NCBI GenBank assembly: GCA_012522475.1
Contig: JAAYKH010000061.1
Location: 1-64,000 of the forward strand
Reading direction: 5' to 3'
Length of the DNA stretch: 64,000 bases
DNA from: Chloroflexota bacterium
GTDB taxonomy: Bacteria; Chloroflexota; Anaerolineae; Anaerolineales; Anaerolineaceae
Below the pieces are notes generated by a model. The model saw only the letters and a program-made list of their open reading frames with translations. It was not told the origin of the DNA and did not search any database. The position numbers and the translations under genes are program-made. Position 1 is the stretch's first letter, and the number at the start of each line of letters is the position of its first letter. Below are positions 1-64,000 of this stretch, in pieces.

Positions 1-604
1 TCATGCGCAGGTTATTGGCCGGGTGACCAATGAAGCCTTCAATCTGAACCACATTACCCTCTTGCAGGTTTTCAGCTAACCATTCGGCGCTGATGCGGGC
101 AAATTCATACTGGTTATGACCAACATTGATAACGCCCTTGGCTTCGATTTCCTGATCAATCGAGAAGACCAGGATGCCCATGTCAACAGCTTCCTCAAGG
201 ATCTGGTTGAGGGCAACCGCGTCTCCAGGGTTGACCAAAATTGCGTCCACGCCAGCGTTGATCAGATTTTCGAGCTGTTCGATCTGGCCAGCAACGTCGG
301 TGTCAAAGTTTTCAATGACCAGGTCTTTGGTCAGACCCAGGGCTTTGTACTCCTCGTTGATGGTGATCAGGTTGTCGATCATCTGCGTGCGGTACTCACC
401 ACTGATGAAGGGGTTTGAAATACCAATTGTGAAGGGTGCACCCTTTTCAGAAGGCACTTCTTCTTTGGGTTCATCAGCAACAACCTCTTCTTCAACAGGT
501 TTTTCTACCTCGGGCTTGTCAGCGGTTTTACCACAGGCTGCCAATGCGCCACCTAAAATGGCGAAAAGCGCGAGGATTGCAAAAAGTTTTGATAGTTTCT
601 TCAT
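1..604 (-). CDS. Sugar ABC transporter substrate-binding lipoprotein (C-terminus cut by window edge)
   Basis: This gene is absent from the ORF track because its stop lies beyond the window, but the minus strand reads openly from ATG at 604 for about 201 residues. It starts with a lipoprotein signal peptide (MKK, hydrophobic core, lipobox ALAAC with Cys24), then an acidic Glu/Pro/Val-rich tether, then a periplasmic-binding fold of the ribose/galactose type (Peripla_BP_4): GISNPF, a QIEQLENLI helix and DAILVNPGD are typical. It should bind a sugar outside the membrane and deliver it to a permease encoded to the left of the window. A ribosome-binding site AGGAGAC precedes the ATG. A second SD-like element lies 76 nt further upstream. 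Confidence 0.9.
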   Translation of the reverse strand, partial: MKKLSKLFAILALFAILGGALAACGKTADKPEVEKPVEEEVVADEPKEEVPSEKGAPFTIGISNPFISGEYRTQMIDNLITINEEYKALGLTKDLVIENFDTDVAGQIEQLENLINAGVDAILVNPGDAVALNQILEEAVDMGILVFSIDQEIEAKGVINVGHNQYEFARISAEWLAENLQEGNVVQIEGFIGHPANNLRM

Positions 605-680
605 TCCGTCTCCTAATAGAAATATTTTGATTAACTATTGTTTTGCATGAAAGGTATTCTGTTTTTATTTATTAGCAGTC

Positions 681-690
681 AATCACCTCC
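681..690 (-). promoter_or_regulatory. Distal SD-like leader element of the sugar-binding lipoprotein gene
   Basis: On the minus strand the leader carries GGAGGTGATT 76 nt before the start codon, too far for initiation at that ATG and not followed by a plausible reading frame. The gene has its own closer ribosome-binding site. The same element recurs at similar distance before three other transporter genes in this window. It may be an mRNA-stabilising or standby ribosome site (inference). Confidence 0.5.
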
Positions 691-835
691 GTTCAATGAA
701 AATTGTTTTAATTTTACCCTGTCTTTATATTAAGAATAACTAACAACCTGAGTATTATACCATAAAGCTTTGCTCATGTTATAAAATGATAAACTCAGAT
801 TATTATTGTTATAGTTCAATGGAAAGGATGCTTTA

Positions 836-1879
836 TTAATGAGCGTCTGAATCAATCTGAACACGATCTCCTGTGCCTGCAGATTTCTGGCAGGCAATAA
901 CCGCCTCCAGGGCCTTGTATCCTTCTAGTCCAGGAATAGGTACCTCTTTGTTGTTACGCAATGCATCCACAAAGGCATCGATAATGCCTGATTTGACCTG
1001 TTCAATATTGGTAGATTTCTTCCCTAGGCGGAAAAACGCTCCAGTTTCATGGTCATGTTGCAGGATCAAAGGGAATTCAGGGTCAGAATAGATCGATAGA
1101 ACACCCTTATCGCCATAAATCATGGTTTTGTTTTCTTCGACTTGGTACGTCCAGCTCGTGATCACAGTCCCCATTGCGCCTTTTGCTGTTCTCAGCACAC
1201 AAATAGCATTGTCTTCCACGCTAATACGTTCCCCATCAGGAAAAGTCTTAACCAGTGTATCTGCCATCGCATTGACTTCGACAAAATCATCATCGAGAAG
1301 AAACCGCATCAGGTCCAATTTGTGTATTGCCAAATCCCCTAAAACCCCCAAACCTGCAATCTCATTATTAAAAACCCAAGTTTTTTCTCCATCAATGGCT
1401 CAATATTCACACACAGGGTGCCCAAATATAGTGGTGAAGGATAAGACCTTTCCCAATTTACCGGCTTGGATGATTTCCCTTGCTTTTATGTGGGCGGGTT
1501 CCAGGCGTTGGTTTTGGCCAATCATCAATTGTTTACCGCTGGATTTTGCTGCATCAAGCATGTTTTGCGCATCCTGTAAGTTGGTTGCCATCGGCTTTTC
1601 ACAGAGAACATGCTTTCCAGCCTGGAGAGCAGCAATAGTCATCTCTGCATGGGTCGTATTGGTGGCAGCAACAATGACCGCATCAATATTGGGGTCAAGT
1701 AGCATTTGACGATAATCCAAATAAGCTTTGCTGCCATATTCCTGAGCTAATTCTTTGGCACGCGCTTCAACGACATCACAAATTGCGGTTACTTCAGCAT
1801 GAGAATTCATTTGTATTTCAGGCAAGTGACGTACACGGACAATTTTTCCTGCGCCAATAATTCCAATTTTAATGGTCAT
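836..1879 (-). pseudogene. Gfo/Idh/MocA family oxidoreductase interrupted by an in-frame TGA
   Basis: Two ORF-track entries (1400-1900 and 836-1351) are one gene in the same frame, separated only by a TGA at 1400-1402. The N-terminal half is a Rossmann domain (KIGIIGAGKI, then CEKPMATN at the usual EKP position). The text after the stop (AIDGEKTWVF, then GVLGDLAIHKLDL) is the expected continuation into the C-terminal domain with the conserved D..IH motif. From memory of the family a Trp is expected at the stop, so TGG to TGA is the simplest explanation. I place the start at ATG 1879 because AAGGAGGAGCT lies just upstream. The intact protein would be about 347 residues, normal for NAD(P)-dependent sugar oxidoreductases. 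It is either a recent pseudogene or a sequence error. Confidence 0.85.
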
Positions 1880-1927
1880 AGCTCCTCCTTCATGTCTCAT
1901 CTGAATTGAATGTATCCTTACAAACTA

Positions 1928-1944
1928 TTAAAACGCTTTCAAAA
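1928..1944. promoter_or_regulatory. LacI-family / cre-like operator
   Basis: The minus strand reads TTTTGAAAGCGTTTTAA, a near-palindrome centred on CG that matches the LacI/CcpA-type consensus WTGNAARCGNWWWCAW with one mismatch. It lies about 50 bp upstream of the start of the interrupted oxidoreductase gene, where a repressor would act. No LacI-family gene is in the window, so the regulator would be encoded elsewhere. Confidence 0.45.
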
Positions 1945-2329
1945 TCAGGCGTTCCTTGGCGTACCGTGCGCCATCAGAGATAACATTTGGGTACCTGAAG
2001 GCTCACGTTTTGAAATAAATCCAGTTTCGGATTCATAACGAATGCGTCAACGCCAATGCGCTGTGGCTGATATGCCGCTCATTAAGCTATTATTATAACC
2101 AATTAATATATAAGCTGTATTAAATATTAGATCAATAATGAGCACCCAATTAATTCTTATCAACTGCTAAAAAACAAAGCGTTAAAAACCTCGTCTATTT
2201 CGTATAGATTATAATAGTAAGCGCTGGCGCATAACTTGGAGGCGATTCTGTGGATGATATTAAAATTCAATCGATTTGGCTTATAATAAGTTTGTAACAT
2301 TATGCGTAGAATTCGTGGAGGCGTGTTGA
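1945..2329. other. Intergenic region between divergent sugar genes
   Basis: Roughly 385 bp without a convincing gene. The minus-strand ORF at 2160-2393 has no family features and overlaps the kinase start, so I treat it as spurious. TATAAT sequences occur at 2210-2215 and 2282-2287 on the plus strand and could serve the ROK kinase, but neither has a good -35 box at the right distance. Confidence 0.5.
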
Positions 2330-3298
2330 ATGGCGGAATTGATCCTGGGGATAGAAATTGGCGGCACAAAACTTCAATTGGGGCTGGGGACATCCGAAGG
2401 CACCATCATCGCGCTGCATCAGGGAAAAGTGGATGTTGATGCGGGGGGCGAAGGCATTCGCCATTGGCTCCTTAAAGAAATACCTGCTTTTCTCAACCAG
2501 TTCGGCAGCCAGGCTGAGAAACCTGTTGCAATTGGATGTGGATTCGGCGGGCCCTTGGATCGCAATCGTGGGAGCGTGCTCAAATCTAACCAGATCATCG
2601 GGTGGCAGGATTTTCCCTTAAGGGATTGGCTGCAAAAAACCTTTGAGATGCCTGCCTGGGTTGAAAATGATTCTAACGCGGCCGCCTGGGGAGAGTATTG
2701 TCTCGGGAGTGGAAAAGGTACGCAATATTTCTTTTACACCAACCTGGGCAGTGGTGTGGGGGGTGGATTTATTTTAAATGGGTCTTTGTATGACGGGCAA
2801 GGTTTTGGTGCTGGCGAATTTGGGCATATGTACATTCCCAATCCACTTAATAAATCTGTGTGGGACCCTATAAAAATTGAAAATGTATGTTCGGGCTGGT
2901 CGATTGAAAAACGATTGCGACAGCCCGGCTACGTTCCACAATCCTCTTTACTTTACAAATTTCTAGACGGAAAGTTGTCACAGGTAAACACCAGGCAATT
3001 GGCTGAAGCAGCCCGCCAGGGCGACGCTTTCGCACTGGGAGAAATTGACCTTGTAGCCCATGCGCTGGGAATTGGACTGGCAAATGTGCTTTGTTTATCC
3101 AATGTTGAACGGATCGCGATTGGCGGCGGCGTCTCTAACCTGGGCGACCTGTTAATCAATCCGGTTCGAAAATACACTGAACGCTATGCTTTTATTAGCA
3201 GTCAGGGCAGGTACGAAGTTCAACGCAGTGTCCTTGACGATGAAATCGTTCTGATTGGGGCGATTTTATTGGCAGGCGAATTAATACAACGTTTGTAA
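2330..3298 (+). CDS. ROK family sugar kinase (lacks the usual zinc cysteines)
   Basis: A 322-residue ROK-family kinase, expected to phosphorylate a hexose or derivative with ATP in the cytoplasm. The N-terminal phosphate loop IEIGGTKLQLG, the catalytic region ENDSNAAAWGE, TNLGSGVGGG, and GAGEFGHM are all in place, as is the C-terminal IAIGGGVSNLGD. The CxCGxxGC zinc motif that normally follows the GEFGH histidine is missing; WDPIKIENVCSG stands there instead, so this belongs to the zinc-less minority of ROK kinases. The second ROK gene at 6883 keeps the zinc motif. An SD-like GTGGAGGCG precedes the ATG. Confidence 0.9.
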   Translation: MAELILGIEIGGTKLQLGLGTSEGTIIALHQGKVDVDAGGEGIRHWLLKEIPAFLNQFGSQAEKPVAIGCGFGGPLDRNRGSVLKSNQIIGWQDFPLRDWLQKTFEMPAWVENDSNAAAWGEYCLGSGKGTQYFFYTNLGSGVGGGFILNGSLYDGQGFGAGEFGHMYIPNPLNKSVWDPIKIENVCSGWSIEKRLRQPGYVPQSSLLYKFLDGKLSQVNTRQLAEAARQGDAFALGEIDLVAHALGIGLANVLCLSNVERIAIGGGVSNLGDLLINPVRKYTERYAFISSQGRYEVQRSVLDDEIVLIGAILLAGELIQRL

Positions 3299-3304
3299 AA
3301 ACAT

Positions 3305-4435
3305 TCAGGTATAAATCCCAACGATCTTCGCGTAGTTGTACATTTCAATGACGTTCTCAGGCGGTACGTCCGCCTGCAGGTGGTTGCAGGGTGCCATAAT
3401 ATATCCGCCACCGGGGGCAAGGTCGCGAATGCAGCGATCGATATCCTCCCGGACGTTAGCGATGGTCCCTGGCAAAGCATGAGAAATATCCACACCACCT
3501 AAAAAACTGATTGTTTCGCCATAAAGCTGCTTAATCTGCGCAGGATCCATACCAGAGACAGGCTCAAGCGGGTGAAGCACATCGACGCCCATTTCGATGA
3601 AATCTGGCACAAGCTTTCCGATAGCACCATCCGAATGTAACATGATCTTGATATCAGGTTGAACTGAGCGTATGGTTTTTATGATTTTCTCAAGGTACGG
3701 GCGGATAATTTTTCTGAACAGTTTTGGCGAGAATACCAGGTTGTCGTTGGCGGCATAATCGTCGCCTGGGAGCTCGATCATGTGCATATTGTTTCCAGCT
3801 GCCTCGAGGTAGTTTCTGGTCAAACCACAAATTGTGTCGGTGACACGCTCGAGCAGCGCAATTGCGAAATCGGGCTGGGCAATCATATCGACCATAAAAT
3901 TTTCCATCCCTCGTAGATCAGAAGCCATCTGGAAGGGACCGTGGGAAAGCACCATTCGACCAATAACAAAATAACCACTATCCATCAACGATTTAGCTCT
4001 TTCAGATACGCCTTTGGTCCATTTGGGATCATTAACATCCGGCCAATTAACCAGGGAGTCGATATCTGAAACGGAAGTCGAGTTCTTCAGCAAGCCATCT
4101 GTAGCTGAATAGTAGGGATAGGTTTGCCGCCAGGGCTGCCCGAAATCATCGTATATCAAGTTTCCATTGGGTTCAGGGTGGGTTGGGCTGCTCGGCGAGG
4201 CCCCGGGAAAGATATAACGTGTATCTGTACCCAGTGCGTCCAAAATACGATCGTCTATATAGCTGATGGTATGGCCTTTGCGAAATGGCTGTGCGGGTTC
4301 ACCCAGTTGGAATTTCTCCAGTAAAGCCATGTACAGGGGATCAACGATACCATAAGGGCCACCCCACAGTGCCAAAGGGACTCGATCGGGAACCTTATGG
4401 GCTAAACTTTTAGTTACACGTTCAACAGGGAGCAT
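3305..4435 (-). CDS. Uroporphyrinogen decarboxylase-like (URO-D/MtaA/CmuA superfamily) protein
   Basis: About 376 residues of the URO-D superfamily, in the branch that includes corrinoid-dependent methyltransferases such as MtaA and CmuA rather than heme enzymes. Visible landmarks are RVPLALWGG near the start, the central IELPGDDYA, IKIMLHSDGAI, GVDVLHPLEP and FLGGVDISHALP, and APCNHLQADVPPENV near the end. No corrinoid-binding domain is fused. The ORF track begins at 4486, but ATG 4435 has AAGAGG at proper spacing, so I prefer that start. It converges on the ROK kinase gene (6 bp apart) and sits among sugar oxidoreductases, a context in which this branch is common but functionally uncharacterised. 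Confidence 0.8.
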   Translation of the reverse strand: MLPVERVTKSLAHKVPDRVPLALWGGPYGIVDPLYMALLEKFQLGEPAQPFRKGHTISYIDDRILDALGTDTRYIFPGASPSSPTHPEPNGNLIYDDFGQPWRQTYPYYSATDGLLKNSTSVSDIDSLVNWPDVNDPKWTKGVSERAKSLMDSGYFVIGRMVLSHGPFQMASDLRGMENFMVDMIAQPDFAIALLERVTDTICGLTRNYLEAAGNNMHMIELPGDDYAANDNLVFSPKLFRKIIRPYLEKIIKTIRSVQPDIKIMLHSDGAIGKLVPDFIEMGVDVLHPLEPVSGMDPAQIKQLYGETISFLGGVDISHALPGTIANVREDIDRCIRDLAPGGGYIMAPCNHLQADVPPENVIEMYNYAKIVGIYT

Positions 4436-4685
4436 CGAAAACCTCTTTTTCTTCATAGATTGTTGATAATAATCACATATAAACAATAATTATCAATAAC
4501 TAACAAGCAAGTTGTTGTTTCATTGTATAATAATGTACCCAGTAAGAATTGCATTTGGGTTTGTTAAGTATAGTCTAAGGCAGTGAATTAAGAAAATGCT
4601 GAAGCAGATCATCGCACAGGAGTTATTTGTATTTGTTCTTAACAATGATACGGCGTATTCAAAAACATTAGAGAGGAGTCATTAA

Positions 4686-5843
4686 ATGGCAAAAAAATAC
4701 AAGATAGGCGTGATTGGTGTTGGATTTATCGGACCGGCGCACATGGAAGGGATTCGACGGTTGGGGTTCGATGTGGCAGCGATCGCAGAAGAAACGCAAG
4801 AACTGGCCGATAAGGCGGCTGAACATCTATTGGTGCCAAAAGCCTATGGTGATTGGAAGGACCTGATTGCAGACCCTGAGATTGATGTCGTTCATATTGC
4901 CTCGCCCAACTTTTTACACTTTAAACATGCTAAAGCTGCCCTGGAGGCCGGTAAACATGTTGTTTGTGAGAAGCCTTTAGCCATGAATTCTGCTGAATCT
5001 GGCGAACTGGTGCGGTTGGCAGCGGAGAAAAACCTGGTCAACGCAGTCAACTTCAATATTCGTTTTTACCCACTGGTGCATGAAGCTAAGGCAAAAATTG
5101 AATCCGGTGAAATCGGCGATCAACTGTACATTATCCAGGGAAGTTATTTGCAGGATTGGCTGTTATTGGACACAGATTGGAACTGGCGCCTTGAACCTGA
5201 ACTGGGTGGCGAATTACGGGCAGTAGCGGATATCGGCTCCCACTGGATGGACCTGGTCACCTTTGTTTCAGGCACTCGTATTCAATCTGTCTTTGCGGAT
5301 TTTAAAACCTTCATCCCGGTCCGCAAAAAGCCAAAAAAGAAAATTGATACCTTTGGCGGCAAATTAGAAGTGGATATGGAATATGAAGAAAAGCCCATTC
5401 ACACGGAGGATTATGCAGCGGTTCTGATCAAGTTTGAAAATGGTGCTCGAGGTGTAATGACGGTCTCGCAGGTTTCAAGCGGGCGCAAAAACCGTTTGTT
5501 TTTTGAGATTAACGGCTCCAAGTCTTCTTTGATCTGGGATTCCGAAGTTCCAAACCAACTGATGCTCGGACACAGACCGGTACCCAATCAGTTACTTATT
5601 AAAGACCCATCCTTAATGACGCCATCCGCACAGTGGACTGCATCCTACCCTGGTGGACATCCTGAAGGCTTCCCGGACACGTTTAAGCAATTACAGACCG
5701 CCGTGTATCGTTATATTTCTTTAGGAAACTTTGCGGCTAAACCTGATTTCCCGACCTTCCTTGATGGTCATCGCACCATCCTGGTCGACGAAGCAATTTT
5801 AAAAAGTGCGCGTGAAAACCGTTGGGTTGATATTGAATATTAA
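4686..5843 (+). CDS. Gfo/Idh/MocA family NAD(P)-dependent oxidoreductase
   Basis: A 385-residue sugar oxidoreductase. The N-terminal Rossmann fold shows [14 protein letters not shown] and [11 protein letters not shown], followed by the catalytic CEKPLAMN lysine motif. The C-terminal substrate domain has the conserved [10 protein letters not shown] with the usual active-site histidine. It probably oxidises or epimerises a hydroxyl of a sugar or sugar acid. SD GAGAGGAG precedes the ATG. The next gene, a TIM-barrel isomerase, starts 30 bp downstream in the same operon; this pairing is common in pathways that go through keto-sugar intermediates, but the substrate cannot be read from sequence. Confidence 0.9.
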
Positions 5844-5873
5844 ACCGGACCATTATATTAGGAGGATAGAGTT

Positions 5874-6791
5874 ATGAAATTAGGACTGATGACCGCTGCC
5901 TTCCCAGGCAAAAGTCTGAGCGATGTTGCAGAATGGGCGAGCGGAAATGGCTTCCAAATGTTGGAGCTGGCTTGCTGGCCGTTAGGAAAAGCCACACGGC
6001 GTTATGCAGGTGTAACCACGCTGGACGTGGCCGATTTAGGCCCCAAAGAGGCCGATGAAGCACGCGCAACCATGTCGAAATACGGGCTTGAGATCTCTTC
6101 TTTTGGATACTATCCTAACCCGCTCCACCCCGACCCGGAGCATCGCAAGGTGGTAATCGACCACCTTATGAAAGTGATTGACGCTGCTGCATTGGTTATG
6201 GATGAGCCTATCGTGGGTACCTTTGTGGGCAAGGATAAGGATAAAACTGTGGAAGCCAATTTTGATGACTTCAAACAAATTTGGCCTGAAATTGTTCACT
6301 ATGCGGGCGATAAGGGTGTGAAAATCGCTATAGAAAACTGTCCGATGATCTTCTCGAACGACGAATGGCCTGGCGGAAACAACCTGGCATCAACGCCTGC
6401 TATCTGGCGCGAGATGTACTCGATTATCCCGGACGAAAACTTTGGCTTAAATCTCGACCCCTCCCACCTCATTTGGTTAATGATTGATCCGTATCGAGTC
6501 ATACAAGAATTTTCTGAGCGTATTTTCCACGTTCATGCCAAAGACCTTGAAATTGATCGGAACGGTTTGTATGAAAATGGCACACAGTCGTTGGGGATGG
6601 GCTGGCAGATTCCGCGATTACCTGGCCTTGGCGAAGTTGATTGGCCCGCTTTCATTAGCCACCTTTATCGATTTAACTATGATTATGTTATCTCAATCGA
6701 ACATGAGGATCGAAAGTTTGAAGGGACGGAAGAGCTTGTCAAACGCGGTTTCTTAATTGCGCGTGATATTCTTAAGCCTTATTTGCACTAG
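5874..6791 (+). CDS. Sugar phosphate isomerase/epimerase (AP_endonuc_2-type TIM barrel)
   Basis: A 305-residue xylose-isomerase-like TIM barrel. The metal-binding residues of this superfamily are visible in order: Glu in IAIENCPM, Asp and His in LNLDPSHLIW, His in FHVHAKD and Glu in VISIEHED. It probably interconverts keto- and aldo- or epimeric sugars made by the preceding oxidoreductase. SD TAGGAGGATAGA is strong. There is no signal peptide, so it acts in the cytoplasm. The substrate is undetermined; tagatose/psicose 3-epimerase, inosose isomerase and 3-keto-glycoside enzymes share the fold. Confidence 0.88.
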   Translation: MKLGLMTAAFPGKSLSDVAEWASGNGFQMLELACWPLGKATRRYAGVTTLDVADLGPKEADEARATMSKYGLEISSFGYYPNPLHPDPEHRKVVIDHLMKVIDAAALVMDEPIVGTFVGKDKDKTVEANFDDFKQIWPEIVHYAGDKGVKIAIENCPMIFSNDEWPGGNNLASTPAIWREMYSIIPDENFGLNLDPSHLIWLMIDPYRVIQEFSERIFHVHAKDLEIDRNGLYENGTQSLGMGWQIPRLPGLGEVDWPAFISHLYRFNYDYVISIEHEDRKFEGTEELVKRGFLIARDILKPYLH

Positions 6792-6799
6792 GTGAGATG

Positions 6800-6821
6800 G
6801 CCTCATTTTCCACGATGAGGC
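6800..6821 (+). terminator. Hairpin after the isomerase gene
   Basis: GCCTCAT and ATGAGGC form a perfect 7-bp stem around an 8-nt loop just after the isomerase stop codon. It is not followed by a T-run, so it may be a weak terminator or a stabilising 3-prime hairpin. A TATAAT at 6842-6847 downstream may begin a new transcript for the ROK gene, though no good -35 box accompanies it. Confidence 0.35.
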
Positions 6822-6882
6822 TAAACGATTGTGCAATGGTTTATAATGAACAGCGTAAATGGATGAATTTGGAGTGTGATCT

Positions 6883-7851
6883 ATGAAAATTTATGTGGGG
6901 TGCGACATTGGGGGAACCAATATCAAGGCGGGGTTGGTTGATGTTGATACGGGTTCTGTTTTAATTTCAAAATCAATTCCCACTTTGTCCCGTCAAGGCC
7001 CGGAAGAGGTTATGAAGCGAATGGCGGAATTAATCTCCGCTTTGATGGATGAACGCCAAATTGATCAAAAAGAGATTGGCGGATTGGGTATCAGCGCCCC
7101 TGGTGTGATTGACCTTGAAACCAATACAACGCTCTTTCTGCCGAACCTTTATACAGAATGGCGAAATATTCCTGTTGGGGAACGCATGAAGTCTTATTTA
7201 GGCTTAGACGTGGCCATGCTGAACGATGTTCGAGCCATCACTTATGGTGAATGGGTTTTCGGTGCTGGCCAGGGGGTTGATTCAATGGCGTGTTTTGCTA
7301 TTGGAACCGGTGTGGGCGGAGGATTAATTGTCAACAACCAGCTTGTGCTGGGTTTCGATGGCACGGCTGGTGAATTGGGTCATCAAACGGTTGATTTAAA
7401 TGGCCCTTTGTGTGGATGTGGAAATCGTGGTTGTATCGAAGTTTTTGCCTCCGGGCCAGCCATTGCAGCTGAAGCCGGGCGTGGCATCCGCCAGGGATGG
7501 TCAACCAAAATTATGGATTTAATTGACAATGACCTCAATAAGTTAACACCAAAAGTCGTTGCAGATGCTGCCAATATGGGCGATGCGTTCGCTCTGGAGG
7601 TATGGAACCGGGCGGGTACTTACCTGGGTGTTGGAATAGCCAACATTCTAACCTGTGTGGGTGTTAAACGGATTGTAATTGGTGGGGGAGTCGGAAAGGC
7701 CGGCGACCTGCTGCTCAATCCAATTAAAAAAGTGGTCAAAGAACGTGTGCACCTGATGCCACTTGAAAAAGTCGATTTTGTGACTGCTAAGCTCGGGAAT
7801 GACGCCGGGACCGTTGGTTTGGCTGCGTGGGTGGCACGTCAACACACGTAA
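6883..7851 (+). CDS. ROK family glucokinase-type kinase with zinc motif
   Basis: A 322-residue ROK kinase, close to the glucokinase branch. It has the ATP loop CDIGGTNIKAG, LNDVRAITYGEW at the catalytic Asp, AIGTGVGGGLIVN, the GELGHQTV histidine and the complete zinc site CGCGNRGCIEVFASG, then IVIGGGVGKAGD. It should phosphorylate glucose or a related hexose with ATP. SD TTGGAGTG precedes the ATG. It follows the oxidoreductase/isomerase pair and could feed their product into glycolysis. Confidence 0.92.
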   Translation: MKIYVGCDIGGTNIKAGLVDVDTGSVLISKSIPTLSRQGPEEVMKRMAELISALMDERQIDQKEIGGLGISAPGVIDLETNTTLFLPNLYTEWRNIPVGERMKSYLGLDVAMLNDVRAITYGEWVFGAGQGVDSMACFAIGTGVGGGLIVNNQLVLGFDGTAGELGHQTVDLNGPLCGCGNRGCIEVFASGPAIAAEAGRGIRQGWSTKIMDLIDNDLNKLTPKVVADAANMGDAFALEVWNRAGTYLGVGIANILTCVGVKRIVIGGGVGKAGDLLLNPIKKVVKERVHLMPLEKVDFVTAKLGNDAGTVGLAAWVARQHT

Positions 7852-7877
7852 AAGCCCGTAACAGCTAAAGATTGAAA

Positions 7878-7911
7878 AAGAGGCTGTCTTAAGAATAAAT
7901 GGCAGCCTCTT
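7878..7911. terminator. Bidirectional terminator between convergent genes
   Basis: AAGAGGCTGTC and GGCAGCCTCTT form an 11-bp stem with one G-T pair and a 12-nt loop. A-rich sequence lies on the left and T-rich on the right, so it can end transcripts from both the ROK kinase (plus) and the hydrolase (minus). Confidence 0.75.
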
Positions 7912-7930
7912 CTCGTTTAAATTAATTGTT

Positions 7931-8848
7931 TCAAAAGTTATCAACAAGCCATTGACTGACGATATCTAAAAATGCAACTGGCTTTTCTTGCTGGGGCAAA
8001 TGACCGGCGACATCGATGGTGGTTTTGCTTACATTGGTCTGAAAGCCCATGACGGCTTCTGCACTGGCTTCAGAAAACAGTTGGTCAAACGCTCCTCTAA
8101 TGATGAGTGTTGGGGCTTGAATCAACTTCAATTGATGGGGTAAATCTGCCTGAGCTTGCTTTATCCAGGATGTAAGTTGCTTTAATGTGGATAAATAGGC
8201 CCTGCGCTGACCGTCGTCCCACACCCGTTGGTTGACTCGAAAATACAAGAAATCACGATCATCCTCGGGCATTTCTTGCAGTTGGTAATACACACTTTTT
8301 AAAGAAGCATAGGCGGCATCCGAATTCTTCCGCAGCCTGGTATAGAGCCACTTGCCAATACAGGGTAGGCTCATCAACAGCAAACTTGGATCCCGCATTG
8401 CTCCGGACATTAAAATTGAACCACCAACAAGAATCAGACCTTTGACGCGGTCTGGATGAGAGATTGCGATTTGATGGGCTAAGATGCCACCCAGCGAGCT
8501 CCCCATTAAAATAGCGCGTGTGATGCCTAGCTTATTCATGAACTGGATGATTTTTTCAATCATGTACCCCGGTTTGTAATCCACATCTGGCTTTTCAGAA
8601 CGGCCAAAACCAGGTAAATCAAGGGCGTAGAGATGATAATTCTCAGATAGCGGTGTAATGACATGACGCCAGGTATCCGCTTCGTCTCCTAAACCATGGA
8701 TCAAAATGATCGTTTCAGAATTTCTTTCGCCGGCTTCAAAGTAAAACAAGTTTAATTCAGGTGTCCCAACTTTGATCTGTTTTCCTTTTTCTGCCAGAGC
8801 AGGCCAGGGGAGCATCGCTGATTGGTATTTGGAGTTTTTTGTAACCAT
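7931..8848 (-). CDS. Alpha/beta hydrolase
   Basis: A 305-residue alpha/beta-hydrolase fold protein. HGLGDEADTW gives the oxyanion HG motif, GSSLGG carries the nucleophilic serine, GAFDQLF the acid and VAGHLPQQEKP the histidine. It probably hydrolyses an ester or similar small substrate in the cytoplasm. The ORF track starts at 8884, but ATG 8848 has AGGAAG at correct spacing and gives a normal N-terminus. It stands alone on the minus strand; its neighbours do not suggest a substrate. Confidence 0.85.
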   Translation of the reverse strand: MVTKNSKYQSAMLPWPALAEKGKQIKVGTPELNLFYFEAGERNSETIILIHGLGDEADTWRHVITPLSENYHLYALDLPGFGRSEKPDVDYKPGYMIEKIIQFMNKLGITRAILMGSSLGGILAHQIAISHPDRVKGLILVGGSILMSGAMRDPSLLLMSLPCIGKWLYTRLRKNSDAAYASLKSVYYQLQEMPEDDRDFLYFRVNQRVWDDGQRRAYLSTLKQLTSWIKQAQADLPHQLKLIQAPTLIIRGAFDQLFSEASAEAVMGFQTNVSKTTIDVAGHLPQQEKPVAFLDIVSQWLVDNF

Positions 8849-9146
8849 GTGAATTCTTCCTGTTAGATTAGGCTCGATACTCAATTATATCCATGTATTT
8901 TTATACAAGAAGGGGTGATTTATCTTTTCAATAAAAGCAACAGGTGACTGCCCAAATAGGGGAAAACATAACCATTAATTTCATTATGTCATTTTATTAA
9001 GCAAATCGTATCCGTTAGAGCCGCAGAAAACAGAAAGGTAGATTGAACTTAGAGGAAAGGGGGCGCAGGCTATTTCGGCGAGTTCTTTGCGGGTTTGATC
9101 CTGTAACCGATTCTTAATCTCGCAAACTGAAGTTAAATTAATCTTG

Positions 9147-10295
9147 CTAAAGCGTTTGTGCACGTGCTCCATGAGCACTTTTAACGATAAAAGCGTTGGG
9201 TTCAACGCCCATCTCCTCCCGGTAGGCGACGCTGACAGCGTGGATAAAATCTGCTTCTTCACTCTTTCCAAGCAGGGCAAGCGCACAACCACCAAACCCT
9301 GCGCCCATCATGCGCGCACCAAAGCAGCCTGGCTGGTTATTTGCTAAATCTACGATTAAGTTTAATGCATCACTGGAAACCTCGTAATCATCCCTCAGGC
9401 TGGCATGACTTTCGTTGATCAGTGATCCCATTAGAATCAGATCCTTGGAGTGCATGGCATCAACAAACTGGATAACTCGATTGTTTTCATTGATGACGTG
9501 TTTCGCTCGTTTCATCAGTTTGGTGGATATTCGTTCCTGGCAGCGAGCTAAATGAGAGGCGCTGGCTTCACGTAAACTGTGTAATCCTAAAATGGCAGTG
9601 ACTTTTTGGATTTCTTCATGTCTGGTATTGTATTCCGAGTTTGTCAGCTCTCTACGAGTGAGGGTGTCCAGCACGACGAAACTTGCCGCTTCAGGGATTG
9701 GGATATATTCATAATCCAACGTTTTACAGTCCAGCAGCACGGCGCAATCGGCTTTTCCAGCTGCTGAGATCAATTGATCCATAATGCCGACATTTACTCC
9801 AACCCAGGCTATCTCTGCCTTTTGAGCAATTAAAGCCAGGGTGGTCGGGTCAATAGATACATTTGAGGCCAAGCAGAAAGTTTTCCCAATTGCGATTTGA
9901 AGCGCTGCAGAGGAAGACAATCCTGCTCCAATCGGGATATTACCTGAAATCACCCCTTGCCAACCCTTTAATGGGTACCCATTTTCAGAAAGAGCCCAGG
10001 CAACGCCCTGAACATATTTTGCCCAAGTGTGGTCTTGTCGCTCCAGTTTGGTTAATTGGGTTTGATAGCGATCATCAAAATCAATTGAATAGATCAAAAC
10101 GCGGTCATCAGGTCTGGGCGAGAACAGGATCATTACATCCCGATCGATAGCCACAGGCAGCACAAACCCTTCTGAATAATCCGTATGTTCCCCAATTAAA
10201 TTAATCCTGCCAGGCGCAACAGCGAACGAAGCAGGTTCTCCTCCAAACTGTTGATAATAAACTGCTCTGATTTGGTCTATTCGCCTCTCATTCAT
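9147..10295 (-). CDS. galK: Galactokinase
   Basis: A 382-residue galactokinase (GHMP family) that phosphorylates galactose at C1 with ATP, the first committed Leloir step. The galactokinase signature GRINLIGEHTDYSEG is near the N-terminus, the GHMP ATP loop PIGAGLSSSAAL follows, and GARMMGAGFGG is near the C-terminus. I start at ATG 10295, preceded by AAAGGA, rather than the ORF-track start at 10313. No galT or galE is adjacent, so the rest of the pathway must be elsewhere. Confidence 0.95.
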   Translation of the reverse strand: MNERRIDQIRAVYYQQFGGEPASFAVAPGRINLIGEHTDYSEGFVLPVAIDRDVMILFSPRPDDRVLIYSIDFDDRYQTQLTKLERQDHTWAKYVQGVAWALSENGYPLKGWQGVISGNIPIGAGLSSSAALQIAIGKTFCLASNVSIDPTTLALIAQKAEIAWVGVNVGIMDQLISAAGKADCAVLLDCKTLDYEYIPIPEAASFVVLDTLTRRELTNSEYNTRHEEIQKVTAILGLHSLREASASHLARCQERISTKLMKRAKHVINENNRVIQFVDAMHSKDLILMGSLINESHASLRDDYEVSSDALNLIVDLANNQPGCFGARMMGAGFGGCALALLGKSEEADFIHAVSVAYREEMGVEPNAFIVKSAHGARAQTL

Positions 10296-10823
10296 TTTTG
10301 ACGTCCTTTGCAAACGAGAAAAACTTTATGGATTTAAACTGGAATACGATTTGATGAACAGGTATTTCTAACGATGAGGGTAGGGTTGAATCAAAAAATT
10401 TTTGAGTAAAACATCATTCCTGGATAACCTCAATGAAAATTTTCACACCAAACTGACCAAATTGTTCTATTCACAACGATATCAGGGTGGAGACTGTTAT
10501 TGTTAGCAACAATTATATCAAATAACAAAATGCATGCTCAACGGGCTGTAATTAACACAACAGGACACGTCTGGCATTCAATTAAGCTTCTAAGCAGGTA
10601 GCGCAACACTTAACGCATTAAGAGGTAAGCTCCCAAATTATTTTCATGCGCCAAATTAAAAAACCCTGACTTCTTTGGTGTTTCAGCCTTCTGCATAGTT
10701 GAGTTTTATAGGCTCAAAGATTCACCGAACCATACGAAGCAGGGTTTTCCCTTCAGTTTTCATATATAATGTTATTGACACCCCCATAAAAGCAGCATCC
10801 GCTATTATTTAAAATTGTTATTA
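10296..10823. other. Intergenic region between galK and the S10 peptidase gene
   Basis: About 530 bp, AT-rich, with no ORF, RNA gene or clear hairpin that I can support. It should contain the galK promoter (minus strand), but I cannot pick one with confidence. Confidence 0.5.
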
Positions 10824-12296
10824 TTAAACTGAATTCTGAATGAAATCCTTCAAGTCCTTTGAGAGCTTTTTCAGGGATTCTTTATGAAGGTACATCATAT
10901 GCCCAGCCTCATAGTAGGTCATTTTAACATTGCTGGCTTGCTTTTCTGGTAAAGGAATGTGATCAAAGGTGTATTCTGCAGCTAAAAATGGGGTCGCCAA
11001 ATCATAATAGCCGTTACACACAATTACTTTTAAACCGGGCTGCAGCATAAACCCATAGCGCAAATCCTTGGCGGTGTTTACATAGTGATTTTGGTAATCC
11101 TCGTATTTCCAACTCTGGTACAGTGATTTGAGGATCTCGTAAGGCAGGTCGGTTTCGTATTCAAGGTCTTGACGCAGGTAATCGTACATCGTTGCCGTGT
11201 ATGGGCCTAAGATAATTGCATAGCTCGGGTCCATTTCAAACCTTTCGCCCACCTGATCCTTATCAAAACCCTTAAAGCGGCTGTCAAAACGCCCAATTGT
11301 GGCCCCCTCATCACGCAGCAACTCTTTGCAAAAGCGATGAATGTTAATCCGATAATTCGTTCCTTCGATATACCTCTCGGATAAGCCAGTCAGACGGGCC
11401 AGCTTAGCTGCCAGGGCTACACGTTCATCGGCTGTTAGTCGGTTGCCCTTCATCAGCGCCAGCGAATAATCACCCAGGGCAAACTCTCGGGCTTCAGCTA
11501 TAGCGCTGTTAAAGTCATTTTGCAAATCCTTGGGCAGTTTTTTATGGAACCACGCTGAGGCTGTGTAGGTGGGTAAAAACAAAACATAGGGCAGATCGTT
11601 TCCTTCGTCAAAGCTGGCTGTCAAGAAATTTAATATCGACGAGACAAACATAATCCCATTAAGGTACATACCATAACGTTGTTGGAGGAAGCCAGCCAGG
11701 CCTGCTGCGCGAGTGGTCCCATAACTTTCACCAATAATGAATTTTGGCGAAAGCCAACGTTTGTTGCGCGTTGTCCAGATACGGATAAATTCACTGACAG
11801 ATTCAATATCTTTTTTAACATTATGAAATTGTTCAGGTTTTTCTTTGGGGACTGTACGGCTATATCCAGTACTGACAGGATCGATGAAAACCAGGTCGGT
11901 TTGTTCGAGCAGGGTGTAATCATTGTCCACTAGGCGGTAAGGCGGCCCGACTGGGTTGCCTTCGTCATCCATCAGAACGCGCTTTGGACCTACTAGCCCC
12001 AGGTGGAGCCAAACTGAAGAGGAGCCTGGGCCGCCATTAAAAGAAAAGGTTACCGGTCGTTCAGGAGTCTCGCGGTCCTTCGTGTAGGCGATATAAAAAA
12101 TGCTCGCTTTTTGCTTCTCACCGAGTTCCACATCTTCCTCTTTAAGAACAATGGTGCCTGTTGTGACGGTATATTCCAGCTGCTTTCCATTGACCTTGAT
12201 TGAATGCTGGGTAACGGACACCTTTTCCTCTACGATAGAGGCGTTGTTTTGGTCTTTCTTTTCAGTATTTTCCGAATCAAGTTTTTCGTAGCTCAT
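10824..12296 (-). CDS. Serine carboxypeptidase-like protein (peptidase family S10)
   Basis: A 490-residue S10 peptidase. The family motifs are complete: FNGGPGSSSVWLHLG near residue 90, the nucleophile in IGESYGTTRAAGL, the aspartate in CNGYYDLATPF and the histidine in YEAGHMMYLH. It should release C-terminal residues from peptides. No signal peptide is visible; the N-terminus is highly charged, so a cytoplasmic location is likely, which is unusual compared with the lysosomal or vacuolar eukaryotic members but common in bacterial ones. SD GAAAGGCAG lies before the ATG. Confidence 0.92.
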   Translation of the reverse strand: MSYEKLDSENTEKKDQNNASIVEEKVSVTQHSIKVNGKQLEYTVTTGTIVLKEEDVELGEKQKASIFYIAYTKDRETPERPVTFSFNGGPGSSSVWLHLGLVGPKRVLMDDEGNPVGPPYRLVDNDYTLLEQTDLVFIDPVSTGYSRTVPKEKPEQFHNVKKDIESVSEFIRIWTTRNKRWLSPKFIIGESYGTTRAAGLAGFLQQRYGMYLNGIMFVSSILNFLTASFDEGNDLPYVLFLPTYTASAWFHKKLPKDLQNDFNSAIAEAREFALGDYSLALMKGNRLTADERVALAAKLARLTGLSERYIEGTNYRINIHRFCKELLRDEGATIGRFDSRFKGFDKDQVGERFEMDPSYAIILGPYTATMYDYLRQDLEYETDLPYEILKSLYQSWKYEDYQNHYVNTAKDLRYGFMLQPGLKVIVCNGYYDLATPFLAAEYTFDHIPLPEKQASNVKMTYYEAGHMMYLHKESLKKLSKDLKDFIQNSV

Positions 12297-12450
12297 TACT
12301 GCCTTTCATCTGCGTTTACGAATAGTTTCTTTATGTAATAGAATATCTTATCATAAAAAGAATGTATATTTATGATCAGTTGGCTTTTTCAATGTGTACC
12401 GGGGTCAAAAATAAACATCGGTGCACATTAATTTCCAGTATACTTTGGTT

Positions 12451-14694
12451 ATGATAACTGTGATTGGTACCGTTGAACGAATAACCTATTACAACCCGGA
12501 TAATGGTTACACTGTTTTGCGCTTACGGCCTGATAAGCATAACGAACCATCCGTTGTAGGGCTGAATTTAGAGGGTTTACTAACGGTTGTTGGAAATTTT
12601 CCTGAAACTTCTCCTGGCGAGCAGGTTGAAGTAGAAGGGGACTATATTACCCACGCTAAGCATGGGCTTCAATTTCAGGGAAAGAAATTTAATAAACGCC
12701 TTCCAGTTACAGGTGTTGGGATTGAACGTTATTTGGGTTCTGGATTAATAAAAGGGATTGGACCCCAACTGGCGAAACGAATTGTCAAGCACTTCAAAAT
12801 AGAAACCCTTGAGGTCATCGAACGTGATCCGCATCGCTTGAAAGAGGTTCCCGGGATTGGGCCAGATCGAGCAGAAAAAATTATCAGAGCTTGGGAGGAG
12901 CAGAAGGCCATTAAAACCCTCATGCTTTTCTTGCATGAACACCAGGTCAGCACAAATCTGGCGGTTAAAATTTATAAAGTTTATGGAGAACGCGCATTAG
13001 AGGTTGTTAGGGATAATCCATACCAGCTTGAACAAGATATCCATGGTGTGGGTTTTAAAACCGCGGATCGAATTGCTCAAAACTTGGGATTATCGCCTGA
13101 CCATCCAGCACGTATTGAGGCTGGAATTATTTTTATCATTAATGAAATGATAAACGATGGGCACGTGTACACGCCGTTTGATCTTTTGACTGAAAAGGCA
13201 GGAGCGCTCCTTCAAGTCGCTGAAGACCAGGTTCTTTCGGGAATCAATCGATTGACCGCAATAGATCGCATTCGTAAAGTAACAATTGAAACCAGCGATC
13301 TACCAGGTGTTGACCCGGGAACAACCATCGCTGCAAACGGCTCAGAACCAGACGAGGCCGTTATTTATCTTACTCAATTTTTCCAGGCAGAGATGAGTGT
13401 GGCTGAAAAACTGTGCCAATTGATGGACCAACCGATGCTTGGTTTACAGGAAACCTTAGAATTTAAAGCCATAGATCTTGCGGAAGAACAACGTCATGCT
13501 ATCAGAACAGCTTTGATGAACCCGGTAAGTATTCTTACCGGTGGACCAGGCACCGGCAAGACCACCTGTTTAAAGGCTTTGATTGATTTATTAGAGGCAA
13601 ATAACCGATCGTATGCCCTAGCGTCGCCAACAGGCCGGGCCGCCAAACGCCTTTCCGAGGCTACCGGCCGCGCGGCTTCAACTATCCATCGACTGTTGGG
13701 ATATTCACCTCTGGGAGGATTCCAACATCACGAAGACAACCCCTTGAAAACTGATTTTCTGATTATCGATGAAGCCTCAATGCTCGATCTTTTGCTGATG
13801 TTTCACCTTTTGCGATCAATTCGACCAGGAACACAAGTTCTCTTTGTGGGTGATGTGGATCAACTGCCTTCAGTGAGCGCTGGCGATGTCTTAAGGGATA
13901 TGATTTCAAGCGGTATGATTCCCGTATCGCAGTTAGCAACTATTTTTCGTCAAGCTGCGAACTCCCAAATTGTGACAAATGCCCATGCCATCAATCGAGG
14001 TGTTATGCCCAGTTTTTCGTCCACTGACCAGGGCGACTTTTTCCTGTTTCCTGCACAGGATGCGGAATCTGCGGTTGAATGGGTTGTTGGGTTGGTTTCG
14101 GAACGCATTCCTAACAAGTTTGGGTATGATCCGATTCAAGAAATCCAGGTACTTTCACCAATGCATCGCGGTGTCTGTGGTGTGAGGGCCTTAAACGAGC
14201 GTCTACAGGCCAAGTTGAACCCTGAGCGGGAAGGTAGCCCTTCACAAAAATTATTCGGGACAGTTTTTAGGGTGGGCGATAAGGTCATGCAATTAAGAAA
14301 TAATTATGAAAAAGAAGTGTTTAATGGGGACATCGGCTTTATTACTAAAATCAACCCGACAGAACAAAATTTAGTTGTCCTTATGGATGGCTCTCGCAGG
14401 GTGACTTATGATTTTAATGAGGCCGACGAAATTATCCTCGCTTATGCGATTTCAGTACACAAAAGCCAGGGGTCCGAATTCCAGGCTGTTGTCTTTCCGG
14501 TATTAACGCAACACTATCTTATGCTGCAAAGGAATTTAATTTACACAGCCATAACCCGGGCCAAGAAACTTTGTGTTGTGGTTGGAAACAGCAAAGCCCT
14601 TCGCATAGCTGTCAATGATAACCGGATATCAAAGCGTTATTCCAATCTTTCACAGCGCTTACGGCATTTGTTAAGTCATCAATACCGTGTTTGA
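12451..14694 (+). CDS. recD2: RecD2-type ATP-dependent DNA helicase
   Basis: A superfamily 1B 5-to-3 helicase of the RecD2 type (about 747 residues), acting alone in DNA repair rather than in RecBCD. The N-terminal OB-like region (VERITYYNPDNGYTV) is followed by helix-hairpin-helix repeats (VPGIGPDRAEKI, GVGFKTADRIA), Walker A GGPGTGKTT near residue 363, Walker B LIIDEASM, the VGDVDQLPSV motif and the C-terminal SVHKSQGSEF and YTAITRAKK motifs. I choose ATG 12451; the ORF track starts at an upstream GTG (12421). Neither start has a clear SD. It is divergent from the S10 gene. Confidence 0.92.
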   Translation: MITVIGTVERITYYNPDNGYTVLRLRPDKHNEPSVVGLNLEGLLTVVGNFPETSPGEQVEVEGDYITHAKHGLQFQGKKFNKRLPVTGVGIERYLGSGLIKGIGPQLAKRIVKHFKIETLEVIERDPHRLKEVPGIGPDRAEKIIRAWEEQKAIKTLMLFLHEHQVSTNLAVKIYKVYGERALEVVRDNPYQLEQDIHGVGFKTADRIAQNLGLSPDHPARIEAGIIFIINEMINDGHVYTPFDLLTEKAGALLQVAEDQVLSGINRLTAIDRIRKVTIETSDLPGVDPGTTIAANGSEPDEAVIYLTQFFQAEMSVAEKLCQLMDQPMLGLQETLEFKAIDLAEEQRHAIRTALMNPVSILTGGPGTGKTTCLKALIDLLEANNRSYALASPTGRAAKRLSEATGRAASTIHRLLGYSPLGGFQHHEDNPLKTDFLIIDEASMLDLLLMFHLLRSIRPGTQVLFVGDVDQLPSVSAGDVLRDMISSGMIPVSQLATIFRQAANSQIVTNAHAINRGVMPSFSSTDQGDFFLFPAQDAESAVEWVVGLVSERIPNKFGYDPIQEIQVLSPMHRGVCGVRALNERLQAKLNPEREGSPSQKLFGTVFRVGDKVMQLRNNYEKEVFNGDIGFITKINPTEQNLVVLMDGSRRVTYDFNEADEIILAYAISVHKSQGSEFQAVVFPVLTQHYLMLQRNLIYTAITRAKKLCVVVGNSKALRIAVNDNRISKRYSNLSQRLRHLLSHQYRV

Positions 14695-14739
14695 TAAATG
14701 ATAGTTAATCAAAAACTTTGTCAAGAAACTGGGTCATTA

Positions 14740-14763
14740 TGTTGGGACAGGTTCAACCCAACA
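14740..14763. promoter_or_regulatory. Inverted repeat upstream of the BTAD regulator
   Basis: TGTTGGG and CCCAACA form a perfect 7-bp inverted repeat 10 nt apart, about 10 bp upstream of the -35 box of the regulator gene. It could be an operator or the terminator hairpin of the helicase gene, though no T-run follows. Confidence 0.35.
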
Positions 14764-14772
14764 CAACAGCGT

Positions 14773-14801
14773 TTGTCCTCTGCCCTCTTCGCTGCTATAA
14801 T
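14773..14801 (+). promoter_or_regulatory. Promoter of the BTAD regulator gene
   Basis: TTGTCC at 14773-14778 and TATAAT at 14796-14801 are separated by 17 bp, a good sigma-70 type match. The start codon lies 45 bp downstream of the -10 box. Confidence 0.6.
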
Positions 14802-14845
14802 TTTAACGTACTCATTCACAATTTAAATACAATGCGTACAAGCAC

Positions 14846-17800
14846 ATGTCCATCCGTAATTTAATCATCCTCAGCCAGCTCAACCCGCCAGCGCAACGCA
14901 GCCATGTGCTGGCTCGCAAACGGGTTAATCAAAAATTGGAGCAATCGAAGCAGTATCCCTTGACCATCATCGAAGCGGGGACTGGGTATGGGAAAAGTAC
15001 ATCGATCCTTTCTTTTATCAATAATCAGGATAACCCGGTTTACTGGTATACAATTTCAGGCACTGAACGAGACCCAAAACTATTTTTAGCAAAACTTTTC
15101 GCCGCTTTTAACCAGCATGGCCACTCGATTGGTGAAGAAACGCTGAGGATTCTGGATAACCCGGATGCGACGCTTAATGAGGCATTAATTGCTTTTGTTA
15201 ATGTTTTAACAACCAAAATCACGCGGAATGCCTTTCTCGTCCTTGACGATTTTCATCGGGTTGCTGACGTCTCGGATATTGTTGGTTTCGTAGATTGGAT
15301 CATTGAACACCTTTCGCCTAAAATGCATGTGGTGATCGCCACTCGACACGCGGTTGCTTTCCCCTCACTGGTTAAATGGCGGGCCAAGGGTGACGTTTTG
15401 ATCATTACCAGAGATGACCTGGCATTTACAGCAGAGGAAGTTGCTCAACTATTTGAGCAACAATATGGCATTAGCTTATCTGAACCTTCTATTGAACAAT
15501 TGCTCAACGAAACAGAGGGGTGGGTCATAGGTCTGCAAATGATCTGGCAGATCTTGCAGAGCAACCCGGAGTTGACCATCCAGCAGGTATTGGAAGACGA
15601 ACGACACACAAGATCCACATTGTTCGACTATTTAGCCGAAGAAGTATTAGGGAGATTGCCTCTAAATATCCAGGAATTTCTGGTCAAGACTTCGATTTTA
15701 TCAAAGCTTGAAAGTGCAACCTGTGATTTTTTGTTGACCGGCGACAACAGCAACCAGACCTTAGAACAACTTAATCGTTCAGGGCTATTTATTGAAGAAT
15801 TACAACCGGGGGTGTTTCGCTATCATCAAATATTCCGGTCTTTTTTAATAAACCAGCTTCAGGCGAACCCCTCCACATTAATTGATTTGCACTTGAAGGT
15901 TGCCAGTTATTATCGGGCGCACGAGTATTGGGAAGAAGCAATATACCACTTACTTTCTGCCAAGGATTACTTCCAGGTTAATCAAATTTTAGAGAACATT
16001 GGTAAACCATTGATTCAGGACGGGAGACAAGAATCGATTAATTACTGGATTCATGAAATCCCTGAGATATATCGAAAGAACTATCCCTACTTAATTTACC
16101 TTTTGGGTGAGGTCAATCGATACTTGGGGAATTTTGAAGATGCCCTGGAATATTATCATCAGGCAGAGCGCCTTTATCGGGAACGTCAATCTTCTATTGG
16201 TATTTCGCGGGCTTTGCAGGGTCAGGGACAGGTATTTTTAGACACCATTCGACCAATTAATGGGGATCAATTGCTTCAAGACGCCTTAAAACGCCTTGAC
16301 CCAAGAGAAATGCCGAGGGAGGTCGCGGATCTTTTAGTCCTAATTGCCGAAAATCAACTTAATTTAGGCTATCCAGACAATGCAGAGCAATTGCTGTTGC
16401 AAGCCAGCGAATTAATGCCAGACCTTGTACTGGAAACTGACTTTATTCAGGCTCGCGTTTACCTACGAACCGGCAGATTGAGGGAAGGCGTCAATCTTTT
16501 ACTCGCTCGCGAAGCCAACAATCCTTCTTTGCCACAATCACGACCGCAGCGTTTTCACAGGGAAAGCACGCTCTTATTATCTTTGTATTATTCGTTTCTG
16601 GGTGAAGCTGAGCAAGCGGAGATCTATGCTAAACAGGGCATTGAAATTGGTGAATCGTTAAGTTCTAAGTTTGTGCAGGCGGTTGGTTTTATGCGCTTGG
16701 GACATGCACTACTGGTCAGAAACCCGCACCCTTTTTCAAACCAAGTCCTGGTACAGGCGACGGGTTATTTTCAGGCCTCAATTGAGCAGATTGATGTAAC
16801 CCGTATTCATGTTGAACCCCTTTGGGGAATGTGCCGAGCGTTGGGTTACGCCGGTCAATACAGCGAGGCAGAAGAAATAGCGCTTGAATCGCTTTCTATT
16901 GCTGAAAAAGCAGGCGATGAATGGATCGGCGTTTTAATCCGTTTGTCTTTAGGCGCTGGCGCTGTACTCGCTAACAAGCATGACGTAGCGCAGCAGTTTT
17001 TAACCTCAGCTGAAAGCTCAGCAGTTCGTGTCAAAGATACTTTCGCGTTATGTGCATCTCGATTGTGGTTAGCATTAAAAGCTTGGCATCAGGGATATCA
17101 AAATACAGCCTTCAGTTATTTTGAGAAATGTATAGCTTTGATAAGAGAATACGGCTATGAATTCATTTTGACCAGTGAAACCCTTTTGGGGCTTAAAGAC
17201 CGTGAATCGATTTACCCTTTAGTCATAGCTGCATCTTCAAATGGCGTTGAGCAAAAATTCCTAAGCCAAGTTCTTCATCAAAGAGGTTTATCAGATCAAG
17301 AATATCACCCGGGGTACACCTTGTGGGTGCAAACCTTCGGCGACTTTAATGTCTGGCGAGGCGATCAAATCATTCAAACACAGGCTTGGAAGCGAGAAAA
17401 AGCCCGTCTCTTTTTCCAAATCTTGGTTGTTCATCGTGGTAAATGGGTTCATAAAGACCAGATTTTTGAGTGGCTATGGCCCGAATCGGCAAAAGAGAAA
17501 CGTGCCAGTTATTTGAAAGTCATCTTCAATGCGGTCAATCAAGTTCTCGAACCCAACCGACCGCGTGGTGAACCACCATTTTTCATTAACCGTAGCCAGG
17601 ATAATTTCCGTTTGAATCCTAAAGCACGCATCATTGTTGATGCAGATTTGTTTATTACGGAAATGAATCAAGCAACATTAACTGGTTATGAGAACGCATT
17701 TAAATTATACCAAGGACGCTACTTGGTGGATAATCCGGTAAGCGAATGGATTGTCCATGAAGAACAATACTACCATCAACAATTCTTTTTAGCTGCAGAT

Positions 17801-18052
17801 AGATTATTGAACAATCACATTGAAACGGGCAAACTTCAAAAAGCCCTGGATACCACTTACCGGATTGTGAAAGAAGATCCTTACTGGGAAGCAGCCTATC
17901 GCGCCCAGATGTTTATTTTCCATGAACTGGGTCAGACTTCTGTCGTGCACGAGGTATATCGTCGGTGCAAAGCCCTCCTCCAGGAGGATTTAAACGCATC
18001 GGTCTCTGCTGAAACAGAAGCTCTTTATCGAAAACTTGTGTTAGAGCATTAA
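14846..18052 (+). CDS. MalT-like ATPase/TPR transcriptional activator with C-terminal wHTH-BTAD (SARP-type) domains
   Basis: A 1068-residue STAND-type regulator. Near residue 45 is a Walker A (EAGTGYGKSTS), followed by FLVLDDFHRV as Walker B; this AAA/NB-ARC-like module resembles MalT. A long helical TPR stretch (roughly 330-780) follows, with repeats such as ALEYYHQAERLYRER. The C-terminus has an OmpR-like winged helix (FGDFNVWRGDQII, ARLFFQILVVHRGKWVHKDQIFEWLWP) and a BTAD domain ending near EAAYRAQMFIFHELGQ. Proteins of this design bind a ligand and ATP, oligomerise and activate nearby operons. It is immediately upstream of the acyl-CoA/Liv operon, whose promoter carries SARP-style repeats, so that operon is the likely target (inference). 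Confidence 0.9.
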   Translation: MSIRNLIILSQLNPPAQRSHVLARKRVNQKLEQSKQYPLTIIEAGTGYGKSTSILSFINNQDNPVYWYTISGTERDPKLFLAKLFAAFNQHGHSIGEETLRILDNPDATLNEALIAFVNVLTTKITRNAFLVLDDFHRVADVSDIVGFVDWIIEHLSPKMHVVIATRHAVAFPSLVKWRAKGDVLIITRDDLAFTAEEVAQLFEQQYGISLSEPSIEQLLNETEGWVIGLQMIWQILQSNPELTIQQVLEDERHTRSTLFDYLAEEVLGRLPLNIQEFLVKTSILSKLESATCDFLLTGDNSNQTLEQLNRSGLFIEELQPGVFRYHQIFRSFLINQLQANPSTLIDLHLKVASYYRAHEYWEEAIYHLLSAKDYFQVNQILENIGKPLIQDGRQESINYWIHEIPEIYRKNYPYLIYLLGEVNRYLGNFEDALEYYHQAERLYRERQSSIGISRALQGQGQVFLDTIRPINGDQLLQDALKRLDPREMPREVADLLVLIAENQLNLGYPDNAEQLLLQASELMPDLVLETDFIQARVYLRTGRLREGVNLLLAREANNPSLPQSRPQRFHRESTLLLSLYYSFLGEAEQAEIYAKQGIEIGESLSSKFVQAVGFMRLGHALLVRNPHPFSNQVLVQATGYFQASIEQIDVTRIHVEPLWGMCRALGYAGQYSEAEEIALESLSIAEKAGDEWIGVLIRLSLGAGAVLANKHDVAQQFLTSAESSAVRVKDTFALCASRLWLALKAWHQGYQNTAFSYFEKCIALIREYGYEFILTSETLLGLKDRESIYPLVIAASSNGVEQKFLSQVLHQRGLSDQEYHPGYTLWVQTFGDFNVWRGDQIIQTQAWKREKARLFFQILVVHRGKWVHKDQIFEWLWPESAKEKRASYLKVIFNAVNQVLEPNRPRGEPPFFINRSQDNFRLNPKARIIVDADLFITEMNQATLTGYENAFKLYQGRYLVDNPVSEWIVHEEQYYHQQFFLAADRLLNNHIETGKLQKALDTTYRIVKEDPYWEAAYRAQMFIFHELGQTSVVHEVYRRCKALLQEDLNASVSAETEALYRKLVLEH

Positions 18053-18074
18053 TTCTGAACAAAACACGTTGATT

Positions 18075-18103
18075 TGTTACCCCTTCGTAACCGATTTGTA
18101 ATG
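18075..18103 (+). promoter_or_regulatory. Triple 7-bp direct repeat, candidate SARP/BTAD binding site
   Basis: Three heptamers TGTTACC, CGTAACC and TGTAATG start at 18075, 18086 and 18097, each separated by exactly 4 bp (11-bp period). The last ends 9 bp before a TATAAT box. SARP activators are known to bind direct heptamers with this spacing about 8 bp upstream of the -10 element. Confidence 0.65.
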
Positions 18104-18112
18104 CCAGTTTGC

Positions 18113-18118
18113 TATAAT
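18113..18118 (+). promoter_or_regulatory. -10 box of the acyl-CoA / Liv operon promoter
   Basis: A perfect TATAAT. The -35 region at 17-bp spacing is ACCGAT, far from consensus, as expected for a promoter that depends on an activator bound over the -35 region. Confidence 0.6.
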
Positions 18119-18186
18119 ACGTCAAGTTAAGCGCTGAAGTCAACGTTTATTGAAGGGGTTTTAATTATTATCTGAAGAGGAGTTTT

Positions 18187-18951
18187 ATGCGGTTAAGTGG
18201 AAAAATTTGTTTGATTACCGGGGGCGCAGCTGGCATTGGAAAAGCTGCAGCTGAGAAGTTTATTGCTGAAGGGGCACAGGTTGTCATTTGTGACCTGGAT
18301 GAAGATTTAGGGCAAGCAGTTGCCGATGAACTGGGGCACGGGACTTTGTTTTATAAGGTCAACGTAACGGATCGCGGAGAGGTTCAGGCCTGGGTCGATG
18401 ATGTCATTGAGAAGTTTGACCGTGTGGATGTGTTGATTAACAATGCTGGAATCACTCGGGATGGCCTCTTTGTAAAATACAAAGATGGTGCACTGGTCAG
18501 CCAGATGTCAGAGCAAGATTTCGACCTGGTTGTCAATGTTAACCTGAAAGGCGTCTTTAATTGTACGCAAGCTGTTACGCCGCAAATGATAAAACAGGGT
18601 GGTGGGGTGGTCTTAAATGCTTCATCCATCGTTGGTTTATATGGTAATTTTGGGCAAACCAATTATGCAGCGACAAAATTTGGTGTCATTGGTATGACAA
18701 AAACATGGTCTCGTGAATTAGGACAATTTAACATTCGCGTGAACGCTGTCTGCCCGGGTTTCATTCTTACCGAGATGGTTAAGAAAATGCCTGAAAAGAT
18801 TTTAGATGGCTTGGCTGCTAAGACGCCATTGGGCCGGATGGGACTGCCTGAAGATGTTGCCAATCTGTATGCATGGCTGGCCAGTGATGAGGCATCCTAT
18901 ATTCATGGCACAACAATCAGTATTGATGGCGGGATGGTTCTTGGAACTTAG
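18187..18951 (+). CDS. Short-chain dehydrogenase/reductase (FabG / acetoacetyl-CoA reductase-like)
   Basis: A 254-residue classical SDR. The cofactor loop GGAAGIGKAAA, NNAGITRDGLF, the catalytic serine in ASSIVGLYG, the YAATK Tyr-Lys pair and the C-terminal SIDGGMVLG are all standard. GITRDGLF and FGQTNYAATKFGV are typical of 3-oxoacyl-ACP or 3-oxoacyl-CoA reductases, so it likely interconverts 3-oxoacyl and 3-hydroxyacyl thioesters. SD GAAGAGGAG precedes the ATG. It is the first gene of the operon controlled by the repeat-bearing promoter. Confidence 0.88.
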   Translation: MRLSGKICLITGGAAGIGKAAAEKFIAEGAQVVICDLDEDLGQAVADELGHGTLFYKVNVTDRGEVQAWVDDVIEKFDRVDVLINNAGITRDGLFVKYKDGALVSQMSEQDFDLVVNVNLKGVFNCTQAVTPQMIKQGGGVVLNASSIVGLYGNFGQTNYAATKFGVIGMTKTWSRELGQFNIRVNAVCPGFILTEMVKKMPEKILDGLAAKTPLGRMGLPEDVANLYAWLASDEASYIHGTTISIDGGMVLGT

Positions 18952-19003
18952 GCACTAACTGGCTTGAAAAGCTCTCATCCTGTGAACGAAAAGAAAGGAA
19001 GAA

Positions 19004-20014
19004 ATGCAACGATATGCAACCATTATAGGCACCGGAAGATATTTGCCCAAAAATGAAATCTCAAACGAGACTTTTGGTAAGTGGATGGCCAAAGTTAACC
19101 CGGCTTTAGAGACAGTTGTCGGAAAATTTGAAAATAGTTCGGGTATCAAGACACGTTTTTATGCTGATGAAGGTATGGCAACGTCTGATTTGGCTGTTGA
19201 GGCCGCAAAGGATGCTTTAAAGGATGCTGGAATAACCCCCAATGATGTGGATTTGATCATCCTCGGTACGGATTCGCCCGATTACATCACCCCGGCGACC
19301 TCTGTTGTTATCCAAGAGAAGCTTGGCGCAAAAAGAGCAGGCACTTTTGACGTGGGATGCGCTTGTGCCAGTTTCCCAACGGGTTTGGCCTTAGGGGCCG
19401 GGTTAATCGGTACCAACCCGCATTTAAAATACATCCTGGTGATCGGAGCTTACATGATGCATCGCCTGGCCGATTACAAGTCTGATGTGATTAGCTTCTT
19501 TTATGGTGATGGCGCAGGCGCAGCCGTATTGGCGCCCAGTGATCAGCCAGGTTTTGTTTCGTCTGCCTTTTTTGCCGATGGCTCATATTATTCACATTGG
19601 GGCATCTACGCTGGCGGAACAGCAGAACCGGCAACCGTAGAAAACGTCCAATCTGGTAAGACCAAAGTGAAACTGGTGACGGCTTTTCCTCCTGAGGTTA
19701 ACAACGAAGGTTGGCCACAACGCATCCGCGAGGTGGCCCAAAATGGTAATTTCACGATTGATGAGATTGATTTTGTGATTTTCACGCAGGTAAGGCTGAA
19801 CACCATCACGTTGGTGATGGAGGAAATCGGCTTACCCCTTGAAAAAGCGCATTGGATCATGGACAAATGGGGCTACACAGGCTCAGCTTGCTTGCCAATG
19901 GCTTTTGATGATGCTCGTAAATTAGGCAAAATAAAAGCAGGTGACCTGGTCGTTTTTGTAGGTTCAGGCGTTGGTTATAACCAGGCAGCAGTAGCTTTTC
20001 GTATGCCCAAATAA
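19004..20014 (+). CDS. KASIII (FabH)-like thiolase-fold enzyme lacking the catalytic His and Asn
   Basis: A 336-residue thiolase-fold protein of the 3-oxoacyl-ACP synthase III type. The nucleophilic Cys121 is present (GCACASF). Aligning the C-terminal half with E. coli FabH by eye, the HQANLRI histidine position is Thr261 (FTQVRLNTI) and the GNTSAAS asparagine position is Tyr291 (GYTGSACLP). These two residues drive malonyl decarboxylation in FabH, so this protein probably does not do a normal decarboxylative Claisen condensation. It may be an acyltransferase, HMG-CoA-synthase-like enzyme or an acyl-carrier partner. It is 52 bp after the SDR gene and 19 bp before the CoA-transferase gene. Confidence 0.85.
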   Translation: MQRYATIIGTGRYLPKNEISNETFGKWMAKVNPALETVVGKFENSSGIKTRFYADEGMATSDLAVEAAKDALKDAGITPNDVDLIILGTDSPDYITPATSVVIQEKLGAKRAGTFDVGCACASFPTGLALGAGLIGTNPHLKYILVIGAYMMHRLADYKSDVISFFYGDGAGAAVLAPSDQPGFVSSAFFADGSYYSHWGIYAGGTAEPATVENVQSGKTKVKLVTAFPPEVNNEGWPQRIREVAQNGNFTIDEIDFVIFTQVRLNTITLVMEEIGLPLEKAHWIMDKWGYTGSACLPMAFDDARKLGKIKAGDLVVFVGSGVGYNQAAVAFRMPK

Positions 20015-20033
20015 TAGATAGGGATTATTAGAG

Positions 20034-21347
20034 ATGTCTCCCAAACAATTTGCAGACAAATACATTTCACTGGCTGACGCAGTTTCCATGGTTGAATCTC
20101 ACCAGAGTATTGGCGTCGGCATTGCTGGTTCGGAACCCCCGGGGTTATTCAACGCCCTTGCTGCAAGGGCAAGAGATTTAGAAAATGTTCGTTGCTGGAC
20201 GTGCCTGCCAATGCGTTCCTATGAAATTTTCACCAAAGCTGAGATGGCCGGACGAGTTTTCAATGAAAACTGGTTCTACAGTCATTCTGATCGTCAATAC
20301 CACCCTGAGGGTCGGGTGTCTTATGTCCCGAATAATTTACATCGTGCCGCTACAGATAAACTGGTCGCTACCAAGGGACATTTAGATATTTTCTGGGGGA
20401 CAGCCACACCGCCTAATAAAGATGGGTACTTGTCGCTTTCTTTGGGGGTGGTTGTCCAGAAAGATCTGCTGGAAGCTGCAAATTTGAAGATTCTCGAGGT
20501 CAATGCCAACCTTCCGTGGGTTCATGGGGACACCCTGGTGCACATTTCAGAAGTAGATTACCTTGTTGAAAATCATGTTCCATTGGTAGAGCTCATCTCC
20601 CAGCTGCCCACTGAAGTTGAACAAAAAATCGGGGCTTATATCGCAGATTTAATTGAAGATGGGTCTACGATACAACTAGGCATTGGCGGCATTCCGAATG
20701 CGATCACAGCCGATATTATGGAGCGAAAAGATTTAGGTATTCACACCGAAATGCTGGTTGATGGCATGGTTGACCTGATTGAGGCCGGGGTGGTTACAAA
20801 CCGCAAGAAAACACTGCATCCTAGTAAATCGATTGGGGCTTTTGCCTTAGGAACCAGCAAACTCTACGATTTTATTAATGACAACAAAGATGTCGAATTG
20901 CATCGTGGTCGCTACACCAACGATCCTTATGTTATTGCACAGAATAATAAAATGATCAGTGTCAACACCGCTTTACAGGTCGATATTCTCGGGCAAGTGT
21001 GTTCCCAGAGTATCGGAACCCGTCATTTTAGCGGCACGGGTGGTCAGCTAGATACGCATCGAGGCGCCCAGATGTCGCCTGGAGGGCGGGGGATTATCGC
21101 GTTGCGGTCAACTGCTAAAAATGGCGCTATCTCAACCATCGTGCCGACACTGGCCCCCGGAGCAGGAGTCACAGTTCCAAGCCAAGACGTAGACACGATC
21201 ATCACAGAGTTTGGTGTGGCAGAGCTACGTGGTCGTTGCATCAAAGCACGTATGGAAGCTTTGGCAAATATTGCCCACCCGGATTTCAGAGATTGGATCC
21301 GTGATGAAGCACACCGGTTGGGCATTGTTCCAAAAACGGTTTTTTAA
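20034..21347 (+). CDS. Acetyl-CoA hydrolase/transferase family CoA-transferase (4-hydroxybutyrate CoA-transferase-like)
   Basis: A 437-residue family I CoA-transferase. IGIAGSEPPGLFNAL, LGIGGIPNAI and HTEMLVDG (the catalytic glutamate region) match the acetyl-CoA hydrolase / 4-hydroxybutyrate or butyrate CoA-transferase group; the C-terminal half has SGTGGQLDTHRGA and TEFGVAELRG. It moves CoA from acetyl-CoA or another donor to a carboxylic acid, forming a glutamyl-CoA intermediate. In this operon it could activate the acid imported by the Liv-type transporter (inference). Confidence 0.9.
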   Translation: MSPKQFADKYISLADAVSMVESHQSIGVGIAGSEPPGLFNALAARARDLENVRCWTCLPMRSYEIFTKAEMAGRVFNENWFYSHSDRQYHPEGRVSYVPNNLHRAATDKLVATKGHLDIFWGTATPPNKDGYLSLSLGVVVQKDLLEAANLKILEVNANLPWVHGDTLVHISEVDYLVENHVPLVELISQLPTEVEQKIGAYIADLIEDGSTIQLGIGGIPNAITADIMERKDLGIHTEMLVDGMVDLIEAGVVTNRKKTLHPSKSIGAFALGTSKLYDFINDNKDVELHRGRYTNDPYVIAQNNKMISVNTALQVDILGQVCSQSIGTRHFSGTGGQLDTHRGAQMSPGGRGIIALRSTAKNGAISTIVPTLAPGAGVTVPSQDVDTIITEFGVAELRGRCIKARMEALANIAHPDFRDWIRDEAHRLGIVPKTVF

Positions 21348-21365
21348 GTGAAGGAGGCTTGTTCA

Positions 21366-21677
21366 ATGTCGGAATTACTTGGAAAATGGGTTCAAGCTGA
21401 AGATCAGCCCTTTCCTGGGTTATGGTTTGAATTTGAAGAGGACAAAATCTTTCGTGCCGAATATGAACCTATGGGCATTCTATCCGGAGGCACTTACACG
21501 ATTGAGTCTGGGAAAATCACCATGGAACAAACAGAACACACTTTAGGCTTTATCGGTGAGTTTAAAGGGCTTTTCGTTGTGGAGGGCCATCAATTAACCA
21601 TGGCTTTAGCTGCTACCCCGGGTGGAGCACGTCCTCGTGACCTCTCAGATGCCCGAATTTATATCAAAGCAAGTTAA
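21366..21677 (+). CDS. Small conserved-looking protein of unknown function
   Basis: About 103 residues, starting at ATG 21366 behind a strong AAGGAGGC. I do not recognise a family. The alternating pattern of short beta-like stretches (GLWFEFEEDKIF, GGTYTIESGKITME, GLFVVEGHQLTMAL) suggests a small beta-barrel, lipocalin-like fold, a guess only. It lies between CoA-transferase and thiolase genes with tight spacing (18 and 16 bp), so it is translated with them and may bind an acyl or hydrophobic ligand. Confidence 0.7.
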   Translation: MSELLGKWVQAEDQPFPGLWFEFEEDKIFRAEYEPMGILSGGTYTIESGKITMEQTEHTLGFIGEFKGLFVVEGHQLTMALAATPGGARPRDLSDARIYIKAS

Positions 21678-21693
21678 AAAGCAGGTGACATCG

Positions 21694-22956
21694 ATGTCAG
21701 AGTTAAAATGGAAAAAGGGCGTTGCCGTTGCAGGTGTTGGCCTCAGCAAGTTCGGTGCATTTAAAGAGAAGAATTCACGCGACCTTTTTGTTGAGGCCTA
21801 CCAGGATATGATCAATTCTATGCAAAGGTATAACCCTGAAAAGGTTGAGGCCTTTTATCTTGGAAATTTCAGCAGCGATCAATTTGAGAAGCAAGCCCAT
21901 TTAGCACCAATTCTGGCAAGCTGGATCGGCCTTTCTCCGATAACCGCGCTTCGGATTGAAGACGCCTGTGCATCGAGCGGTGTAGCGCTCAGACAGGCTG
22001 CCCTGGCGATCGCCTCGGGGCAATACGACGTCGTTTTAGTGGGCGGTGTTGAGAAGATGACCAGCCTGGAGATCGCAGCTGTAACTGAAGCGCTGGCAAC
22101 TGCAGCTGACACTCAATTTGAAGTCTCAGCGGGATTTACTTTCCCTGGATTTTACGCGGCTATGGCTACAGCTTACATGCATGAATTCCAAGCAAGTCGG
22201 GAGGCTTTTTACCATGTGAGTATCAAAAACCGTAATAACGGCGCGTTAAATGAATATGCTCAATTTGGCCAGACCATTTTCGATATCATGGAAAGCAAAA
22301 AACGGCGCGCAGTTCAAAAGGGACTACCTGTGCCAGAGTGGAAAGATGAAATCGAATTTTTAAGCGACCCCAAAGGCAACCCGATGGTCGCTTGGCCAAT
22401 GACTCTTTTTGACTGTTCGCCTGTTTCGGATGGGGCTGCAGTGGCTTTGCTGGTTTCAGAAGAGATCGCCAGCTCGCTTACGGACACACCGATTTACATG
22501 ATTGGCAGCGGTCAGGCCAGCGATGGTGCTTTGCCGGAGAGAGAAAACCTTTACAGCATTCCAGCAGCTGTAGAAGCAAGCCGTCAAGCCTATCAAATGG
22601 CAAACCTGACGCCAGATGATATTGATGTGGCAGAGGTGCATGATTGTTTCACAATTGCTGAAATTATAGCCACTGAAGATCTGGGTTTCTTTGAGCGCGG
22701 CGAAGGTTGGAAAGCTGCCATCGAAGGAAAGACATCTCGCGACGGAAGTCGCCCAGTAAATACCTCTGGTGGGCTGAAGTCGAAAGGTCATCCTGTTGGC
22801 GCTACAGGTGTTGGTCAGATTGTAGAAATTTGGAAACAGTTGAACGGCCTCGCAGAGGAAAGACAGGTTCAGGGGGATCCAAAAATAGGGTTAACGCACA
22901 ATGTAGGTGGAAGTGGACAAACCTGTGTCGTCAACATTTTTGAGCGGAGAGGGTAG
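21694..22956 (+). CDS. Thiolase family protein (SCP-x / archaeal acetyl-CoA acetyltransferase type)
   Basis: A 420-residue thiolase. The nucleophile is in EDACASSGVALRQA, the second active-site region in VAEVHDCFTIAEI, GGLKSKGHPVGATG holds the histidine and HNVGGSGQTC is near the end. This is the DUF35-associated type seen in archaeal mevalonate complexes and actinobacterial steroid pathways. It cleaves 3-oxoacyl-CoA with CoA or runs the reverse condensation. I start at ATG 21694 with AGGTGA upstream rather than at 21622, which overlaps the preceding gene. The DUF35 gene follows 1 bp after the stop. Confidence 0.88.
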   Translation: MSELKWKKGVAVAGVGLSKFGAFKEKNSRDLFVEAYQDMINSMQRYNPEKVEAFYLGNFSSDQFEKQAHLAPILASWIGLSPITALRIEDACASSGVALRQAALAIASGQYDVVLVGGVEKMTSLEIAAVTEALATAADTQFEVSAGFTFPGFYAAMATAYMHEFQASREAFYHVSIKNRNNGALNEYAQFGQTIFDIMESKKRRAVQKGLPVPEWKDEIEFLSDPKGNPMVAWPMTLFDCSPVSDGAAVALLVSEEIASSLTDTPIYMIGSGQASDGALPERENLYSIPAAVEASRQAYQMANLTPDDIDVAEVHDCFTIAEIIATEDLGFFERGEGWKAAIEGKTSRDGSRPVNTSGGLKSKGHPVGATGVGQIVEIWKQLNGLAEERQVQGDPKIGLTHNVGGSGQTCVVNIFERRG

Positions 22957-22957
22957 A

Positions 22958-23374
22958 ATGGAAAACTATTCAATGAATAGCAATGATTTCTTCAAGGCGT
23001 TAGAGGATGGGGCGTTGATTGGTTCTCGCTGCTTGGACTGCGGTACCATGGCAGTTCCCCAACGCCAAATCTGCTCGAAATGTCTTAGTTCCAAGTCAAA
23101 GATTGTTCACTATTCTGGCAATGGTTCATTGTCAGCCTTTACGGTTATCTCTGTCCCTTCAATGTGGATGTCAGAAGTAGGTTATAACGGAAAAAATCCT
23201 TACTGTGTCGGTGTCGTTGCGTTGGATGAAGGACCGAAAATTTCTGCCCAGATTTTGGATATGGATATCAGCATGCCTGAAAACATTCAAATCGGGACAA
23301 AATTGACCATGACAACGGTTTCACACGGTGAAGATGGGAACCGAAAAATTCACCTGGCGTTTAAACCTGTTTAG
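22958..23374 (+). CDS. DUF35 zinc-ribbon / OB-fold protein, thiolase partner
   Basis: A 138-residue protein with an N-terminal rubredoxin-like zinc ribbon (CLDCG ... CSKC, near residues 23-41) and an OB fold (GNGSLSAFTVISVP). In archaea DUF35 proteins bridge acetoacetyl-CoA thiolase and HMG-CoA synthase and bind the CoA pantetheine. Here it directly follows a thiolase of the matching type and shares the operon with a KASIII-like protein, so a similar complex is plausible. Start at ATG 22958, with GGAGAGGG upstream. Confidence 0.87.
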   Translation: MENYSMNSNDFFKALEDGALIGSRCLDCGTMAVPQRQICSKCLSSKSKIVHYSGNGSLSAFTVISVPSMWMSEVGYNGKNPYCVGVVALDEGPKISAQILDMDISMPENIQIGTKLTMTTVSHGEDGNRKIHLAFKPV

Positions 23375-23389
23375 TTGAGAGGAAACCCC

Positions 23390-24184
23390 TTGCCGCGCAT
23401 TAAAGTTAACAACATAGAACTTTATTACGAGCTTTCAGGTCCGGAAACTGCGCCGGTTTTAGTGCTTTCCAATGGGATTCTGATGGGAACCGATAGTTGG
23501 GCGTTTCAGAAAGCCGTGTTAGAGCAGCATCTGCGGGTGTTGGTTTACGATTGCCGCGGCATGTGGCAGTCTGATCACCCTGAAGGGCCTTATTCGATGC
23601 AAATGCATGCAGATGACCTGGCAAGGTTGTTGGATGGATTGGAGATTGAGAGTGCACATATCGCTGGAATTTCTTATGGTGCGGAAATCAGCATGGTATT
23701 CGCACTGTCTTATCCCCAGAAAACGAAATCTTTGATCATTATTGATGGGGTCAGCGAGATTCATCCATTGCTCAGGGCGCAAACTTATCCTTGGTTGATG
23801 GCTGCAGAACTGGGTGACCCTGAACTGCTATTGAAGACGTCATACCACTTGAATTTTTCCGAAGCGTGGATCAGAGCCAATCAAGCTTTTATTGATGCCT
23901 CGGTTGAAAGATATGCTCAATTGGATATGAAAGCCCTGACCTGGCTGATGAAAGCGTTTTACGAGCTTGATATCACAGATCAGCTTTCTAAAATAAATGC
24001 ACCAACGCTTGTCATTGCTGGAGAGGAAGACTTGATCAAAGGCCGTGAGTATGCAAAAATAATTGCCAAACAAATCTCTTCCAGCGAATTGGTAACAATA
24101 CCTGGCTCAGGCCATGCACTTTGCTTAGAAAAACCTGCCGTTTTAAATACGTTGTTACTGGGTTTCGTAACCAAGAATGCTTGA
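23390..24184 (+). CDS. Alpha/beta hydrolase (3-oxoadipate enol-lactonase-like)
   Basis: A 264-residue alpha/beta hydrolase. SNGILMGTDSW is the oxyanion region, GISYGAEISM the nucleophile elbow, AGEEDLIKG the acid and GSGHALCLEKP the histidine. The arrangement resembles enol-lactonases and C-C bond hydrolases. I choose a TTG start at 23390 because AGAGGA sits 7 nt upstream; the ORF-track start at 23375 directly follows the DUF35 stop. It is the last enzyme gene before the transporter genes and may open a ring or lactone of the imported compound (inference). Confidence 0.82.
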   Translation: MPRIKVNNIELYYELSGPETAPVLVLSNGILMGTDSWAFQKAVLEQHLRVLVYDCRGMWQSDHPEGPYSMQMHADDLARLLDGLEIESAHIAGISYGAEISMVFALSYPQKTKSLIIIDGVSEIHPLLRAQTYPWLMAAELGDPELLLKTSYHLNFSEAWIRANQAFIDASVERYAQLDMKALTWLMKAFYELDITDQLSKINAPTLVIAGEEDLIKGREYAKIIAKQISSSELVTIPGSGHALCLEKPAVLNTLLLGFVTKNA

Positions 24185-24200
24185 CCATCTTAATCATTCA

Positions 24201-24210
24201 GGAGGTGGTT
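24201..24210 (+). promoter_or_regulatory. Distal SD-like leader element of the Liv-type binding protein gene
   Basis: GGAGGTGGTT lies 67 nt upstream of the ATG at 24278, in addition to the gene's own GAAGGAG ribosome-binding site. It falls between the hydrolase stop and the binding-protein start, where an independent promoter has little room, so it may mark a processed, stabilised transcript end. Confidence 0.5.
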
Positions 24211-24277
24211 CATAAAGATAACTACATTAATTTGTATAAAACGAACAACTGTTTTTTAACTATTGAAGGAGTAAAAG

Positions 24278-25711
24278 ATGAAAAAGTTACATTTAACAAT
24301 CCTGACCATTCTGATTATCATTCCATTGCTGGTAACCTCTTGTGTGCAAAAAGTTGAAGAGATGCCTGCGCCGATTGAGGAACCTGAGGTCAAGGAAATC
24401 ATCGTCGAAGAGCCTGAGGTTGAGGAAATTGTCGTTGAAGAACCTGAAGAGGCCGAAAAGGTTGAGGGAGAAGCCGAGCTTGGGCCAGTGTTAAAAATTG
24501 GCCAAATTGGTCAAATGTCGGGTTTGATGGCTCTGTACGGTTTGCAGCAGCAGCGTGGTTTCTTGATGGGCTTGGAATATATGTCCGGTGGTAAAACGGA
24601 TGATCAAGGCCGCTACATCATTGCTAACCGTCCTGTTGAGGTGATCGTTAAAGATGACGAAGGCGACCCTGAGAAGGCCGTAGCCTTAGCGCTTGAGCTG
24701 ATCGAGCGCGACGGCGTTGAATTGATCCAGGGGCCGGTGTCCTCGGCAAGTGCAATTGCATTGGCCAATGTTGCCCTCGAAAACGAGATCATCCTGATGA
24801 TTGATCCCGCAGCCTCGTCCTTTACAACCGGTCCAAATTTCAACCCCTACGTATTTCGAACCGCGCGAACAAACTTTGATGATACGCTGGTCATTGCCAA
24901 ATACCTGGTTGAAAACGTGGGCCCAAATTTTGCTCACATCGGTGTGGATAATGCTTTTGGGCAGGGTTCCGGCATTGCATTGAAATACTCTGTTGAAAAA
25001 TTCGGTGGTGAATTAATTGCTGACATCTATGCACCTTTTGAAACCACAGATTTCACGCCCTATGTTCAGCAGGCGATGGATTCTGGTGCCGAAAACCTTT
25101 TCCTGACCTGGTCTGGCACAGGCTATGTCACACTGTTCCAAAACATGGCCGATATGGGCACATTAGAGGTGATGACTGTCGGTACCGGCTTCGGTGACAA
25201 TGCTTCCTTTGCCGCTGTATTTGGTGATGATACGCTCAACTCAATTGGGTTGAATGTTTATCATTACACTGTCCCAGACAATCTCGTCAATGACTGGCTG
25301 GTGGAAAATCACTACGCGCGCTATGTCGGCGAAGCTGACGGTGCCATCAACGCTTACCCGGACCTGTTTACCGCAGGTGGGATGGCATCAGCAATTGCCC
25401 TTGTAAAAGCGCTTGAGATGACTGACGGAGACACTTCTGGCAAAGCAATGATCTCTGCCTTAGAAGGGCTCAAGTTTGAAGGACCGAAAGGCACCTATTA
25501 CATCCGGCCTGAGGACCATGTTTGTGAACAACCCATGAACATCCTTCAGCTTGTTAACCTGAATCCTGATTTGGATGGTGACGGGATCAACGAGTATCAC
25601 TTCTTTGATACCATTTACGTTTCTGAATACGATGAGTTGGGAGTACCCTGCACATTGATAGGCGAGTACGCCGATCGCTGTGGTGACTTGCCAACCATCC
25701 CAGTCGATTAA
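24278..25711 (+). CDS. Branched-chain amino acid-type ABC transporter substrate-binding lipoprotein
   Basis: A 477-residue Liv-type (Peripla_BP_6) binding protein. The signal peptide ends in the lipobox LVTSC (Cys22). Three imperfect copies of an E-E-P-E-V unit form an acidic tether of about 35 residues before the binding fold, which has IGQIGQMSGLMALYG, the QGPVSSASAIA loop and GVDNAFGQG. The ligand may be an amino acid or an organic or aromatic acid; Liv-type systems are versatile. It is the first transporter gene of the operon, preceded by GAAGGAG. Confidence 0.9.
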   Translation: MKKLHLTILTILIIIPLLVTSCVQKVEEMPAPIEEPEVKEIIVEEPEVEEIVVEEPEEAEKVEGEAELGPVLKIGQIGQMSGLMALYGLQQQRGFLMGLEYMSGGKTDDQGRYIIANRPVEVIVKDDEGDPEKAVALALELIERDGVELIQGPVSSASAIALANVALENEIILMIDPAASSFTTGPNFNPYVFRTARTNFDDTLVIAKYLVENVGPNFAHIGVDNAFGQGSGIALKYSVEKFGGELIADIYAPFETTDFTPYVQQAMDSGAENLFLTWSGTGYVTLFQNMADMGTLEVMTVGTGFGDNASFAAVFGDDTLNSIGLNVYHYTVPDNLVNDWLVENHYARYVGEADGAINAYPDLFTAGGMASAIALVKALEMTDGDTSGKAMISALEGLKFEGPKGTYYIRPEDHVCEQPMNILQLVNLNPDLDGDGINEYHFFDTIYVSEYDELGVPCTLIGEYADRCGDLPTIPVD

Positions 25712-25728
25712 TTAACTCATAGAATTAA

Positions 25729-25754
25729 TTGGGGAGAGGTTAACCTCTCCCCAA
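25729..25754 (+). terminator. Perfect palindrome after the binding-protein gene
   Basis: TTGGGGAGAGGTTAACC and its complement make a perfect 26-nt palindrome 18 bp past the stop codon, followed after 25 nt by a T-run. It likely acts as a partial terminator or 3-prime stabiliser that raises binding-protein mRNA relative to the downstream ABC genes. Confidence 0.55.
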
Positions 25755-25882
25755 GCGTTCTTATCAGGTTGTTTTTTAACCTGGATTGTTTGTTTTGCAG
25801 CACTAACCTCTTTTATATTTTAAATTAATTCATCAGGAATTATTTTGTTTTATGATGGTCACAACCTGTAAGGATATATCGC

Positions 25883-26653
25883 ATGACAAAAGATATCATT
25901 CTCGAAGCAAAAAGCCTCACAAAAGCATTTGGCAGTTTAGTAGCTGTTGATGATGTTAGTATTGCCATCCAGGCTAAAACCATGCATGCCATTATCGGCC
26001 CAAACGGTGCTGGAAAGACGACGCTCTTTAATTTATTAAGTGGTGTATTGCCGCCCACAAAAGGGGAGGTGTTTTATAAGGGTGAGAATATTACCTCTTT
26101 GCCCCCATATAAAAGAGCACATTTGGGAATAGGACGTTCGTATCAGATTACGAATATCTTCCCTAATTTAAGCGTGATTGAAAATGTTCGGCTGGCTGCC
26201 CAGGCAAAAGGAAAGGATAACTTCAAGCTCTTTCGAAAAGTCGACGATTTTCACGAATACGTCAACAAAGCCTATGAAGTTATTGGGATCGTCGATTTAG
26301 CGGGCAGAGCCAATGACTTTGCCAGAGACCTGACTCACGGCGAAAAGCGAAAGCTTGAATTGGGGATTATGCTTGCTTGTGATCCGGAATTGTTGCTATT
26401 TGACGAGCCAACAGCTGGCATGTCATCCGATCAGGTGCCTGAATTGATAAGTATCATCAATCAAATCGTGCAACAGCGTGAACGTACAGCAATTTTAGTG
26501 GAACATCGGATGGACGTTGTAATGTCAATTTCTGATGTCGTCACGGTTATGAACCAGGGCAGAATTTTAGCAGAAGGCGCGCCAAGTGACATCGCTAATA
26601 ATCAACAGGTCCAAACAGCTTATTTGGGTGATTTATATGGAGAGCTGGCATGA
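25883..26653 (+). CDS. livG: Liv-type ABC transporter ATP-binding protein (LivG-like)
   Basis: A 256-residue ABC ATPase. Walker A GPNGAGKTT, a signature region in which LTHGEKRKLELG replaces the usual LSGGQ (typical of LivG), and Walker B LLLFDEPTAGM are present. The C-terminal AYLGDLYGE tail is typical of LivG. It powers import together with the LivF-like partner, whose start codon overlaps this stop (ATGA). Confidence 0.92.
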   Translation: MTKDIILEAKSLTKAFGSLVAVDDVSIAIQAKTMHAIIGPNGAGKTTLFNLLSGVLPPTKGEVFYKGENITSLPPYKRAHLGIGRSYQITNIFPNLSVIENVRLAAQAKGKDNFKLFRKVDDFHEYVNKAYEVIGIVDLAGRANDFARDLTHGEKRKLELGIMLACDPELLLFDEPTAGMSSDQVPELISIINQIVQQRERTAILVEHRMDVVMSISDVVTVMNQGRILAEGAPSDIANNQQVQTAYLGDLYGELA

Positions 26654-27417
26654 AAGAAAAGATTCCTCGGGAAGACATCCTCATTGTTGACAATATCCAT
26701 ACGTTTATTGGTCAATTTCACATCTTGGAAGGCGTTTCGGTCAGGGTGCCTAAGGGGTCAATAACGGTTTTACTGGGACGCAATGGTGCCGGCAAAACGA
26801 CAACGCTTAAATCTATTTTAGGCCTGACGCCGCCTCAGGAGGGTAAGGTGATTTTCGAGGGTGCTGAAATTCAGGGCAAACGTGCCTTCAACGTAGCCAA
26901 CCTGGGAATTGGCTATGTGCCTGAACACCGTGCCATTTTTCGGGCTCTATCGGTATTGGAGAACTTGAAACTGGCGGAGCGTAAAAAGGGTGACTTTGAA
27001 CGCAGCGCTGATTTTATTTTCGAGCTGTTTCCAGATTTGAAGCGTTTATCCAAATTGCCCGGCAACCATCTTTCAGGCGGTCAACAACAGATGCTGGCCG
27101 TCGCTCGGGCGTTAGTCCCTGAAAACAAATTGCTTTTAATCGATGAGCCCAGTGAGGGGTTGGCGCCTATTCTTATTCAGCAAATGATGGAAGCTATCCG
27201 GGTATTAAGCGAAAAAACAACCATCTTGCTGGTGGAACAAAATTTCATCATGGCCAGCCAACTTGCACAACAGTTTGTCATTATTGATGATGGACAGAGT
27301 GTCCGCGATGGTTCGATGACCGATTTAGTGAATGATACCGGCATGATACATCAGTATTTGGGCGCCAGCATTAAAACACGTAAAGAATTGGAGATGGAAC
27401 ATGAAGCCCAAGCGTAA
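26650..27417 (+). CDS. livF: Liv-type ABC transporter ATP-binding protein (LivF-like)
   Basis: A 255-residue ABC ATPase. Walker A GRNGAGKTT, GIGYVPEHRAIF (typical of LivF), the signature LSGGQQQMLAVARAL and Walker B LLLIDEPSEGLAP are present. It overlaps livG by 4 bp and the following permease gene by 17 bp, so all three are translationally coupled. Confidence 0.92.
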   Translation: MKEKIPREDILIVDNIHTFIGQFHILEGVSVRVPKGSITVLLGRNGAGKTTTLKSILGLTPPQEGKVIFEGAEIQGKRAFNVANLGIGYVPEHRAIFRALSVLENLKLAERKKGDFERSADFIFELFPDLKRLSKLPGNHLSGGQQQMLAVARALVPENKLLLIDEPSEGLAPILIQQMMEAIRVLSEKTTILLVEQNFIMASQLAQQFVIIDDGQSVRDGSMTDLVNDTGMIHQYLGASIKTRKELEMEHEAQA

Positions 27418-28894
27418 AAAATTAATTACAACTTTACTTGTTGCTGTTGCCGTTATTGCAGTCATTGCGGGTCTTTACTTGTATGCTGGTAAGGAGCCAT
27501 TTATCCGCACAACCTTATCCGGTTTGACCTTAGGCTCATTATTCTTTATGGTAGCTGCGGGGTTATCTCTGATTTTTGGGTTAATGGATGTATTAAATTT
27601 TGCTCATGGTGCGCTATTTATGTTGGGCGCTTATATGGGTTGGCAGTTATACACCAACCCCACCTTTATTTTTGGAATGTTACCGACAGTAACTGCCTTT
27701 ACATGTGGGGTGTTGGTTTCACCGGTCATTAAGCCATTTTTGATCCGTTGGGAGCTTCCTGAGCAATGGCAAAAAACATTGCCAAAGATTGCCTACGTTC
27801 TGGCAATTGTGCTACTTATCCTGGCTTTTCTAAACTTTAATATCATGGAGTTAGCCAGTACGGCAATGGTTGCTGCAACAACAACGATGGTTGGAAACCC
27901 GCTGGCTGAGATTACACCCCAAGAGCCACTTGCCCAATTTTGGTATCGTCCCGTATTGTTAATTATTTCTGGTTTGTTGGTTGCTTTTGCATCATCTAAA
28001 CCAGGCGTAAAGACTGAATTTGCACCTAAAGAAGACCTTTTAAAAAAGGCAGTTCCTTCGATACTGTTGTTTGCTCTAACAATCATCGCCACTTTATTTC
28101 GAGAATCTGCACCCATTGCGATCCTCTTGATGAACGGGAACTTGCGATTTTTAATCGCGATTTTTGTGGCAGTCGCTTTTGGTTTTATGTTTGGAGCCTT
28201 GATAGAAATCACTTTGATCAGGCCATTATATGTGCGGCCATTCTTTATTGTGTTGATGACCTTGGGACTTAGTTTTGTCATTCGAGAGCTGGTCCAGTTG
28301 CTTTGGGACCCTTTAGCATATCAAATGGTACGCCCACCGCTTTTTGCGCAATCTGGTAAAGCTGCCAGCTTGCTCGAGTGGCTTCAAAACGGAAACGCAA
28401 CCATTAATATCTCCGGGGTTACTTTCCCAACTTATCGGTTATTTGTGATCCTCCTGGGCTTTTTAATGTTTGTGATTGTAACCATCATCATGACAAAATC
28501 GCGGTTAGGAATGATCATTCGAGCAGGCGTTCAGGATCCACAGATGGTGGAAGCCCTGGGCATTAATGTTAAGCGCGTGTTTACCTTTGTTTTCGCCTTT
28601 GGGGTCGCCTTAGCAACGCTAGGAGGTATTGGCGCCGGGCCGTTCCTGCCTATTCAGCCCCTTATGGGCGATCAATTTCAAATGCTGGGATTCATCACCG
28701 TTGTCATCGGTGGCATGGGCAGTTATGTAGGCGCTTTTGTGGGTGCGATCATTCTCGGCATGGGGCGTGCGTTTGGTGATTATTTTGCGCTCAAACTCTC
28801 ACTCTCACCAGCAGTTTCTGAAGCATCGACAGTTATTATCATGGTCATTGTCCTGCTCATCAAACCGCAAGGCCTTTTTGGTAAAAAGGAGTAA
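27401..28894 (+). CDS. livH: Liv-type ABC transporter permease (LivH-like, with enlarged central region)
   Basis: A 497-residue inner-membrane permease, longer than the usual ~290-residue LivH. The N-terminal LSLIFGLMDVLNFAHGALFMLGAY and the C-terminal GRAFGDYFALKL... IKPQGLFG are standard. About 200 residues (roughly 85-280) between them contain extra hydrophobic helices and a loop, so the extra length is an insertion. The coupling-loop region ALGINVKRVFTFVFAFG is intact. The start overlaps livF. Confidence 0.88.
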   Translation: MKPKRKKLITTLLVAVAVIAVIAGLYLYAGKEPFIRTTLSGLTLGSLFFMVAAGLSLIFGLMDVLNFAHGALFMLGAYMGWQLYTNPTFIFGMLPTVTAFTCGVLVSPVIKPFLIRWELPEQWQKTLPKIAYVLAIVLLILAFLNFNIMELASTAMVAATTTMVGNPLAEITPQEPLAQFWYRPVLLIISGLLVAFASSKPGVKTEFAPKEDLLKKAVPSILLFALTIIATLFRESAPIAILLMNGNLRFLIAIFVAVAFGFMFGALIEITLIRPLYVRPFFIVLMTLGLSFVIRELVQLLWDPLAYQMVRPPLFAQSGKAASLLEWLQNGNATINISGVTFPTYRLFVILLGFLMFVIVTIIMTKSRLGMIIRAGVQDPQMVEALGINVKRVFTFVFAFGVALATLGGIGAGPFLPIQPLMGDQFQMLGFITVVIGGMGSYVGAFVGAIILGMGRAFGDYFALKLSLSPAVSEASTVIIMVIVLLIKPQGLFGKKE

Positions 28895-28902
28895 TAAATA
28901 TT

Positions 28903-30042
28903 ATGGTCAATCGTCGAGATGCAATCAAGAAAAACAAACTTGTGAGCTCCATGAAGGGCGAGGGGACACTCTTGGTGCTGCTTGTTGTATTGATTTTATT
29001 CCCTTTTGTGATGAGCTTCATCACCGGAACCGGTATGAACGAAGGCGTTACAAAATTCTGGCAGGGACAGTTAATTATCTTTTTTATCATGGCAGTTTTT
29101 GCCATGAGTTATGATCTTTTGATGGGGTTTGGCGGCATCCTTTCGTTTGGGCACGCAGCCAGCTTTGGTGGGGGGGCCTATACCTTTGCCCTGTTAATGA
29201 AACATGTTGTGCCACCTATAACACATAATTATCGCATTACCATTGGCAGTGTCAATATCACCGATGCTATCGTACTAATCGTTGTTTTTCTGGTTGTACT
29301 GCTCGTTTCAATCTTAATCGGGCTTTTATTTGCAGCCACTTCCATTCGACTTAAGGGCGCCTATTTCGCGATGTTGACTTTGGCATTAGGGTCGGCCATG
29401 CACATGTTGGTTAAAGCCACAGACTTTCACAAGTGGACCGGCGCTGACGAAGGCTTACATGGCGTACCGGTGCCTGTGTGGTTGAACCCTACGCAAAACA
29501 GGCTGACTGTTTATTTTGTTTCCTTAGCGTTTTTAATCATCTGCTACCTGTTAATGAAACGAATGGTCAATTCACCTACCGGGCGCGTAATCATTGCAAA
29601 CCGTGAAAATGAAGACCGCATGCGAATGATCGGATATAACCCCGTGACGTACCGAACGATCGCCTTTGTATCAGCATCAATTTTCGCCGGTTTTGCTGGT
29701 GCCCTGTATTCGATTTGGAATACAAGCGCAACACCGACAATGGTCTCAGCGGTGATGACAGTAAATGCCCTGATTATTACCATTCTGGGGGGTATGGGCA
29801 CCCTGGTTGGCGCTATCCTAGGTGCTGCCATCATGCAAGTTATCAGCCAATTCTTCTACACCTGGTTTGGTGCTCGCTGGCCGCTGGTCTTTGGTGTTCT
29901 TTTTATTTTGATTGTCATGTTTTTGCCCTACGGCATCATTGGTACCTGGCGTATGAAAAAGCATGATCTTAAGCAGTTCTTTGAGCAGGGCAAGCGTATC
30001 ATCGCTCAGAAAAAAACTCTCAACCAGGAAGAGGAAGCATAA
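28903..30042 (+). CDS. livM: Liv-type ABC transporter permease (LivM-like)
   Basis: A 379-residue multi-spanning permease. YDLLMGFGGILSFGHAASFGGGAYTFA is the conserved N-terminal motif, followed by LKGAYFAMLTLALG and the coupling-loop region RMIGYNPVTYRTIAFVSAS. It pairs with the LivH-like protein 8 bp upstream to form the channel. It closes the operon and a probable terminator follows. Confidence 0.92.
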   Translation: MVNRRDAIKKNKLVSSMKGEGTLLVLLVVLILFPFVMSFITGTGMNEGVTKFWQGQLIIFFIMAVFAMSYDLLMGFGGILSFGHAASFGGGAYTFALLMKHVVPPITHNYRITIGSVNITDAIVLIVVFLVVLLVSILIGLLFAATSIRLKGAYFAMLTLALGSAMHMLVKATDFHKWTGADEGLHGVPVPVWLNPTQNRLTVYFVSLAFLIICYLLMKRMVNSPTGRVIIANRENEDRMRMIGYNPVTYRTIAFVSASIFAGFAGALYSIWNTSATPTMVSAVMTVNALIITILGGMGTLVGAILGAAIMQVISQFFYTWFGARWPLVFGVLFILIVMFLPYGIIGTWRMKKHDLKQFFEQGKRIIAQKKTLNQEEEA

Positions 30043-30083
30043 AGAGACAATACCAAGCATTGGAGATAGTTGAATTTTGACAA

Positions 30084-30113
30084 AGTGTGGGTGAAGATAG
30101 CCCTTACTTTTTT
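30084..30113 (+). terminator. Probable Rho-independent terminator of the Liv operon
   Basis: AGTGTGGG pairs with CCCTTACT (one mismatch, one G-T) around a 9-nt loop and runs directly into TTTTTT. It lies 41 bp after the livM stop. Confidence 0.5.
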
Positions 30114-30245
30114 ACATCCAAACGTACAATTTTGTTAGAACCATTCAAATTATAAAAATAAAATGAATTTCGTGTAGTATACTGTTTTGTGCGAGGTAAC
30201 CTTATAGTGGAGGGGGGGTATTCAATCAGTTGGCACGATTTGAAT

Positions 30246-31550
30246 CTATTTTTCACGGCTTACTTCAAGTAGTTGATGTTCGATTAAATTATCGACGATT
30301 GAAAACAAATCCCACGCCGGTACGCCAATTATCTCTGCAATGGAGATCAAATCGTTGGTTCCATCACTATAAGCAATCAAATTCATCATATTTTGGACAA
30401 TTTGCTTGCTATTTTTTGTGCTCAAAGTTGGGTAAAGACCCCGCTTGCCTAAATGGGGTTCGCACAGAATTTTTGTTTTCAAAGTATCATTTCTTTCCAG
30501 GCATTCGAGGCAGTAAGCCATGACCTCATAACCTCCATACAGGCCTGAAGGGGATATAAAATCAAGGTTATCGAGCGATGTATGATATTCGGGGTAGGCA
30601 CCATATTTTGTGCGCATCATTGTTGCGACTGGTAAATCGATACCCGGGCTACAATACTGCCGCTCATCGCTGGCACGGTCTAAATAGGAGTAAGTAACAA
30701 AATTCGGGTGTAAATGCGAAAGAACATGGCGGGCAACGGTATCAGCCAGAGTGTTACCATAGCGGGACGCCAAATAAGAGTATGCACGGTCGTCGCCAAT
30801 GCAGTTGATGTTAAACCCGACAATCATTTTTTCTTTCATTTCCGCCAAGTTTCTGCTTAAATAGACAATGGCGCCAATCGTTTCAGGGATAAAGACGATG
30901 CGATAACTATATCGACGATTGTCCCTATTTTGTAGCCACTTTGCCAGGAAAGATGTCACCGCGGGGCCAGACAATTCATTGTTGGCCATCGATGGGTGAC
31001 AGATATAGGAGGAAAGGAAAATCTCCTGGGGTGTTTTCCCGGGGATGATCAGTTCACCATAAGTGAGGCTCCCCTGAGTATGGGTGCTATCTATAAAAAC
31101 CTGGTATATTCCGGGTTTTAAGGCTTGCCTTTGATTGTGAGTTAGACAAAACCCCCAGCGTTCCTGGTAGTAGGAGGTGATATATGGGATAGCGTCCGGT
31201 TGCTCAGGTAAAGAATAAAGATGAGGCTGCAATTCATCCAGGCTAAGAGATTGGTTCACCGCGGTTGAATAGCCGACCACATGAAGATTGTTTTCAGAAA
31301 AATCAACAATTTTATTACCATCCGGGTCAATAATATAGGCATCATTGATATTCCATTCCTTTGGAACCGTCCAATCAAAGGCCCGGGTGCCTGTTGGCAC
31401 CTCATATGTTTTTAACGCTGGTAAGTGTTTATTGATGATCCTCAGCGTTTCACGGACGCCGTTGCCTGTAATGCTTCGACAAATCGGGAATAATTCAACG
31501 CATAAATTGTATATTTCTTGTCCAATGTCCATAGGATTAACTTCAAGCAT
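30246..31550 (-). CDS. DUF4910 domain protein (putative zinc aminopeptidase-like)
   Basis: A 434-residue DUF4910/aminopeptidase-like protein. The family N-terminus LFPICRSITGNGVRETL is clear. LSSYICHPSMANNELSG carries the M28-like metal ligands (H, then N-E), and SDERQYCSPGIDLPV and EYHTSLDNLDFI supply later conserved ligands. A C-terminal wHTH-like region follows. The family often lies in surface-polysaccharide or sugar-modification loci, with unproven substrate. ATG 31532 (MDIGQ) is an alternative start. It is the last gene of a three-gene minus-strand operon, 11 bp after the GNAT gene. Confidence 0.82.
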   Translation of the reverse strand: MLEVNPMDIGQEIYNLCVELFPICRSITGNGVRETLRIINKHLPALKTYEVPTGTRAFDWTVPKEWNINDAYIIDPDGNKIVDFSENNLHVVGYSTAVNQSLSLDELQPHLYSLPEQPDAIPYITSYYQERWGFCLTHNQRQALKPGIYQVFIDSTHTQGSLTYGELIIPGKTPQEIFLSSYICHPSMANNELSGPAVTSFLAKWLQNRDNRRYSYRIVFIPETIGAIVYLSRNLAEMKEKMIVGFNINCIGDDRAYSYLASRYGNTLADTVARHVLSHLHPNFVTYSYLDRASDERQYCSPGIDLPVATMMRTKYGAYPEYHTSLDNLDFISPSGLYGGYEVMAYCLECLERNDTLKTKILCEPHLGKRGLYPTLSTKNSKQIVQNMMNLIAYSDGTNDLISIAEIIGVPAWDLFSIVDNLIEHQLLEVSREK

Positions 31551-31561
31551 TTAGTAATTGA

Positions 31562-32116
31562 TCAAAATCTATAGTAAATCTTTTGGTTTGTAGTATCGTC
31601 TGGGTCATCCGTCAATACAAAACCAACATTCGCTAGCATTTTTGCAGAGGTTGTGTTTGTCTTTTTCACGTTTCCTGAAATCCCGGTGAGTTTATTTTTC
31701 GAAAGGCGGTCAATAGCATAGGTTTGCAAAGCAGTGGCAAGACCTTTTCCTCGCTCTTCTGGTAATATCCCAATAAAGGCGTGATGAATGATCCTGTCTT
31801 TGACCTCAGACTCTCTAAAATAATAATAATTAAACCCAACCATTTGCTCGTCATGATTGAATATCACAGCACATACCCGCTTGCCAACCAGTTTCAAGTA
31901 AGTCTTTCGCCAAAACCCCAGGCCGCGTCCTTCACGGAGTAGTTGATGCAAGGCATCTATTTCACCGATGCGGGCTTTTGCCAATCCTTCTAATCGAAAG
32001 TCTAAATAAGCAGATTTTTCCATTGGGATTAGGTCGCGTGAAGCAGATAAATTTCGAATTAAAAATAGAAGCCCTTGCCATTCATAAATTATTTTTTCAA
32101 TGAATGATCTACTCAC
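31562..32116 (-). CDS. GNAT family N-acetyltransferase
   Basis: A 184-residue GNAT acetyltransferase. GILPEERGKGLATALQTYAI is the acetyl-CoA binding motif A, followed by NTTSAKMLANVGFVLT (motif B). It starts with GTG, 8 bp after the stop of the preceding gene, so it is translationally coupled. It probably acetylates an amino sugar or amine. Confidence 0.85.
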   Translation of the reverse strand: MSRSFIEKIIYEWQGLLFLIRNLSASRDLIPMEKSAYLDFRLEGLAKARIGEIDALHQLLREGRGLGFWRKTYLKLVGKRVCAVIFNHDEQMVGFNYYYFRESEVKDRIIHHAFIGILPEERGKGLATALQTYAIDRLSKNKLTGISGNVKKTNTTSAKMLANVGFVLTDDPDDTTNQKIYYRF

Positions 32117-32124
32117 AATGCTAT

Positions 32125-33084
32125 TTAACCTGGATAATTTATTTCAAAGTAAAGAGAAGGCGCTGCTCCATAACTGTGCTTATCGTCACCCCGATTGGGA
32201 CTGTTCGCGCCATTAAAATCGAAGGTAGCCATTCCTTTAGCCTTTGCTATTCGTATCGATTCCTTGATCATCCAAGCTGCTAAACCCGTTCCACGCCATT
32301 TCATGTCGACGAGATTCAAGACCATATTTGCCTCCGAGTGGCCGTAGAGCAGCAAACAGGCCGCAATTATGCCATGATCATCAAGGTCTTGATAAGCGAT
32401 TACTTCGCCATAGCCAAGGTTTACAAGATCGACGAGGGCGGGAATTTTTTGACAATTTTCTTCAATAATCTCATCAACCTGGTCATCTACCACTTGCAGA
32501 TAGAGCTTGATAAGATCATCGGCTTTCCAATCCACTGTTCTAGCCGGAGGGGGACTCTTCTCGATTGCGCGCAGTTCGCGCCGCCTAAGCTGGCGGAAGT
32601 CTGAAATAATGTCCAATTCAGTTTTTTCCTGCAAATGGTCAATACAAGCCGTATAGCGCGGACGGATACGAAATCTTGGCTGGTCTTTTTCGTGATAATT
32701 CCACCAATCAAAAATTCGAATATCGTGCAAGCCTTTGGGCAGGGAGGCTTCAATGGCACCGTATTCTGATAAAAACCGCTCAATAAATCCGCTGTAAACC
32801 TCGGTGGATCGCGCCAGGCTGCGGTGGGCGGGGAGTGGGTAAACATCATTTAACCAAAAGGGCCCAACAAAATATGTCAATGCAGGCAATCCGATTTTTT
32901 CACCGTCGGGTTTGCATACCGGCCAAACACACTGGATTTGTTTGCCTTTTTTAGCAATCCACCAGTCTACAGTTTTTGACAGCTTTCCTAAAACCTGTGG
33001 ATGTGTAAAGGCAGAACTCTGTGAAGAATTACTCCAAAATGGAACAATATCATTTCCGTTAACGAGTTTGATTTCAATGCCCAT
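32125..33084 (-). CDS. FemAB/BioF2-like GNAT-fold acyltransferase
   Basis: A 319-residue protein with a FemAB-like double-GNAT layout: an N-terminal part (WPVCKPDGEKIGLPAL, FVGPFWL) and a C-terminal GNAT core with MKWRGTGLAAWMIKESI and the end motif TFDFNGANSPNRG. Related proteins transfer aminoacyl or acetyl groups to cell-surface precursors. It heads the operon with the GNAT and DUF4910 genes. Function is inferred from fold only. Confidence 0.72.
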   Translation of the reverse strand: MGIEIKLVNGNDIVPFWSNSSQSSAFTHPQVLGKLSKTVDWWIAKKGKQIQCVWPVCKPDGEKIGLPALTYFVGPFWLNDVYPLPAHRSLARSTEVYSGFIERFLSEYGAIEASLPKGLHDIRIFDWWNYHEKDQPRFRIRPRYTACIDHLQEKTELDIISDFRQLRRRELRAIEKSPPPARTVDWKADDLIKLYLQVVDDQVDEIIEENCQKIPALVDLVNLGYGEVIAYQDLDDHGIIAACLLLYGHSEANMVLNLVDMKWRGTGLAAWMIKESIRIAKAKGMATFDFNGANSPNRGDDKHSYGAAPSLYFEINYPG

Positions 33085-33768
33085 TTATTCTGCTCGTTCA
33101 GTTAGTCGTGTTAACATACGTCTTTTATACCATGAAATTTCGGCTGCACCCTGGAGACAAAATGTTACGAGACAAAACAGTCTGTATACGGGTTCAGGTT
33201 AGGTGAGCTTGCGAATAATGCACATTGGCCATTGTTTCCAACAATCGATCAGGTGAGTTTAAAATGGCATTAATTGATAAAATTATGCCAGAGCGGTGCG
33301 TTGACAAAAATGCAGAAGGATTAATGGTGTTTTTTCAGCTCTGTCTCAAAGTCAGCCAAGTAAATGTATTTTTGAAAGTGGAAGGTAACAAATTGTTGCA
33401 TCCAAATCTTCGCTTATAGAGATTGCGCTTATAGAGATTGATTAAATGGTGAATAAAGCCGTATTATAGTTTATGAGAATAATAGTTTCCAAAAACTAAG
33501 CATAAATTGGAAGTTGGTTTGGGCTTGCTGAGTGCCAAGCATGACCTGTTCAGCTCATTCATTGAAAGTAGTTGCTTTCTCGAATAACTTTGCCCCTCAA
33601 TAAGTAGAGTGAAAACGCAGCAGCCTGCTCGACGGATTAATCGCAAAAGAGTACTATTAAAACTGGTAAACTATTGTCGTGGCCACATCTGTTTTGCCCC
33701 TGATTTTTGCCGAATTAACTCGCCGCCCGAGCGCACGTGGTTATGAGCAAAAGTTGAAAGGAGCCTTT
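33085..33768. other. Gene-poor stretch with a short tandem duplication
   Basis: About 680 bp without a supportable gene. The 64-codon ORF at 33225-33419 shows no family features. The 15-bp unit CGCTTATAGAGATTG is repeated twice in tandem at 33411-33440. The ORF-track start at 33679 upstream of the DUF1893 gene is not supported because a strong ribosome-binding site precedes the later ATG. Confidence 0.5.
33411..33440. repeat. Two-copy 15-bp perfect tandem repeat
   Basis: CGCTTATAGAGATTG occurs twice without interruption. It is in non-coding sequence and may be a simple slippage product. Confidence 0.8.
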
Positions 33769-34146
33769 ATGTCCACAAAGCGACCCACATTAACTGTCGT
33801 TGTGGATGAGCAAGTTGTCTTTCAGAGCTTCGGAAAATGGTTGCATCCTCTATTCGAGTTAGAAGACCATTTGTCCGAGCACTGTATTGATTTAAAACAT
33901 GCCCTTCTTGTTGACAAAGTGGTTGGCAAAGCCGCCGCCTTGCTTATGATACACCTGGGTGCAGGCAAGGTTCACGGCCTTTTAATGAGCAAGCTCGCCA
34001 TGAGGTCTTTTGAGCACTACGGCATCCCCTATTCTTTTGACCACTCGATTGAAAGGATACAGTGTCAAACTGAATTAATTCTGGAAGCAATTGATGAACC
34101 GGAAGAAGCTTATCAAATATTGCGCAAGCGTGCTCAGCGCGATTAA
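33769..34146 (+). CDS. DUF1893 family protein
   Basis: About 125 residues of DUF1893 (TM1506-like, deaminase-related fold, no proven activity). DKVVGKAAALLMIHLGAGKVHG and the SFEHYGIPYSFDHSI region are typical. I start at ATG 33769 behind AAAGGAGCC. The family is often next to vitamin or metal transporters, and here an ECF transporter follows 166 bp downstream. Confidence 0.8.
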   Translation: MSTKRPTLTVVVDEQVVFQSFGKWLHPLFELEDHLSEHCIDLKHALLVDKVVGKAAALLMIHLGAGKVHGLLMSKLAMRSFEHYGIPYSFDHSIERIQCQTELILEAIDEPEEAYQILRKRAQRD

Positions 34147-34312
34147 CCCAGCCGTAACGGTCTTTTAATGAATAGCAAAAGAAAATACTTGATTCTATAC
34201 GAAATAAGCATAAATTTTGACCTGAATCTTAGACAGAAACGCCTTTTATGGCAAGAAACCTGTTCAACTTATCTGCCAGGCCCATATTTCCACCGAGAAT
34301 TATTAACTTGCC

Positions 34313-36049
34313 GTGTCCTCAATAATACAGATTGAAAATCTTCATTATTGTCCTAAAGCCAATGGTCAGGACGCCCCAGAAATCCTGCGCGGGATTGATC
34401 TCAGCATTGAAAAGGGTTCATTTGTTGCCATAATTGGCGAGAATGGATCGGGGAAGACGACATTAATCAAGCATCTTAATGGTTTATTGGTGCCTACTAA
34501 GGGTAAGGTGTTTGTGAATGGCCTTGATACTCGCTTGAATGAGAATCGTGCCAGGCTTCAAGCCATTGTAGGTATGGTATTTCAAAATCCGGCCGACCAG
34601 ATTGTCGCTTCAACGGTCGCAGAGGACGTGGCGTTTGGTTTAGAAAACTTAAACCTACCGACAGGAGAGATTCAAAAGCGTGTATCATTTCAACTGCAAG
34701 CCGCCGGAATGCTTACAGAAGCTAATCGCCCCCCTCACCTGCTTTCTGGCGGCCAGATCCAAAGGGTGGCTTTGGCAGGTGTGCTTGCGCGCAACCCCCA
34801 GGTGATCTTATTAGATGAGCCCACCTCAATGATTGACACTCAAGCCCGCCAATCTTTTCTTAGAACCTTACTCAGGTTGAAACAGGAAGGATTGACCATT
34901 ATCTACGTCACCCACCATTTAGAAGAAACACTCGAAGCAGATCAAATTATCATTATGCAAGCCGGTCGTGTTGCGGCTGCTGAAATCCCAGCAGAAATTT
35001 ATAAAAAAAGCGAAAAGCTATACGACTATGGGCTTGAAACCCCTGAAATTTACCAAATTGCAGAAGGTTTTCAGTCTTTAGGATGGCAAGTTCCAGCCCC
35101 AAACTTGAGAATCAAGGCTTTATTAGATCATCTGCCCCATTATTCTATGGGCTGCCACAAATCTGATAAGCAAGCAGTTAAACAAAAATACATCCAGCAT
35201 GAACCCATCATCAATATAAGCAATCTTCACTACACTTACCTTTCTGGTTCACCGCTGGCTAAAAAAGCCCTCAATGGTGCTGACCTTGCAATTTCACCAG
35301 CAAGTGTCCACGGTATTGCCGGTGCCAATGGATCAGGGAAATCGACGCTTTTGCAGCACTTCAACGGACTATTACGCCCTGAAAATGGGCATGTCCGAGT
35401 TGAAAAGATGACGCTTGAAGACCCACACACGCCCTTGCGCAAAGTCGTTCAAAAGGCAGGCCTGGTCTTTCAAAGCCCAGAAACCCAGTTTTTTGAAGTT
35501 TTTGTAGGCCACGAGATAGCCTACGGACCCAAACAATTCGGCATGCCAGATGTTCGAGAGCGTGTTCGTCATACCATGCATAGGGTTGGGCTGGATTTCG
35601 AAACCTTTAAGGATCGGCGTTTAGAAACGTTAAGTGGTGGAGAGAAAAGAAAAGTGGCCCTGGCCTCAATGCTGGTGCTTGACCAGGATATTTTAACGTT
35701 TGATGAACCCACCGCAGGTCTGGATCCCAAGGCACGCAATGAATTAATAGCCTTGTTTAAGGTCCTAAAGGAAAACAACAAAACGATTATTATCGCCAGC
35801 CATCGATTGGAAGAAATCGCTGAAATCAGTACAAATTTGTCACTGATGCGCTTAGGAAAGATAACACATACAGGCACTTGCTCAAATCTAATAACCCATC
35901 CGACTGCCCTCGCAGAGGCTTCCCTCTCACCGCCCCTGGCGGTCACTGTCGCCAGGGCATTGATTGAAAAGAACTGGCCCATTGATATTGAAAATTCTTA
36001 CACCGTTTCACGTTTGTTAGCTTCAATCAAGGATTGCCTCGATGAATAG
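34313..36049 (+). CDS. ECF transporter energizing ATPase, fused double ABC domain (EcfA1-EcfA2)
   Basis: A 578-residue tandem ABC protein that powers an energy-coupling-factor vitamin/cofactor importer. Domain 1 (about 1-255) has GENGSGKTT, LLSGGQIQRVALA and VILLDEPTSMID. Domain 2 (about 295-560) has GANGSGKST, LSGGEKRKVALA and LTFDEPTAGLD. Two separate genes are more usual, so this is a fusion of EcfA1 and EcfA2. A GTG start with little SD is used. The EcfT start overlaps its end by 8 bp. Confidence 0.9.
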   Translation: MSSIIQIENLHYCPKANGQDAPEILRGIDLSIEKGSFVAIIGENGSGKTTLIKHLNGLLVPTKGKVFVNGLDTRLNENRARLQAIVGMVFQNPADQIVASTVAEDVAFGLENLNLPTGEIQKRVSFQLQAAGMLTEANRPPHLLSGGQIQRVALAGVLARNPQVILLDEPTSMIDTQARQSFLRTLLRLKQEGLTIIYVTHHLEETLEADQIIIMQAGRVAAAEIPAEIYKKSEKLYDYGLETPEIYQIAEGFQSLGWQVPAPNLRIKALLDHLPHYSMGCHKSDKQAVKQKYIQHEPIINISNLHYTYLSGSPLAKKALNGADLAISPASVHGIAGANGSGKSTLLQHFNGLLRPENGHVRVEKMTLEDPHTPLRKVVQKAGLVFQSPETQFFEVFVGHEIAYGPKQFGMPDVRERVRHTMHRVGLDFETFKDRRLETLSGGEKRKVALASMLVLDQDILTFDEPTAGLDPKARNELIALFKVLKENNKTIIIASHRLEEIAEISTNLSLMRLGKITHTGTCSNLITHPTALAEASLSPPLAVTVARALIEKNWPIDIENSYTVSRLLASIKDCLDE

Positions 36050-36872
36050 TCGATTTGAGTTTTTGGGCGATACAAGTGCTTTTGGGCAGTACATTCCTCG
36101 CGAATCCTACATACATCAGCGAGACCCGCGAACTCGTTTGATCATCTATTGCTTATTGTTCCTCGGTGTGGTGTTTACGCCCAATTTTTACGGCCTTGGG
36201 TTGAGCGCGATCATCGTATTATTGCTCTATTTCCTGGCGAAACTGCCGATCCAGCCTACATGGTTAAACTTTAAACGCGGGTTCCCATTATTACTGATAC
36301 TGGCCGTTTTACAAATTGTTCTCGGGACAACGATTGACTCTGATGTGGTTTTAGGTTCCTTGCTGAACGTTGCCATCACACAACGCGGGTTGACCAATGC
36401 AGGTATGCTCATTGGAAGGTTTTCGATTCTGATTGCACTATTAAATGCGTTTTCGATGTCGCTTTCGACCTCACAAATGACTGCAGCATTGTTTTATTTA
36501 TTAAAACCACTCGAGTAGCTGCGCTTCCCCGTCAACGATTTGACCATGGTTGTTCAAATAACCATGCGCTTTCTTCCCTTACTTGCCCTATCGGCTGAAA
36601 AGATTGCCAAAGCCCAGGCTGCTCGAGGCGGCGATTGGGAACAACGTGGATTTAATCCCGTCCGGCAAGCCAAACGGGTGCTTCCCTTAATCGTGCCCTT
36701 GATGGTTAACAGTCTGAAACGTGCTGAAACTATGGCGCTGGCCATGGAATCGCGTGGGTTTAATGCTGTCGAAAAACGAAGCAGTTATTACGCACTTGAA
36801 TATACCTGGTTGGATGGCATTAGCTTGCTGGCTGCATTGGGTCTGAGCGTGGCGCTCATTCTGTTGGTTTAA
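36042..36872 (+). pseudogene. EcfT transmembrane subunit interrupted by an in-frame TAG
   Basis: The ORFs 36042-36518 and 36540-36872 are in the same frame and separated by TAG at 36516-36518. The first part holds four or so membrane helices and ends at ALFYLLKPLE. The continuation LRFPVNDLTMV, AKAQAARGGDW and MESRGFNA carries the conserved ARG-type coupling motifs of EcfT that contact the ATPases. The intact protein would be about 276 residues, normal for EcfT. A single base change (CAG or AAG to TAG) explains it. Either the transporter is dead or the base is a sequencing error; the ATPase and S genes look intact. Confidence 0.85.
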
Positions 36873-37429
36873 AACGCCGATCCTTTTTTCTTCCCCTTTT
36901 GTCCAATTTGGTGCCAAATACTGACAATACTGACCACCAATACAGATGCGGCGACTGCTTCAGGCAGCCCATTTCCCAGGATAATAGGCGGAATAGCTGC
37001 CCAGAACGCAGAATCCAACACGCCAATCATCCCTAAAACCAGGATGGTATTGGTTAAACTGCCAACAATTCCTGAAACAATGAGTGCTGGAATCCTCCAA
37101 TTTTTTAAAGCCCTGTAGAATAACCACGAGATCGGACCGATAAAGAGGCGCGGAAGCACAGAAATTAAAGGATTGGTGAATAAAACAACGGTCGGGCCTG
37201 TCGGTGCCACGGCTGCCTGAATCAGGCTGAACACGCCAAAGATCAAACCAATTGCAAAACCAACCACGGGCCCTTCCAAAACTGCGCCGATGATGACAGG
37301 AACATGCATTATCGTCAAGGATACGCCCGAAAACCAGGGGATGAACCCTAAACGGGTAACCCCCAAAAAGATGGATATGGCGCTTAAAACGCCTGTAATA
37401 ACAATTTTTCGCGTTCGTTCTTGTACCAT
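36869..37429 (-). CDS. ECF transporter substrate-binding (S) component
   Basis: A 186-residue integral membrane protein with about six hydrophobic helices, of the ECF S-component fold (PF12822-like; GFAIGLIFGVFSLIQA, FTNPLISVLPRLFIGP). It should bind a vitamin or similar cofactor and use the ATPase/EcfT module encoded convergently. Its stop overlaps the end of EcfT by 4 bp on the opposite strand. The specific vitamin cannot be read; pantothenate or riboflavin families look similar. Confidence 0.82.
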   Translation of the reverse strand: MVQERTRKIVITGVLSAISIFLGVTRLGFIPWFSGVSLTIMHVPVIIGAVLEGPVVGFAIGLIFGVFSLIQAAVAPTGPTVVLFTNPLISVLPRLFIGPISWLFYRALKNWRIPALIVSGIVGSLTNTILVLGMIGVLDSAFWAAIPPIILGNGLPEAVAASVLVVSIVSIWHQIGQKGKKKGSAF

Positions 37430-37737
37430 AATCTTTAACCGGTCTTTCTAATAATCGATTAAATAACCTTCAATCAATCGATAAATTTGTCAGCATCTAT
37501 CCAGGTGAACAATACTACTTTTTAATCAAAGTTGTAAGTATTTTTTGCAGTTACAAAGCCCTACTATTCAATGAATGTACTTAAAAACAGTTTTTACAAA
37601 GTATTCCAGATAAGGTATGATATGCAGTGTTGATCTGGATAAATTACAAAGATCAATTGTCGATTATAATGTTTTCTGGCAGCAAAGCCTAAATTGGTTC
37701 ACATTACTATATTAAATTAACTCTTAGGAGGAATTCA
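37430..37737. other. Divergent intergenic region
   Basis: About 308 AT-rich bases between the divergent S component and NifX-like genes. It must hold promoters for both. I looked for riboswitch-like conserved motifs upstream of the S component and saw none. Confidence 0.45.
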
Positions 37738-38133
37738 ATGAAAATCGCTTTTATCACAGATGATGGCAAATCCATTAGCCAGCATTTTGGTCGCGCCCGT
37801 TATTATTATGTCGTTGAGTTGGAAGACGGCATTGTAAAACACAATGAAACACGTGATAAGTTAGGACCCAATCACTTTTCTGGAGAAGAGCATCACCATC
37901 ACGAAGGCCAAGGCAGTGGCATGGATGCGGCTTCGCACGATAAGCATCATCGAATGTCGCAAGCAATTCAAGATTGTGAGGTATTAATCTGCGGCGGGAT
38001 GGGAATGGGTGCTTATCAAAGCATGCAAACGTTTGGTATCACCCCGGTGGTAACTCAAATTCGCGATATCGATGCCGCGCTTCAGGCGTACCTTTCAGGC
38101 GAGTTAAAGGATGAAACCCAGCTGTTGCACTAA
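37738..38133 (+). CDS. NifX/NafY-like dinitrogenase cofactor-domain protein with His-rich insert
   Basis: A 131-residue member of the NifX / nitrogenase cofactor biosynthesis fold (MKIAFITDDGKSISQHFGRARYY, CGGMGMGAYQSM). Between residues 45 and 72 is a loop rich in histidine (EEHHHHEGQ, HDKHHR), a likely metal-binding insert. No nif genes are nearby, so the role is probably metal-cluster or metal storage rather than nitrogen fixation. SD TTAGGAGGAATTC is strong. A second NifX-like gene begins at 63822. Confidence 0.85.
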   Translation: MKIAFITDDGKSISQHFGRARYYYVVELEDGIVKHNETRDKLGPNHFSGEEHHHHEGQGSGMDAASHDKHHRMSQAIQDCEVLICGGMGMGAYQSMQTFGITPVVTQIRDIDAALQAYLSGELKDETQLLH

Positions 38134-38157
38134 TTTTCCTGTTCACTAATAAATTTA

Positions 38158-38187
38158 GCCTGTGGCTGCACAGCCACAGGCTTTTTT
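38158..38187 (+). terminator. Strong Rho-independent terminator
   Basis: GCCTGTGGCT and AGCCACAGGC form a perfect 10-bp stem with loop GCAC, directly followed by six T. It ends the NifX-like transcript. Confidence 0.93.
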
Positions 38188-38257
38188 GTCGGTATTCCTT
38201 TAGAGCCGGCATGCAAGTCATTAAATAAACAAAATGGTAGAATAGAAGCATACTTAT

Positions 38258-39322
38258 ATGGAACCTACAACGATAATTCCAATCGATGGTAACCAGAACC
38301 CTAAGGCAATAATCACTCGGGTGCAGCGTGCCGCCAGTAAGAATCCAGTTGTTTCCTACTTGGCAAGCCTCAACAGCAAAGACAGCCGTCGTGTGCAAAA
38401 GACCGCGCTGGATCAAATCGCTTCTGCATTATCAAATCATCGAATAGAAGACAGCCTTGAGTTTCCCTGGGAACAATTGGATTATGGAGCGATGACAGCC
38501 ATAAAAGCCTGGCTGAATGCTAAATATGCACCGGCAACGGTAAACCGCTACCTCTGTGCAGTTCGCAGGGTGCTTAAAGAGGCCTGGCGCCAGGCTTTAA
38601 TTAGCGCAGAGGCGTATCAACGCGATACGGACGTCCGTTCGGTATCCGCTCAAAGGCTCCCTACCGGTCGTGAATTAGAAACTGATGAAATAAAAAGCCT
38701 CATCCGGGCCTGTTTGGATGATAAGGAAAACCCGACCCTGGGATTACGGGATGCAGCGATAATCAGCTTAATGTACTCTTCCGGGCTGCGCCGTGCCGAG
38801 GTGGTCATTCTCGATTTGGAAGATTTTGATTCTAATAAACAACTTTTGCGAGTTATTGGCAAGCGTAATAAAGAGCGGTTTGCATTTCTCGCCAGCGGCG
38901 CTGTGCGTGCCTTAGAAAGATGGGTTGAAGTGCGGGGCAAGCAACCTGGGCCGCTATTCTACGCTGTTAATAAATCTGGAAAGATCGTCCGATTCAGAAA
39001 AGAACGCCTTTCATCAGCAGAGAAACATAATGGATTAATTCCAAATGAAATTGTTGCTCGGTTAAGCGACCAGACCATCTACTACCTGATCGAAAAGCGA
39101 GCTTTGCAAGCTGGGTTGGTTAACAAAACCACCCCGCATGATATGCGGCGCACTTTCGTAAGCGACCTTTTAGATGCTGGCGGTGACCTTTCAACTGTTT
39201 CAAAAATGGCAGGTCATGAAGACCCAAGCACAACCATGCGGTATGACAGACGCCCTACCAGGGTCATGCAAGAAGCCGTAGAAAAATTAGATGTCCCCTA
39301 CCCTCTTGATAAAGAAGATTAA
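38258..39322 (+). CDS. Tyrosine recombinase / integrase family protein
   Basis: A 354-residue site-specific recombinase. The N-terminal SAM-like core-binding part is followed by the catalytic residues in order: Arg in GLRRAEVV, Lys in IGKRNKERF, HDMRR, GHEDPSTT (His) and the tyrosine in MRYDRR. All five needed residues are present. No tRNA, attachment repeat or other phage genes are near, so it resembles the single recombinases common in Chloroflexota rather than a prophage integrase. No clear SD precedes the ATG. Confidence 0.88.
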   Translation: MEPTTIIPIDGNQNPKAIITRVQRAASKNPVVSYLASLNSKDSRRVQKTALDQIASALSNHRIEDSLEFPWEQLDYGAMTAIKAWLNAKYAPATVNRYLCAVRRVLKEAWRQALISAEAYQRDTDVRSVSAQRLPTGRELETDEIKSLIRACLDDKENPTLGLRDAAIISLMYSSGLRRAEVVILDLEDFDSNKQLLRVIGKRNKERFAFLASGAVRALERWVEVRGKQPGPLFYAVNKSGKIVRFRKERLSSAEKHNGLIPNEIVARLSDQTIYYLIEKRALQAGLVNKTTPHDMRRTFVSDLLDAGGDLSTVSKMAGHEDPSTTMRYDRRPTRVMQEAVEKLDVPYPLDKED

Positions 39323-39449
39323 AAAATCGTTTATCGTATGAAACGAATCTGCGGAGACAATTCAGGGTTTACGTCCCGACGCAGTGTTTAAGGTTGAAAA
39401 AATCCTTTCTTGAATTATGTCAATTGTTTATCTGATATTATTTTTTAAG

Positions 39450-39478
39450 TTGAATATCTCCTAATTGTCAGTTATACT
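39450..39478 (+). promoter_or_regulatory. Promoter of the RHH regulator gene
   Basis: TTGAAT (39450-39455) and TATACT (39473-39478) are exactly 17 bp apart. The start codon follows 55 bp downstream of the -10 box. Confidence 0.72.
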
Positions 39479-39480
39479 AT

Positions 39481-39511
39481 AACCATCCACTTACCATCTG
39501 TATGGATGGTT
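39481..39511. promoter_or_regulatory. Inverted repeat over the transcription start, likely RHH operator
   Basis: AACCATCC and GGATGGTT form an 8-bp perfect inverted repeat spanning the predicted start of transcription. It sits between the promoter and the RHH gene, the standard place for autoregulation. It could also fold as a short hairpin in the mRNA. Confidence 0.5.
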
Positions 39512-39533
39512 TTTAGAAGATTGGAAGGTTAAA

Positions 39534-39920
39534 ATGTCGGAGACTGAAAAAATTACACTGAATATTGGCAGCGTCGATTTAGGCAGAGTAGATTTACTGG
39601 TTCAAGAGGGATTTTATTCCAGCCGGTCGGATTTTATTCGTACTGCCATTCGAAACCAACTTGAACGACAGCAAGCCGCTGTTGATTCAATCACCTCGCG
39701 TAAATCGATGGTGATCGGCACTTTAAGTTATTCGCGGCACGAGTTGGAACAAAAACGCGCTGAAAATGAGATGATCAATGTCAAAGTGATTGGCATGTTT
39801 ATTCTCACCGATGATGTAACCCCCCGATTAGCTTTAGATACGATCCAATCCGCAACAATACGCGGCGTTTTCAAAGCACCTGAAGACGTCAAAGAAGCGT
39901 TAAAAGATAGACTCCATTAA
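39534..39920 (+). CDS. CopG/ribbon-helix-helix transcriptional regulator
   Basis: A 128-residue RHH protein. The N-terminal strand ITLNIGSVDLGRVDLL, followed by GFYSSRSDFIRTAIRNQLER, is a canonical CopG/NikR-type DNA-binding unit. The C-terminal 70 residues (VKVIGMFILTDDVTPR and after) form a small extra domain that could be a ligand or metal sensor. SD TTGGAAGG is present. It likely represses itself via the palindrome upstream; other targets are unknown. Confidence 0.85.
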   Translation: MSETEKITLNIGSVDLGRVDLLVQEGFYSSRSDFIRTAIRNQLERQQAAVDSITSRKSMVIGTLSYSRHELEQKRAENEMINVKVIGMFILTDDVTPRLALDTIQSATIRGVFKAPEDVKEALKDRLH

Positions 39921-39993
39921 GTTTTATCTTCTGGTAAGATTAATCGTAATTAGATATTAATCTACTTATTCACTTTTACTAGGAGGCAATCGG

Positions 39994-41811
39994 ATGAAAA
40001 AGGCAGCGTTACCACCTCGATCAGAGGTGCCAATTCATGAAACCTGGGATTTAAAGACTATTTTCCCTGATGAACGCGCTTGGCAAGTGGCAAAAGAGGC
40101 CGTTCTTGAACAAATACCCGAGTTAATCGCCTATAAGGGAAAGCTATCTCTCAGCCCTCATACACTGGCAGATTTTTTTGACCAAATTGAGAAAACCATG
40201 CGTCTTGCGTTGAAAGTCGCCGTATACGGAAACCTGTCATCTTCTGTCGATACATCTGACCAGGAAGCTCTGGCGTTGTCTGGGCAGGGTCAGAGTATGT
40301 TTATTCGTTTGCAAGCAGCCACTTCTTTTTTGGAACCAGAATTAATGGCGATAGGTTTTGTGCAGTTGCGCAAATGGATCAAACAGGAGCACCGCTTATC
40401 ATATTTAAGCCATTATATTGATGAATTAGAACGACAGACAAACCACGTAAGGTCAGGTGAAGTGGAAGAGGTTTTAGCGCTCGCCGGAGAACCCTTAGGA
40501 GCATTTTTTCGGGCGTATAACGCGCTTACCAATGCTGATTTAGCTTTTGAAAATGCAATTGATGCAAATGGCAACGTGGTAGAAGTGGGCCAAAGCAGTA
40601 TCGATAGCTTGGTCACGAACTCAGATCGCACAGTTCGGAAAACCTCATATGAAAATTACACCCAGGCATATTTAAATGTCAAAAATACCTTAGCCGCGGT
40701 TCAGGCCGGCGGAATTTACCGTGATGTCTACAATGCCCGTACACGCAATTACCAAACTTCATTGGAGGCTTCACTTGGTGCCAATAACATCCCTCTGGCT
40801 GTATTTTCTGCGCTGCTCTCCGCGTTTAAAGAAAACCTCCCTACTTGGCATCGGTACTGGAAAATTCGCAAAAAAGCCTTAGGTTACGATCAACTGCATG
40901 TCTACGATATCAAAGCCCCACTTACAACGGAAACGCCTCAAATTTCCTTTGAGCAAGCCGTAGAATGGATCTGCAGCGGCATGGCGCCTTTAGGTAAGGA
41001 ATATGTTGCGATAATGCGCAAAGGTGCCTTAGAAGATCGCTGGGTTGATCGTGCTGTTAATAGGGGCAAAAGACAAGGTGCCTTTTCAAGTGGAGCTTAC
41101 GATACCAACCCATTTCTCATGCTGAGTTACGCGGACAGTGTTTTCAGCATGAGTACGCTGGCACACGAGCTGGGACATTCAATGCACTCCTACTATACTT
41201 TTCAGTCGCAACCGTTTATCTACAGTCGTTACTCATTATTTGTGGCAGAAGTTGCCAGCAATTTTAACCAGGCAATGGTGCGCAATTATATGTTCGATAC
41301 GCAAACAGATCCGTATTTTCAACTGGCTTTAATTGAAGAGGCTATGTCGAATTTCCATCGTTACTTTTTCATCATGCCAACTTTAGCTCGCTGGGAACTT
41401 GAAGTTCATCAAAGGGCCGAGGTTGGAAAACCACTCACAGCCGACATTATGTCTGATGTGTGCGCAGAGTATTTTTCCGAGGGCTATGGCGATGATGTTG
41501 TTTATGACAGAGATCAAATCGGCATTACCTGGGCTCAATTTCAACATATGTACATGAACTTCTACGTTTACAATTATGCTACAGGGATTTCGGCTGCACA
41601 TGCGTTAGTCGACGGCATTCAACAAGGCGGACAAGAAGAAGTGGATCGCTATATTGAGTTCTTGAAAGCTGGTAGCTCAATTTACCCATTAAATGCACTA
41701 AAACTGGCGGGCGTGGACATGACCAGCCCCGACCCCGTGAATCGCGCCTTTGAAGACATGGCCCGTTACATTGACCGTCTCGAACAACTGGTTGAATCGG
41801 GCGCTATTTAA
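39994..41811 (+). CDS. pepF: Oligoendopeptidase F (peptidase family M3B)
   Basis: A 605-residue zinc metallopeptidase that cleaves oligopeptides in the cytoplasm. The HELGHSMHSYY motif (HExxH, H391) is preceded by the usual GAFSSGAYDTNPF and followed by FVAEVASNFN, whose Glu is the third zinc ligand. N-terminal W-D-L-x-x-I-F sequence (TWDLKTIFP) is typical. SD TAGGAGG is present. It has no signal peptide. Confidence 0.94.
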   Translation: MKKAALPPRSEVPIHETWDLKTIFPDERAWQVAKEAVLEQIPELIAYKGKLSLSPHTLADFFDQIEKTMRLALKVAVYGNLSSSVDTSDQEALALSGQGQSMFIRLQAATSFLEPELMAIGFVQLRKWIKQEHRLSYLSHYIDELERQTNHVRSGEVEEVLALAGEPLGAFFRAYNALTNADLAFENAIDANGNVVEVGQSSIDSLVTNSDRTVRKTSYENYTQAYLNVKNTLAAVQAGGIYRDVYNARTRNYQTSLEASLGANNIPLAVFSALLSAFKENLPTWHRYWKIRKKALGYDQLHVYDIKAPLTTETPQISFEQAVEWICSGMAPLGKEYVAIMRKGALEDRWVDRAVNRGKRQGAFSSGAYDTNPFLMLSYADSVFSMSTLAHELGHSMHSYYTFQSQPFIYSRYSLFVAEVASNFNQAMVRNYMFDTQTDPYFQLALIEEAMSNFHRYFFIMPTLARWELEVHQRAEVGKPLTADIMSDVCAEYFSEGYGDDVVYDRDQIGITWAQFQHMYMNFYVYNYATGISAAHALVDGIQQGGQEEVDRYIEFLKAGSSIYPLNALKLAGVDMTSPDPVNRAFEDMARYIDRLEQLVESGAI

Positions 41812-41838
41812 TCTCAAAACATTAAATTCAAAAGAAGG

Positions 41839-41858
41839 GCGTCCATATTGGGCGCTTT
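41839..41858. terminator. Hairpin between convergent pepF and SDR genes
   Basis: GCGTCC and GGGCGC form a 6-bp stem (one G-T) around ATATT, with flanking bases that extend it weakly. On the minus strand it is followed by CTTCTTTT, so it may end the SDR transcript. Confidence 0.4.
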
Positions 41859-41864
41859 CCAGGT

Positions 41865-42743
41865 TTATATCCAGTTGATTCCGGTTAATTGGCAGGACAG
41901 TTCCCAGAGCTCACAGGCCAGGTCTTCTCGCAGGGCATTTCGACTGGGCGTGTCAGGTTGGAAATCTCGATAATAAATCCCGTTGGTCAGGTCAGTTTTC
42001 GTCCGATCAGCCAGTAAGAGTAAAGTTTCTACCGGGACATCGGTAGTGGTCCCACTACGCCTGTGAAATCTCCAAACCAAATCTGAAATTCCAGGTGTGC
42101 TTTTTGAAGCAATGCCTGTATTAACCAACCCGGGGTCAAAAGCAAAGGCTTCGATGTCCTGACAGCGTCGATTTAACTCTGAAGTAAAAAGAATATTACA
42201 TAATTTTGATCGCTTATAAGCTAGCAATCCTATATATGGCCACGGGTTGACAATTCTTTTTAAGTTTATTGGTGTTCTTCGGTGTGCATAAGATGATAAA
42301 GTGATCACCCTCCCACCTTGAGCCCGTTTAAGGTATGGGAGCAACTGGTATGTTAATGTGAACGCCGCTAAATGATTAACCGCAAAAGTCATTTCAATTT
42401 GCTTATCATTGCGGCGTTTGTTCGCCAAGTAAACCCCTGCATTATTAATTAAAATATCCAGATGATTGACGTCCCACCCCTTCAGCAGTACCAGAATTTC
42501 ACTCTCCAAGCTTCTGACTTGTTGTTGGTATCCCAGGTCTGCGAGAAGGAATGCAATCTTAGCATCGGGGATTTCACTTTTTATCTTGCTCTCCGCCTGC
42601 TTATTGCGGGCTTCAGATCGACCGACTCCGATTACTAAGGCACCTTCCAACGCAAATCTGGTCGCTGCAGCCAGGCCGATACCTGATGTGGCTCCTGTAA
42701 TAAGAGCTGTTTTATCCCTCAGGGGAGCATTTTCTTTGATCAT
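41865..42743 (-). CDS. Short-chain dehydrogenase (retinol dehydrogenase-like)
   Basis: A 292-residue SDR with TGATSGIGLAAATRF, LINNAGVY, LSSYAHRR (catalytic Ser) and YKRSK (Tyr-Lys), the pattern of the retinol dehydrogenase/WW-domain oxidoreductase-like group. It should reduce or oxidise a lipophilic carbonyl or hydroxyl with NADP(H). The substrate cannot be deduced from its neighbours. Confidence 0.85.
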   Translation of the reverse strand: MIKENAPLRDKTALITGATSGIGLAAATRFALEGALVIGVGRSEARNKQAESKIKSEIPDAKIAFLLADLGYQQQVRSLESEILVLLKGWDVNHLDILINNAGVYLANKRRNDKQIEMTFAVNHLAAFTLTYQLLPYLKRAQGGRVITLSSYAHRRTPINLKRIVNPWPYIGLLAYKRSKLCNILFTSELNRRCQDIEAFAFDPGLVNTGIASKSTPGISDLVWRFHRRSGTTTDVPVETLLLLADRTKTDLTNGIYYRDFQPDTPSRNALREDLACELWELSCQLTGINWI

Positions 42744-42877
42744 AAGTCGCTTTTCTAGGGTAAGTGGATGAATTCTCGTCGATAGATTATAACAGATAGT
42801 GTATTGCTAATCATAAACTACAATTGCAGCATAAAGCTTATAGATTCTATTCTGAAAAACGGAAGGAAAGGATTGTT

Positions 42878-43297
42878 ATGACCCCAAAGACATTTCGATA
42901 TGACCGCTTAATAAAAGGTGAAGACCTAAACCATCACCGCACATTATTTGCCGGGCGTTGTGCAGAGTGGTTTGTTGAAGCCGGCTTTATTGCTGCAGCC
43001 AGCATGCTGTCGGCCAGCAACATTGTCTGCATAAAAATTCATGGGATGACGTTTACCAAGCCATTAAAATCCGGCGACATAGCCAGTTTTGAAAGTAAGG
43101 TCATCTTTACAGGCCGCACTTCTCTAAAAGTTTATGTAACATTAAAAGAACACAACCAGGATGAGACGATTTTAGAGGGCTTCATCACCTTTGTCTATGT
43201 CGATGACGCAGGGCATGCGCAACCACACGGCCTTTCAATTGAACTGACTGACCCTGAGGACGTTGCCCTCAATCAACGCGCGGCAAATTTGCGCTGA
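42878..43297 (+). CDS. Acyl-CoA thioesterase, hotdog fold (YciA-like)
   Basis: About 139 residues of the hotdog acyl-CoA thioesterase family. HHRTLFAGRCAEWFVEAGFIAA carries the hotdog central helix, and IHGMTFTKPLKSGDIASFESKV is typical of the YciA group. It hydrolyses acyl-CoA to free acid and CoA. ATG 42878 is chosen because GGAAGGAAAGG precedes it. It converges with the BMP-type permease gene 15 bp away. Confidence 0.82.
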   Translation: MTPKTFRYDRLIKGEDLNHHRTLFAGRCAEWFVEAGFIAAASMLSASNIVCIKIHGMTFTKPLKSGDIASFESKVIFTGRTSLKVYVTLKEHNQDETILEGFITFVYVDDAGHAQPHGLSIELTDPEDVALNQRAANLR

Positions 43298-43312
43298 TAA
43301 ACCTGTCTCACA

Positions 43313-44266
43313 TCATTTATCTTCTCGCATGTACGAAACGCTTAACGCGGCTGGAGCGCCCAGGCGCTTACTGAGCGTTTCCCACCAGGTCATTACAACC
43401 AGTACAAGGATTGTAGCCAAATATGGGAACATGTTTAAAAAAGACGACGGGATGGTCGCTCCAATCGCTTGAAGGCGAAATTGGATGGCATTGATACCGC
43501 CGAATAGGATTGCGCCAAACACAGCCCGGGCAGGGTTCCACATGGCGAAAATGACCAGAGCGATCACAATCCAACCCCGCCCACCGGTGATATTATCTGT
43601 CCAGCCGGGCGTATAAGAAAGTGAAAGATGTGCCCCTCCCAGTCCGATGAGCATACCTCCAATGATCGTATATAAATAACGTGTTTTAACAACATTGATG
43701 CCCATTGCTTCTGCTGTAATGGGGTTTTCACCTACAGCTCGCAAATTTAGCCCATTTTTTGTCTTATACAGGAAGTACCATGCCAGAGGAACAATTAAAT
43801 AGGCTGCATAAGTCAAGATATCCTGATTAAATAGTGCGCCAAGTATCGGCACATTGCTCAAAACAGGAATCGGCTGGGCAATTAATCGAGGTCCCGAAAT
43901 GCCTGCTAAATTGAAGCTATTTTCTTTTGGGCCTAAACGCTGTCCTAAGAACGAAGCCAACCCCGTGCCAAAGAGGGTTATACTCAACCCGCTAACCACT
44001 TGATTGGCTCGCATGGTAACGCTCAGAAAGGCATGCAGTGCGCCCAACAGTCCGCCCACAATTACCCCAACCAGAAAACCAAGCCAAAGATATCCCGAAT
44101 GATAGGCCACAGCAAAACCAGACGCAGCGCTTAGTAACATCGTCCCTTCAACACCAAGGTTGAGTATCCCCGAATTTTCAGTGTATATTTCACCAATTGT
44201 GGCATAAACTAACGATGTGCCCGCACGCAGGGTGATCGCTAAAATTGTAGTAATTAATGGGATCAT
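43313..44266 (-). CDS. BMP-type ABC transporter permease (NupQ/YufQ-like)
   Basis: A 317-residue multi-helix permease of the branched-chain permease superfamily. Typical are TSLVYATIGEIYTENSGILNLGVEGTM and LRAVGENPITAEAMGINV. It forms the importer channel with the neighbouring permease. A GGAGG box precedes the ATG and the gene starts 5 bp after the upstream permease stop. Confidence 0.9.
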   Translation of the reverse strand: MIPLITTILAITLRAGTSLVYATIGEIYTENSGILNLGVEGTMLLSAASGFAVAYHSGYLWLGFLVGVIVGGLLGALHAFLSVTMRANQVVSGLSITLFGTGLASFLGQRLGPKENSFNLAGISGPRLIAQPIPVLSNVPILGALFNQDILTYAAYLIVPLAWYFLYKTKNGLNLRAVGENPITAEAMGINVVKTRYLYTIIGGMLIGLGGAHLSLSYTPGWTDNITGGRGWIVIALVIFAMWNPARAVFGAILFGGINAIQFRLQAIGATIPSSFLNMFPYLATILVLVVMTWWETLSKRLGAPAALSVSYMREDK

Positions 44267-44271
44267 ACTTT

Positions 44272-45366
44272 TTATGCCTCCGATTCCCTTTCTTTCGACG
44301 GGGGTGTATCAGGTCGGATAATTTTTAGCCGATATTCGGTGAACAAAGACCCGGCCAGCATTGGGAAAAGAATTAATCCCTGCAGAACCAGCCCTACTGC
44401 AGCAGGCAATCCCATCGTTATTTGCACCTGGTCGCCACCAACCAAAAGTGCAGCCATCATTATTGCAACAAAGATCACAGCAATAGGGTTAAGTTGCGCT
44501 AACCAGGCAACAATAATCGCTGTATATCCATGTCCAACAGCGAGCCCGGCCTGTAAACGCCTGGAAATACCGGTGACTTCACTGGCACCCCCAAGCCCAC
44601 TGATCGCCCCGGAAAGCAATAATGCGACAACAATGTTTTTAGAGATCTTAATACCTAAATATTTGGCGGTTGTTTTGTTTTCCCCAATAACTTTTAACTC
44701 AAAACCCCACCGTGTACGATTTAATATAAACCATAAAATCAGCGCTGCAATCAACGCAAAGATCATTCCGAAGTGAACTCTACCAAAAATTCTTGGCAAC
44801 CAGGCCTCTTCAGGAAATCGGGCTGTTCCAGGAAAACCGAACCCCAGTGGGTCACGCCAAGGCCCATAATAGAGGTAAGAGGCAAAAAGGACAGCGACAT
44901 AATTGAGCATCAACGTGGTTAAGCTTTCATTGATACCCAAATATGCGTTTAAGGCTGCTGGTATGCCGGCCCACAAAGCGCCAGCAAGCATCCCGCCAAC
45001 GAGGGCCATCGGTAGCACCAACCACGAAGGAATTATTTCACTGAAAAATAATGCAATACCTGCACCAGCGATCCCGCCAAAAACAAATTGGCCTTCTGCA
45101 CCAATATTCCAAAATCGCATCCTAAAAGCTATTGCTACGCCAAGACCTGTCAACATCAAAGGCGTTGCTTTCACAAGCGTTTCAGAGAGGGCATGCATCG
45201 ACCCAAAGGCTCCCTTTATCATCGCTGCATAGGTTGTAATGGGATTAACCCCTGTAATCAGCAGGAGTATCGAACCCAATATTAACGCGGAAACGAAGGA
45301 AGCGATCGGAACAATGTAAATCGCTTTGCGTGAGACACTTTTCCTTTTTTCAATAACCATGCGCAT
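44272..45366 (-). CDS. BMP-type ABC transporter permease (NupP/YufP-like)
   Basis: A 364-residue permease with about nine hydrophobic helices; SETLVKATPLMLTGLGVAIAFRMRFWNIGAEGQ is the family landmark and FELKVIGENKTTAKYLGI the coupling region. It pairs with the NupQ-like subunit for import of nucleosides or a related ligand. The CGGAG ribosome-binding site overlaps the end of the ATPase gene. Confidence 0.9.
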   Translation of the reverse strand: MRMVIEKRKSVSRKAIYIVPIASFVSALILGSILLLITGVNPITTYAAMIKGAFGSMHALSETLVKATPLMLTGLGVAIAFRMRFWNIGAEGQFVFGGIAGAGIALFFSEIIPSWLVLPMALVGGMLAGALWAGIPAALNAYLGINESLTTLMLNYVAVLFASYLYYGPWRDPLGFGFPGTARFPEEAWLPRIFGRVHFGMIFALIAALILWFILNRTRWGFELKVIGENKTTAKYLGIKISKNIVVALLLSGAISGLGGASEVTGISRRLQAGLAVGHGYTAIIVAWLAQLNPIAVIFVAIMMAALLVGGDQVQITMGLPAAVGLVLQGLILFPMLAGSLFTEYRLKIIRPDTPPSKERESEA

Positions 45367-45372
45367 ACGCTT

Positions 45373-46941
45373 CTACTCCGTTGATGATTCTGATTTTTCA
45401 AAAACGTCATTTGTTAATTCTTCCAGAGGAATGCCTGCCATCATCAAGCCCATCATTTCAATATCGGCATCTTCAGATTTAATCGTCCCCATGATTTTCC
45501 CTTCGAACATTACAGCAATTCTATCTGCAATTGAAGTTAATTCATCCAAATCTTCTGAGATTAATAAGATGCCAATACCTTTGCTGCGTTGTTCGAGAAG
45601 TAGATTGCGCACTGTTTCGGTTGCCCCGACATCCAATCCACGTGAAGGATACATCGCTACAAGCAAGTTGTTACAGGCATCAATTTCTCGTGCTAAAATT
45701 GTCTTTTGAATATTCCCCCCTGATAGGAATTTGACTCTGGTTTTAGGTGTGGGCGTTGCAATGCGAAAAGAATCGATTAGGCGTTTTGCAAAATCAATAA
45801 TCCGGTTTGGTCTGATGAATCCTTTGGAACTGAGGGGTTCATCTCGGTAACCTTTCATTATCAGATTCTCAGAAATATCCATATTTCCAGCAATTCCCAT
45901 CCCGATCCTGTCCGCTGGAATAAAACTGATACCCGCTTTAATCATGCCCAAAGGGTCTTTGCCGGTACAATCTCTGTCAGCTATCAGGATTTTCCCCTCT
46001 GTTGGTTTCCGCAAACCAGTGATTACCTCAGCCAACTGGTCTTGCCCATTGCCAGCCACACCAGCAATCCCAAAAATCTCCCCGGCCCGAACAACCATTG
46101 AAAGATCCTCTAATGCCGACAGGCCTTTATCGTCTTTTGCGGAAATATGACACAACTCAATAACCGTTTCTCCCGGCTCTTGCATCTCTTTTTCCAACCT
46201 GAACAAAACATTACGTCCGACCATGAGACGAGCCAATTCTTGTGGTGTGGTTTCAGATGTTTTCAAAGTTGCTTTCAATTTCCCATTTTGAAGCACCGCG
46301 ACTCGTTCAGAAAACACCATCACTTCATCCATTTTATGAGTAATAAAAATAGCAGATTTACCTTCGGACGTCATGACTTTTAATACATCATGCAACTCCA
46401 GTGACTCTTGAGGGGTTAGCACAGCAGTTGGCTCGTCTAAAATGAGAATTTCTGCACCTCGATAGACCATTTTTAAGATCTCTACCCTTTGTTGTTCTCC
46501 CACAGTTAATTGCCATACGTAGGCATTCGGATCAACTTTCAGCCGATACTGCTCTGATAACGCTCTAATTCGGTTTGAAATTTTGCGCATGTCCGGGACA
46601 AAAGGCAAAGAAGTCATTCCCAAAACAATATTTTCTGCGACGGTCATCCTGGGGATAAGCATAAAATTTTGATGAACCATGCCGATGCCCAATTCGGCAG
46701 CATCACTGGGGAAATTTATCTGCACTGGCTCACCGCGCACATAAATTTCACCATCATCCTGCCTGTACAAGCCGATTAAAATATTCATTAGCGTGCTCTT
46801 ACCTGCACCGTTTTCACCAAGAAGTGCCAGCACCTCGCCATCAAATAAGGTCAGATCAACGCCACTATTGGCAATCACGCCGGGAAAATGTTTTGTGATT
46901 CCCCGCATTTCGAGGATGATTTTCGACGATTGAGGATTCAT
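45373..46941 (-). CDS. BMP-type ABC transporter ATP-binding protein, double ABC domain (NupO/YufO-like)
   Basis: A 522-residue tandem ABC ATPase like those of ribose and nucleoside importers. Domain 1 has GENGAGKSTLMNIL and ILILDEPTAVLTPQE; domain 2 begins near residue 255 (AGVAGNGQDQLAEV, a degenerate Walker A) and has FLSGGNIQKTILARE. I start at ATG 46941; the ORF track uses a TTG 9 bp upstream. It lies in an operon with the two permeases. Confidence 0.9.
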   Translation of the reverse strand: MNPQSSKIILEMRGITKHFPGVIANSGVDLTLFDGEVLALLGENGAGKSTLMNILIGLYRQDDGEIYVRGEPVQINFPSDAAELGIGMVHQNFMLIPRMTVAENIVLGMTSLPFVPDMRKISNRIRALSEQYRLKVDPNAYVWQLTVGEQQRVEILKMVYRGAEILILDEPTAVLTPQESLELHDVLKVMTSEGKSAIFITHKMDEVMVFSERVAVLQNGKLKATLKTSETTPQELARLMVGRNVLFRLEKEMQEPGETVIELCHISAKDDKGLSALEDLSMVVRAGEIFGIAGVAGNGQDQLAEVITGLRKPTEGKILIADRDCTGKDPLGMIKAGISFIPADRIGMGIAGNMDISENLIMKGYRDEPLSSKGFIRPNRIIDFAKRLIDSFRIATPTPKTRVKFLSGGNIQKTILAREIDACNNLLVAMYPSRGLDVGATETVRNLLLEQRSKGIGILLISEDLDELTSIADRIAVMFEGKIMGTIKSEDADIEMMGLMMAGIPLEELTNDVFEKSESSTE

Positions 46942-46980
46942 GGTAAACAAAACCTTCTCAATATCAGTGTAATTTAAAAT

Positions 46981-47006
46981 AGGGGTAAAGCCAGGGCTTT
47001 ACCCCT
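46981..47006 (-). terminator. Intra-operon terminator/attenuator after the BMP lipoprotein gene
   Basis: An 11-bp perfect stem (AGGGGTAAAGC with GCTTTACCCCT) and a 4-nt loop lie between the lipoprotein stop and the ATPase start; read on the minus strand it is followed by ATTTTAA. It probably lets the binding protein be expressed above the ATPase and permeases. Confidence 0.75.
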
Positions 47007-47021
47007 TTGTAAGTAAAAACT

Positions 47022-48143
47022 CTAATTGATTTCGCCGATCACGCCCTCAACGAACCAGTCTAAACTTAGCATTTCACCGTCAGTAAGGCATTCTCCTTCA
47101 ACAACCCGTAACTCACCAGATTGATCGTAGATCGGGCCACAGAAAACGTCTTCACCCAGGTCTAACAAAGCTTTTGCAGCGTCAACCATTGCGATCACTT
47201 CTTCCGGCACTAATGGGCTATATTCAGCCAAACCAACGATGCCATCAGCGACAGGGCCCCAGTATTCAACCGGTTTCCAGGTTCCGTTCATTGCTTTTGT
47301 GACGGTATCAATATAGTAGCCGCCAAAATTCCAGATTGCACTGGTCAGCACTGAATCGCCCACAAATTTCCGGGCATCTGAATGGTAACCAATACTCATC
47401 GCTCCTGCTTCCGCGGCTGCTTTTTGAGGTTCGGTTGTATCCTGATGTTGGGCAATTACATCGGCACCCTGATCGAGCAGGGCAACGGCTGCTTCTCGTT
47501 CCACAACCGGGTCGAACCAGGTGTTTGTCCACACAACAGAAACTGTGGCGTCAGGGTTTATCGAGCGCACCCCCAAAGTGAAGGCATCAATACCTCGAAT
47601 TACCTCAGGAATCGGGTAAGCTGCTACATAACCGATTTTATTGGTTTTTGTCATTGCTCCGGCAACAATTCCTGACAAGTATCGCGGCTGATAGATACGT
47701 CCAAAATAGGTACCCATGTTGTCGCGAGTTAAATAGCCCGAACAGTGTTCAAAAATGATTTCAGGATAGTCTTCTGCAACTTCGTACATGGGGTCCATAA
47801 AACCGAAAGAGGTTGCAAAAATCATATCGTAGCCCTTTTGGGCAAAATCACGTAAAACACGTTCCGTATCGGCACCTTCTTCTACATTTTCAACGTATGC
47901 TGTGTGGATTGCATCCCCAAATTTTTCTTCAAGTGCTAGTCTCCCCTGATCATGCTCAAAGGACCATCCTAAATCAACTGGAGCGCCAACATAGATGAAA
48001 CCGACTTTAAATGGTTCTTGAGCAGCTTCCTCAGGTTCTTCAACTTCTACGGGCTCTACAACAGACGGTTTTTTGGCGCAGCCAATTAATAACAACGATA
48101 CAATGAGCAGAATTGAAATTATTGACCAGATTTGCTTCTTCAT
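47022..48143 (-). CDS. BMP family (PnrA-like) substrate-binding lipoprotein
   Basis: A 373-residue basic-membrane-protein family lipoprotein. The signal peptide ends at LLIGC (Cys22), followed by an acidic Pro/Glu/Val tether. The binding fold starts at KVGFIYVGAPVDLGWSFEHDQG and has YDMIFATSFGF and GYVAAYPIPEVIRGI. Related PnrA and BmpA proteins bind purine nucleosides. The SD AAGGAGAA precedes ATG 48143. The operon order is lipoprotein, ATPase, two permeases. Confidence 0.92.
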   Translation of the reverse strand: MKKQIWSIISILLIVSLLLIGCAKKPSVVEPVEVEEPEEAAQEPFKVGFIYVGAPVDLGWSFEHDQGRLALEEKFGDAIHTAYVENVEEGADTERVLRDFAQKGYDMIFATSFGFMDPMYEVAEDYPEIIFEHCSGYLTRDNMGTYFGRIYQPRYLSGIVAGAMTKTNKIGYVAAYPIPEVIRGIDAFTLGVRSINPDATVSVVWTNTWFDPVVEREAAVALLDQGADVIAQHQDTTEPQKAAAEAGAMSIGYHSDARKFVGDSVLTSAIWNFGGYYIDTVTKAMNGTWKPVEYWGPVADGIVGLAEYSPLVPEEVIAMVDAAKALLDLGEDVFCGPIYDQSGELRVVEGECLTDGEMLSLDWFVEGVIGEIN

Positions 48144-48215
48144 TTTATTTTCTCCTTACTTATCCTCAAAAACTTCCAATAAATTAATAAATTGACAACT
48201 GTTTATAATTTATCC

Positions 48216-48225
48216 AATCACCTCC
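48216..48225 (-). promoter_or_regulatory. Distal SD-like leader element of the BMP lipoprotein gene
   Basis: On the minus strand AAGGAGGTGATT, a near-perfect match to the 16S anti-SD, lies 72 nt before the ATG. The only frame after it is GTG-ATT-GGA-TAA, so it does not start a real protein. Same class as the elements at 681, 24201 and 53406. Confidence 0.5.
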
Positions 48226-48433
48226 TTGTCATTTTATTAAAGATTTTACTACTAGTTTACACCTTTACTAAAAGTCGTTCTTTAACTGTTCGTTAAAAAT
48301 TGATGGGATAACAGCGCTTTCAGGAATGCAACATAGCATTTAGCTATCTTTGTTGCTATTATAATTTATATTTCCGTAAAATAGCGTCATTGAATCGTAA
48401 AAAAATCTCATTAAAAATATTTAGGAAAACAAG

Positions 48434-49630
48434 CTAATTTTGAGTTCTCTTGCTTACTTTGCTTGATGTAAATATAACGAGAAGCAGTACGCCTAAGCCT
48501 AAACAGGCAAAAGTCAGCATTGCTGTAATAATGTGAACGCTTCCAAAACGTTCGAAGACCTGTCCCATTACCGTAGGAACAAACATTGTTCCAAGGCTGC
48601 TGCCTAAAAAAAACAAACCCGTAATGCGGCCGGTGATTTTTAGGCGGGATTCTCCAAGCACCAGCAAAGTTGGGAAGCCAGATGACAAAGCTAGTCCCAG
48701 CCCGGCTGATCCAATCCATATTGCTAGGATATTCAACGGGAAAACCAGTAGAAGCATTAAAAAGATAATTGCAAGCAAAATATTTCCTAACAACATATAG
48801 GCGGCTTTAACTTTTCTTGCCAGTGGAACAGCCAGCAAACGTCCTATTGTCAAGGCGCCCCAGAAAATTGAATTTATAAAAGAAGCACCAGCTTCAGTAG
48901 TAACCTTTGCCTCAGAAACATATGTGAAGACCCATCCACCAAAACCATTTTCAATCCCGATAATAAGAAAAAACAACATCATTATAGCAATGATCAAGCC
49001 TGTATTGTGGTTTTTAATACCGTCTTCCGCTGTTTCAGGTTTGGGGCTTTTGGGGCTTGGAAACCTCCAAAGCCCTAACAACCCAGGGATGGCTAAAACA
49101 GCCAAGGACCAGAAAGGCCAGATGAGTTGCCCGCCTGACCACCGCAGCACGTAATGCAAAAGAAGCGGTGAGAGAAAAGCCCCAGCACCAAAACAAAAAT
49201 GTAATGCGTTCATAAATGGCCCAACGCGTTTCTGGTATACCCATAACAAGCTGGTGTTGGCACCCACATCAATGATCCCCTGTCCCAGGCCTAAAACGAA
49301 AAGGATGGTCAACAAAAAAGGCATTTTCGTGCTGAGGGGCACTAGCACAAGCGCAATCATGGTCAATAAAACCGCGAGGAGCATCAACCTATGCCCCCGA
49401 AATCGATCCAAAAGTTGCCCACCGCCAGTGGATCCAATCAGATAACCGAGGCTGATCGCTGTAAACACGAAGCTGATTTGAGAAATTGAAACATTGACCA
49501 TGGTAGCCAAATAGGGCAGCATGGGTCCAAGTGCGCCCGAAGATAGCCCCAGGGCAATAAAAGCTGCACTATAGGTAACAAAATATGCATGATTGAAAGT
49601 TTTCATCCTATGTGATTTAGCTGATTCCAT
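48434..49630 (-). CDS. MFS transporter
   Basis: A 398-residue major-facilitator protein with about twelve hydrophobic segments. LIGSTGGGQLLDRFRGHR is the loop 2-3 signature and LGLGQGIIDVGANTSL and FCFGAGAFLSPLLL resemble the FucP-like branch for sugars. The ligand is not known. AGGAG precedes the ATG. It is a single gene on the minus strand. Confidence 0.85.
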   Translation of the reverse strand: MESAKSHRMKTFNHAYFVTYSAAFIALGLSSGALGPMLPYLATMVNVSISQISFVFTAISLGYLIGSTGGGQLLDRFRGHRLMLLAVLLTMIALVLVPLSTKMPFLLTILFVLGLGQGIIDVGANTSLLWVYQKRVGPFMNALHFCFGAGAFLSPLLLHYVLRWSGGQLIWPFWSLAVLAIPGLLGLWRFPSPKSPKPETAEDGIKNHNTGLIIAIMMLFFLIIGIENGFGGWVFTYVSEAKVTTEAGASFINSIFWGALTIGRLLAVPLARKVKAAYMLLGNILLAIIFLMLLLVFPLNILAIWIGSAGLGLALSSGFPTLLVLGESRLKITGRITGLFFLGSSLGTMFVPTVMGQVFERFGSVHIITAMLTFACLGLGVLLLVIFTSSKVSKRTQN

Positions 49631-49709
49631 TGGAGCTCCTGCTGCCTTGTATAAAGTTTGATTGTATGTTTTATGGCGCTTAGACTTGATGTGCTCAATC
49701 TTTTTAGTG

Positions 49710-50498
49710 TCAGGGCGTCAACGCAGTAATAACCAGGTTCGGTGATTGGTTAACATCATATGCTGATCCTTGCAGGTCACCATAAAGGTTGACGGCTTCA
49801 AAGCCTGATTGTTTTAACCAGTTTACCAATTGTAAATGAGAAAAGGGCCACAACCGCGTACTGATAACGTTCTGCTTAAAACCCTTTTCGTTTTCATTAT
49901 GCAAGATGAGGATATTAAATAAAATCTGTCCATCAGGGAGAAAGTCATAAAACCGCACAAATATCCAGGAGTTGTTCCCTTCCTGGTGTGTCTCCGGGTT
50001 CATCCATCGGCCTTGGTTTTTTACCACCCTGTCAAAATTCCGATTCTGTAAAATGATTTTTCCACCCGGCTTGAGCACGGCTTTAAAATCAGCCAGGGTG
50101 TTAAGCATCGCCTCCTCATCCAAAACATGCGGCAGAGAATTCCCCAAACACAACAGGCTTTCAAATTTGTTTTTGCCATAAGAGCGTGTGAGTTCACCAA
50201 AACCTGCCTGCCTAAAAGGGATCTCGAGGTCAGCATTTAGTGTATTTTTTCGGGCAATTGCAACCATTTTCTTGCTAATATCTGCGCCTGAACACTTAAA
50301 CCCATATTTTTGAAGTGCAATCGCATGGTGCCCCGTACCGCAAGAAACATCCAGGACACTTGGAGGGCATTTATCATCTTTCCTTAACTGTTCTATTTCG
50401 CTGATTAAAAACGGCAATTCCAGGACTAACCGTCCTTCCCAATTGACAAACCGATCATAATTTTCACTGAATTGATCGTAAATCAAGTCATCAATCAT
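49710..50498 (-). CDS. Class I SAM-dependent methyltransferase
   Basis: A 262-residue methyltransferase. The SAM-binding motif I is VLDVSCGTGHHAIAL, followed by CSGADISKKMVAIARKN and LKPGGKIILQNRNF. I start at ATG 50498 with GGAGC upstream; the ORF-track start at 50552 would nearly abut the LCP gene. It follows the LCP gene on the same strand. Confidence 0.82.
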   Translation of the reverse strand: MIDDLIYDQFSENYDRFVNWEGRLVLELPFLISEIEQLRKDDKCPPSVLDVSCGTGHHAIALQKYGFKCSGADISKKMVAIARKNTLNADLEIPFRQAGFGELTRSYGKNKFESLLCLGNSLPHVLDEEAMLNTLADFKAVLKPGGKIILQNRNFDRVVKNQGRWMNPETHQEGNNSWIFVRFYDFLPDGQILFNILILHNENEKGFKQNVISTRLWPFSHLQLVNWLKQSGFEAVNLYGDLQGSAYDVNQSPNLVITALTP

Positions 50499-50552
50499 GC
50501 AAAGCTCCAGATTAAATTCAACAAAACCATAGTTTGAAGATGCCGCGAACAA

Positions 50553-51701
50553 TTATGGGCATAGCTGCCGACCACCACCGCCAATATCAATTAAAATAGT
50601 GTCTTGCGCAAAATTGTTTATAAAGGCCTTAACATCCGCAATGGGTATATCCCAGATAAAGGTTGTGTTATTGAGAGAAGGGTCAAAAACCCGTCCAGGT
50701 ACCATCATTCCATTCGGAAAGCGAAAGAAAACTAAGTTTTCAGACGATAGCTTTGGAAACAGTCCAATCAATTGAGTGATTTGCGCTGGCGATAAATCAG
50801 TCTGGATCCTTCCCTGAAAGGCTTTGATTAGATCCGGAATGGCTGTAAGCGCTTTCGGTTGCAGGGCTTTATCTTTTATTGAACACAAAACCAGTGTTTG
50901 ATTATCTGTTCGCATGATTTCAGTATCGTTTAATCGTATTCGAGCAAACCGAAGCGCTTCATCGCCGGTCATATGATGCTGGCCTTCCTCAAACACCCAT
51001 GCCATATGATCTGGATTTTCAGTATCTGCCCGGCCATCCCAGGTACGGTTAAGGTAAATATCAATGCCCCCCAGGGCGTCGACAATATCGGCAAATACCG
51101 CCATATTAATGATGGCATAATGATCAACAGCCAGATTGTAGTTATTAGCGATGGTCTGTGCCAACATCCCCGGGCCACCGCCTTCTCCTTCATACCGATT
51201 CATTGACGGCGTGCCGTAGGAATAGGCTGTGTTTATTTTGCCATGTGTGAGATTTGGATAGTCTTCTTTAATCCCCGGCAGTGTGACCCACAAGTCACGC
51301 GGCAGCGTCAGCACAGTCACTTTAGGGGTTTCAAAATCAACCCGCACAATCCGGATAGCGTCGGCTAAACCAAAACGGTATTGTGGGTCATTGCTGGCGA
51401 TACCCGCTACCAGGATAAACATGGGTTCGAGTTCATCGTCGAGCAATTCAGGCGTTGTTGTTGGCACTTCAGTTGCTGTAGTTTTACTAATTTCCGATGG
51501 CTCGTTCCCGGCGGTCGCGATAATCATTTCTTGATCTATAACTTCGGGGATGACCGTAGCTGTCTCAGGCGCGGCTGTGGAGAAAACCAACGTTTCGCCT
51601 AAAGGTTGATGCCACCAGCCTGCCCAAGCACTACAGGCGCTGATGGCACAAGCCAAGGGGATAACACAAATTAATCCAAGCAGCTTTTTTAACAATTTCA
51701 T
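50553..51701 (-). CDS. LCP (LytR-CpsA-Psr) family protein, possible lipoprotein
   Basis: A 382-residue LCP protein, a family that transfers glycopolymers onto the cell wall or surface. An N-terminal hydrophobic segment ends in AISAC (Cys23), a possible lipobox. The LCP core is visible as VDFETPKVTVLTLPRDLWV, KINTAYSYGTPSM and FADIVDALGGIDIYL. I use ATG 51701; the ORF track starts at TTG 51725. Confidence 0.8.
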   Translation of the reverse strand: MKLLKKLLGLICVIPLACAISACSAWAGWWHQPLGETLVFSTAAPETATVIPEVIDQEMIIATAGNEPSEISKTTATEVPTTTPELLDDELEPMFILVAGIASNDPQYRFGLADAIRIVRVDFETPKVTVLTLPRDLWVTLPGIKEDYPNLTHGKINTAYSYGTPSMNRYEGEGGGPGMLAQTIANNYNLAVDHYAIINMAVFADIVDALGGIDIYLNRTWDGRADTENPDHMAWVFEEGQHHMTGDEALRFARIRLNDTEIMRTDNQTLVLCSIKDKALQPKALTAIPDLIKAFQGRIQTDLSPAQITQLIGLFPKLSSENLVFFRFPNGMMVPGRVFDPSLNNTTFIWDIPIADVKAFINNFAQDTILIDIGGGGRQLCP

Positions 51702-51936
51702 AGCGCTGTATGTGTTTCTATACAAACTTGATCATACCAACAGGCTTTTACTATCATCGATGTCAATCACCTATTGTATTTCGTCGAGGTCATTAAGCCT
51801 ACCGATTGCATCAACTCTGAATACATTAGACGTCCAATTTTTGCGAAAGCGGTAGCAAAAAGGAATCGTATAATTATTGCCAATTAATTTTTGGTTTTAT
51901 TGCAATGAAAAGCAAAAATATTTAAGGAAAAAGCAC

Positions 51937-51965
51937 TTGACAGGTAGCTTTTATTATGTTATTAT
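51937..51965 (+). promoter_or_regulatory. Promoter of the SorC/glucitol PTS operon
   Basis: TTGACA (51937-51942) and TATTAT (51960-51965) are exactly 17 bp apart, one of the best promoter matches in the window. Confidence 0.82.
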
Positions 51966-51977
51966 TTTGTTAACTTT

Positions 51978-52001
51978 TGATCATATATGATCATATGATC
52001 A
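51978..52001. promoter_or_regulatory. Two overlapping palindromic operators of the SorC regulator
   Basis: TGATCATATATGATCA (51978-51993) and TGATCATATGATCA (51988-52001) are both perfect palindromes sharing a TGATCA half. They begin about 12 bp after the -10 box, so a repressor bound here would block initiation. The most likely binder is the SorC-family protein encoded immediately downstream. Confidence 0.75.
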
Positions 52002-52013
52002 AGGAGCGTATGT

Positions 52014-52952
52014 ATGGACAACACTGCAAAACTAATTTATAGGATTGCAAAAAGCTATTATGAAGATGGCTTAACACAGCATGAAATAGGCCGAAAATTT
52101 GGTTTATCACGAATTAAAGTCAGCAGACTGCTAAAAGAAGCAGTCAAAAGCGGGGCTGTTAAGATTATGATTTTTGAACCAAAAAGCGCTGAAATCGTTA
52201 AGCTTGAGGAAGAAATTGAACAAAAATATTCAATTGATGAAGTCGTTATTGTTGAATCATCTGATTTTTCATATGAGAACACATTAACTAATATTGGACG
52301 AGCTGCCGCGAATTACTTAGATAGAATACTCAGGGGTGATGAAACAATAGCCCTTGCATGGGGAAACACTATTCATTCTTTAGTTGAAGCGTTACCTAGA
52401 AAAAATTTCTACAACTTGAAAATCGTCCAATTAATGGGCGGCTTAGGTGCATCGGGCCATGAAGCCTATGGAACCAACTTAATCATCAGAGCTGCACATG
52501 AACTTGGGGGAAAAGAATATATTTTGGCCTCACCGGGGGGCTTGCCTACAAAAGAATTACGGGATGTTTTATTGAACGATCCCCAAGTTTCTGAGACTTT
52601 AAAAATGGCGATGGCTGCTGATATTGCCATTGTTGGTTTAGGAAGCCCAAAAATGACATTACCTGCAATCAGTGCGGGCATTATTTCTAAAAACGACCTC
52701 GATAGTGTTATAAAAAACGGCGCTGTGGGTGATGTTTGTTTACATTTTATAGATGCAGAAGGTGAAGTTGTCAATTCTGACCTTGAAGATCGAATAGTAG
52801 CCATATCATTAGATTCCCTGAAGAACATACCAAAAACAATTGGTTTAGCTGGAGGCGTACAAAAGTTCGAGATTGTTAAAGCGGCACTGACTGGAAATAT
52901 CGTAGATGTTTTGATAACTGACTCCGAGTTAGGAGAAAAACTAGTCGAATGA
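52014..52952 (+). CDS. SorC/DeoR-family sugar-binding transcriptional regulator
   Basis: A 312-residue regulator with an N-terminal HTH (SYYEDGLTQHEIGRKFGLSRIKVSRLLKEA) and the SorC sugar-phosphate binding domain (LAWGNTIHSLVEAL, QLMGGLGASGHE, LASPGGLPTKELRDVL). It should sense the phosphorylated polyol made by the PTS and control the operon through the palindromes upstream. SD AAGGAGCG is part of the operator overlap region. The stop overlaps the GutM start by 4 bp. Confidence 0.9.
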   Translation: MDNTAKLIYRIAKSYYEDGLTQHEIGRKFGLSRIKVSRLLKEAVKSGAVKIMIFEPKSAEIVKLEEEIEQKYSIDEVVIVESSDFSYENTLTNIGRAAANYLDRILRGDETIALAWGNTIHSLVEALPRKNFYNLKIVQLMGGLGASGHEAYGTNLIIRAAHELGGKEYILASPGGLPTKELRDVLLNDPQVSETLKMAMAADIAIVGLGSPKMTLPAISAGIISKNDLDSVIKNGAVGDVCLHFIDAEGEVVNSDLEDRIVAISLDSLKNIPKTIGLAGGVQKFEIVKAALTGNIVDVLITDSELGEKLVE

Positions 52953-53338
52953 AATTTTTATCAAATGGGATAACTACTAGCACAGCATTAGTTCTACTGT
53001 TGTTTGTAATGTGGATTATACAACTCGTGTTAACTTATTTTCAAATGAAAAGGTTCTACAAGAGAGTTAACACCTTGCGAAAGAGTGGAATTACATCAAT
53101 TGGCATGGCTGGTTCATTTTTAAAAGGGCGAATATATACAGTTATTGTCATTGGTGAAGATGACGTTATTGTTAATGCCGAGAAATTATCAGGGATGACT
53201 GTCTTTTCTACGCTTAAGCCTGTGACAGAGCTTGTCGGACAAAACATCAATGATATTTTAGATGAAACGAAAGCGTTTTCAATTACCAAAAAGGAAAGAG
53301 AGTCATTTATTGTTGCAATTCAGGGCATGAAAAAATGA
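52949..53338 (+). CDS. gutM: GutM-like glucitol operon activator
   Basis: A 129-residue GutM family protein: an N-terminal membrane segment (TALVLLLFVMWIIQLVLTYF), then the basic MKRFYKRVNTLRKSG and a small soluble domain with SFLKGRIYTVIVI. GutM assists expression of glucitol PTS operons in E. coli and is regularly found beside SorC-type regulators in Gram-positive operons. Confidence 0.87.
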   Translation: MKFLSNGITTSTALVLLLFVMWIIQLVLTYFQMKRFYKRVNTLRKSGITSIGMAGSFLKGRIYTVIVIGEDDVIVNAEKLSGMTVFSTLKPVTELVGQNINDILDETKAFSITKKERESFIVAIQGMKK

Positions 53339-53405
53339 TTTGCTGAAAGCAACAAATATGTGTAGCTTTAATTCGGTTGCAGGCATGATTTATTGGATTT
53401 TGTTA

Positions 53406-53415
53406 GGAGGTGCAA
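53406..53415 (+). promoter_or_regulatory. Distal SD-like leader element of the PTS IIC gene
   Basis: AGGAGGTG lies 71 nt upstream of the ATG at 53487, which has its own CGGAGGA site. The short frame starting at the GTG encodes nine codons before TAA. It matches the elements before the three lipoprotein genes in sequence and distance. Confidence 0.45.
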
Positions 53416-53486
53416 ATAATAACTATACATGATTTTTAACTTTATCTTGTTGTGAACAAAAATAAAATTATTTCGGAGGATTAAGA

Positions 53487-54032
53487 ATGGAGATATTAGC
53501 AAAATTTGCTGAAGGGTTCATTGCCCTATTTGAAGTAGGGGCGGAGACATTTGTGGGTATTTTGGTGGGCGTTGTTCCAATTATGTTAGTGCTGATGACG
53601 GCATTTAATATAATTATCAGGCTTATTGGGCCCGAAAAAATTGATAATCTAAGCAAGAAAGCAGGAGGATCTGGGATCATAAATTACCCATTAAGATATA
53701 TGATACTCCCTACATTGTCAGTTTTCTTCTTAGGGAACCCGATGGCGTTAGGTACTGGTAAATTTTTGCCCGAAAAATATAAGCCAGCATTTAATGACAC
53801 AATTGCCACAATGGTACACCCACCTCTTGGGTTATTTCCACATGTGAATCCTGGTGAATTCTTCGTTTGGGGAGGCATCGCAGCAGGTGTAACTGCTCTG
53901 GGCTTGCCTCTCGGTGGATTAGCAATTCGATATCTGCTCGTTGGTATGTTGATTGCATTGATTAGAGGAATTGTGTCAGAGTGGATTAGTGGGATTATGT
54001 TCGCTCGGAGAGAGAAAGTTGAAAACTTATAA
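53487..54032 (+). CDS. srlA: PTS glucitol/sorbitol-type IIC component
   Basis: A 181-residue membrane protein of the EII-Gut C family. FIALFEVGAETFVGILVGVVPIMLVLMTAFN, GNPMALGTGKFLPEKYKPAFNDT and HPPLGLFPHVNPGE are family landmarks. It forms part of the polyol channel. SD CGGAGGA is strong. Confidence 0.9.
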   Translation: MEILAKFAEGFIALFEVGAETFVGILVGVVPIMLVLMTAFNIIIRLIGPEKIDNLSKKAGGSGIINYPLRYMILPTLSVFFLGNPMALGTGKFLPEKYKPAFNDTIATMVHPPLGLFPHVNPGEFFVWGGIAAGVTALGLPLGGLAIRYLLVGMLIALIRGIVSEWISGIMFARREKVENL

Positions 54033-54062
54033 TTGTTTATTAAGTTTTAGTTGGAGGATAAA

Positions 54063-54599
54063 GTGCAAGGTTTAATTAAATTTTTAGAGAAAATTGGTCG
54101 AGCTGTGGGTGGCGTCGTTGGCATATTTTATCAAGCTGGACGCGATTCAATTGATATGGTTATAAAAAATGTACTACCATTTCTCGCTTTCATATCATTG
54201 TTAATCGGCCTCATTTTAGCATCGGGCGTTGGATCAATCATTGCAAATGCTTTGGCTCCTTTGGCGTCAAGTCCCATTGGTTTAGTGGTCATGGCTTTAA
54301 TTATCAGTTTGCCGTTTCTATCACCTTTGTTGGGCCCTGGAGCAGTCATCGCTTCAATAATTGGTACATTACTGGGGACATTAATTGGCGAAGGCGCTAT
54401 TCCGCCACAAATGGCTCTCCCGGCCTTATTTGCGATCAACCCCCAAGTCGGTGCAGATTTTATTCCGGTTGGGTTATCACTTATGGACGCAGAACCTGAA
54501 ACTGTCGAAGTTGGGGTACCAGCAGTACTGCTTTCAAGAACGATTACTGGTCCCCTTGCAGTGATTTTAGCTTGGTTACTTAGTTTTGGTTTGTTCTAA
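54063..54599 (+). CDS. PTS glucitol-type second IIC (C-terminal half of SrlE as a separate gene)
   Basis: About 178 residues matching the C-terminal membrane domain of E. coli SrlE (PF07663): [26 protein letters not shown] and [21 protein letters not shown]. In E. coli this is fused behind the IIB domain; here IIB is a separate gene downstream. I start at GTG 54063, 6 bp after GGAGG, rather than at the TTG 54051. Confidence 0.85.
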
Positions 54600-54617
54600 G
54601 TTCTTGAAATAAACAAA

Positions 54618-54646
54618 TTTGGGAGGGATAAAACTGCCCTCCCAAA
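54618..54646 (+). terminator. Intercistronic hairpin in the PTS operon
   Basis: TTTGGGAGGG and CCCTCCCAAA form a perfect 10-bp stem with a 9-nt loop between the second IIC and IIB genes. No T-run follows, so partial termination or mRNA protection is more likely than a full stop. Confidence 0.5.
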
Positions 54647-54671
54647 ATTAAATATGTTTTGGAGCCTTTTT

Positions 54672-55052
54672 ATGGATAAAAAGAAATACAATAAAGTGAA
54701 GATTTCAGCTGGACCTAAAGGTTGGGGTGGGCCATTAATAATTGAACCAACGGATGAAAAAAACTTAATTTATTCCGTTACCGGTGGCGGTATCCATCCA
54801 ATTGCAGCAAGAATAGCTGAATTATCAGGCGGAACGCCATTCGATGGATTTAAATCTAATGCCCCTTTTGAAAAAATTGCAGTTTGCATTATTGATTGTG
54901 GTGGAACAGCCAGAATTGGTGTTTATCCAATGAAAAAAGTTCCCACCGTAGATATTTATGCAACCACACCATCTGGACCTCTTTTTCGCTTCATAACAGA
55001 GGATTTATTTGTTTCAGGTGTTAGGGTTGAAGATATTGAAATTGTTGATTAG
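54672..55052 (+). CDS. PTS glucitol-type IIB component
   Basis: About 126 residues matching the N-terminal IIB domain of SrlE (PF03612): KISAGPKGWGGPL, SVTGGGIHPIAARIAEL and the phosphocysteine motif IDCGGTARIG. It passes phosphate to the polyol. I start at ATG 54672 because GGAG sits 8 bp upstream; the ORF-track start is 54654. The second conserved Cys of E. coli SrlE (GGTLRCG) is Ile here. Confidence 0.87.
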   Translation: MDKKKYNKVKISAGPKGWGGPLIIEPTDEKNLIYSVTGGGIHPIAARIAELSGGTPFDGFKSNAPFEKIAVCIIDCGGTARIGVYPMKKVPTVDIYATTPSGPLFRFITEDLFVSGVRVEDIEIVD

Positions 55053-55087
55053 TTAATTAATGTTTCTTAGTATGTGTGAAGTTGAAA

Positions 55088-55453
55088 ATGAAAGATATCT
55101 TTTCTGTGTCGGTTGAATTTGTTGGTCCATTTGTTGATGAATTTATAAACGAAGGAATTCTGGTGTTTTTTGGACAGGATGCACCAAAGGAGTTGAAGGA
55201 ATTCTCTATTATTTGGAATTTTTCTGGATATGAGAGGCCCATTGAAGCGGGTGATTTACTTCACATAAATGATCAAACCTTTAAAATTTTAGGTGTGGGT
55301 GAGATTGCAAACAAGAATCTTAACGATTTGGGCCACCTAATTATTAAGTTCAATGGAGAAACTGAAACGCGTTTACCTGGCGATGTAAACGTTGAACACA
55401 AACCAATTCCTTCTATTGCAAAAGGAACATCGATCCGGGTCAAAGGAAAATAA
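55088..55453 (+). CDS. srlB: PTS glucitol-type IIA component, expected phospho-histidine replaced by Trp
   Basis: About 121 residues of the EIIA-Gut family (PF03829): GQDAPKELKEF, ILGVGEIANKNLNDLGHLIIKF and PGDVNV align well with E. coli SrlB. From memory, SrlB is phosphorylated on His43 (CFIHCH); with ATG 55088 as start the same position is Trp43 (SIIWNF). The conserved LGH histidine is kept. GTG 55076 is an alternative start. The protein may use another histidine or have lost transfer activity. Confidence 0.85.
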   Translation: MKDIFSVSVEFVGPFVDEFINEGILVFFGQDAPKELKEFSIIWNFSGYERPIEAGDLLHINDQTFKILGVGEIANKNLNDLGHLIIKFNGETETRLPGDVNVEHKPIPSIAKGTSIRVKGK

Positions 55454-55460
55454 TAAAATT

Positions 55461-56783
55461 ATGTTTTATCAAAACAAGTTAAATGAGGCTTTAGAAAAAA
55501 ATGGGCATCCAATCAGAGTAGGACTTATTGGCGCTGGTCAAATGGGAAGTGGTTTGGTAAGTCAGATTGAACAAATAGAAGGGTTAGAAATATCTGCGAT
55601 TGCTGATATTGCAACTGACAAAGCTGTTTCAGCATTTCTAAATGCCGGCGTAGATGAAAAAACAATAATTACTAATGAAAAAAAGATAAATCTCATTCAA
55701 GATCAAATTGAATCCAAAAAGCGTATCGTTACCCAACACGCTCAATTAATTCCTGAAATTCCGAATATCGATGTAATCGTTGAGGCAACTGGGGTGCCAG
55801 AAATTGGGGCGGAAATTTGCCATAAAGCCTTGCTTGAGGGGAAGCATGTGGTGAACATGAACGTTGAATCGGATGTTGTTGTTGGTTATTATCTTAATCG
55901 CATAGCGAAAGCTTCAGGATTAATTTACACATTAATCTCTGGTGATGAACCAGGTTCTATTAAAGAGTTATTTGATTTTGGAAGTATTTTGGGATTTGAT
56001 ATTGTTTGTGTTGGTAAGGGAAAGAACAACATTTTGGATGTTACCGCCACTCCTGATTCTGTAAAACAGCTTGCAAAGACTAAAAAAATGAATCCGAAAA
56101 TGTTGGCATCTTTTGTTGACGGTACAAAAACGATGGCTGAATTAACGTCAATTGCCAATGGCATCGGTTACCCGCCCGACAAAAGGGGCGCACATGGTCC
56201 TGAAGTGCTCGTTAAAGACCTTTCTAAAACATTTATTCCTAAAGAATTTGGTGGAATTCTAAACAATAAATATGTTGTTGACTTTGCTGTTGGCAACGAT
56301 GTCGCCCCAGGAGTCTTCATAATTGTTACATCAGATCATCCTGTAATTTTGGACGATATGAGATATTTAAATAATAAACATGGGTTTGGTAACTTTTGGA
56401 GTATTTATCGCCCATATCATTTATGCAATCTAGAGGCACCAATATCGATCCTTCGAGCAGTTTTCAATCATGAAGCAACATTGGCAACCTATAAGAAGCC
56501 TGTCGCAGAATTAATTTCGATTGCTAAACGTGATCTAAATGAAGGTGAATTAATTGATCAAATTGGTGGCTACACCGTTTACGGAACCATCGAGAATGCT
56601 GAAACCGCCCATGAAGAAGGATTTGTTCCATTGGGCTTAATTGAAGGTGCAAGAGTAAAAAAGAAGATCATTAAGGGTAATCCTATTCATTTTTCTGATA
56701 TTAGCATAAATACTCAACAATCCATCTTTCACTTACGAATGCTGCAAGACAAAATGTTAGGATTAAAATGCCCTGTGCAATGA
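55461..56783 (+). CDS. COG4091 / DRL-like NAD(P)-dependent oxidoreductase with SAF domain
   Basis: About 440 residues. The N-terminus is a Rossmann domain (GLIGAGQMGSGLVSQI); the middle has LISGDEPGSIKELFDF, SFVDGTKTMAELTSIANG and YRPYHLCNLEAPISI; the C-terminus is SAF-like. This is the predicted homoserine dehydrogenase group COG4091, which includes the DRL enzyme of Brucella (a second type of DXP reductoisomerase). Here it ends a polyol PTS operon where a polyol-phosphate dehydrogenase is expected, so it probably acts on the phosphorylated substrate (inference). I start at ATG 55461; 55392 would overlap the IIA gene. Confidence 0.82.
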   Translation: MFYQNKLNEALEKNGHPIRVGLIGAGQMGSGLVSQIEQIEGLEISAIADIATDKAVSAFLNAGVDEKTIITNEKKINLIQDQIESKKRIVTQHAQLIPEIPNIDVIVEATGVPEIGAEICHKALLEGKHVVNMNVESDVVVGYYLNRIAKASGLIYTLISGDEPGSIKELFDFGSILGFDIVCVGKGKNNILDVTATPDSVKQLAKTKKMNPKMLASFVDGTKTMAELTSIANGIGYPPDKRGAHGPEVLVKDLSKTFIPKEFGGILNNKYVVDFAVGNDVAPGVFIIVTSDHPVILDDMRYLNNKHGFGNFWSIYRPYHLCNLEAPISILRAVFNHEATLATYKKPVAELISIAKRDLNEGELIDQIGGYTVYGTIENAETAHEEGFVPLGLIEGARVKKKIIKGNPIHFSDISINTQQSIFHLRMLQDKMLGLKCPVQ

Positions 56784-57340
56784 CAGTGGCACGAATACAC
56801 GCTTTCAGTTCAATTAGAACCATCGATTTTCAGAATTGATGCTTACTGAAACAGCGACCGGCTGAATTGCAGTATTAGCAATCTAAAAAAGACAAAATCA
56901 AAAACAATCTCGCCTCAGTATCTAGCGATATTTCAATTGATTATTGTCTTTTTTGGTTAATAAATTTTGAAATGACTGCATCTATGACAAAATAGTTAAT
57001 AAATTTGCCAATTGTCAGCAGCGTGAATTTTCCATACATTAGTAAAAGAATGACTCGCAGCATCATGCCAACAGTCAGCAGGCCAATAAAAGGACATGAC
57101 CATGCTCTATGCGAGGTGAGATGATATTTAATCCAAGCATCTTCCCATAACGCCAGACGGATTGTCTCATTTGTGGTTTCATTCAACGTCGATAGGCGAT
57201 CGTGCTGCATGCTCGCATGTGGCTCTCATAGGAATATTGTCATTCACACATTGCTTATTGGGAAGTTTTCTACAAGTCGTTTATAATTCAAATATCCTTT
57301 TTGATTTATGTGTCAAGAATGGCGAAAGTTGGGTGACCCT
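56784..57340. other. Intergenic region after the PTS operon
   Basis: About 550 bp with no gene I can support. The minus-strand ORF 56941-57210 (89 codons) has one hydrophobic stretch (LLTVGMMLRVILLLMYG) but no start signal or recognisable family; it may be a remnant. Confidence 0.45.
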
Positions 57341-58636
57341 ATGTTAAAAGTTGCTGTATTGGGTGGGGGATCAACCTACACCCCAGAGTTAATCCAGGGT
57401 TTTTTTCAGCACCAGGGTGACTTCCCCCTGGATGAGCTATGGCTGATGGATGTTGATCAGGAGCGTTTAACCATTGTTGGCAATTTTATTAAGAAAATTG
57501 CTTCTGCGCATGGAGCTCATTTTGATATCATACTCAGTAATGAACAGAAGCCAACCATCGAAAATGCGAATTATGTCATCACTCAGCTCCGTGTTGGGCA
57601 GATGGAAACCCGTCAGGCGGATGAATACCTGGGGAAGCGGCATGGATTAATTGGGCAGGAGACCACTGGTGTTGGTGGTATGGCAAATGCACTCCGAGCA
57701 ATTCCCGTTGTCCTGGATATTGCACGCGATATTCAGGACTATGCACCTGAAGCCCTTTTGGTGAATTTCACGAACCCGGCAGGTTTGGTCACGGAAGCAG
57801 TTACACGTTATGCTCCGGAAATTCAAACCGTGGGTGTTTGTAATGTCGCTGTCACAATTAAAATGGAAATCATTGATTACCTTAAGAAACACTTGAATTG
57901 CTCAATTGATCCTGAGCATGTGCAAATTGATTGTTTAGGGTTGAATCATTTAACCTGGTTTTATGGATTAAAAATCGATGGCAAAGATTATTGGCCAGAA
58001 GTAATGCGCGCGATTATTCATAAATTCTCTGCCGAGGAAGACCCCTTATTCGACATTCAGACATTGAATAACCTGAAAATGTTTCCTAACTATTATTTAC
58101 AATACTACTACTACACTGATAAGATGCTAGCGCTGCAGGAACAATGGCCGCCCTCAAGAGCTGAAGAAGTAACGAAAATTGAGACTGACCTCCTCAGGCA
58201 ATTCCAGGAAAAGAGCCGCACTGAACTCCCCAAGGATATGACTAAACGCGGTGGTTCTTATTACTCAACTGTTGCAACAAAGCTGCTTAACGCACATTTT
58301 AATGATCTTCACCAAATTCAGGTGTTGAATGTGCCTCATAACGGTGCAGTGCCCGGTTGGAATAAAGATTGGGTACTTGAAATGCCCTGTGAAGTCTCAG
58401 CTTTGGGCGTGCAACCCTTACCAACCAGCCCTCTTCCGCCAGTGTGTGAAGGCTTACTCGCGCAGGTAAAAGCTTATGAAATTTTAACAGTTGAAGCTGC
58501 GGTAAAGGGGGATTATCAAGCAGCTTACCAGGCGCTCCTTGCCCACCCTTTGGGGCCGCCCGCTGACCGGATTCAAACCGTCCTTGATGATATGCTGAAA
58601 ACAAATCGTAACTACCTGCCCAAATTCTTTGATTGA
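57341..58636 (+). CDS. Family 4 glycoside hydrolase (6-phospho-beta-glucosidase-like)
   Basis: A 431-residue GH4 enzyme that uses NAD and a divalent metal in redox-assisted glycoside cleavage. KVAVLGGGSTYTPELIQGF is the NAD site, NFTNPAGLVTEAV and GVCNVAVTIK the metal and cofactor region, and GLNHLTWF the conserved histidine motif. In most GH4 members the cysteine motif is followed by Pro; here it is CNVAV. I start at ATG 57341 rather than 57308. The kinase gene follows 24 bp later. Confidence 0.9.
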   Translation: MLKVAVLGGGSTYTPELIQGFFQHQGDFPLDELWLMDVDQERLTIVGNFIKKIASAHGAHFDIILSNEQKPTIENANYVITQLRVGQMETRQADEYLGKRHGLIGQETTGVGGMANALRAIPVVLDIARDIQDYAPEALLVNFTNPAGLVTEAVTRYAPEIQTVGVCNVAVTIKMEIIDYLKKHLNCSIDPEHVQIDCLGLNHLTWFYGLKIDGKDYWPEVMRAIIHKFSAEEDPLFDIQTLNNLKMFPNYYLQYYYYTDKMLALQEQWPPSRAEEVTKIETDLLRQFQEKSRTELPKDMTKRGGSYYSTVATKLLNAHFNDLHQIQVLNVPHNGAVPGWNKDWVLEMPCEVSALGVQPLPTSPLPPVCEGLLAQVKAYEILTVEAAVKGDYQAAYQALLAHPLGPPADRIQTVLDDMLKTNRNYLPKFFD

Positions 58637-58660
58637 AAATCGCTCGCACGGAGGTGAATA

Positions 58661-59662
58661 ATGAAAAAACATCAAAATCCTCACGGCTTTCTTTTAGGCG
58701 TGGACGTGGGTTCCAGTAAAACCCATGCGTTGATCACAGATACTTCAGGCAAGGCTCTCGGGCTTGGTATTGCAGGTTGCGGAAATTACGAGGTAGTCGG
58801 TTTGGAGGGGTTCAAATATGCCATACAAACCGCTGCCCAAAATGCCTGCAAGCAGGCAAGCGTTCACTATCAAGATGTTTTGGGGATGGGGTTAGGTATC
58901 GCAGGTTATGACTGGCCATCCCAAGATAAGTTAATGATTGAAACCATTGAGGCCTTGGGGGTTGGGTGCCCGTATCACTATGTCAACGATGTGGAACTTG
59001 GGTTGATTGCGGGTTCATCTTCAGGCTGGGGCATTGCAGTGGATGCAGGCGCAGGTAATAACGTCCGTGGAAAAGATCAGACGGGCAAAATTGGCCGCAT
59101 TACCGGTAATAGTGTTTATTCCGGTGAAATTGGCGGTGGTGGTGAAATGGTATGGCTGGCCCAGGTAGGCGTCACACACGCCTGGACGCAACGCGGACCA
59201 AAAACAGCTTTAACCCAGGCTTTAATTTCATTTGCTGAAGTAAATAGCGAATTTGAGTTAATCCAGGGTTTGGCCACCAGACAAATCCATTTGCCCCCAA
59301 CGTTAGCCGAGACTGTTTTTCAAATCGCTAATGAAGGTGATCAGTTAGCCCAAGAAATCATTAATACGTCAGCACGCGAGTTAGCACTGAATGTCAATGC
59401 TGTGATTAAGCAATTAGGGTTTGAGGGTCATACATTTGACCTTGTTCTGATTGGCAGTATCTTTCAATCTGGTGACATATATCTCAATCCGTTCAGCGAA
59501 ATCGTACATTCATTTGCGCCTAACGCAAGGCTGGTGCAATTGTCCACCCCGCCCGTTGCAGGATCAATTTTACTGGCAGCACAAACCGCTGGCATTCATC
59601 CCAATACAATCAAAGAGACGTTGGTCGACTCTATCAGTGATTTATCACTCACTGACGAATAA
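58661..59662 (+). CDS. BadF/BadG/BcrA/BcrD-family ATPase (N-acetylglucosamine kinase-like)
   Basis: A 333-residue actin-fold ATPase (GVDVGSSKTHALI, VNDVELGLIAG, VDAGAGNNVRG, GGEMVWLAQVG). Members near sugar genes act as N-acetylglucosamine-type kinases. It lacks cysteines for a 4Fe-4S cluster, which argues against 2-hydroxyglutaryl-CoA activators. SD CGGAGGTG precedes the ATG. It forms an operon with the GH4 gene and the aminotransferase. Confidence 0.82.
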   Translation: MKKHQNPHGFLLGVDVGSSKTHALITDTSGKALGLGIAGCGNYEVVGLEGFKYAIQTAAQNACKQASVHYQDVLGMGLGIAGYDWPSQDKLMIETIEALGVGCPYHYVNDVELGLIAGSSSGWGIAVDAGAGNNVRGKDQTGKIGRITGNSVYSGEIGGGGEMVWLAQVGVTHAWTQRGPKTALTQALISFAEVNSEFELIQGLATRQIHLPPTLAETVFQIANEGDQLAQEIINTSARELALNVNAVIKQLGFEGHTFDLVLIGSIFQSGDIYLNPFSEIVHSFAPNARLVQLSTPPVAGSILLAAQTAGIHPNTIKETLVDSISDLSLTDE

Positions 59663-59774
59663 ACTTTTAAAGCCGAAATACAGACAAACAACTTACGATT
59701 ATCAATTGACATTAGGTCAACCAATGTTATGATATTAAATTAATCACGAGTTTTTCACCAAAAGGAGATGTTCA

Positions 59775-61082
59775 ATGTCTGAATTAGCTTTGCTGGGCGG
59801 CCAACCGGTGCGAAGCGAACCCTATCCGCGCTGGCCGGTTTTTGATGATGCTGAAATTCAATCCATTACAAAAACGGTTTTATCAGGCCGCTGGGGAGGA
59901 TCACCTCACCCTGGGCCAAATACAGTTGAGTTTGCAACGAAGTTTTCTGAACTTATTGGTGGTGGAATCGCTGTGCCCATGATCAATGGAACCATTACCA
60001 TGGAGGTTGCTTTACGAGCTGCAGGGATTGGTTGGGGTGATAAGGTAATCGTCCCTGCTTACACCTTTCAAGCCACTGCTGCAGCACCAATGGCAGCAGG
60101 CGCAATCCCAGTAATTGTCGACATCAGTCCAGATAGTTATTGCATTGACCCTATCGCTGTTGAACGGGCGATCACCTCAAAAACCAAAGCTATCATTGTT
60201 GTTCATATTGCTGCCCAAATGGCAGATATGGATGCAGTTATGGACATCGCCAAAGCCCACAATTTGATCGTTATCGAAGATGCTGCCCACGCGCATGGTG
60301 CCTGTTGGCGAGGAATGGGTTCCGGCACCATTGGTGATTTTGGCTCCTTCAGTTTACATTCCGCAAAAATTATCACAACAGGCGAGGGTGGTGTTTTACT
60401 CTGCAAAGACGAAGAAATGGCAGAACTGGCCGCCAGTATTATTGATTGCGGCCGCGCAAAAGATCCCGAAAAAGTGAACTTTACCATGGGCGTCAATTAT
60501 CGATGGTCTGAATTGCATGCTGCTCTTGGATTGGTTGCCTTAGAACGCTTCCCGGAACAAATGGCTCAACGGTCGCAAATGGCTGATTATTTAGAAGAAT
60601 GCCTGAGTGAAATACCGGGCATCCGCCTGCTAAAACGCGATCCCAGGCTGACCCGTCGTAGCCTGTACCGCTATATCTTCAATATTGACACAGAGCATTT
60701 TGGCTGCAACAACGACACTTTTAGCTTTGCCATGGTCGCTGAAGGAATCCCCTTTGATACGGGATACCCGCCTATGCACCGTTATCACCTCTTCCAGCCT
60801 CAGCTATCTAAACTCGCCGTACCTGCAGCATTTCCAGAATTTTTTGACTTTGATGCCATGTCTTTCCCGGTAACTGAAACCGCATCTGAAAAAGAATCGA
60901 TTTGGATGAGTGAATCGATCTTCAGATCGGGTCGACAAGGGATTGAAGACCTCGTGCGTGGAATTCAAAAGTTAGAACGAAACCGTGACAAATTACCGCA
61001 AATCGCTGAGGACTATGCAGTACAAGTTGAAACAATTAATCAAAACACCAAGATGCTTAAACGAGGTGTCAAAAAAGCCTGA
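59775..61082 (+). CDS. DegT/DnrJ/EryC1/StrS family aminotransferase
   Basis: A 435-residue PLP-dependent sugar aminotransferase. TFQATAAAPMAAGAIPV, VIEDAAHAHGA and the PLP lysine in SLHSAKIITTGEGGVL are canonical. Such enzymes convert keto-sugars to amino sugars, or act as dehydratases. The SD AAAAGGAGAT precedes the ATG. The kinase gene ends 112 bp upstream. The relation to the GH4 gene is unclear. Confidence 0.9.
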   Translation: MSELALLGGQPVRSEPYPRWPVFDDAEIQSITKTVLSGRWGGSPHPGPNTVEFATKFSELIGGGIAVPMINGTITMEVALRAAGIGWGDKVIVPAYTFQATAAAPMAAGAIPVIVDISPDSYCIDPIAVERAITSKTKAIIVVHIAAQMADMDAVMDIAKAHNLIVIEDAAHAHGACWRGMGSGTIGDFGSFSLHSAKIITTGEGGVLLCKDEEMAELAASIIDCGRAKDPEKVNFTMGVNYRWSELHAALGLVALERFPEQMAQRSQMADYLEECLSEIPGIRLLKRDPRLTRRSLYRYIFNIDTEHFGCNNDTFSFAMVAEGIPFDTGYPPMHRYHLFQPQLSKLAVPAAFPEFFDFDAMSFPVTETASEKESIWMSESIFRSGRQGIEDLVRGIQKLERNRDKLPQIAEDYAVQVETINQNTKMLKRGVKKA

Positions 61083-61125
61083 AACCGTTAAAGTTCATTC
61101 AGCAAAAACCTGAGGTTAGCAAGTC

Positions 61126-62811
61126 TCACCAACCCAGAGCGCACCCGTCTTTGCGAGGATCGCTCCCACCGATCAGAACGCCGGTTTCAATGTTTCTTTG
61201 GATGACCTGACCACCACCGAACATTTGGCGCTGTCGGCCTTGAATGGGCGAGATACGATGTCCCTTTTCTCTTAATGCAGCCATTGCACTGAAATCGAAG
61301 CCCTTTTCTAAAAAGACCTCTCCCCCGGGTTCGGCAGCGCCTACACCAACCCCATCGTTGACATTCAAACAAAATCGGGGCATGTCAAGTGCTTGCTGGG
61401 GGTTGTGACCTAAGTCTACAAGGTTGGAGAGGACTTGCAGGTGGCCTTGGGGTTGCATGAAACCGCCCATAACCCCGAAACTGGCGAATAATTCACCCTC
61501 TTTTGTGAGCATGCCGGGGATAATGGTGTGGTACGGTCTTTTGCCTCCTGCCAAAACGTTTGGATGAGCAGGGTCAAGCTCAAACAAGGCTGCCCTGTTT
61601 TGTAACAAGACACCCGTTCCCGGCACCACCAATCCGGCACCACCACCCATATACAAACTATTGATCAGCGAACAAGCATTGCCGGCGCCATCAACAACAC
61701 TAAGGTAGACAGTTTCATAACCTGAGGGTGATATTTTAACGGGCAGGTTTTTTATCGCTCGCTCTGATGCGATCATTTTAATGCGTTCCTGCAGATATGC
61801 GTGCGAAAAAAGATTTTCATAAGGGATGTCCACATGATAGGGGTCAGCCACCCATTGTAAGGCTTCAAGAAAACCCAGCCGCATACATTCAATCAGCGTA
61901 TGCGTTCGCTCGATGAAGTCCATCGAAGACAGGTCAAATTCATTTGCCATTTTGGCAGCCATAATGGCTGCCAAGCCCTGCCCATTTGGGGGACATTCAT
62001 ATAAGCGAACACCCCGATAGTCTGCGTAGATTGGCTCAACCCATTCAGGGTCAAAGTCAGCGAAATCGGAAGGCTCAAGCCAGCCGCCATAGCGCTGCAC
62101 GTGATCGCAAGCTTTTTGAGAAAAATCGCCACTATAAAAATAACTGCGACCTTCAGATGCAATTTGCCGCATTGTCTCACTCAAACTGGTGAGTTTCATC
62201 ATTTCACCCACCCGGGGTGGGCGGCCGTCAATTAAAAATTCATTTCCGCTGGGCTGTGAAGGCCCTGGGAATTGAAGATGTATGGGTTGGGTTGGATCAT
62301 TATTAATCCTTAGCAATCGGTTGACCATCAAAGGCCAGCCCGACCCGATCAACTCTGTGACCGGAAAACCCTCTGCGGCATAGCGGATCGCTGGCGCCAG
62401 CACGTCCCCCAACGACAGCTGTCCGAATCGCCTCAACAATGCATCCCATGCGCCCACTGCTCCTGGCACACTCACGGCGTGACCGGTGAAGAGCGGATGT
62501 TGCTCATATCCTGCGGCGATTAATTCGTCAAGGTTGGCAGATTTTGCTGTTGGCCCACTGCCATTGAGCGCGGATACCGTCTTCGTAGACGCATCCCAAT
62601 ACAAAACGAAACAGTCGCCGCCAATCCCGGTCGAGAAGGGTTCAACCACAGTTAACATTGCAGCGACGGCGACGGCCGCATCTGCAGCTGTTCCCCCTGC
62701 CCGTAATACATCCAAACCAGCCAGGGATGCTAGCGGTTGACTCGAAGCCACCATCCCGTTTTGAGCGATAACATTGCTGCGCCTAGATCGAAATTCATAA
62801 TCAAATTGCAT
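61126..62811 (-). CDS. ggt: Gamma-glutamyltransferase family protein
   Basis: A 561-residue Ntn-hydrolase. The N-terminal RAGGTAADAAVAVAAML and STGIGGDCFVLYW are typical. The self-cleavage site Thr is in GYETVYLSVVD; the usual TTH is TVY here, with the catalytic first Thr conserved. MGGGAGLVVPGTGVLLQNR follows. No signal peptide is visible, so it may be cytoplasmic and could be a glutathione hydrolase or acylase-like homologue. I prefer ATG 62811 with TGGAG upstream. It converges with the aminotransferase. Confidence 0.87.
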   Translation of the reverse strand: MQFDYEFRSRRSNVIAQNGMVASSQPLASLAGLDVLRAGGTAADAAVAVAAMLTVVEPFSTGIGGDCFVLYWDASTKTVSALNGSGPTAKSANLDELIAAGYEQHPLFTGHAVSVPGAVGAWDALLRRFGQLSLGDVLAPAIRYAAEGFPVTELIGSGWPLMVNRLLRINNDPTQPIHLQFPGPSQPSGNEFLIDGRPPRVGEMMKLTSLSETMRQIASEGRSYFYSGDFSQKACDHVQRYGGWLEPSDFADFDPEWVEPIYADYRGVRLYECPPNGQGLAAIMAAKMANEFDLSSMDFIERTHTLIECMRLGFLEALQWVADPYHVDIPYENLFSHAYLQERIKMIASERAIKNLPVKISPSGYETVYLSVVDGAGNACSLINSLYMGGGAGLVVPGTGVLLQNRAALFELDPAHPNVLAGGKRPYHTIIPGMLTKEGELFASFGVMGGFMQPQGHLQVLSNLVDLGHNPQQALDMPRFCLNVNDGVGVGAAEPGGEVFLEKGFDFSAMAALREKGHRISPIQGRQRQMFGGGQVIQRNIETGVLIGGSDPRKDGCALGW

Positions 62812-62939
62812 TGAAAACTCCATTAATAACAATAAACGTTTTCCCGTTTCGGTTTATTCTGCGTAAGACAACACCAAGTTTACCATAAGGCGATAGTTGC
62901 CTTGGTTAAAACCTGTTTCAGGAGCTGGTCTTGAAAACA

Positions 62940-62978
62940 AAATATCCATCGCTTCCTTTCACAAAGCAATGGATATTT
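62940..62978 (-). terminator. Terminator of the DUF5320 / PadR transcription unit
   Basis: AAATATCCATCGCTT and AAGCAATGGATATTT form a 15-bp stem with one G-T pair. Read on the minus strand it is followed by TGTTTTC, shortly after the DUF5320 stop. Confidence 0.7.
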
Positions 62979-63010
62979 GTGATTATAGAGATCATTTGCA
63001 ATTGTGGTTA

Positions 63011-63259
63011 TCAGTCCCCTTTGGTTTGATCAATCATCTGGTTAATTGTATCAAGACGTCTTTCCAAGAAGCGTTTCTCTGTTTCAAGGTCAGGCATTGT
63101 GTCGTACTGTCGGGGGAAAAACCCGCGATAGCCGCGTCCACCGCCGCGCCTTCCCCGACGGAAGAAAAACGGACCGCGTTCATCGCCTTCAGCGCACGGC
63201 CCAAACCGTCTGCCGAAAGGTCCACGTCCATCAGGTCCAGTACCATCAAAACCGGGCAT
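63011..63259 (-). CDS. DUF5320 family small protein
   Basis: An 82-residue protein starting MPGFDGTGPDGRGPFG, the DUF5320 hallmark, followed by an Arg/Gly/Phe-rich stretch and a short coiled C-terminal helix (LETEKRFLERRLDTINQMID). The function is unknown; these genes are usually adjacent to NifX-like proteins and PadR-type regulators, as here. SD AAAGGAG precedes the ATG. Confidence 0.82.
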   Translation of the reverse strand: MPGFDGTGPDGRGPFGRRFGPCAEGDERGPFFFRRGRRGGGRGYRGFFPRQYDTMPDLETEKRFLERRLDTINQMIDQTKGD

Positions 63260-63296
63260 TTTAAAACTCCTTTCTCAAATTACGAACTTGTTGTTG

Positions 63297-63728
63297 CTAA
63301 GATTCTTTAACCTCAAAAACCTGTAGTATTTTTTCTATGCGAAATGTCGTATCTCTCAATGAAGAGATAGCTCTTTCTAATGTGGCTTTGCCTTCCTCGG
63401 TGAGCGTGTATACCCGCTTAGGTGGACCCTGTGTTGTATCTGTATCCCATTCAGATTGGACCACCCCAAATTCTTCATAATCTCGCAAAATCCGGTAGAC
63501 CAGGCTGGGGTTAATCCCGCTCAACCCGATATCCGCGAGTTTATCGATTAATCCATAACCATGGAGTTTTTCGTGATCTAAAAAGATCAATAATGCCGGT
63601 TCAACCAGGCGGATATCCAGTAATGAGTAATCCCCCGCCCAGCGCCGACCTCTTCCAAGGCCGCGTCCGCGACCCCGCCCTCCTCCTCCGGCCATACGCG
63701 AGAATTCATTGATTTCACGTTCGCCCAT
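63297..63728 (-). CDS. PadR family transcriptional regulator
   Basis: A 143-residue PadR winged-helix protein. HGYGLIDKLADIGLSGINPSLVYRILRDYEEFGVV is the DNA-binding unit, then RVYTLTEEGKATLE. An extra Gly/Arg-rich N-terminus (GGGGRGRGRGLGRGRR) precedes it, similar in composition to the DUF5320 partner and possibly a nucleic-acid-binding tail. GGAGAAATGTAAAG lies before ATG 63728. Confidence 0.87.
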   Translation of the reverse strand: MGEREINEFSRMAGGGGRGRGRGLGRGRRWAGDYSLLDIRLVEPALLIFLDHEKLHGYGLIDKLADIGLSGINPSLVYRILRDYEEFGVVQSEWDTDTTQGPPKRVYTLTEEGKATLERAISSLRDTTFRIEKILQVFEVKES

Positions 63729-63747
63729 CTTTACATTTCTCCTTTAG

Positions 63748-63770
63748 GTATATACTAGTATACTATATAC
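63748..63770. promoter_or_regulatory. Palindromic operator between the PadR and NifX-like genes
   Basis: GTATAT...ATATAC flanks a perfect TATACTAGTATA palindrome (63751-63762) 20 bp upstream of the PadR start and between the two divergent genes. It is a likely PadR binding site that regulates both. Confidence 0.55.
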
Positions 63771-63821
63771 ATAATGTCAATAGTGTGGCATAATTGTTTG
63801 TCTATAATAAAAGGAGTGAAC

Positions 63822-64000
63822 ATGTTATTAATGATTACCAGCCAGGATAAAGACTTACAAAGTCAGCCAAACCCACAATTTGGACGCACCCCCTATTTCA
63901 TCAAATACATTCTTGAGAATGATGACTGGGAAGCCTTGGAAAACGCCGCACAGAGCGAATCCGGGGGGGCTGGCGTCGCTGCTTCACAATTCGTTATCAA
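63822..64000 (+). CDS. NifX-like dinitrogenase cofactor-domain protein (cut by window end)
   Basis: Starts at ATG 63822 after AAAAGGAGTG and reads through the edge. MLLMITSQDKDLQSQPNPQFGRTPYFIKY has the NifX-fold entry motif (QFGR), and SGGAGVAASQF matches the family middle. It is divergent from PadR and belongs with the DUF5320 cluster, the arrangement seen for metal-cofactor-related genes in anaerobes. Confidence 0.85.
   Translation, partial: MLLMITSQDKDLQSQPNPQFGRTPYFIKYILENDDWEALENAAQSESGGAGVAASQFVI

Follow-up and report, generated by a model that had tools for sequence, protein, structure and literature searches.

A giant sensor-regulator of Anaerolineae very probably activates a nearby operon for uptake and breakdown through two or three 11-base repeats held at a fixed distance from the promoter. 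The layout is known from antibiotic regulators of Streptomyces, and here it comes with the opposite order of protein parts. In the window (the whole 64,000-nucleotide stretch of DNA that was analysed), sequence comparison makes it highly probable that 18073-18118 is the operator-promoter of an import/catabolic operon at 18187-30042 and that the protein encoded upstream (14846-18052) acts as the activator dedicated to it. The features concerned are as follows.

14846..18052, + strand: regulator, 1068 amino acids, with a MalT-type STAND ATPase (residues ~7-390), a TPR region and a C-terminal OmpR-type wHTH plus BTAD (~829-1068)
18073..18080, + strand: distal repeat TTTGTTAC, an optional third copy (18/46 family operons)
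18084..18091, + strand: middle repeat TTCGTAAC, universal in family operons
18095..18102, + strand: proximal repeat TTTGTAAT, universal in family operons; the -10 begins 10 bp on
18110..18118, + strand: extended -10 element TGCTATAAT, with the -10 hexamer at 18113-18118
18187..18951, + strand: FabG-like short-chain dehydrogenase/reductase (SDR), first gene of the operon
19004..20014, + strand: KASIII/HMG-CoA-synthase-like condensing enzyme
20034..21347, + strand: acyl-CoA:carboxylate CoA-transferase-like protein
21622..22956, + strand: SCP2-type thiolase
22907..23374, + strand: DUF35/ChsH2-like Zn-ribbon OB protein, thiolase partner
23375..24184, + strand: alpha/beta hydrolase
24278..30042, + strand: branched-chain-amino-acid-type ABC importer, gene order kept in relatives; binding protein 24278-25711, two ATPases 25883-27417, two permeases 27401-30042

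The sequence-only reading had described three heptamers with exact 4-bp gaps and an 11-bp period, the last ending 9 bp before TATAAT, and the window sequence bears this out: TGTTACC (18075-18081), CGTAACC (18086-18092) and TGTAATG (18097-18103) precede TATAAT at 18113-18118, which lies 9 bp from the heptamer TGTAATG and 10 bp from the 8-mer TTTGTAAT. The order within 18073-18118 is TTTGTTACccc TTCGTAACcga TTTGTAAT, 10 bp and TATAAT, and the SDR gene follows from 18187. The regulator had correctly been given 1068 residues (open reading frame 14846-18052), but its gene and the first heptamer are separated by 22 bp rather than 23 bp. The -10 is a perfect TATAAT with a TG extension, no TTGACA-like -35 was found on the + strand, and the transcript start is predicted near 18125. 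We rejected an attenuator/terminator reading, as a terminator-like hairpin was not found.

In a single sequence the repeat alone is unremarkable because about 90 other + strand positions of the window, read as three heptamers at 11-bp spacing, reach a pairwise identity of at least 13, the value of the site itself being 13/21; the earlier case could therefore not rest on one sequence. The exact arrangement has a single occurrence in the whole 2.26-Mb genome and, scored against the family consensus, the site is the window's best (21/24, runner-up 16). A wider regulon in the same genome was rejected: a search returned 22 matches with three or fewer mismatches, against 49 for a reversed-pattern control, and apart from the two overlapping pairs of the site itself only one match came down to 2 mismatches.

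Phylogenetic footprinting turns this weak single-genome evidence for the putative operator into strong evidence. We looked for both the regulator and the SDR gene across 147 genomes from the same family (Anaerolineaceae). An SDR ortholog was present in 48, the region upstream of it was readable in 47, and 46 of these carried the operon; the exception (G102) has a lone SDR relative and lacks the operon, the regulator and the motif. Family operons start with SDR, KAS and CoA-transferase genes, and most continue, contig permitting, to the hydrolase and Liv-type importer genes. All 46 operons have two or more TTTGTAAC-like 8-mers, with an 11-bp period, upstream of SDR, and 18 have three; the count includes related genomes, although the flanks have diverged to background. 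The conserved unit consists of the 8-mer TTTGTAAC and 3 variable bases. A two-repeat score of at least 14 (of 16) was reached by 42 of the 46 operons and by none of 2,300 dinucleotide shuffles, and across the 46 operons most columns of the two TTTGTAACC blocks (11-bp period) and of the -10 carry 1-2 bits, compared with ~0.1 bits in the flanks. The TA of the -10 falls exactly 10 bp past the last repeat in all 46, with two or three repeats alike; at the same fixed offset, hexamer position 6 is T in 37 and the TG of an extended -10 is present in 30. A -35 box is absent from these sites in the 46 operons (0-1 of 6 TTGACA matches at the 17-bp -35 position). The sequence-only reading would have been refuted by a lack of heptamer conservation in relatives keeping the regulator-operon pair, and it survived this test. 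The claim of a triple-heptamer promoter was right in that the repeats are real, but the conserved putative operator is a double repeat, the third copy being confined to the 18 operons.

The position of the regulator gene varies among relatives and that of the repeats does not. Repeats still precede the SDR gene where the regulator lies 51-77 kb away (G099, G084 and G085), on a separate contig (G086) or 1.4 kb away (G026). The same holds in eight genomes in which the regulator stands convergently at the far end of the operon (G123, G128, G122, G134, G130, G133, G030 and G051), a position that in G130, G133 and G030 was read from a separate contig also holding the end of the importer genes; in G088, contig ends mask the linkage of regulator and operon. 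Because the repeats precede SDR wherever the regulator sits, the site belongs to the operon and not to the tail of the regulator gene. Among the unlinked genomes that we looked at, the genes upstream of the site share no regulator. Autoregulation was rejected, as none of 38 genomes has the motif ahead of the regulator gene. So was the candidacy of G051 as a site without a regulator: there the contig opens within the final 33 codons of the regulator, beside LivM, and the remnant is 67% identical to the G122 ortholog. As the regulator is cut by the contig start (C218, L323:1-102), automated presence/absence calls are misleading here.

To assess the distribution beyond the family, we scanned the class with a motif trained on the family alone and with the -10 left out. 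Regulator orthologs were found in 88 of 396 sampled class genomes. Forward-strand sites above 4.4 bits were present in 31 of 56 testable class loci, whereas 59 of 60 loci scored below 1.8 bits on the reverse-strand control (maximum 5.0). These 31 sites come from other families and were not used in building the motif, and 29 of them have TA exactly 10 bp beyond the last repeat (TA...T in 27). Of 43 genomes that have the regulator, 29 also have the site, versus 2 of the 13 without a regulator (Fisher p=0.001, a statistic that ignores shared ancestry). These two, G409 and G177, in which the regulator was not found, count against the pairing, as do the 14 regulator-bearing genomes with no site found before the SDR relative, although some of the 14 have contig breaks or a different first gene and in some a weak site is visible. 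Several genomes from other families have a KAS-like gene at the head of the operon; there the site lies before the KAS-like gene, often immediately after the stop codon of the regulator. The suggestion of a defined regulator-site pair in a Chloroflexota-like organism holds as to the organism (Anaerolineaceae, Chloroflexota) and the co-occurring site, which support the pairing; that the regulator itself binds there is inferred. Overall, we think it likely that regulator and operator form a pair with a single target that extends across the class Anaerolineae, a MalT-type sensor here driving a SARP output module at the C-terminus. SARP-mode polymerase recruitment, in which repeats in phase with an extended -10 take the place of the -35, would then operate outside Actinobacteria, with reversed domain order and in catabolic control.

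The regulator combines parts of two families. Its N-terminal half aligns to MalT, the LAL/STAND activator of the maltose genes, with the MalT profile covering residues 7-515 (2.2e-72; at 244 bits it falls short of 537, the MalT equivalog cut-off) and the MalT crystal chain 8bob matching residues 7-387 (5.5e-34). MalT is an activator of an uptake/catabolic system. Pfam identifies AAA, TPR and BTAD (9e-16 at 945-1064). The MalT-type STAND ATPase and TPR region are those of the MalT/LAL family, but the C-terminal LuxR-type HTH of MalT is replaced by an OmpR-type wHTH-BTAD, and the direct-repeat sites differ correspondingly. A profile of the last ~240 residues aligns nearly full length to the AfsR SARP domain (8hvr; AfsR residues 48-282; 5.9e-9), with shorter hits to designed TPR proteins because the BTAD part is helical; the wHTH profile also matches KdpE and PhoB weakly. 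An AlphaFold2 model of the C-terminal part (pLDDT 93.8) has only AfsR and EmbR as Foldseek PDB hits at E below 0.001 (TM 0.66-0.72). By PF03704 search, the genome holds exactly one BTAD protein, and relatives hold two to seven.

Several hallmarks of SARPs are present. Pfam, the AfsR profile and the predicted fold agree on an OmpR-type wHTH followed directly by BTAD, the putative operator is a direct repeat with 11-bp periodicity, and the 3' repeat, which in SARP promoters lies ~8 bp from the -10 over a poor -35, is here 9 bp (heptamer) or 10 bp (8-mer) away. Others differ: the SARP domain is N-terminal in SARPs, whereas here wHTH-BTAD is C-terminal and ATPase/TPR N-terminal, and SARPs control antibiotic or secondary-metabolite genes in actinomycetes, whereas the predicted target here is a thiolase/CoA-transferase/ABC-importer operon in Anaerolineaceae. 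Given its reversed domain order and MalT-like sensor, the protein is of the same class as SARPs, as it had earlier been described, in its output domain (wHTH-BTAD fold) only. The regulator stands outside SARPs as defined by an N-terminal module and antibiotic genes, and we infer a SARP-like working in a different architecture.

A second orthologous group of ~1080-residue MalT-type proteins with a C-terminal wHTH-BTAD (L287-L306) precedes, in many genomes that we looked at, a ~196-residue gene and a ~380-residue gene (DUF5317 and GAF + HD-GYP in the cases tested; for example, L302:3483-6725 with 7175-7768 and 8098-9273). Generalisation to this group was rejected, as no conserved 11-bp repeats were found within 700 bp downstream.

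The spacing matches the published SARP layout, as the sequence-only reading had held (PMC10936776, PMC5930380). In the AfsR complex, two adjacent protomers occupy a pair of 11-bp repeats between -40 and -19; contacts are made with the first 8 bp of each repeat, and the arrangement over the -35 region resembles sigma adaptation (PMC10936776). Taking the -10 here to lie at -12 to -7, the universal repeats span -41 to -20, 1 bp off the afs box layout. AfsR, a large SARP of Streptomyces coelicolor acting on the afs box at afsS, also shares a wHTH-BTAD output with NOD and TPR parts, and two 11-bp direct repeats over the -35 region, with the first 8 bp of each repeat conserved and a box centre at about -30 (PMC10936776). 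In contrast, wHTH-BTAD is N-terminal in AfsR and C-terminal here, the half-sites differ, and the predicted target is an import/catabolic operon in the phylum Chloroflexota. The main operator of the SARP-LAL protein PimR has three heptamers with 4-bp spacers, and two repeats suffice as a binding box (PMC5930380), both matched by the repeat layout here; unlike here, that operator has no -35 overlap, the SARP domain is N-terminal, the consensus is CGGCAAG and the target is polyene biosynthesis. In the open literature we found no relevant work on a C-terminal BTAD with a MalT sensor or on SARPs in Chloroflexota.

Sequence analysis established the conserved repeats, their fixed phasing to the -10, their co-occurrence with the regulator, its domain content and its predicted fold; the proposed mechanism goes further. 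The N-terminal MalT-type ATPase/TPR part would sense a signal, probably a pathway substrate or intermediate, and oligomerise. The C-terminal wHTH-BTAD domains would next line up along one face of the DNA, each bound to one 11-bp repeat, covering the place of a -35 box and recruiting RNA polymerase to an extended -10 that lacks one. Co-occurrence, the single BTAD protein of the genome and the geometry of the site point to the regulator as the probable binder, and activation and the kind of inducer are suggested by analogy with the two families. An AfsR-like recruitment complex under a MalT-like sensor is the most economical reading.

Three alternatives were weighed against this. That the repeats arose by chance and have no function, as the many equally self-similar triplets of the window might suggest, is refuted, as far as sequence comparison can do so, because the repeats are conserved and phased across 46 family operons plus some 30 more in the class, and its probability is negligible. 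Less remote, and still improbable, is that the operator is real but bound by another OmpR/PhoB-family response regulator, with the giant regulator a mere neighbour. Direct repeats of 11 bp are typical of OmpR-type winged helices and are bound by response regulators of the OmpR/PhoB type too, and the weak resemblance of the wHTH to KdpE and PhoB fits such a binder. However, presence of the site tracks the giant regulator even when the genes are apart, unlinked genomes have no conserved regulator gene beside the site, and the phasing to the -10 is of the SARP type.

The regulator might also bind and repress, blocking RNA polymerase at what is a good extended -10 promoter. The overlap of the repeats with the -35 region and the perfect -10 would suit a repressor, but the relatives' promoters without a -35, the rigid 10-bp phasing whatever the repeat number, and BTAD/SARP biology favour contact activation, and we rate repression slightly lower than a different binder. 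Activation by the giant regulator remains the preferred reading, and suggests that the geometry of SARP recruitment reaches beyond antibiotic control in Actinobacteria.

Regulator-site pairs seem hardly described for Anaerolineaceae, for which we found no relevant paper in the open literature. The predicted pair is resolved to the base and conserved across much of the class, and a cultured member, Bellilinea caldifistulae GOMI-1, carries the locus (L037). The motif could be used to predict targets of other C-terminal BTAD giants.

Within the operon, the proximity of the KASIII/HMGCS-like, SCP2-type thiolase and DUF35 genes (19004-23374) resembles the archaeal thiolase/HMGCS/DUF35 complex. Between the CoA-transferase and thiolase genes lies a small open reading frame (21348-21677; 109 amino acids, GTG start), in a gap that is of similar size in many relatives and ~1.1 kb in some others.
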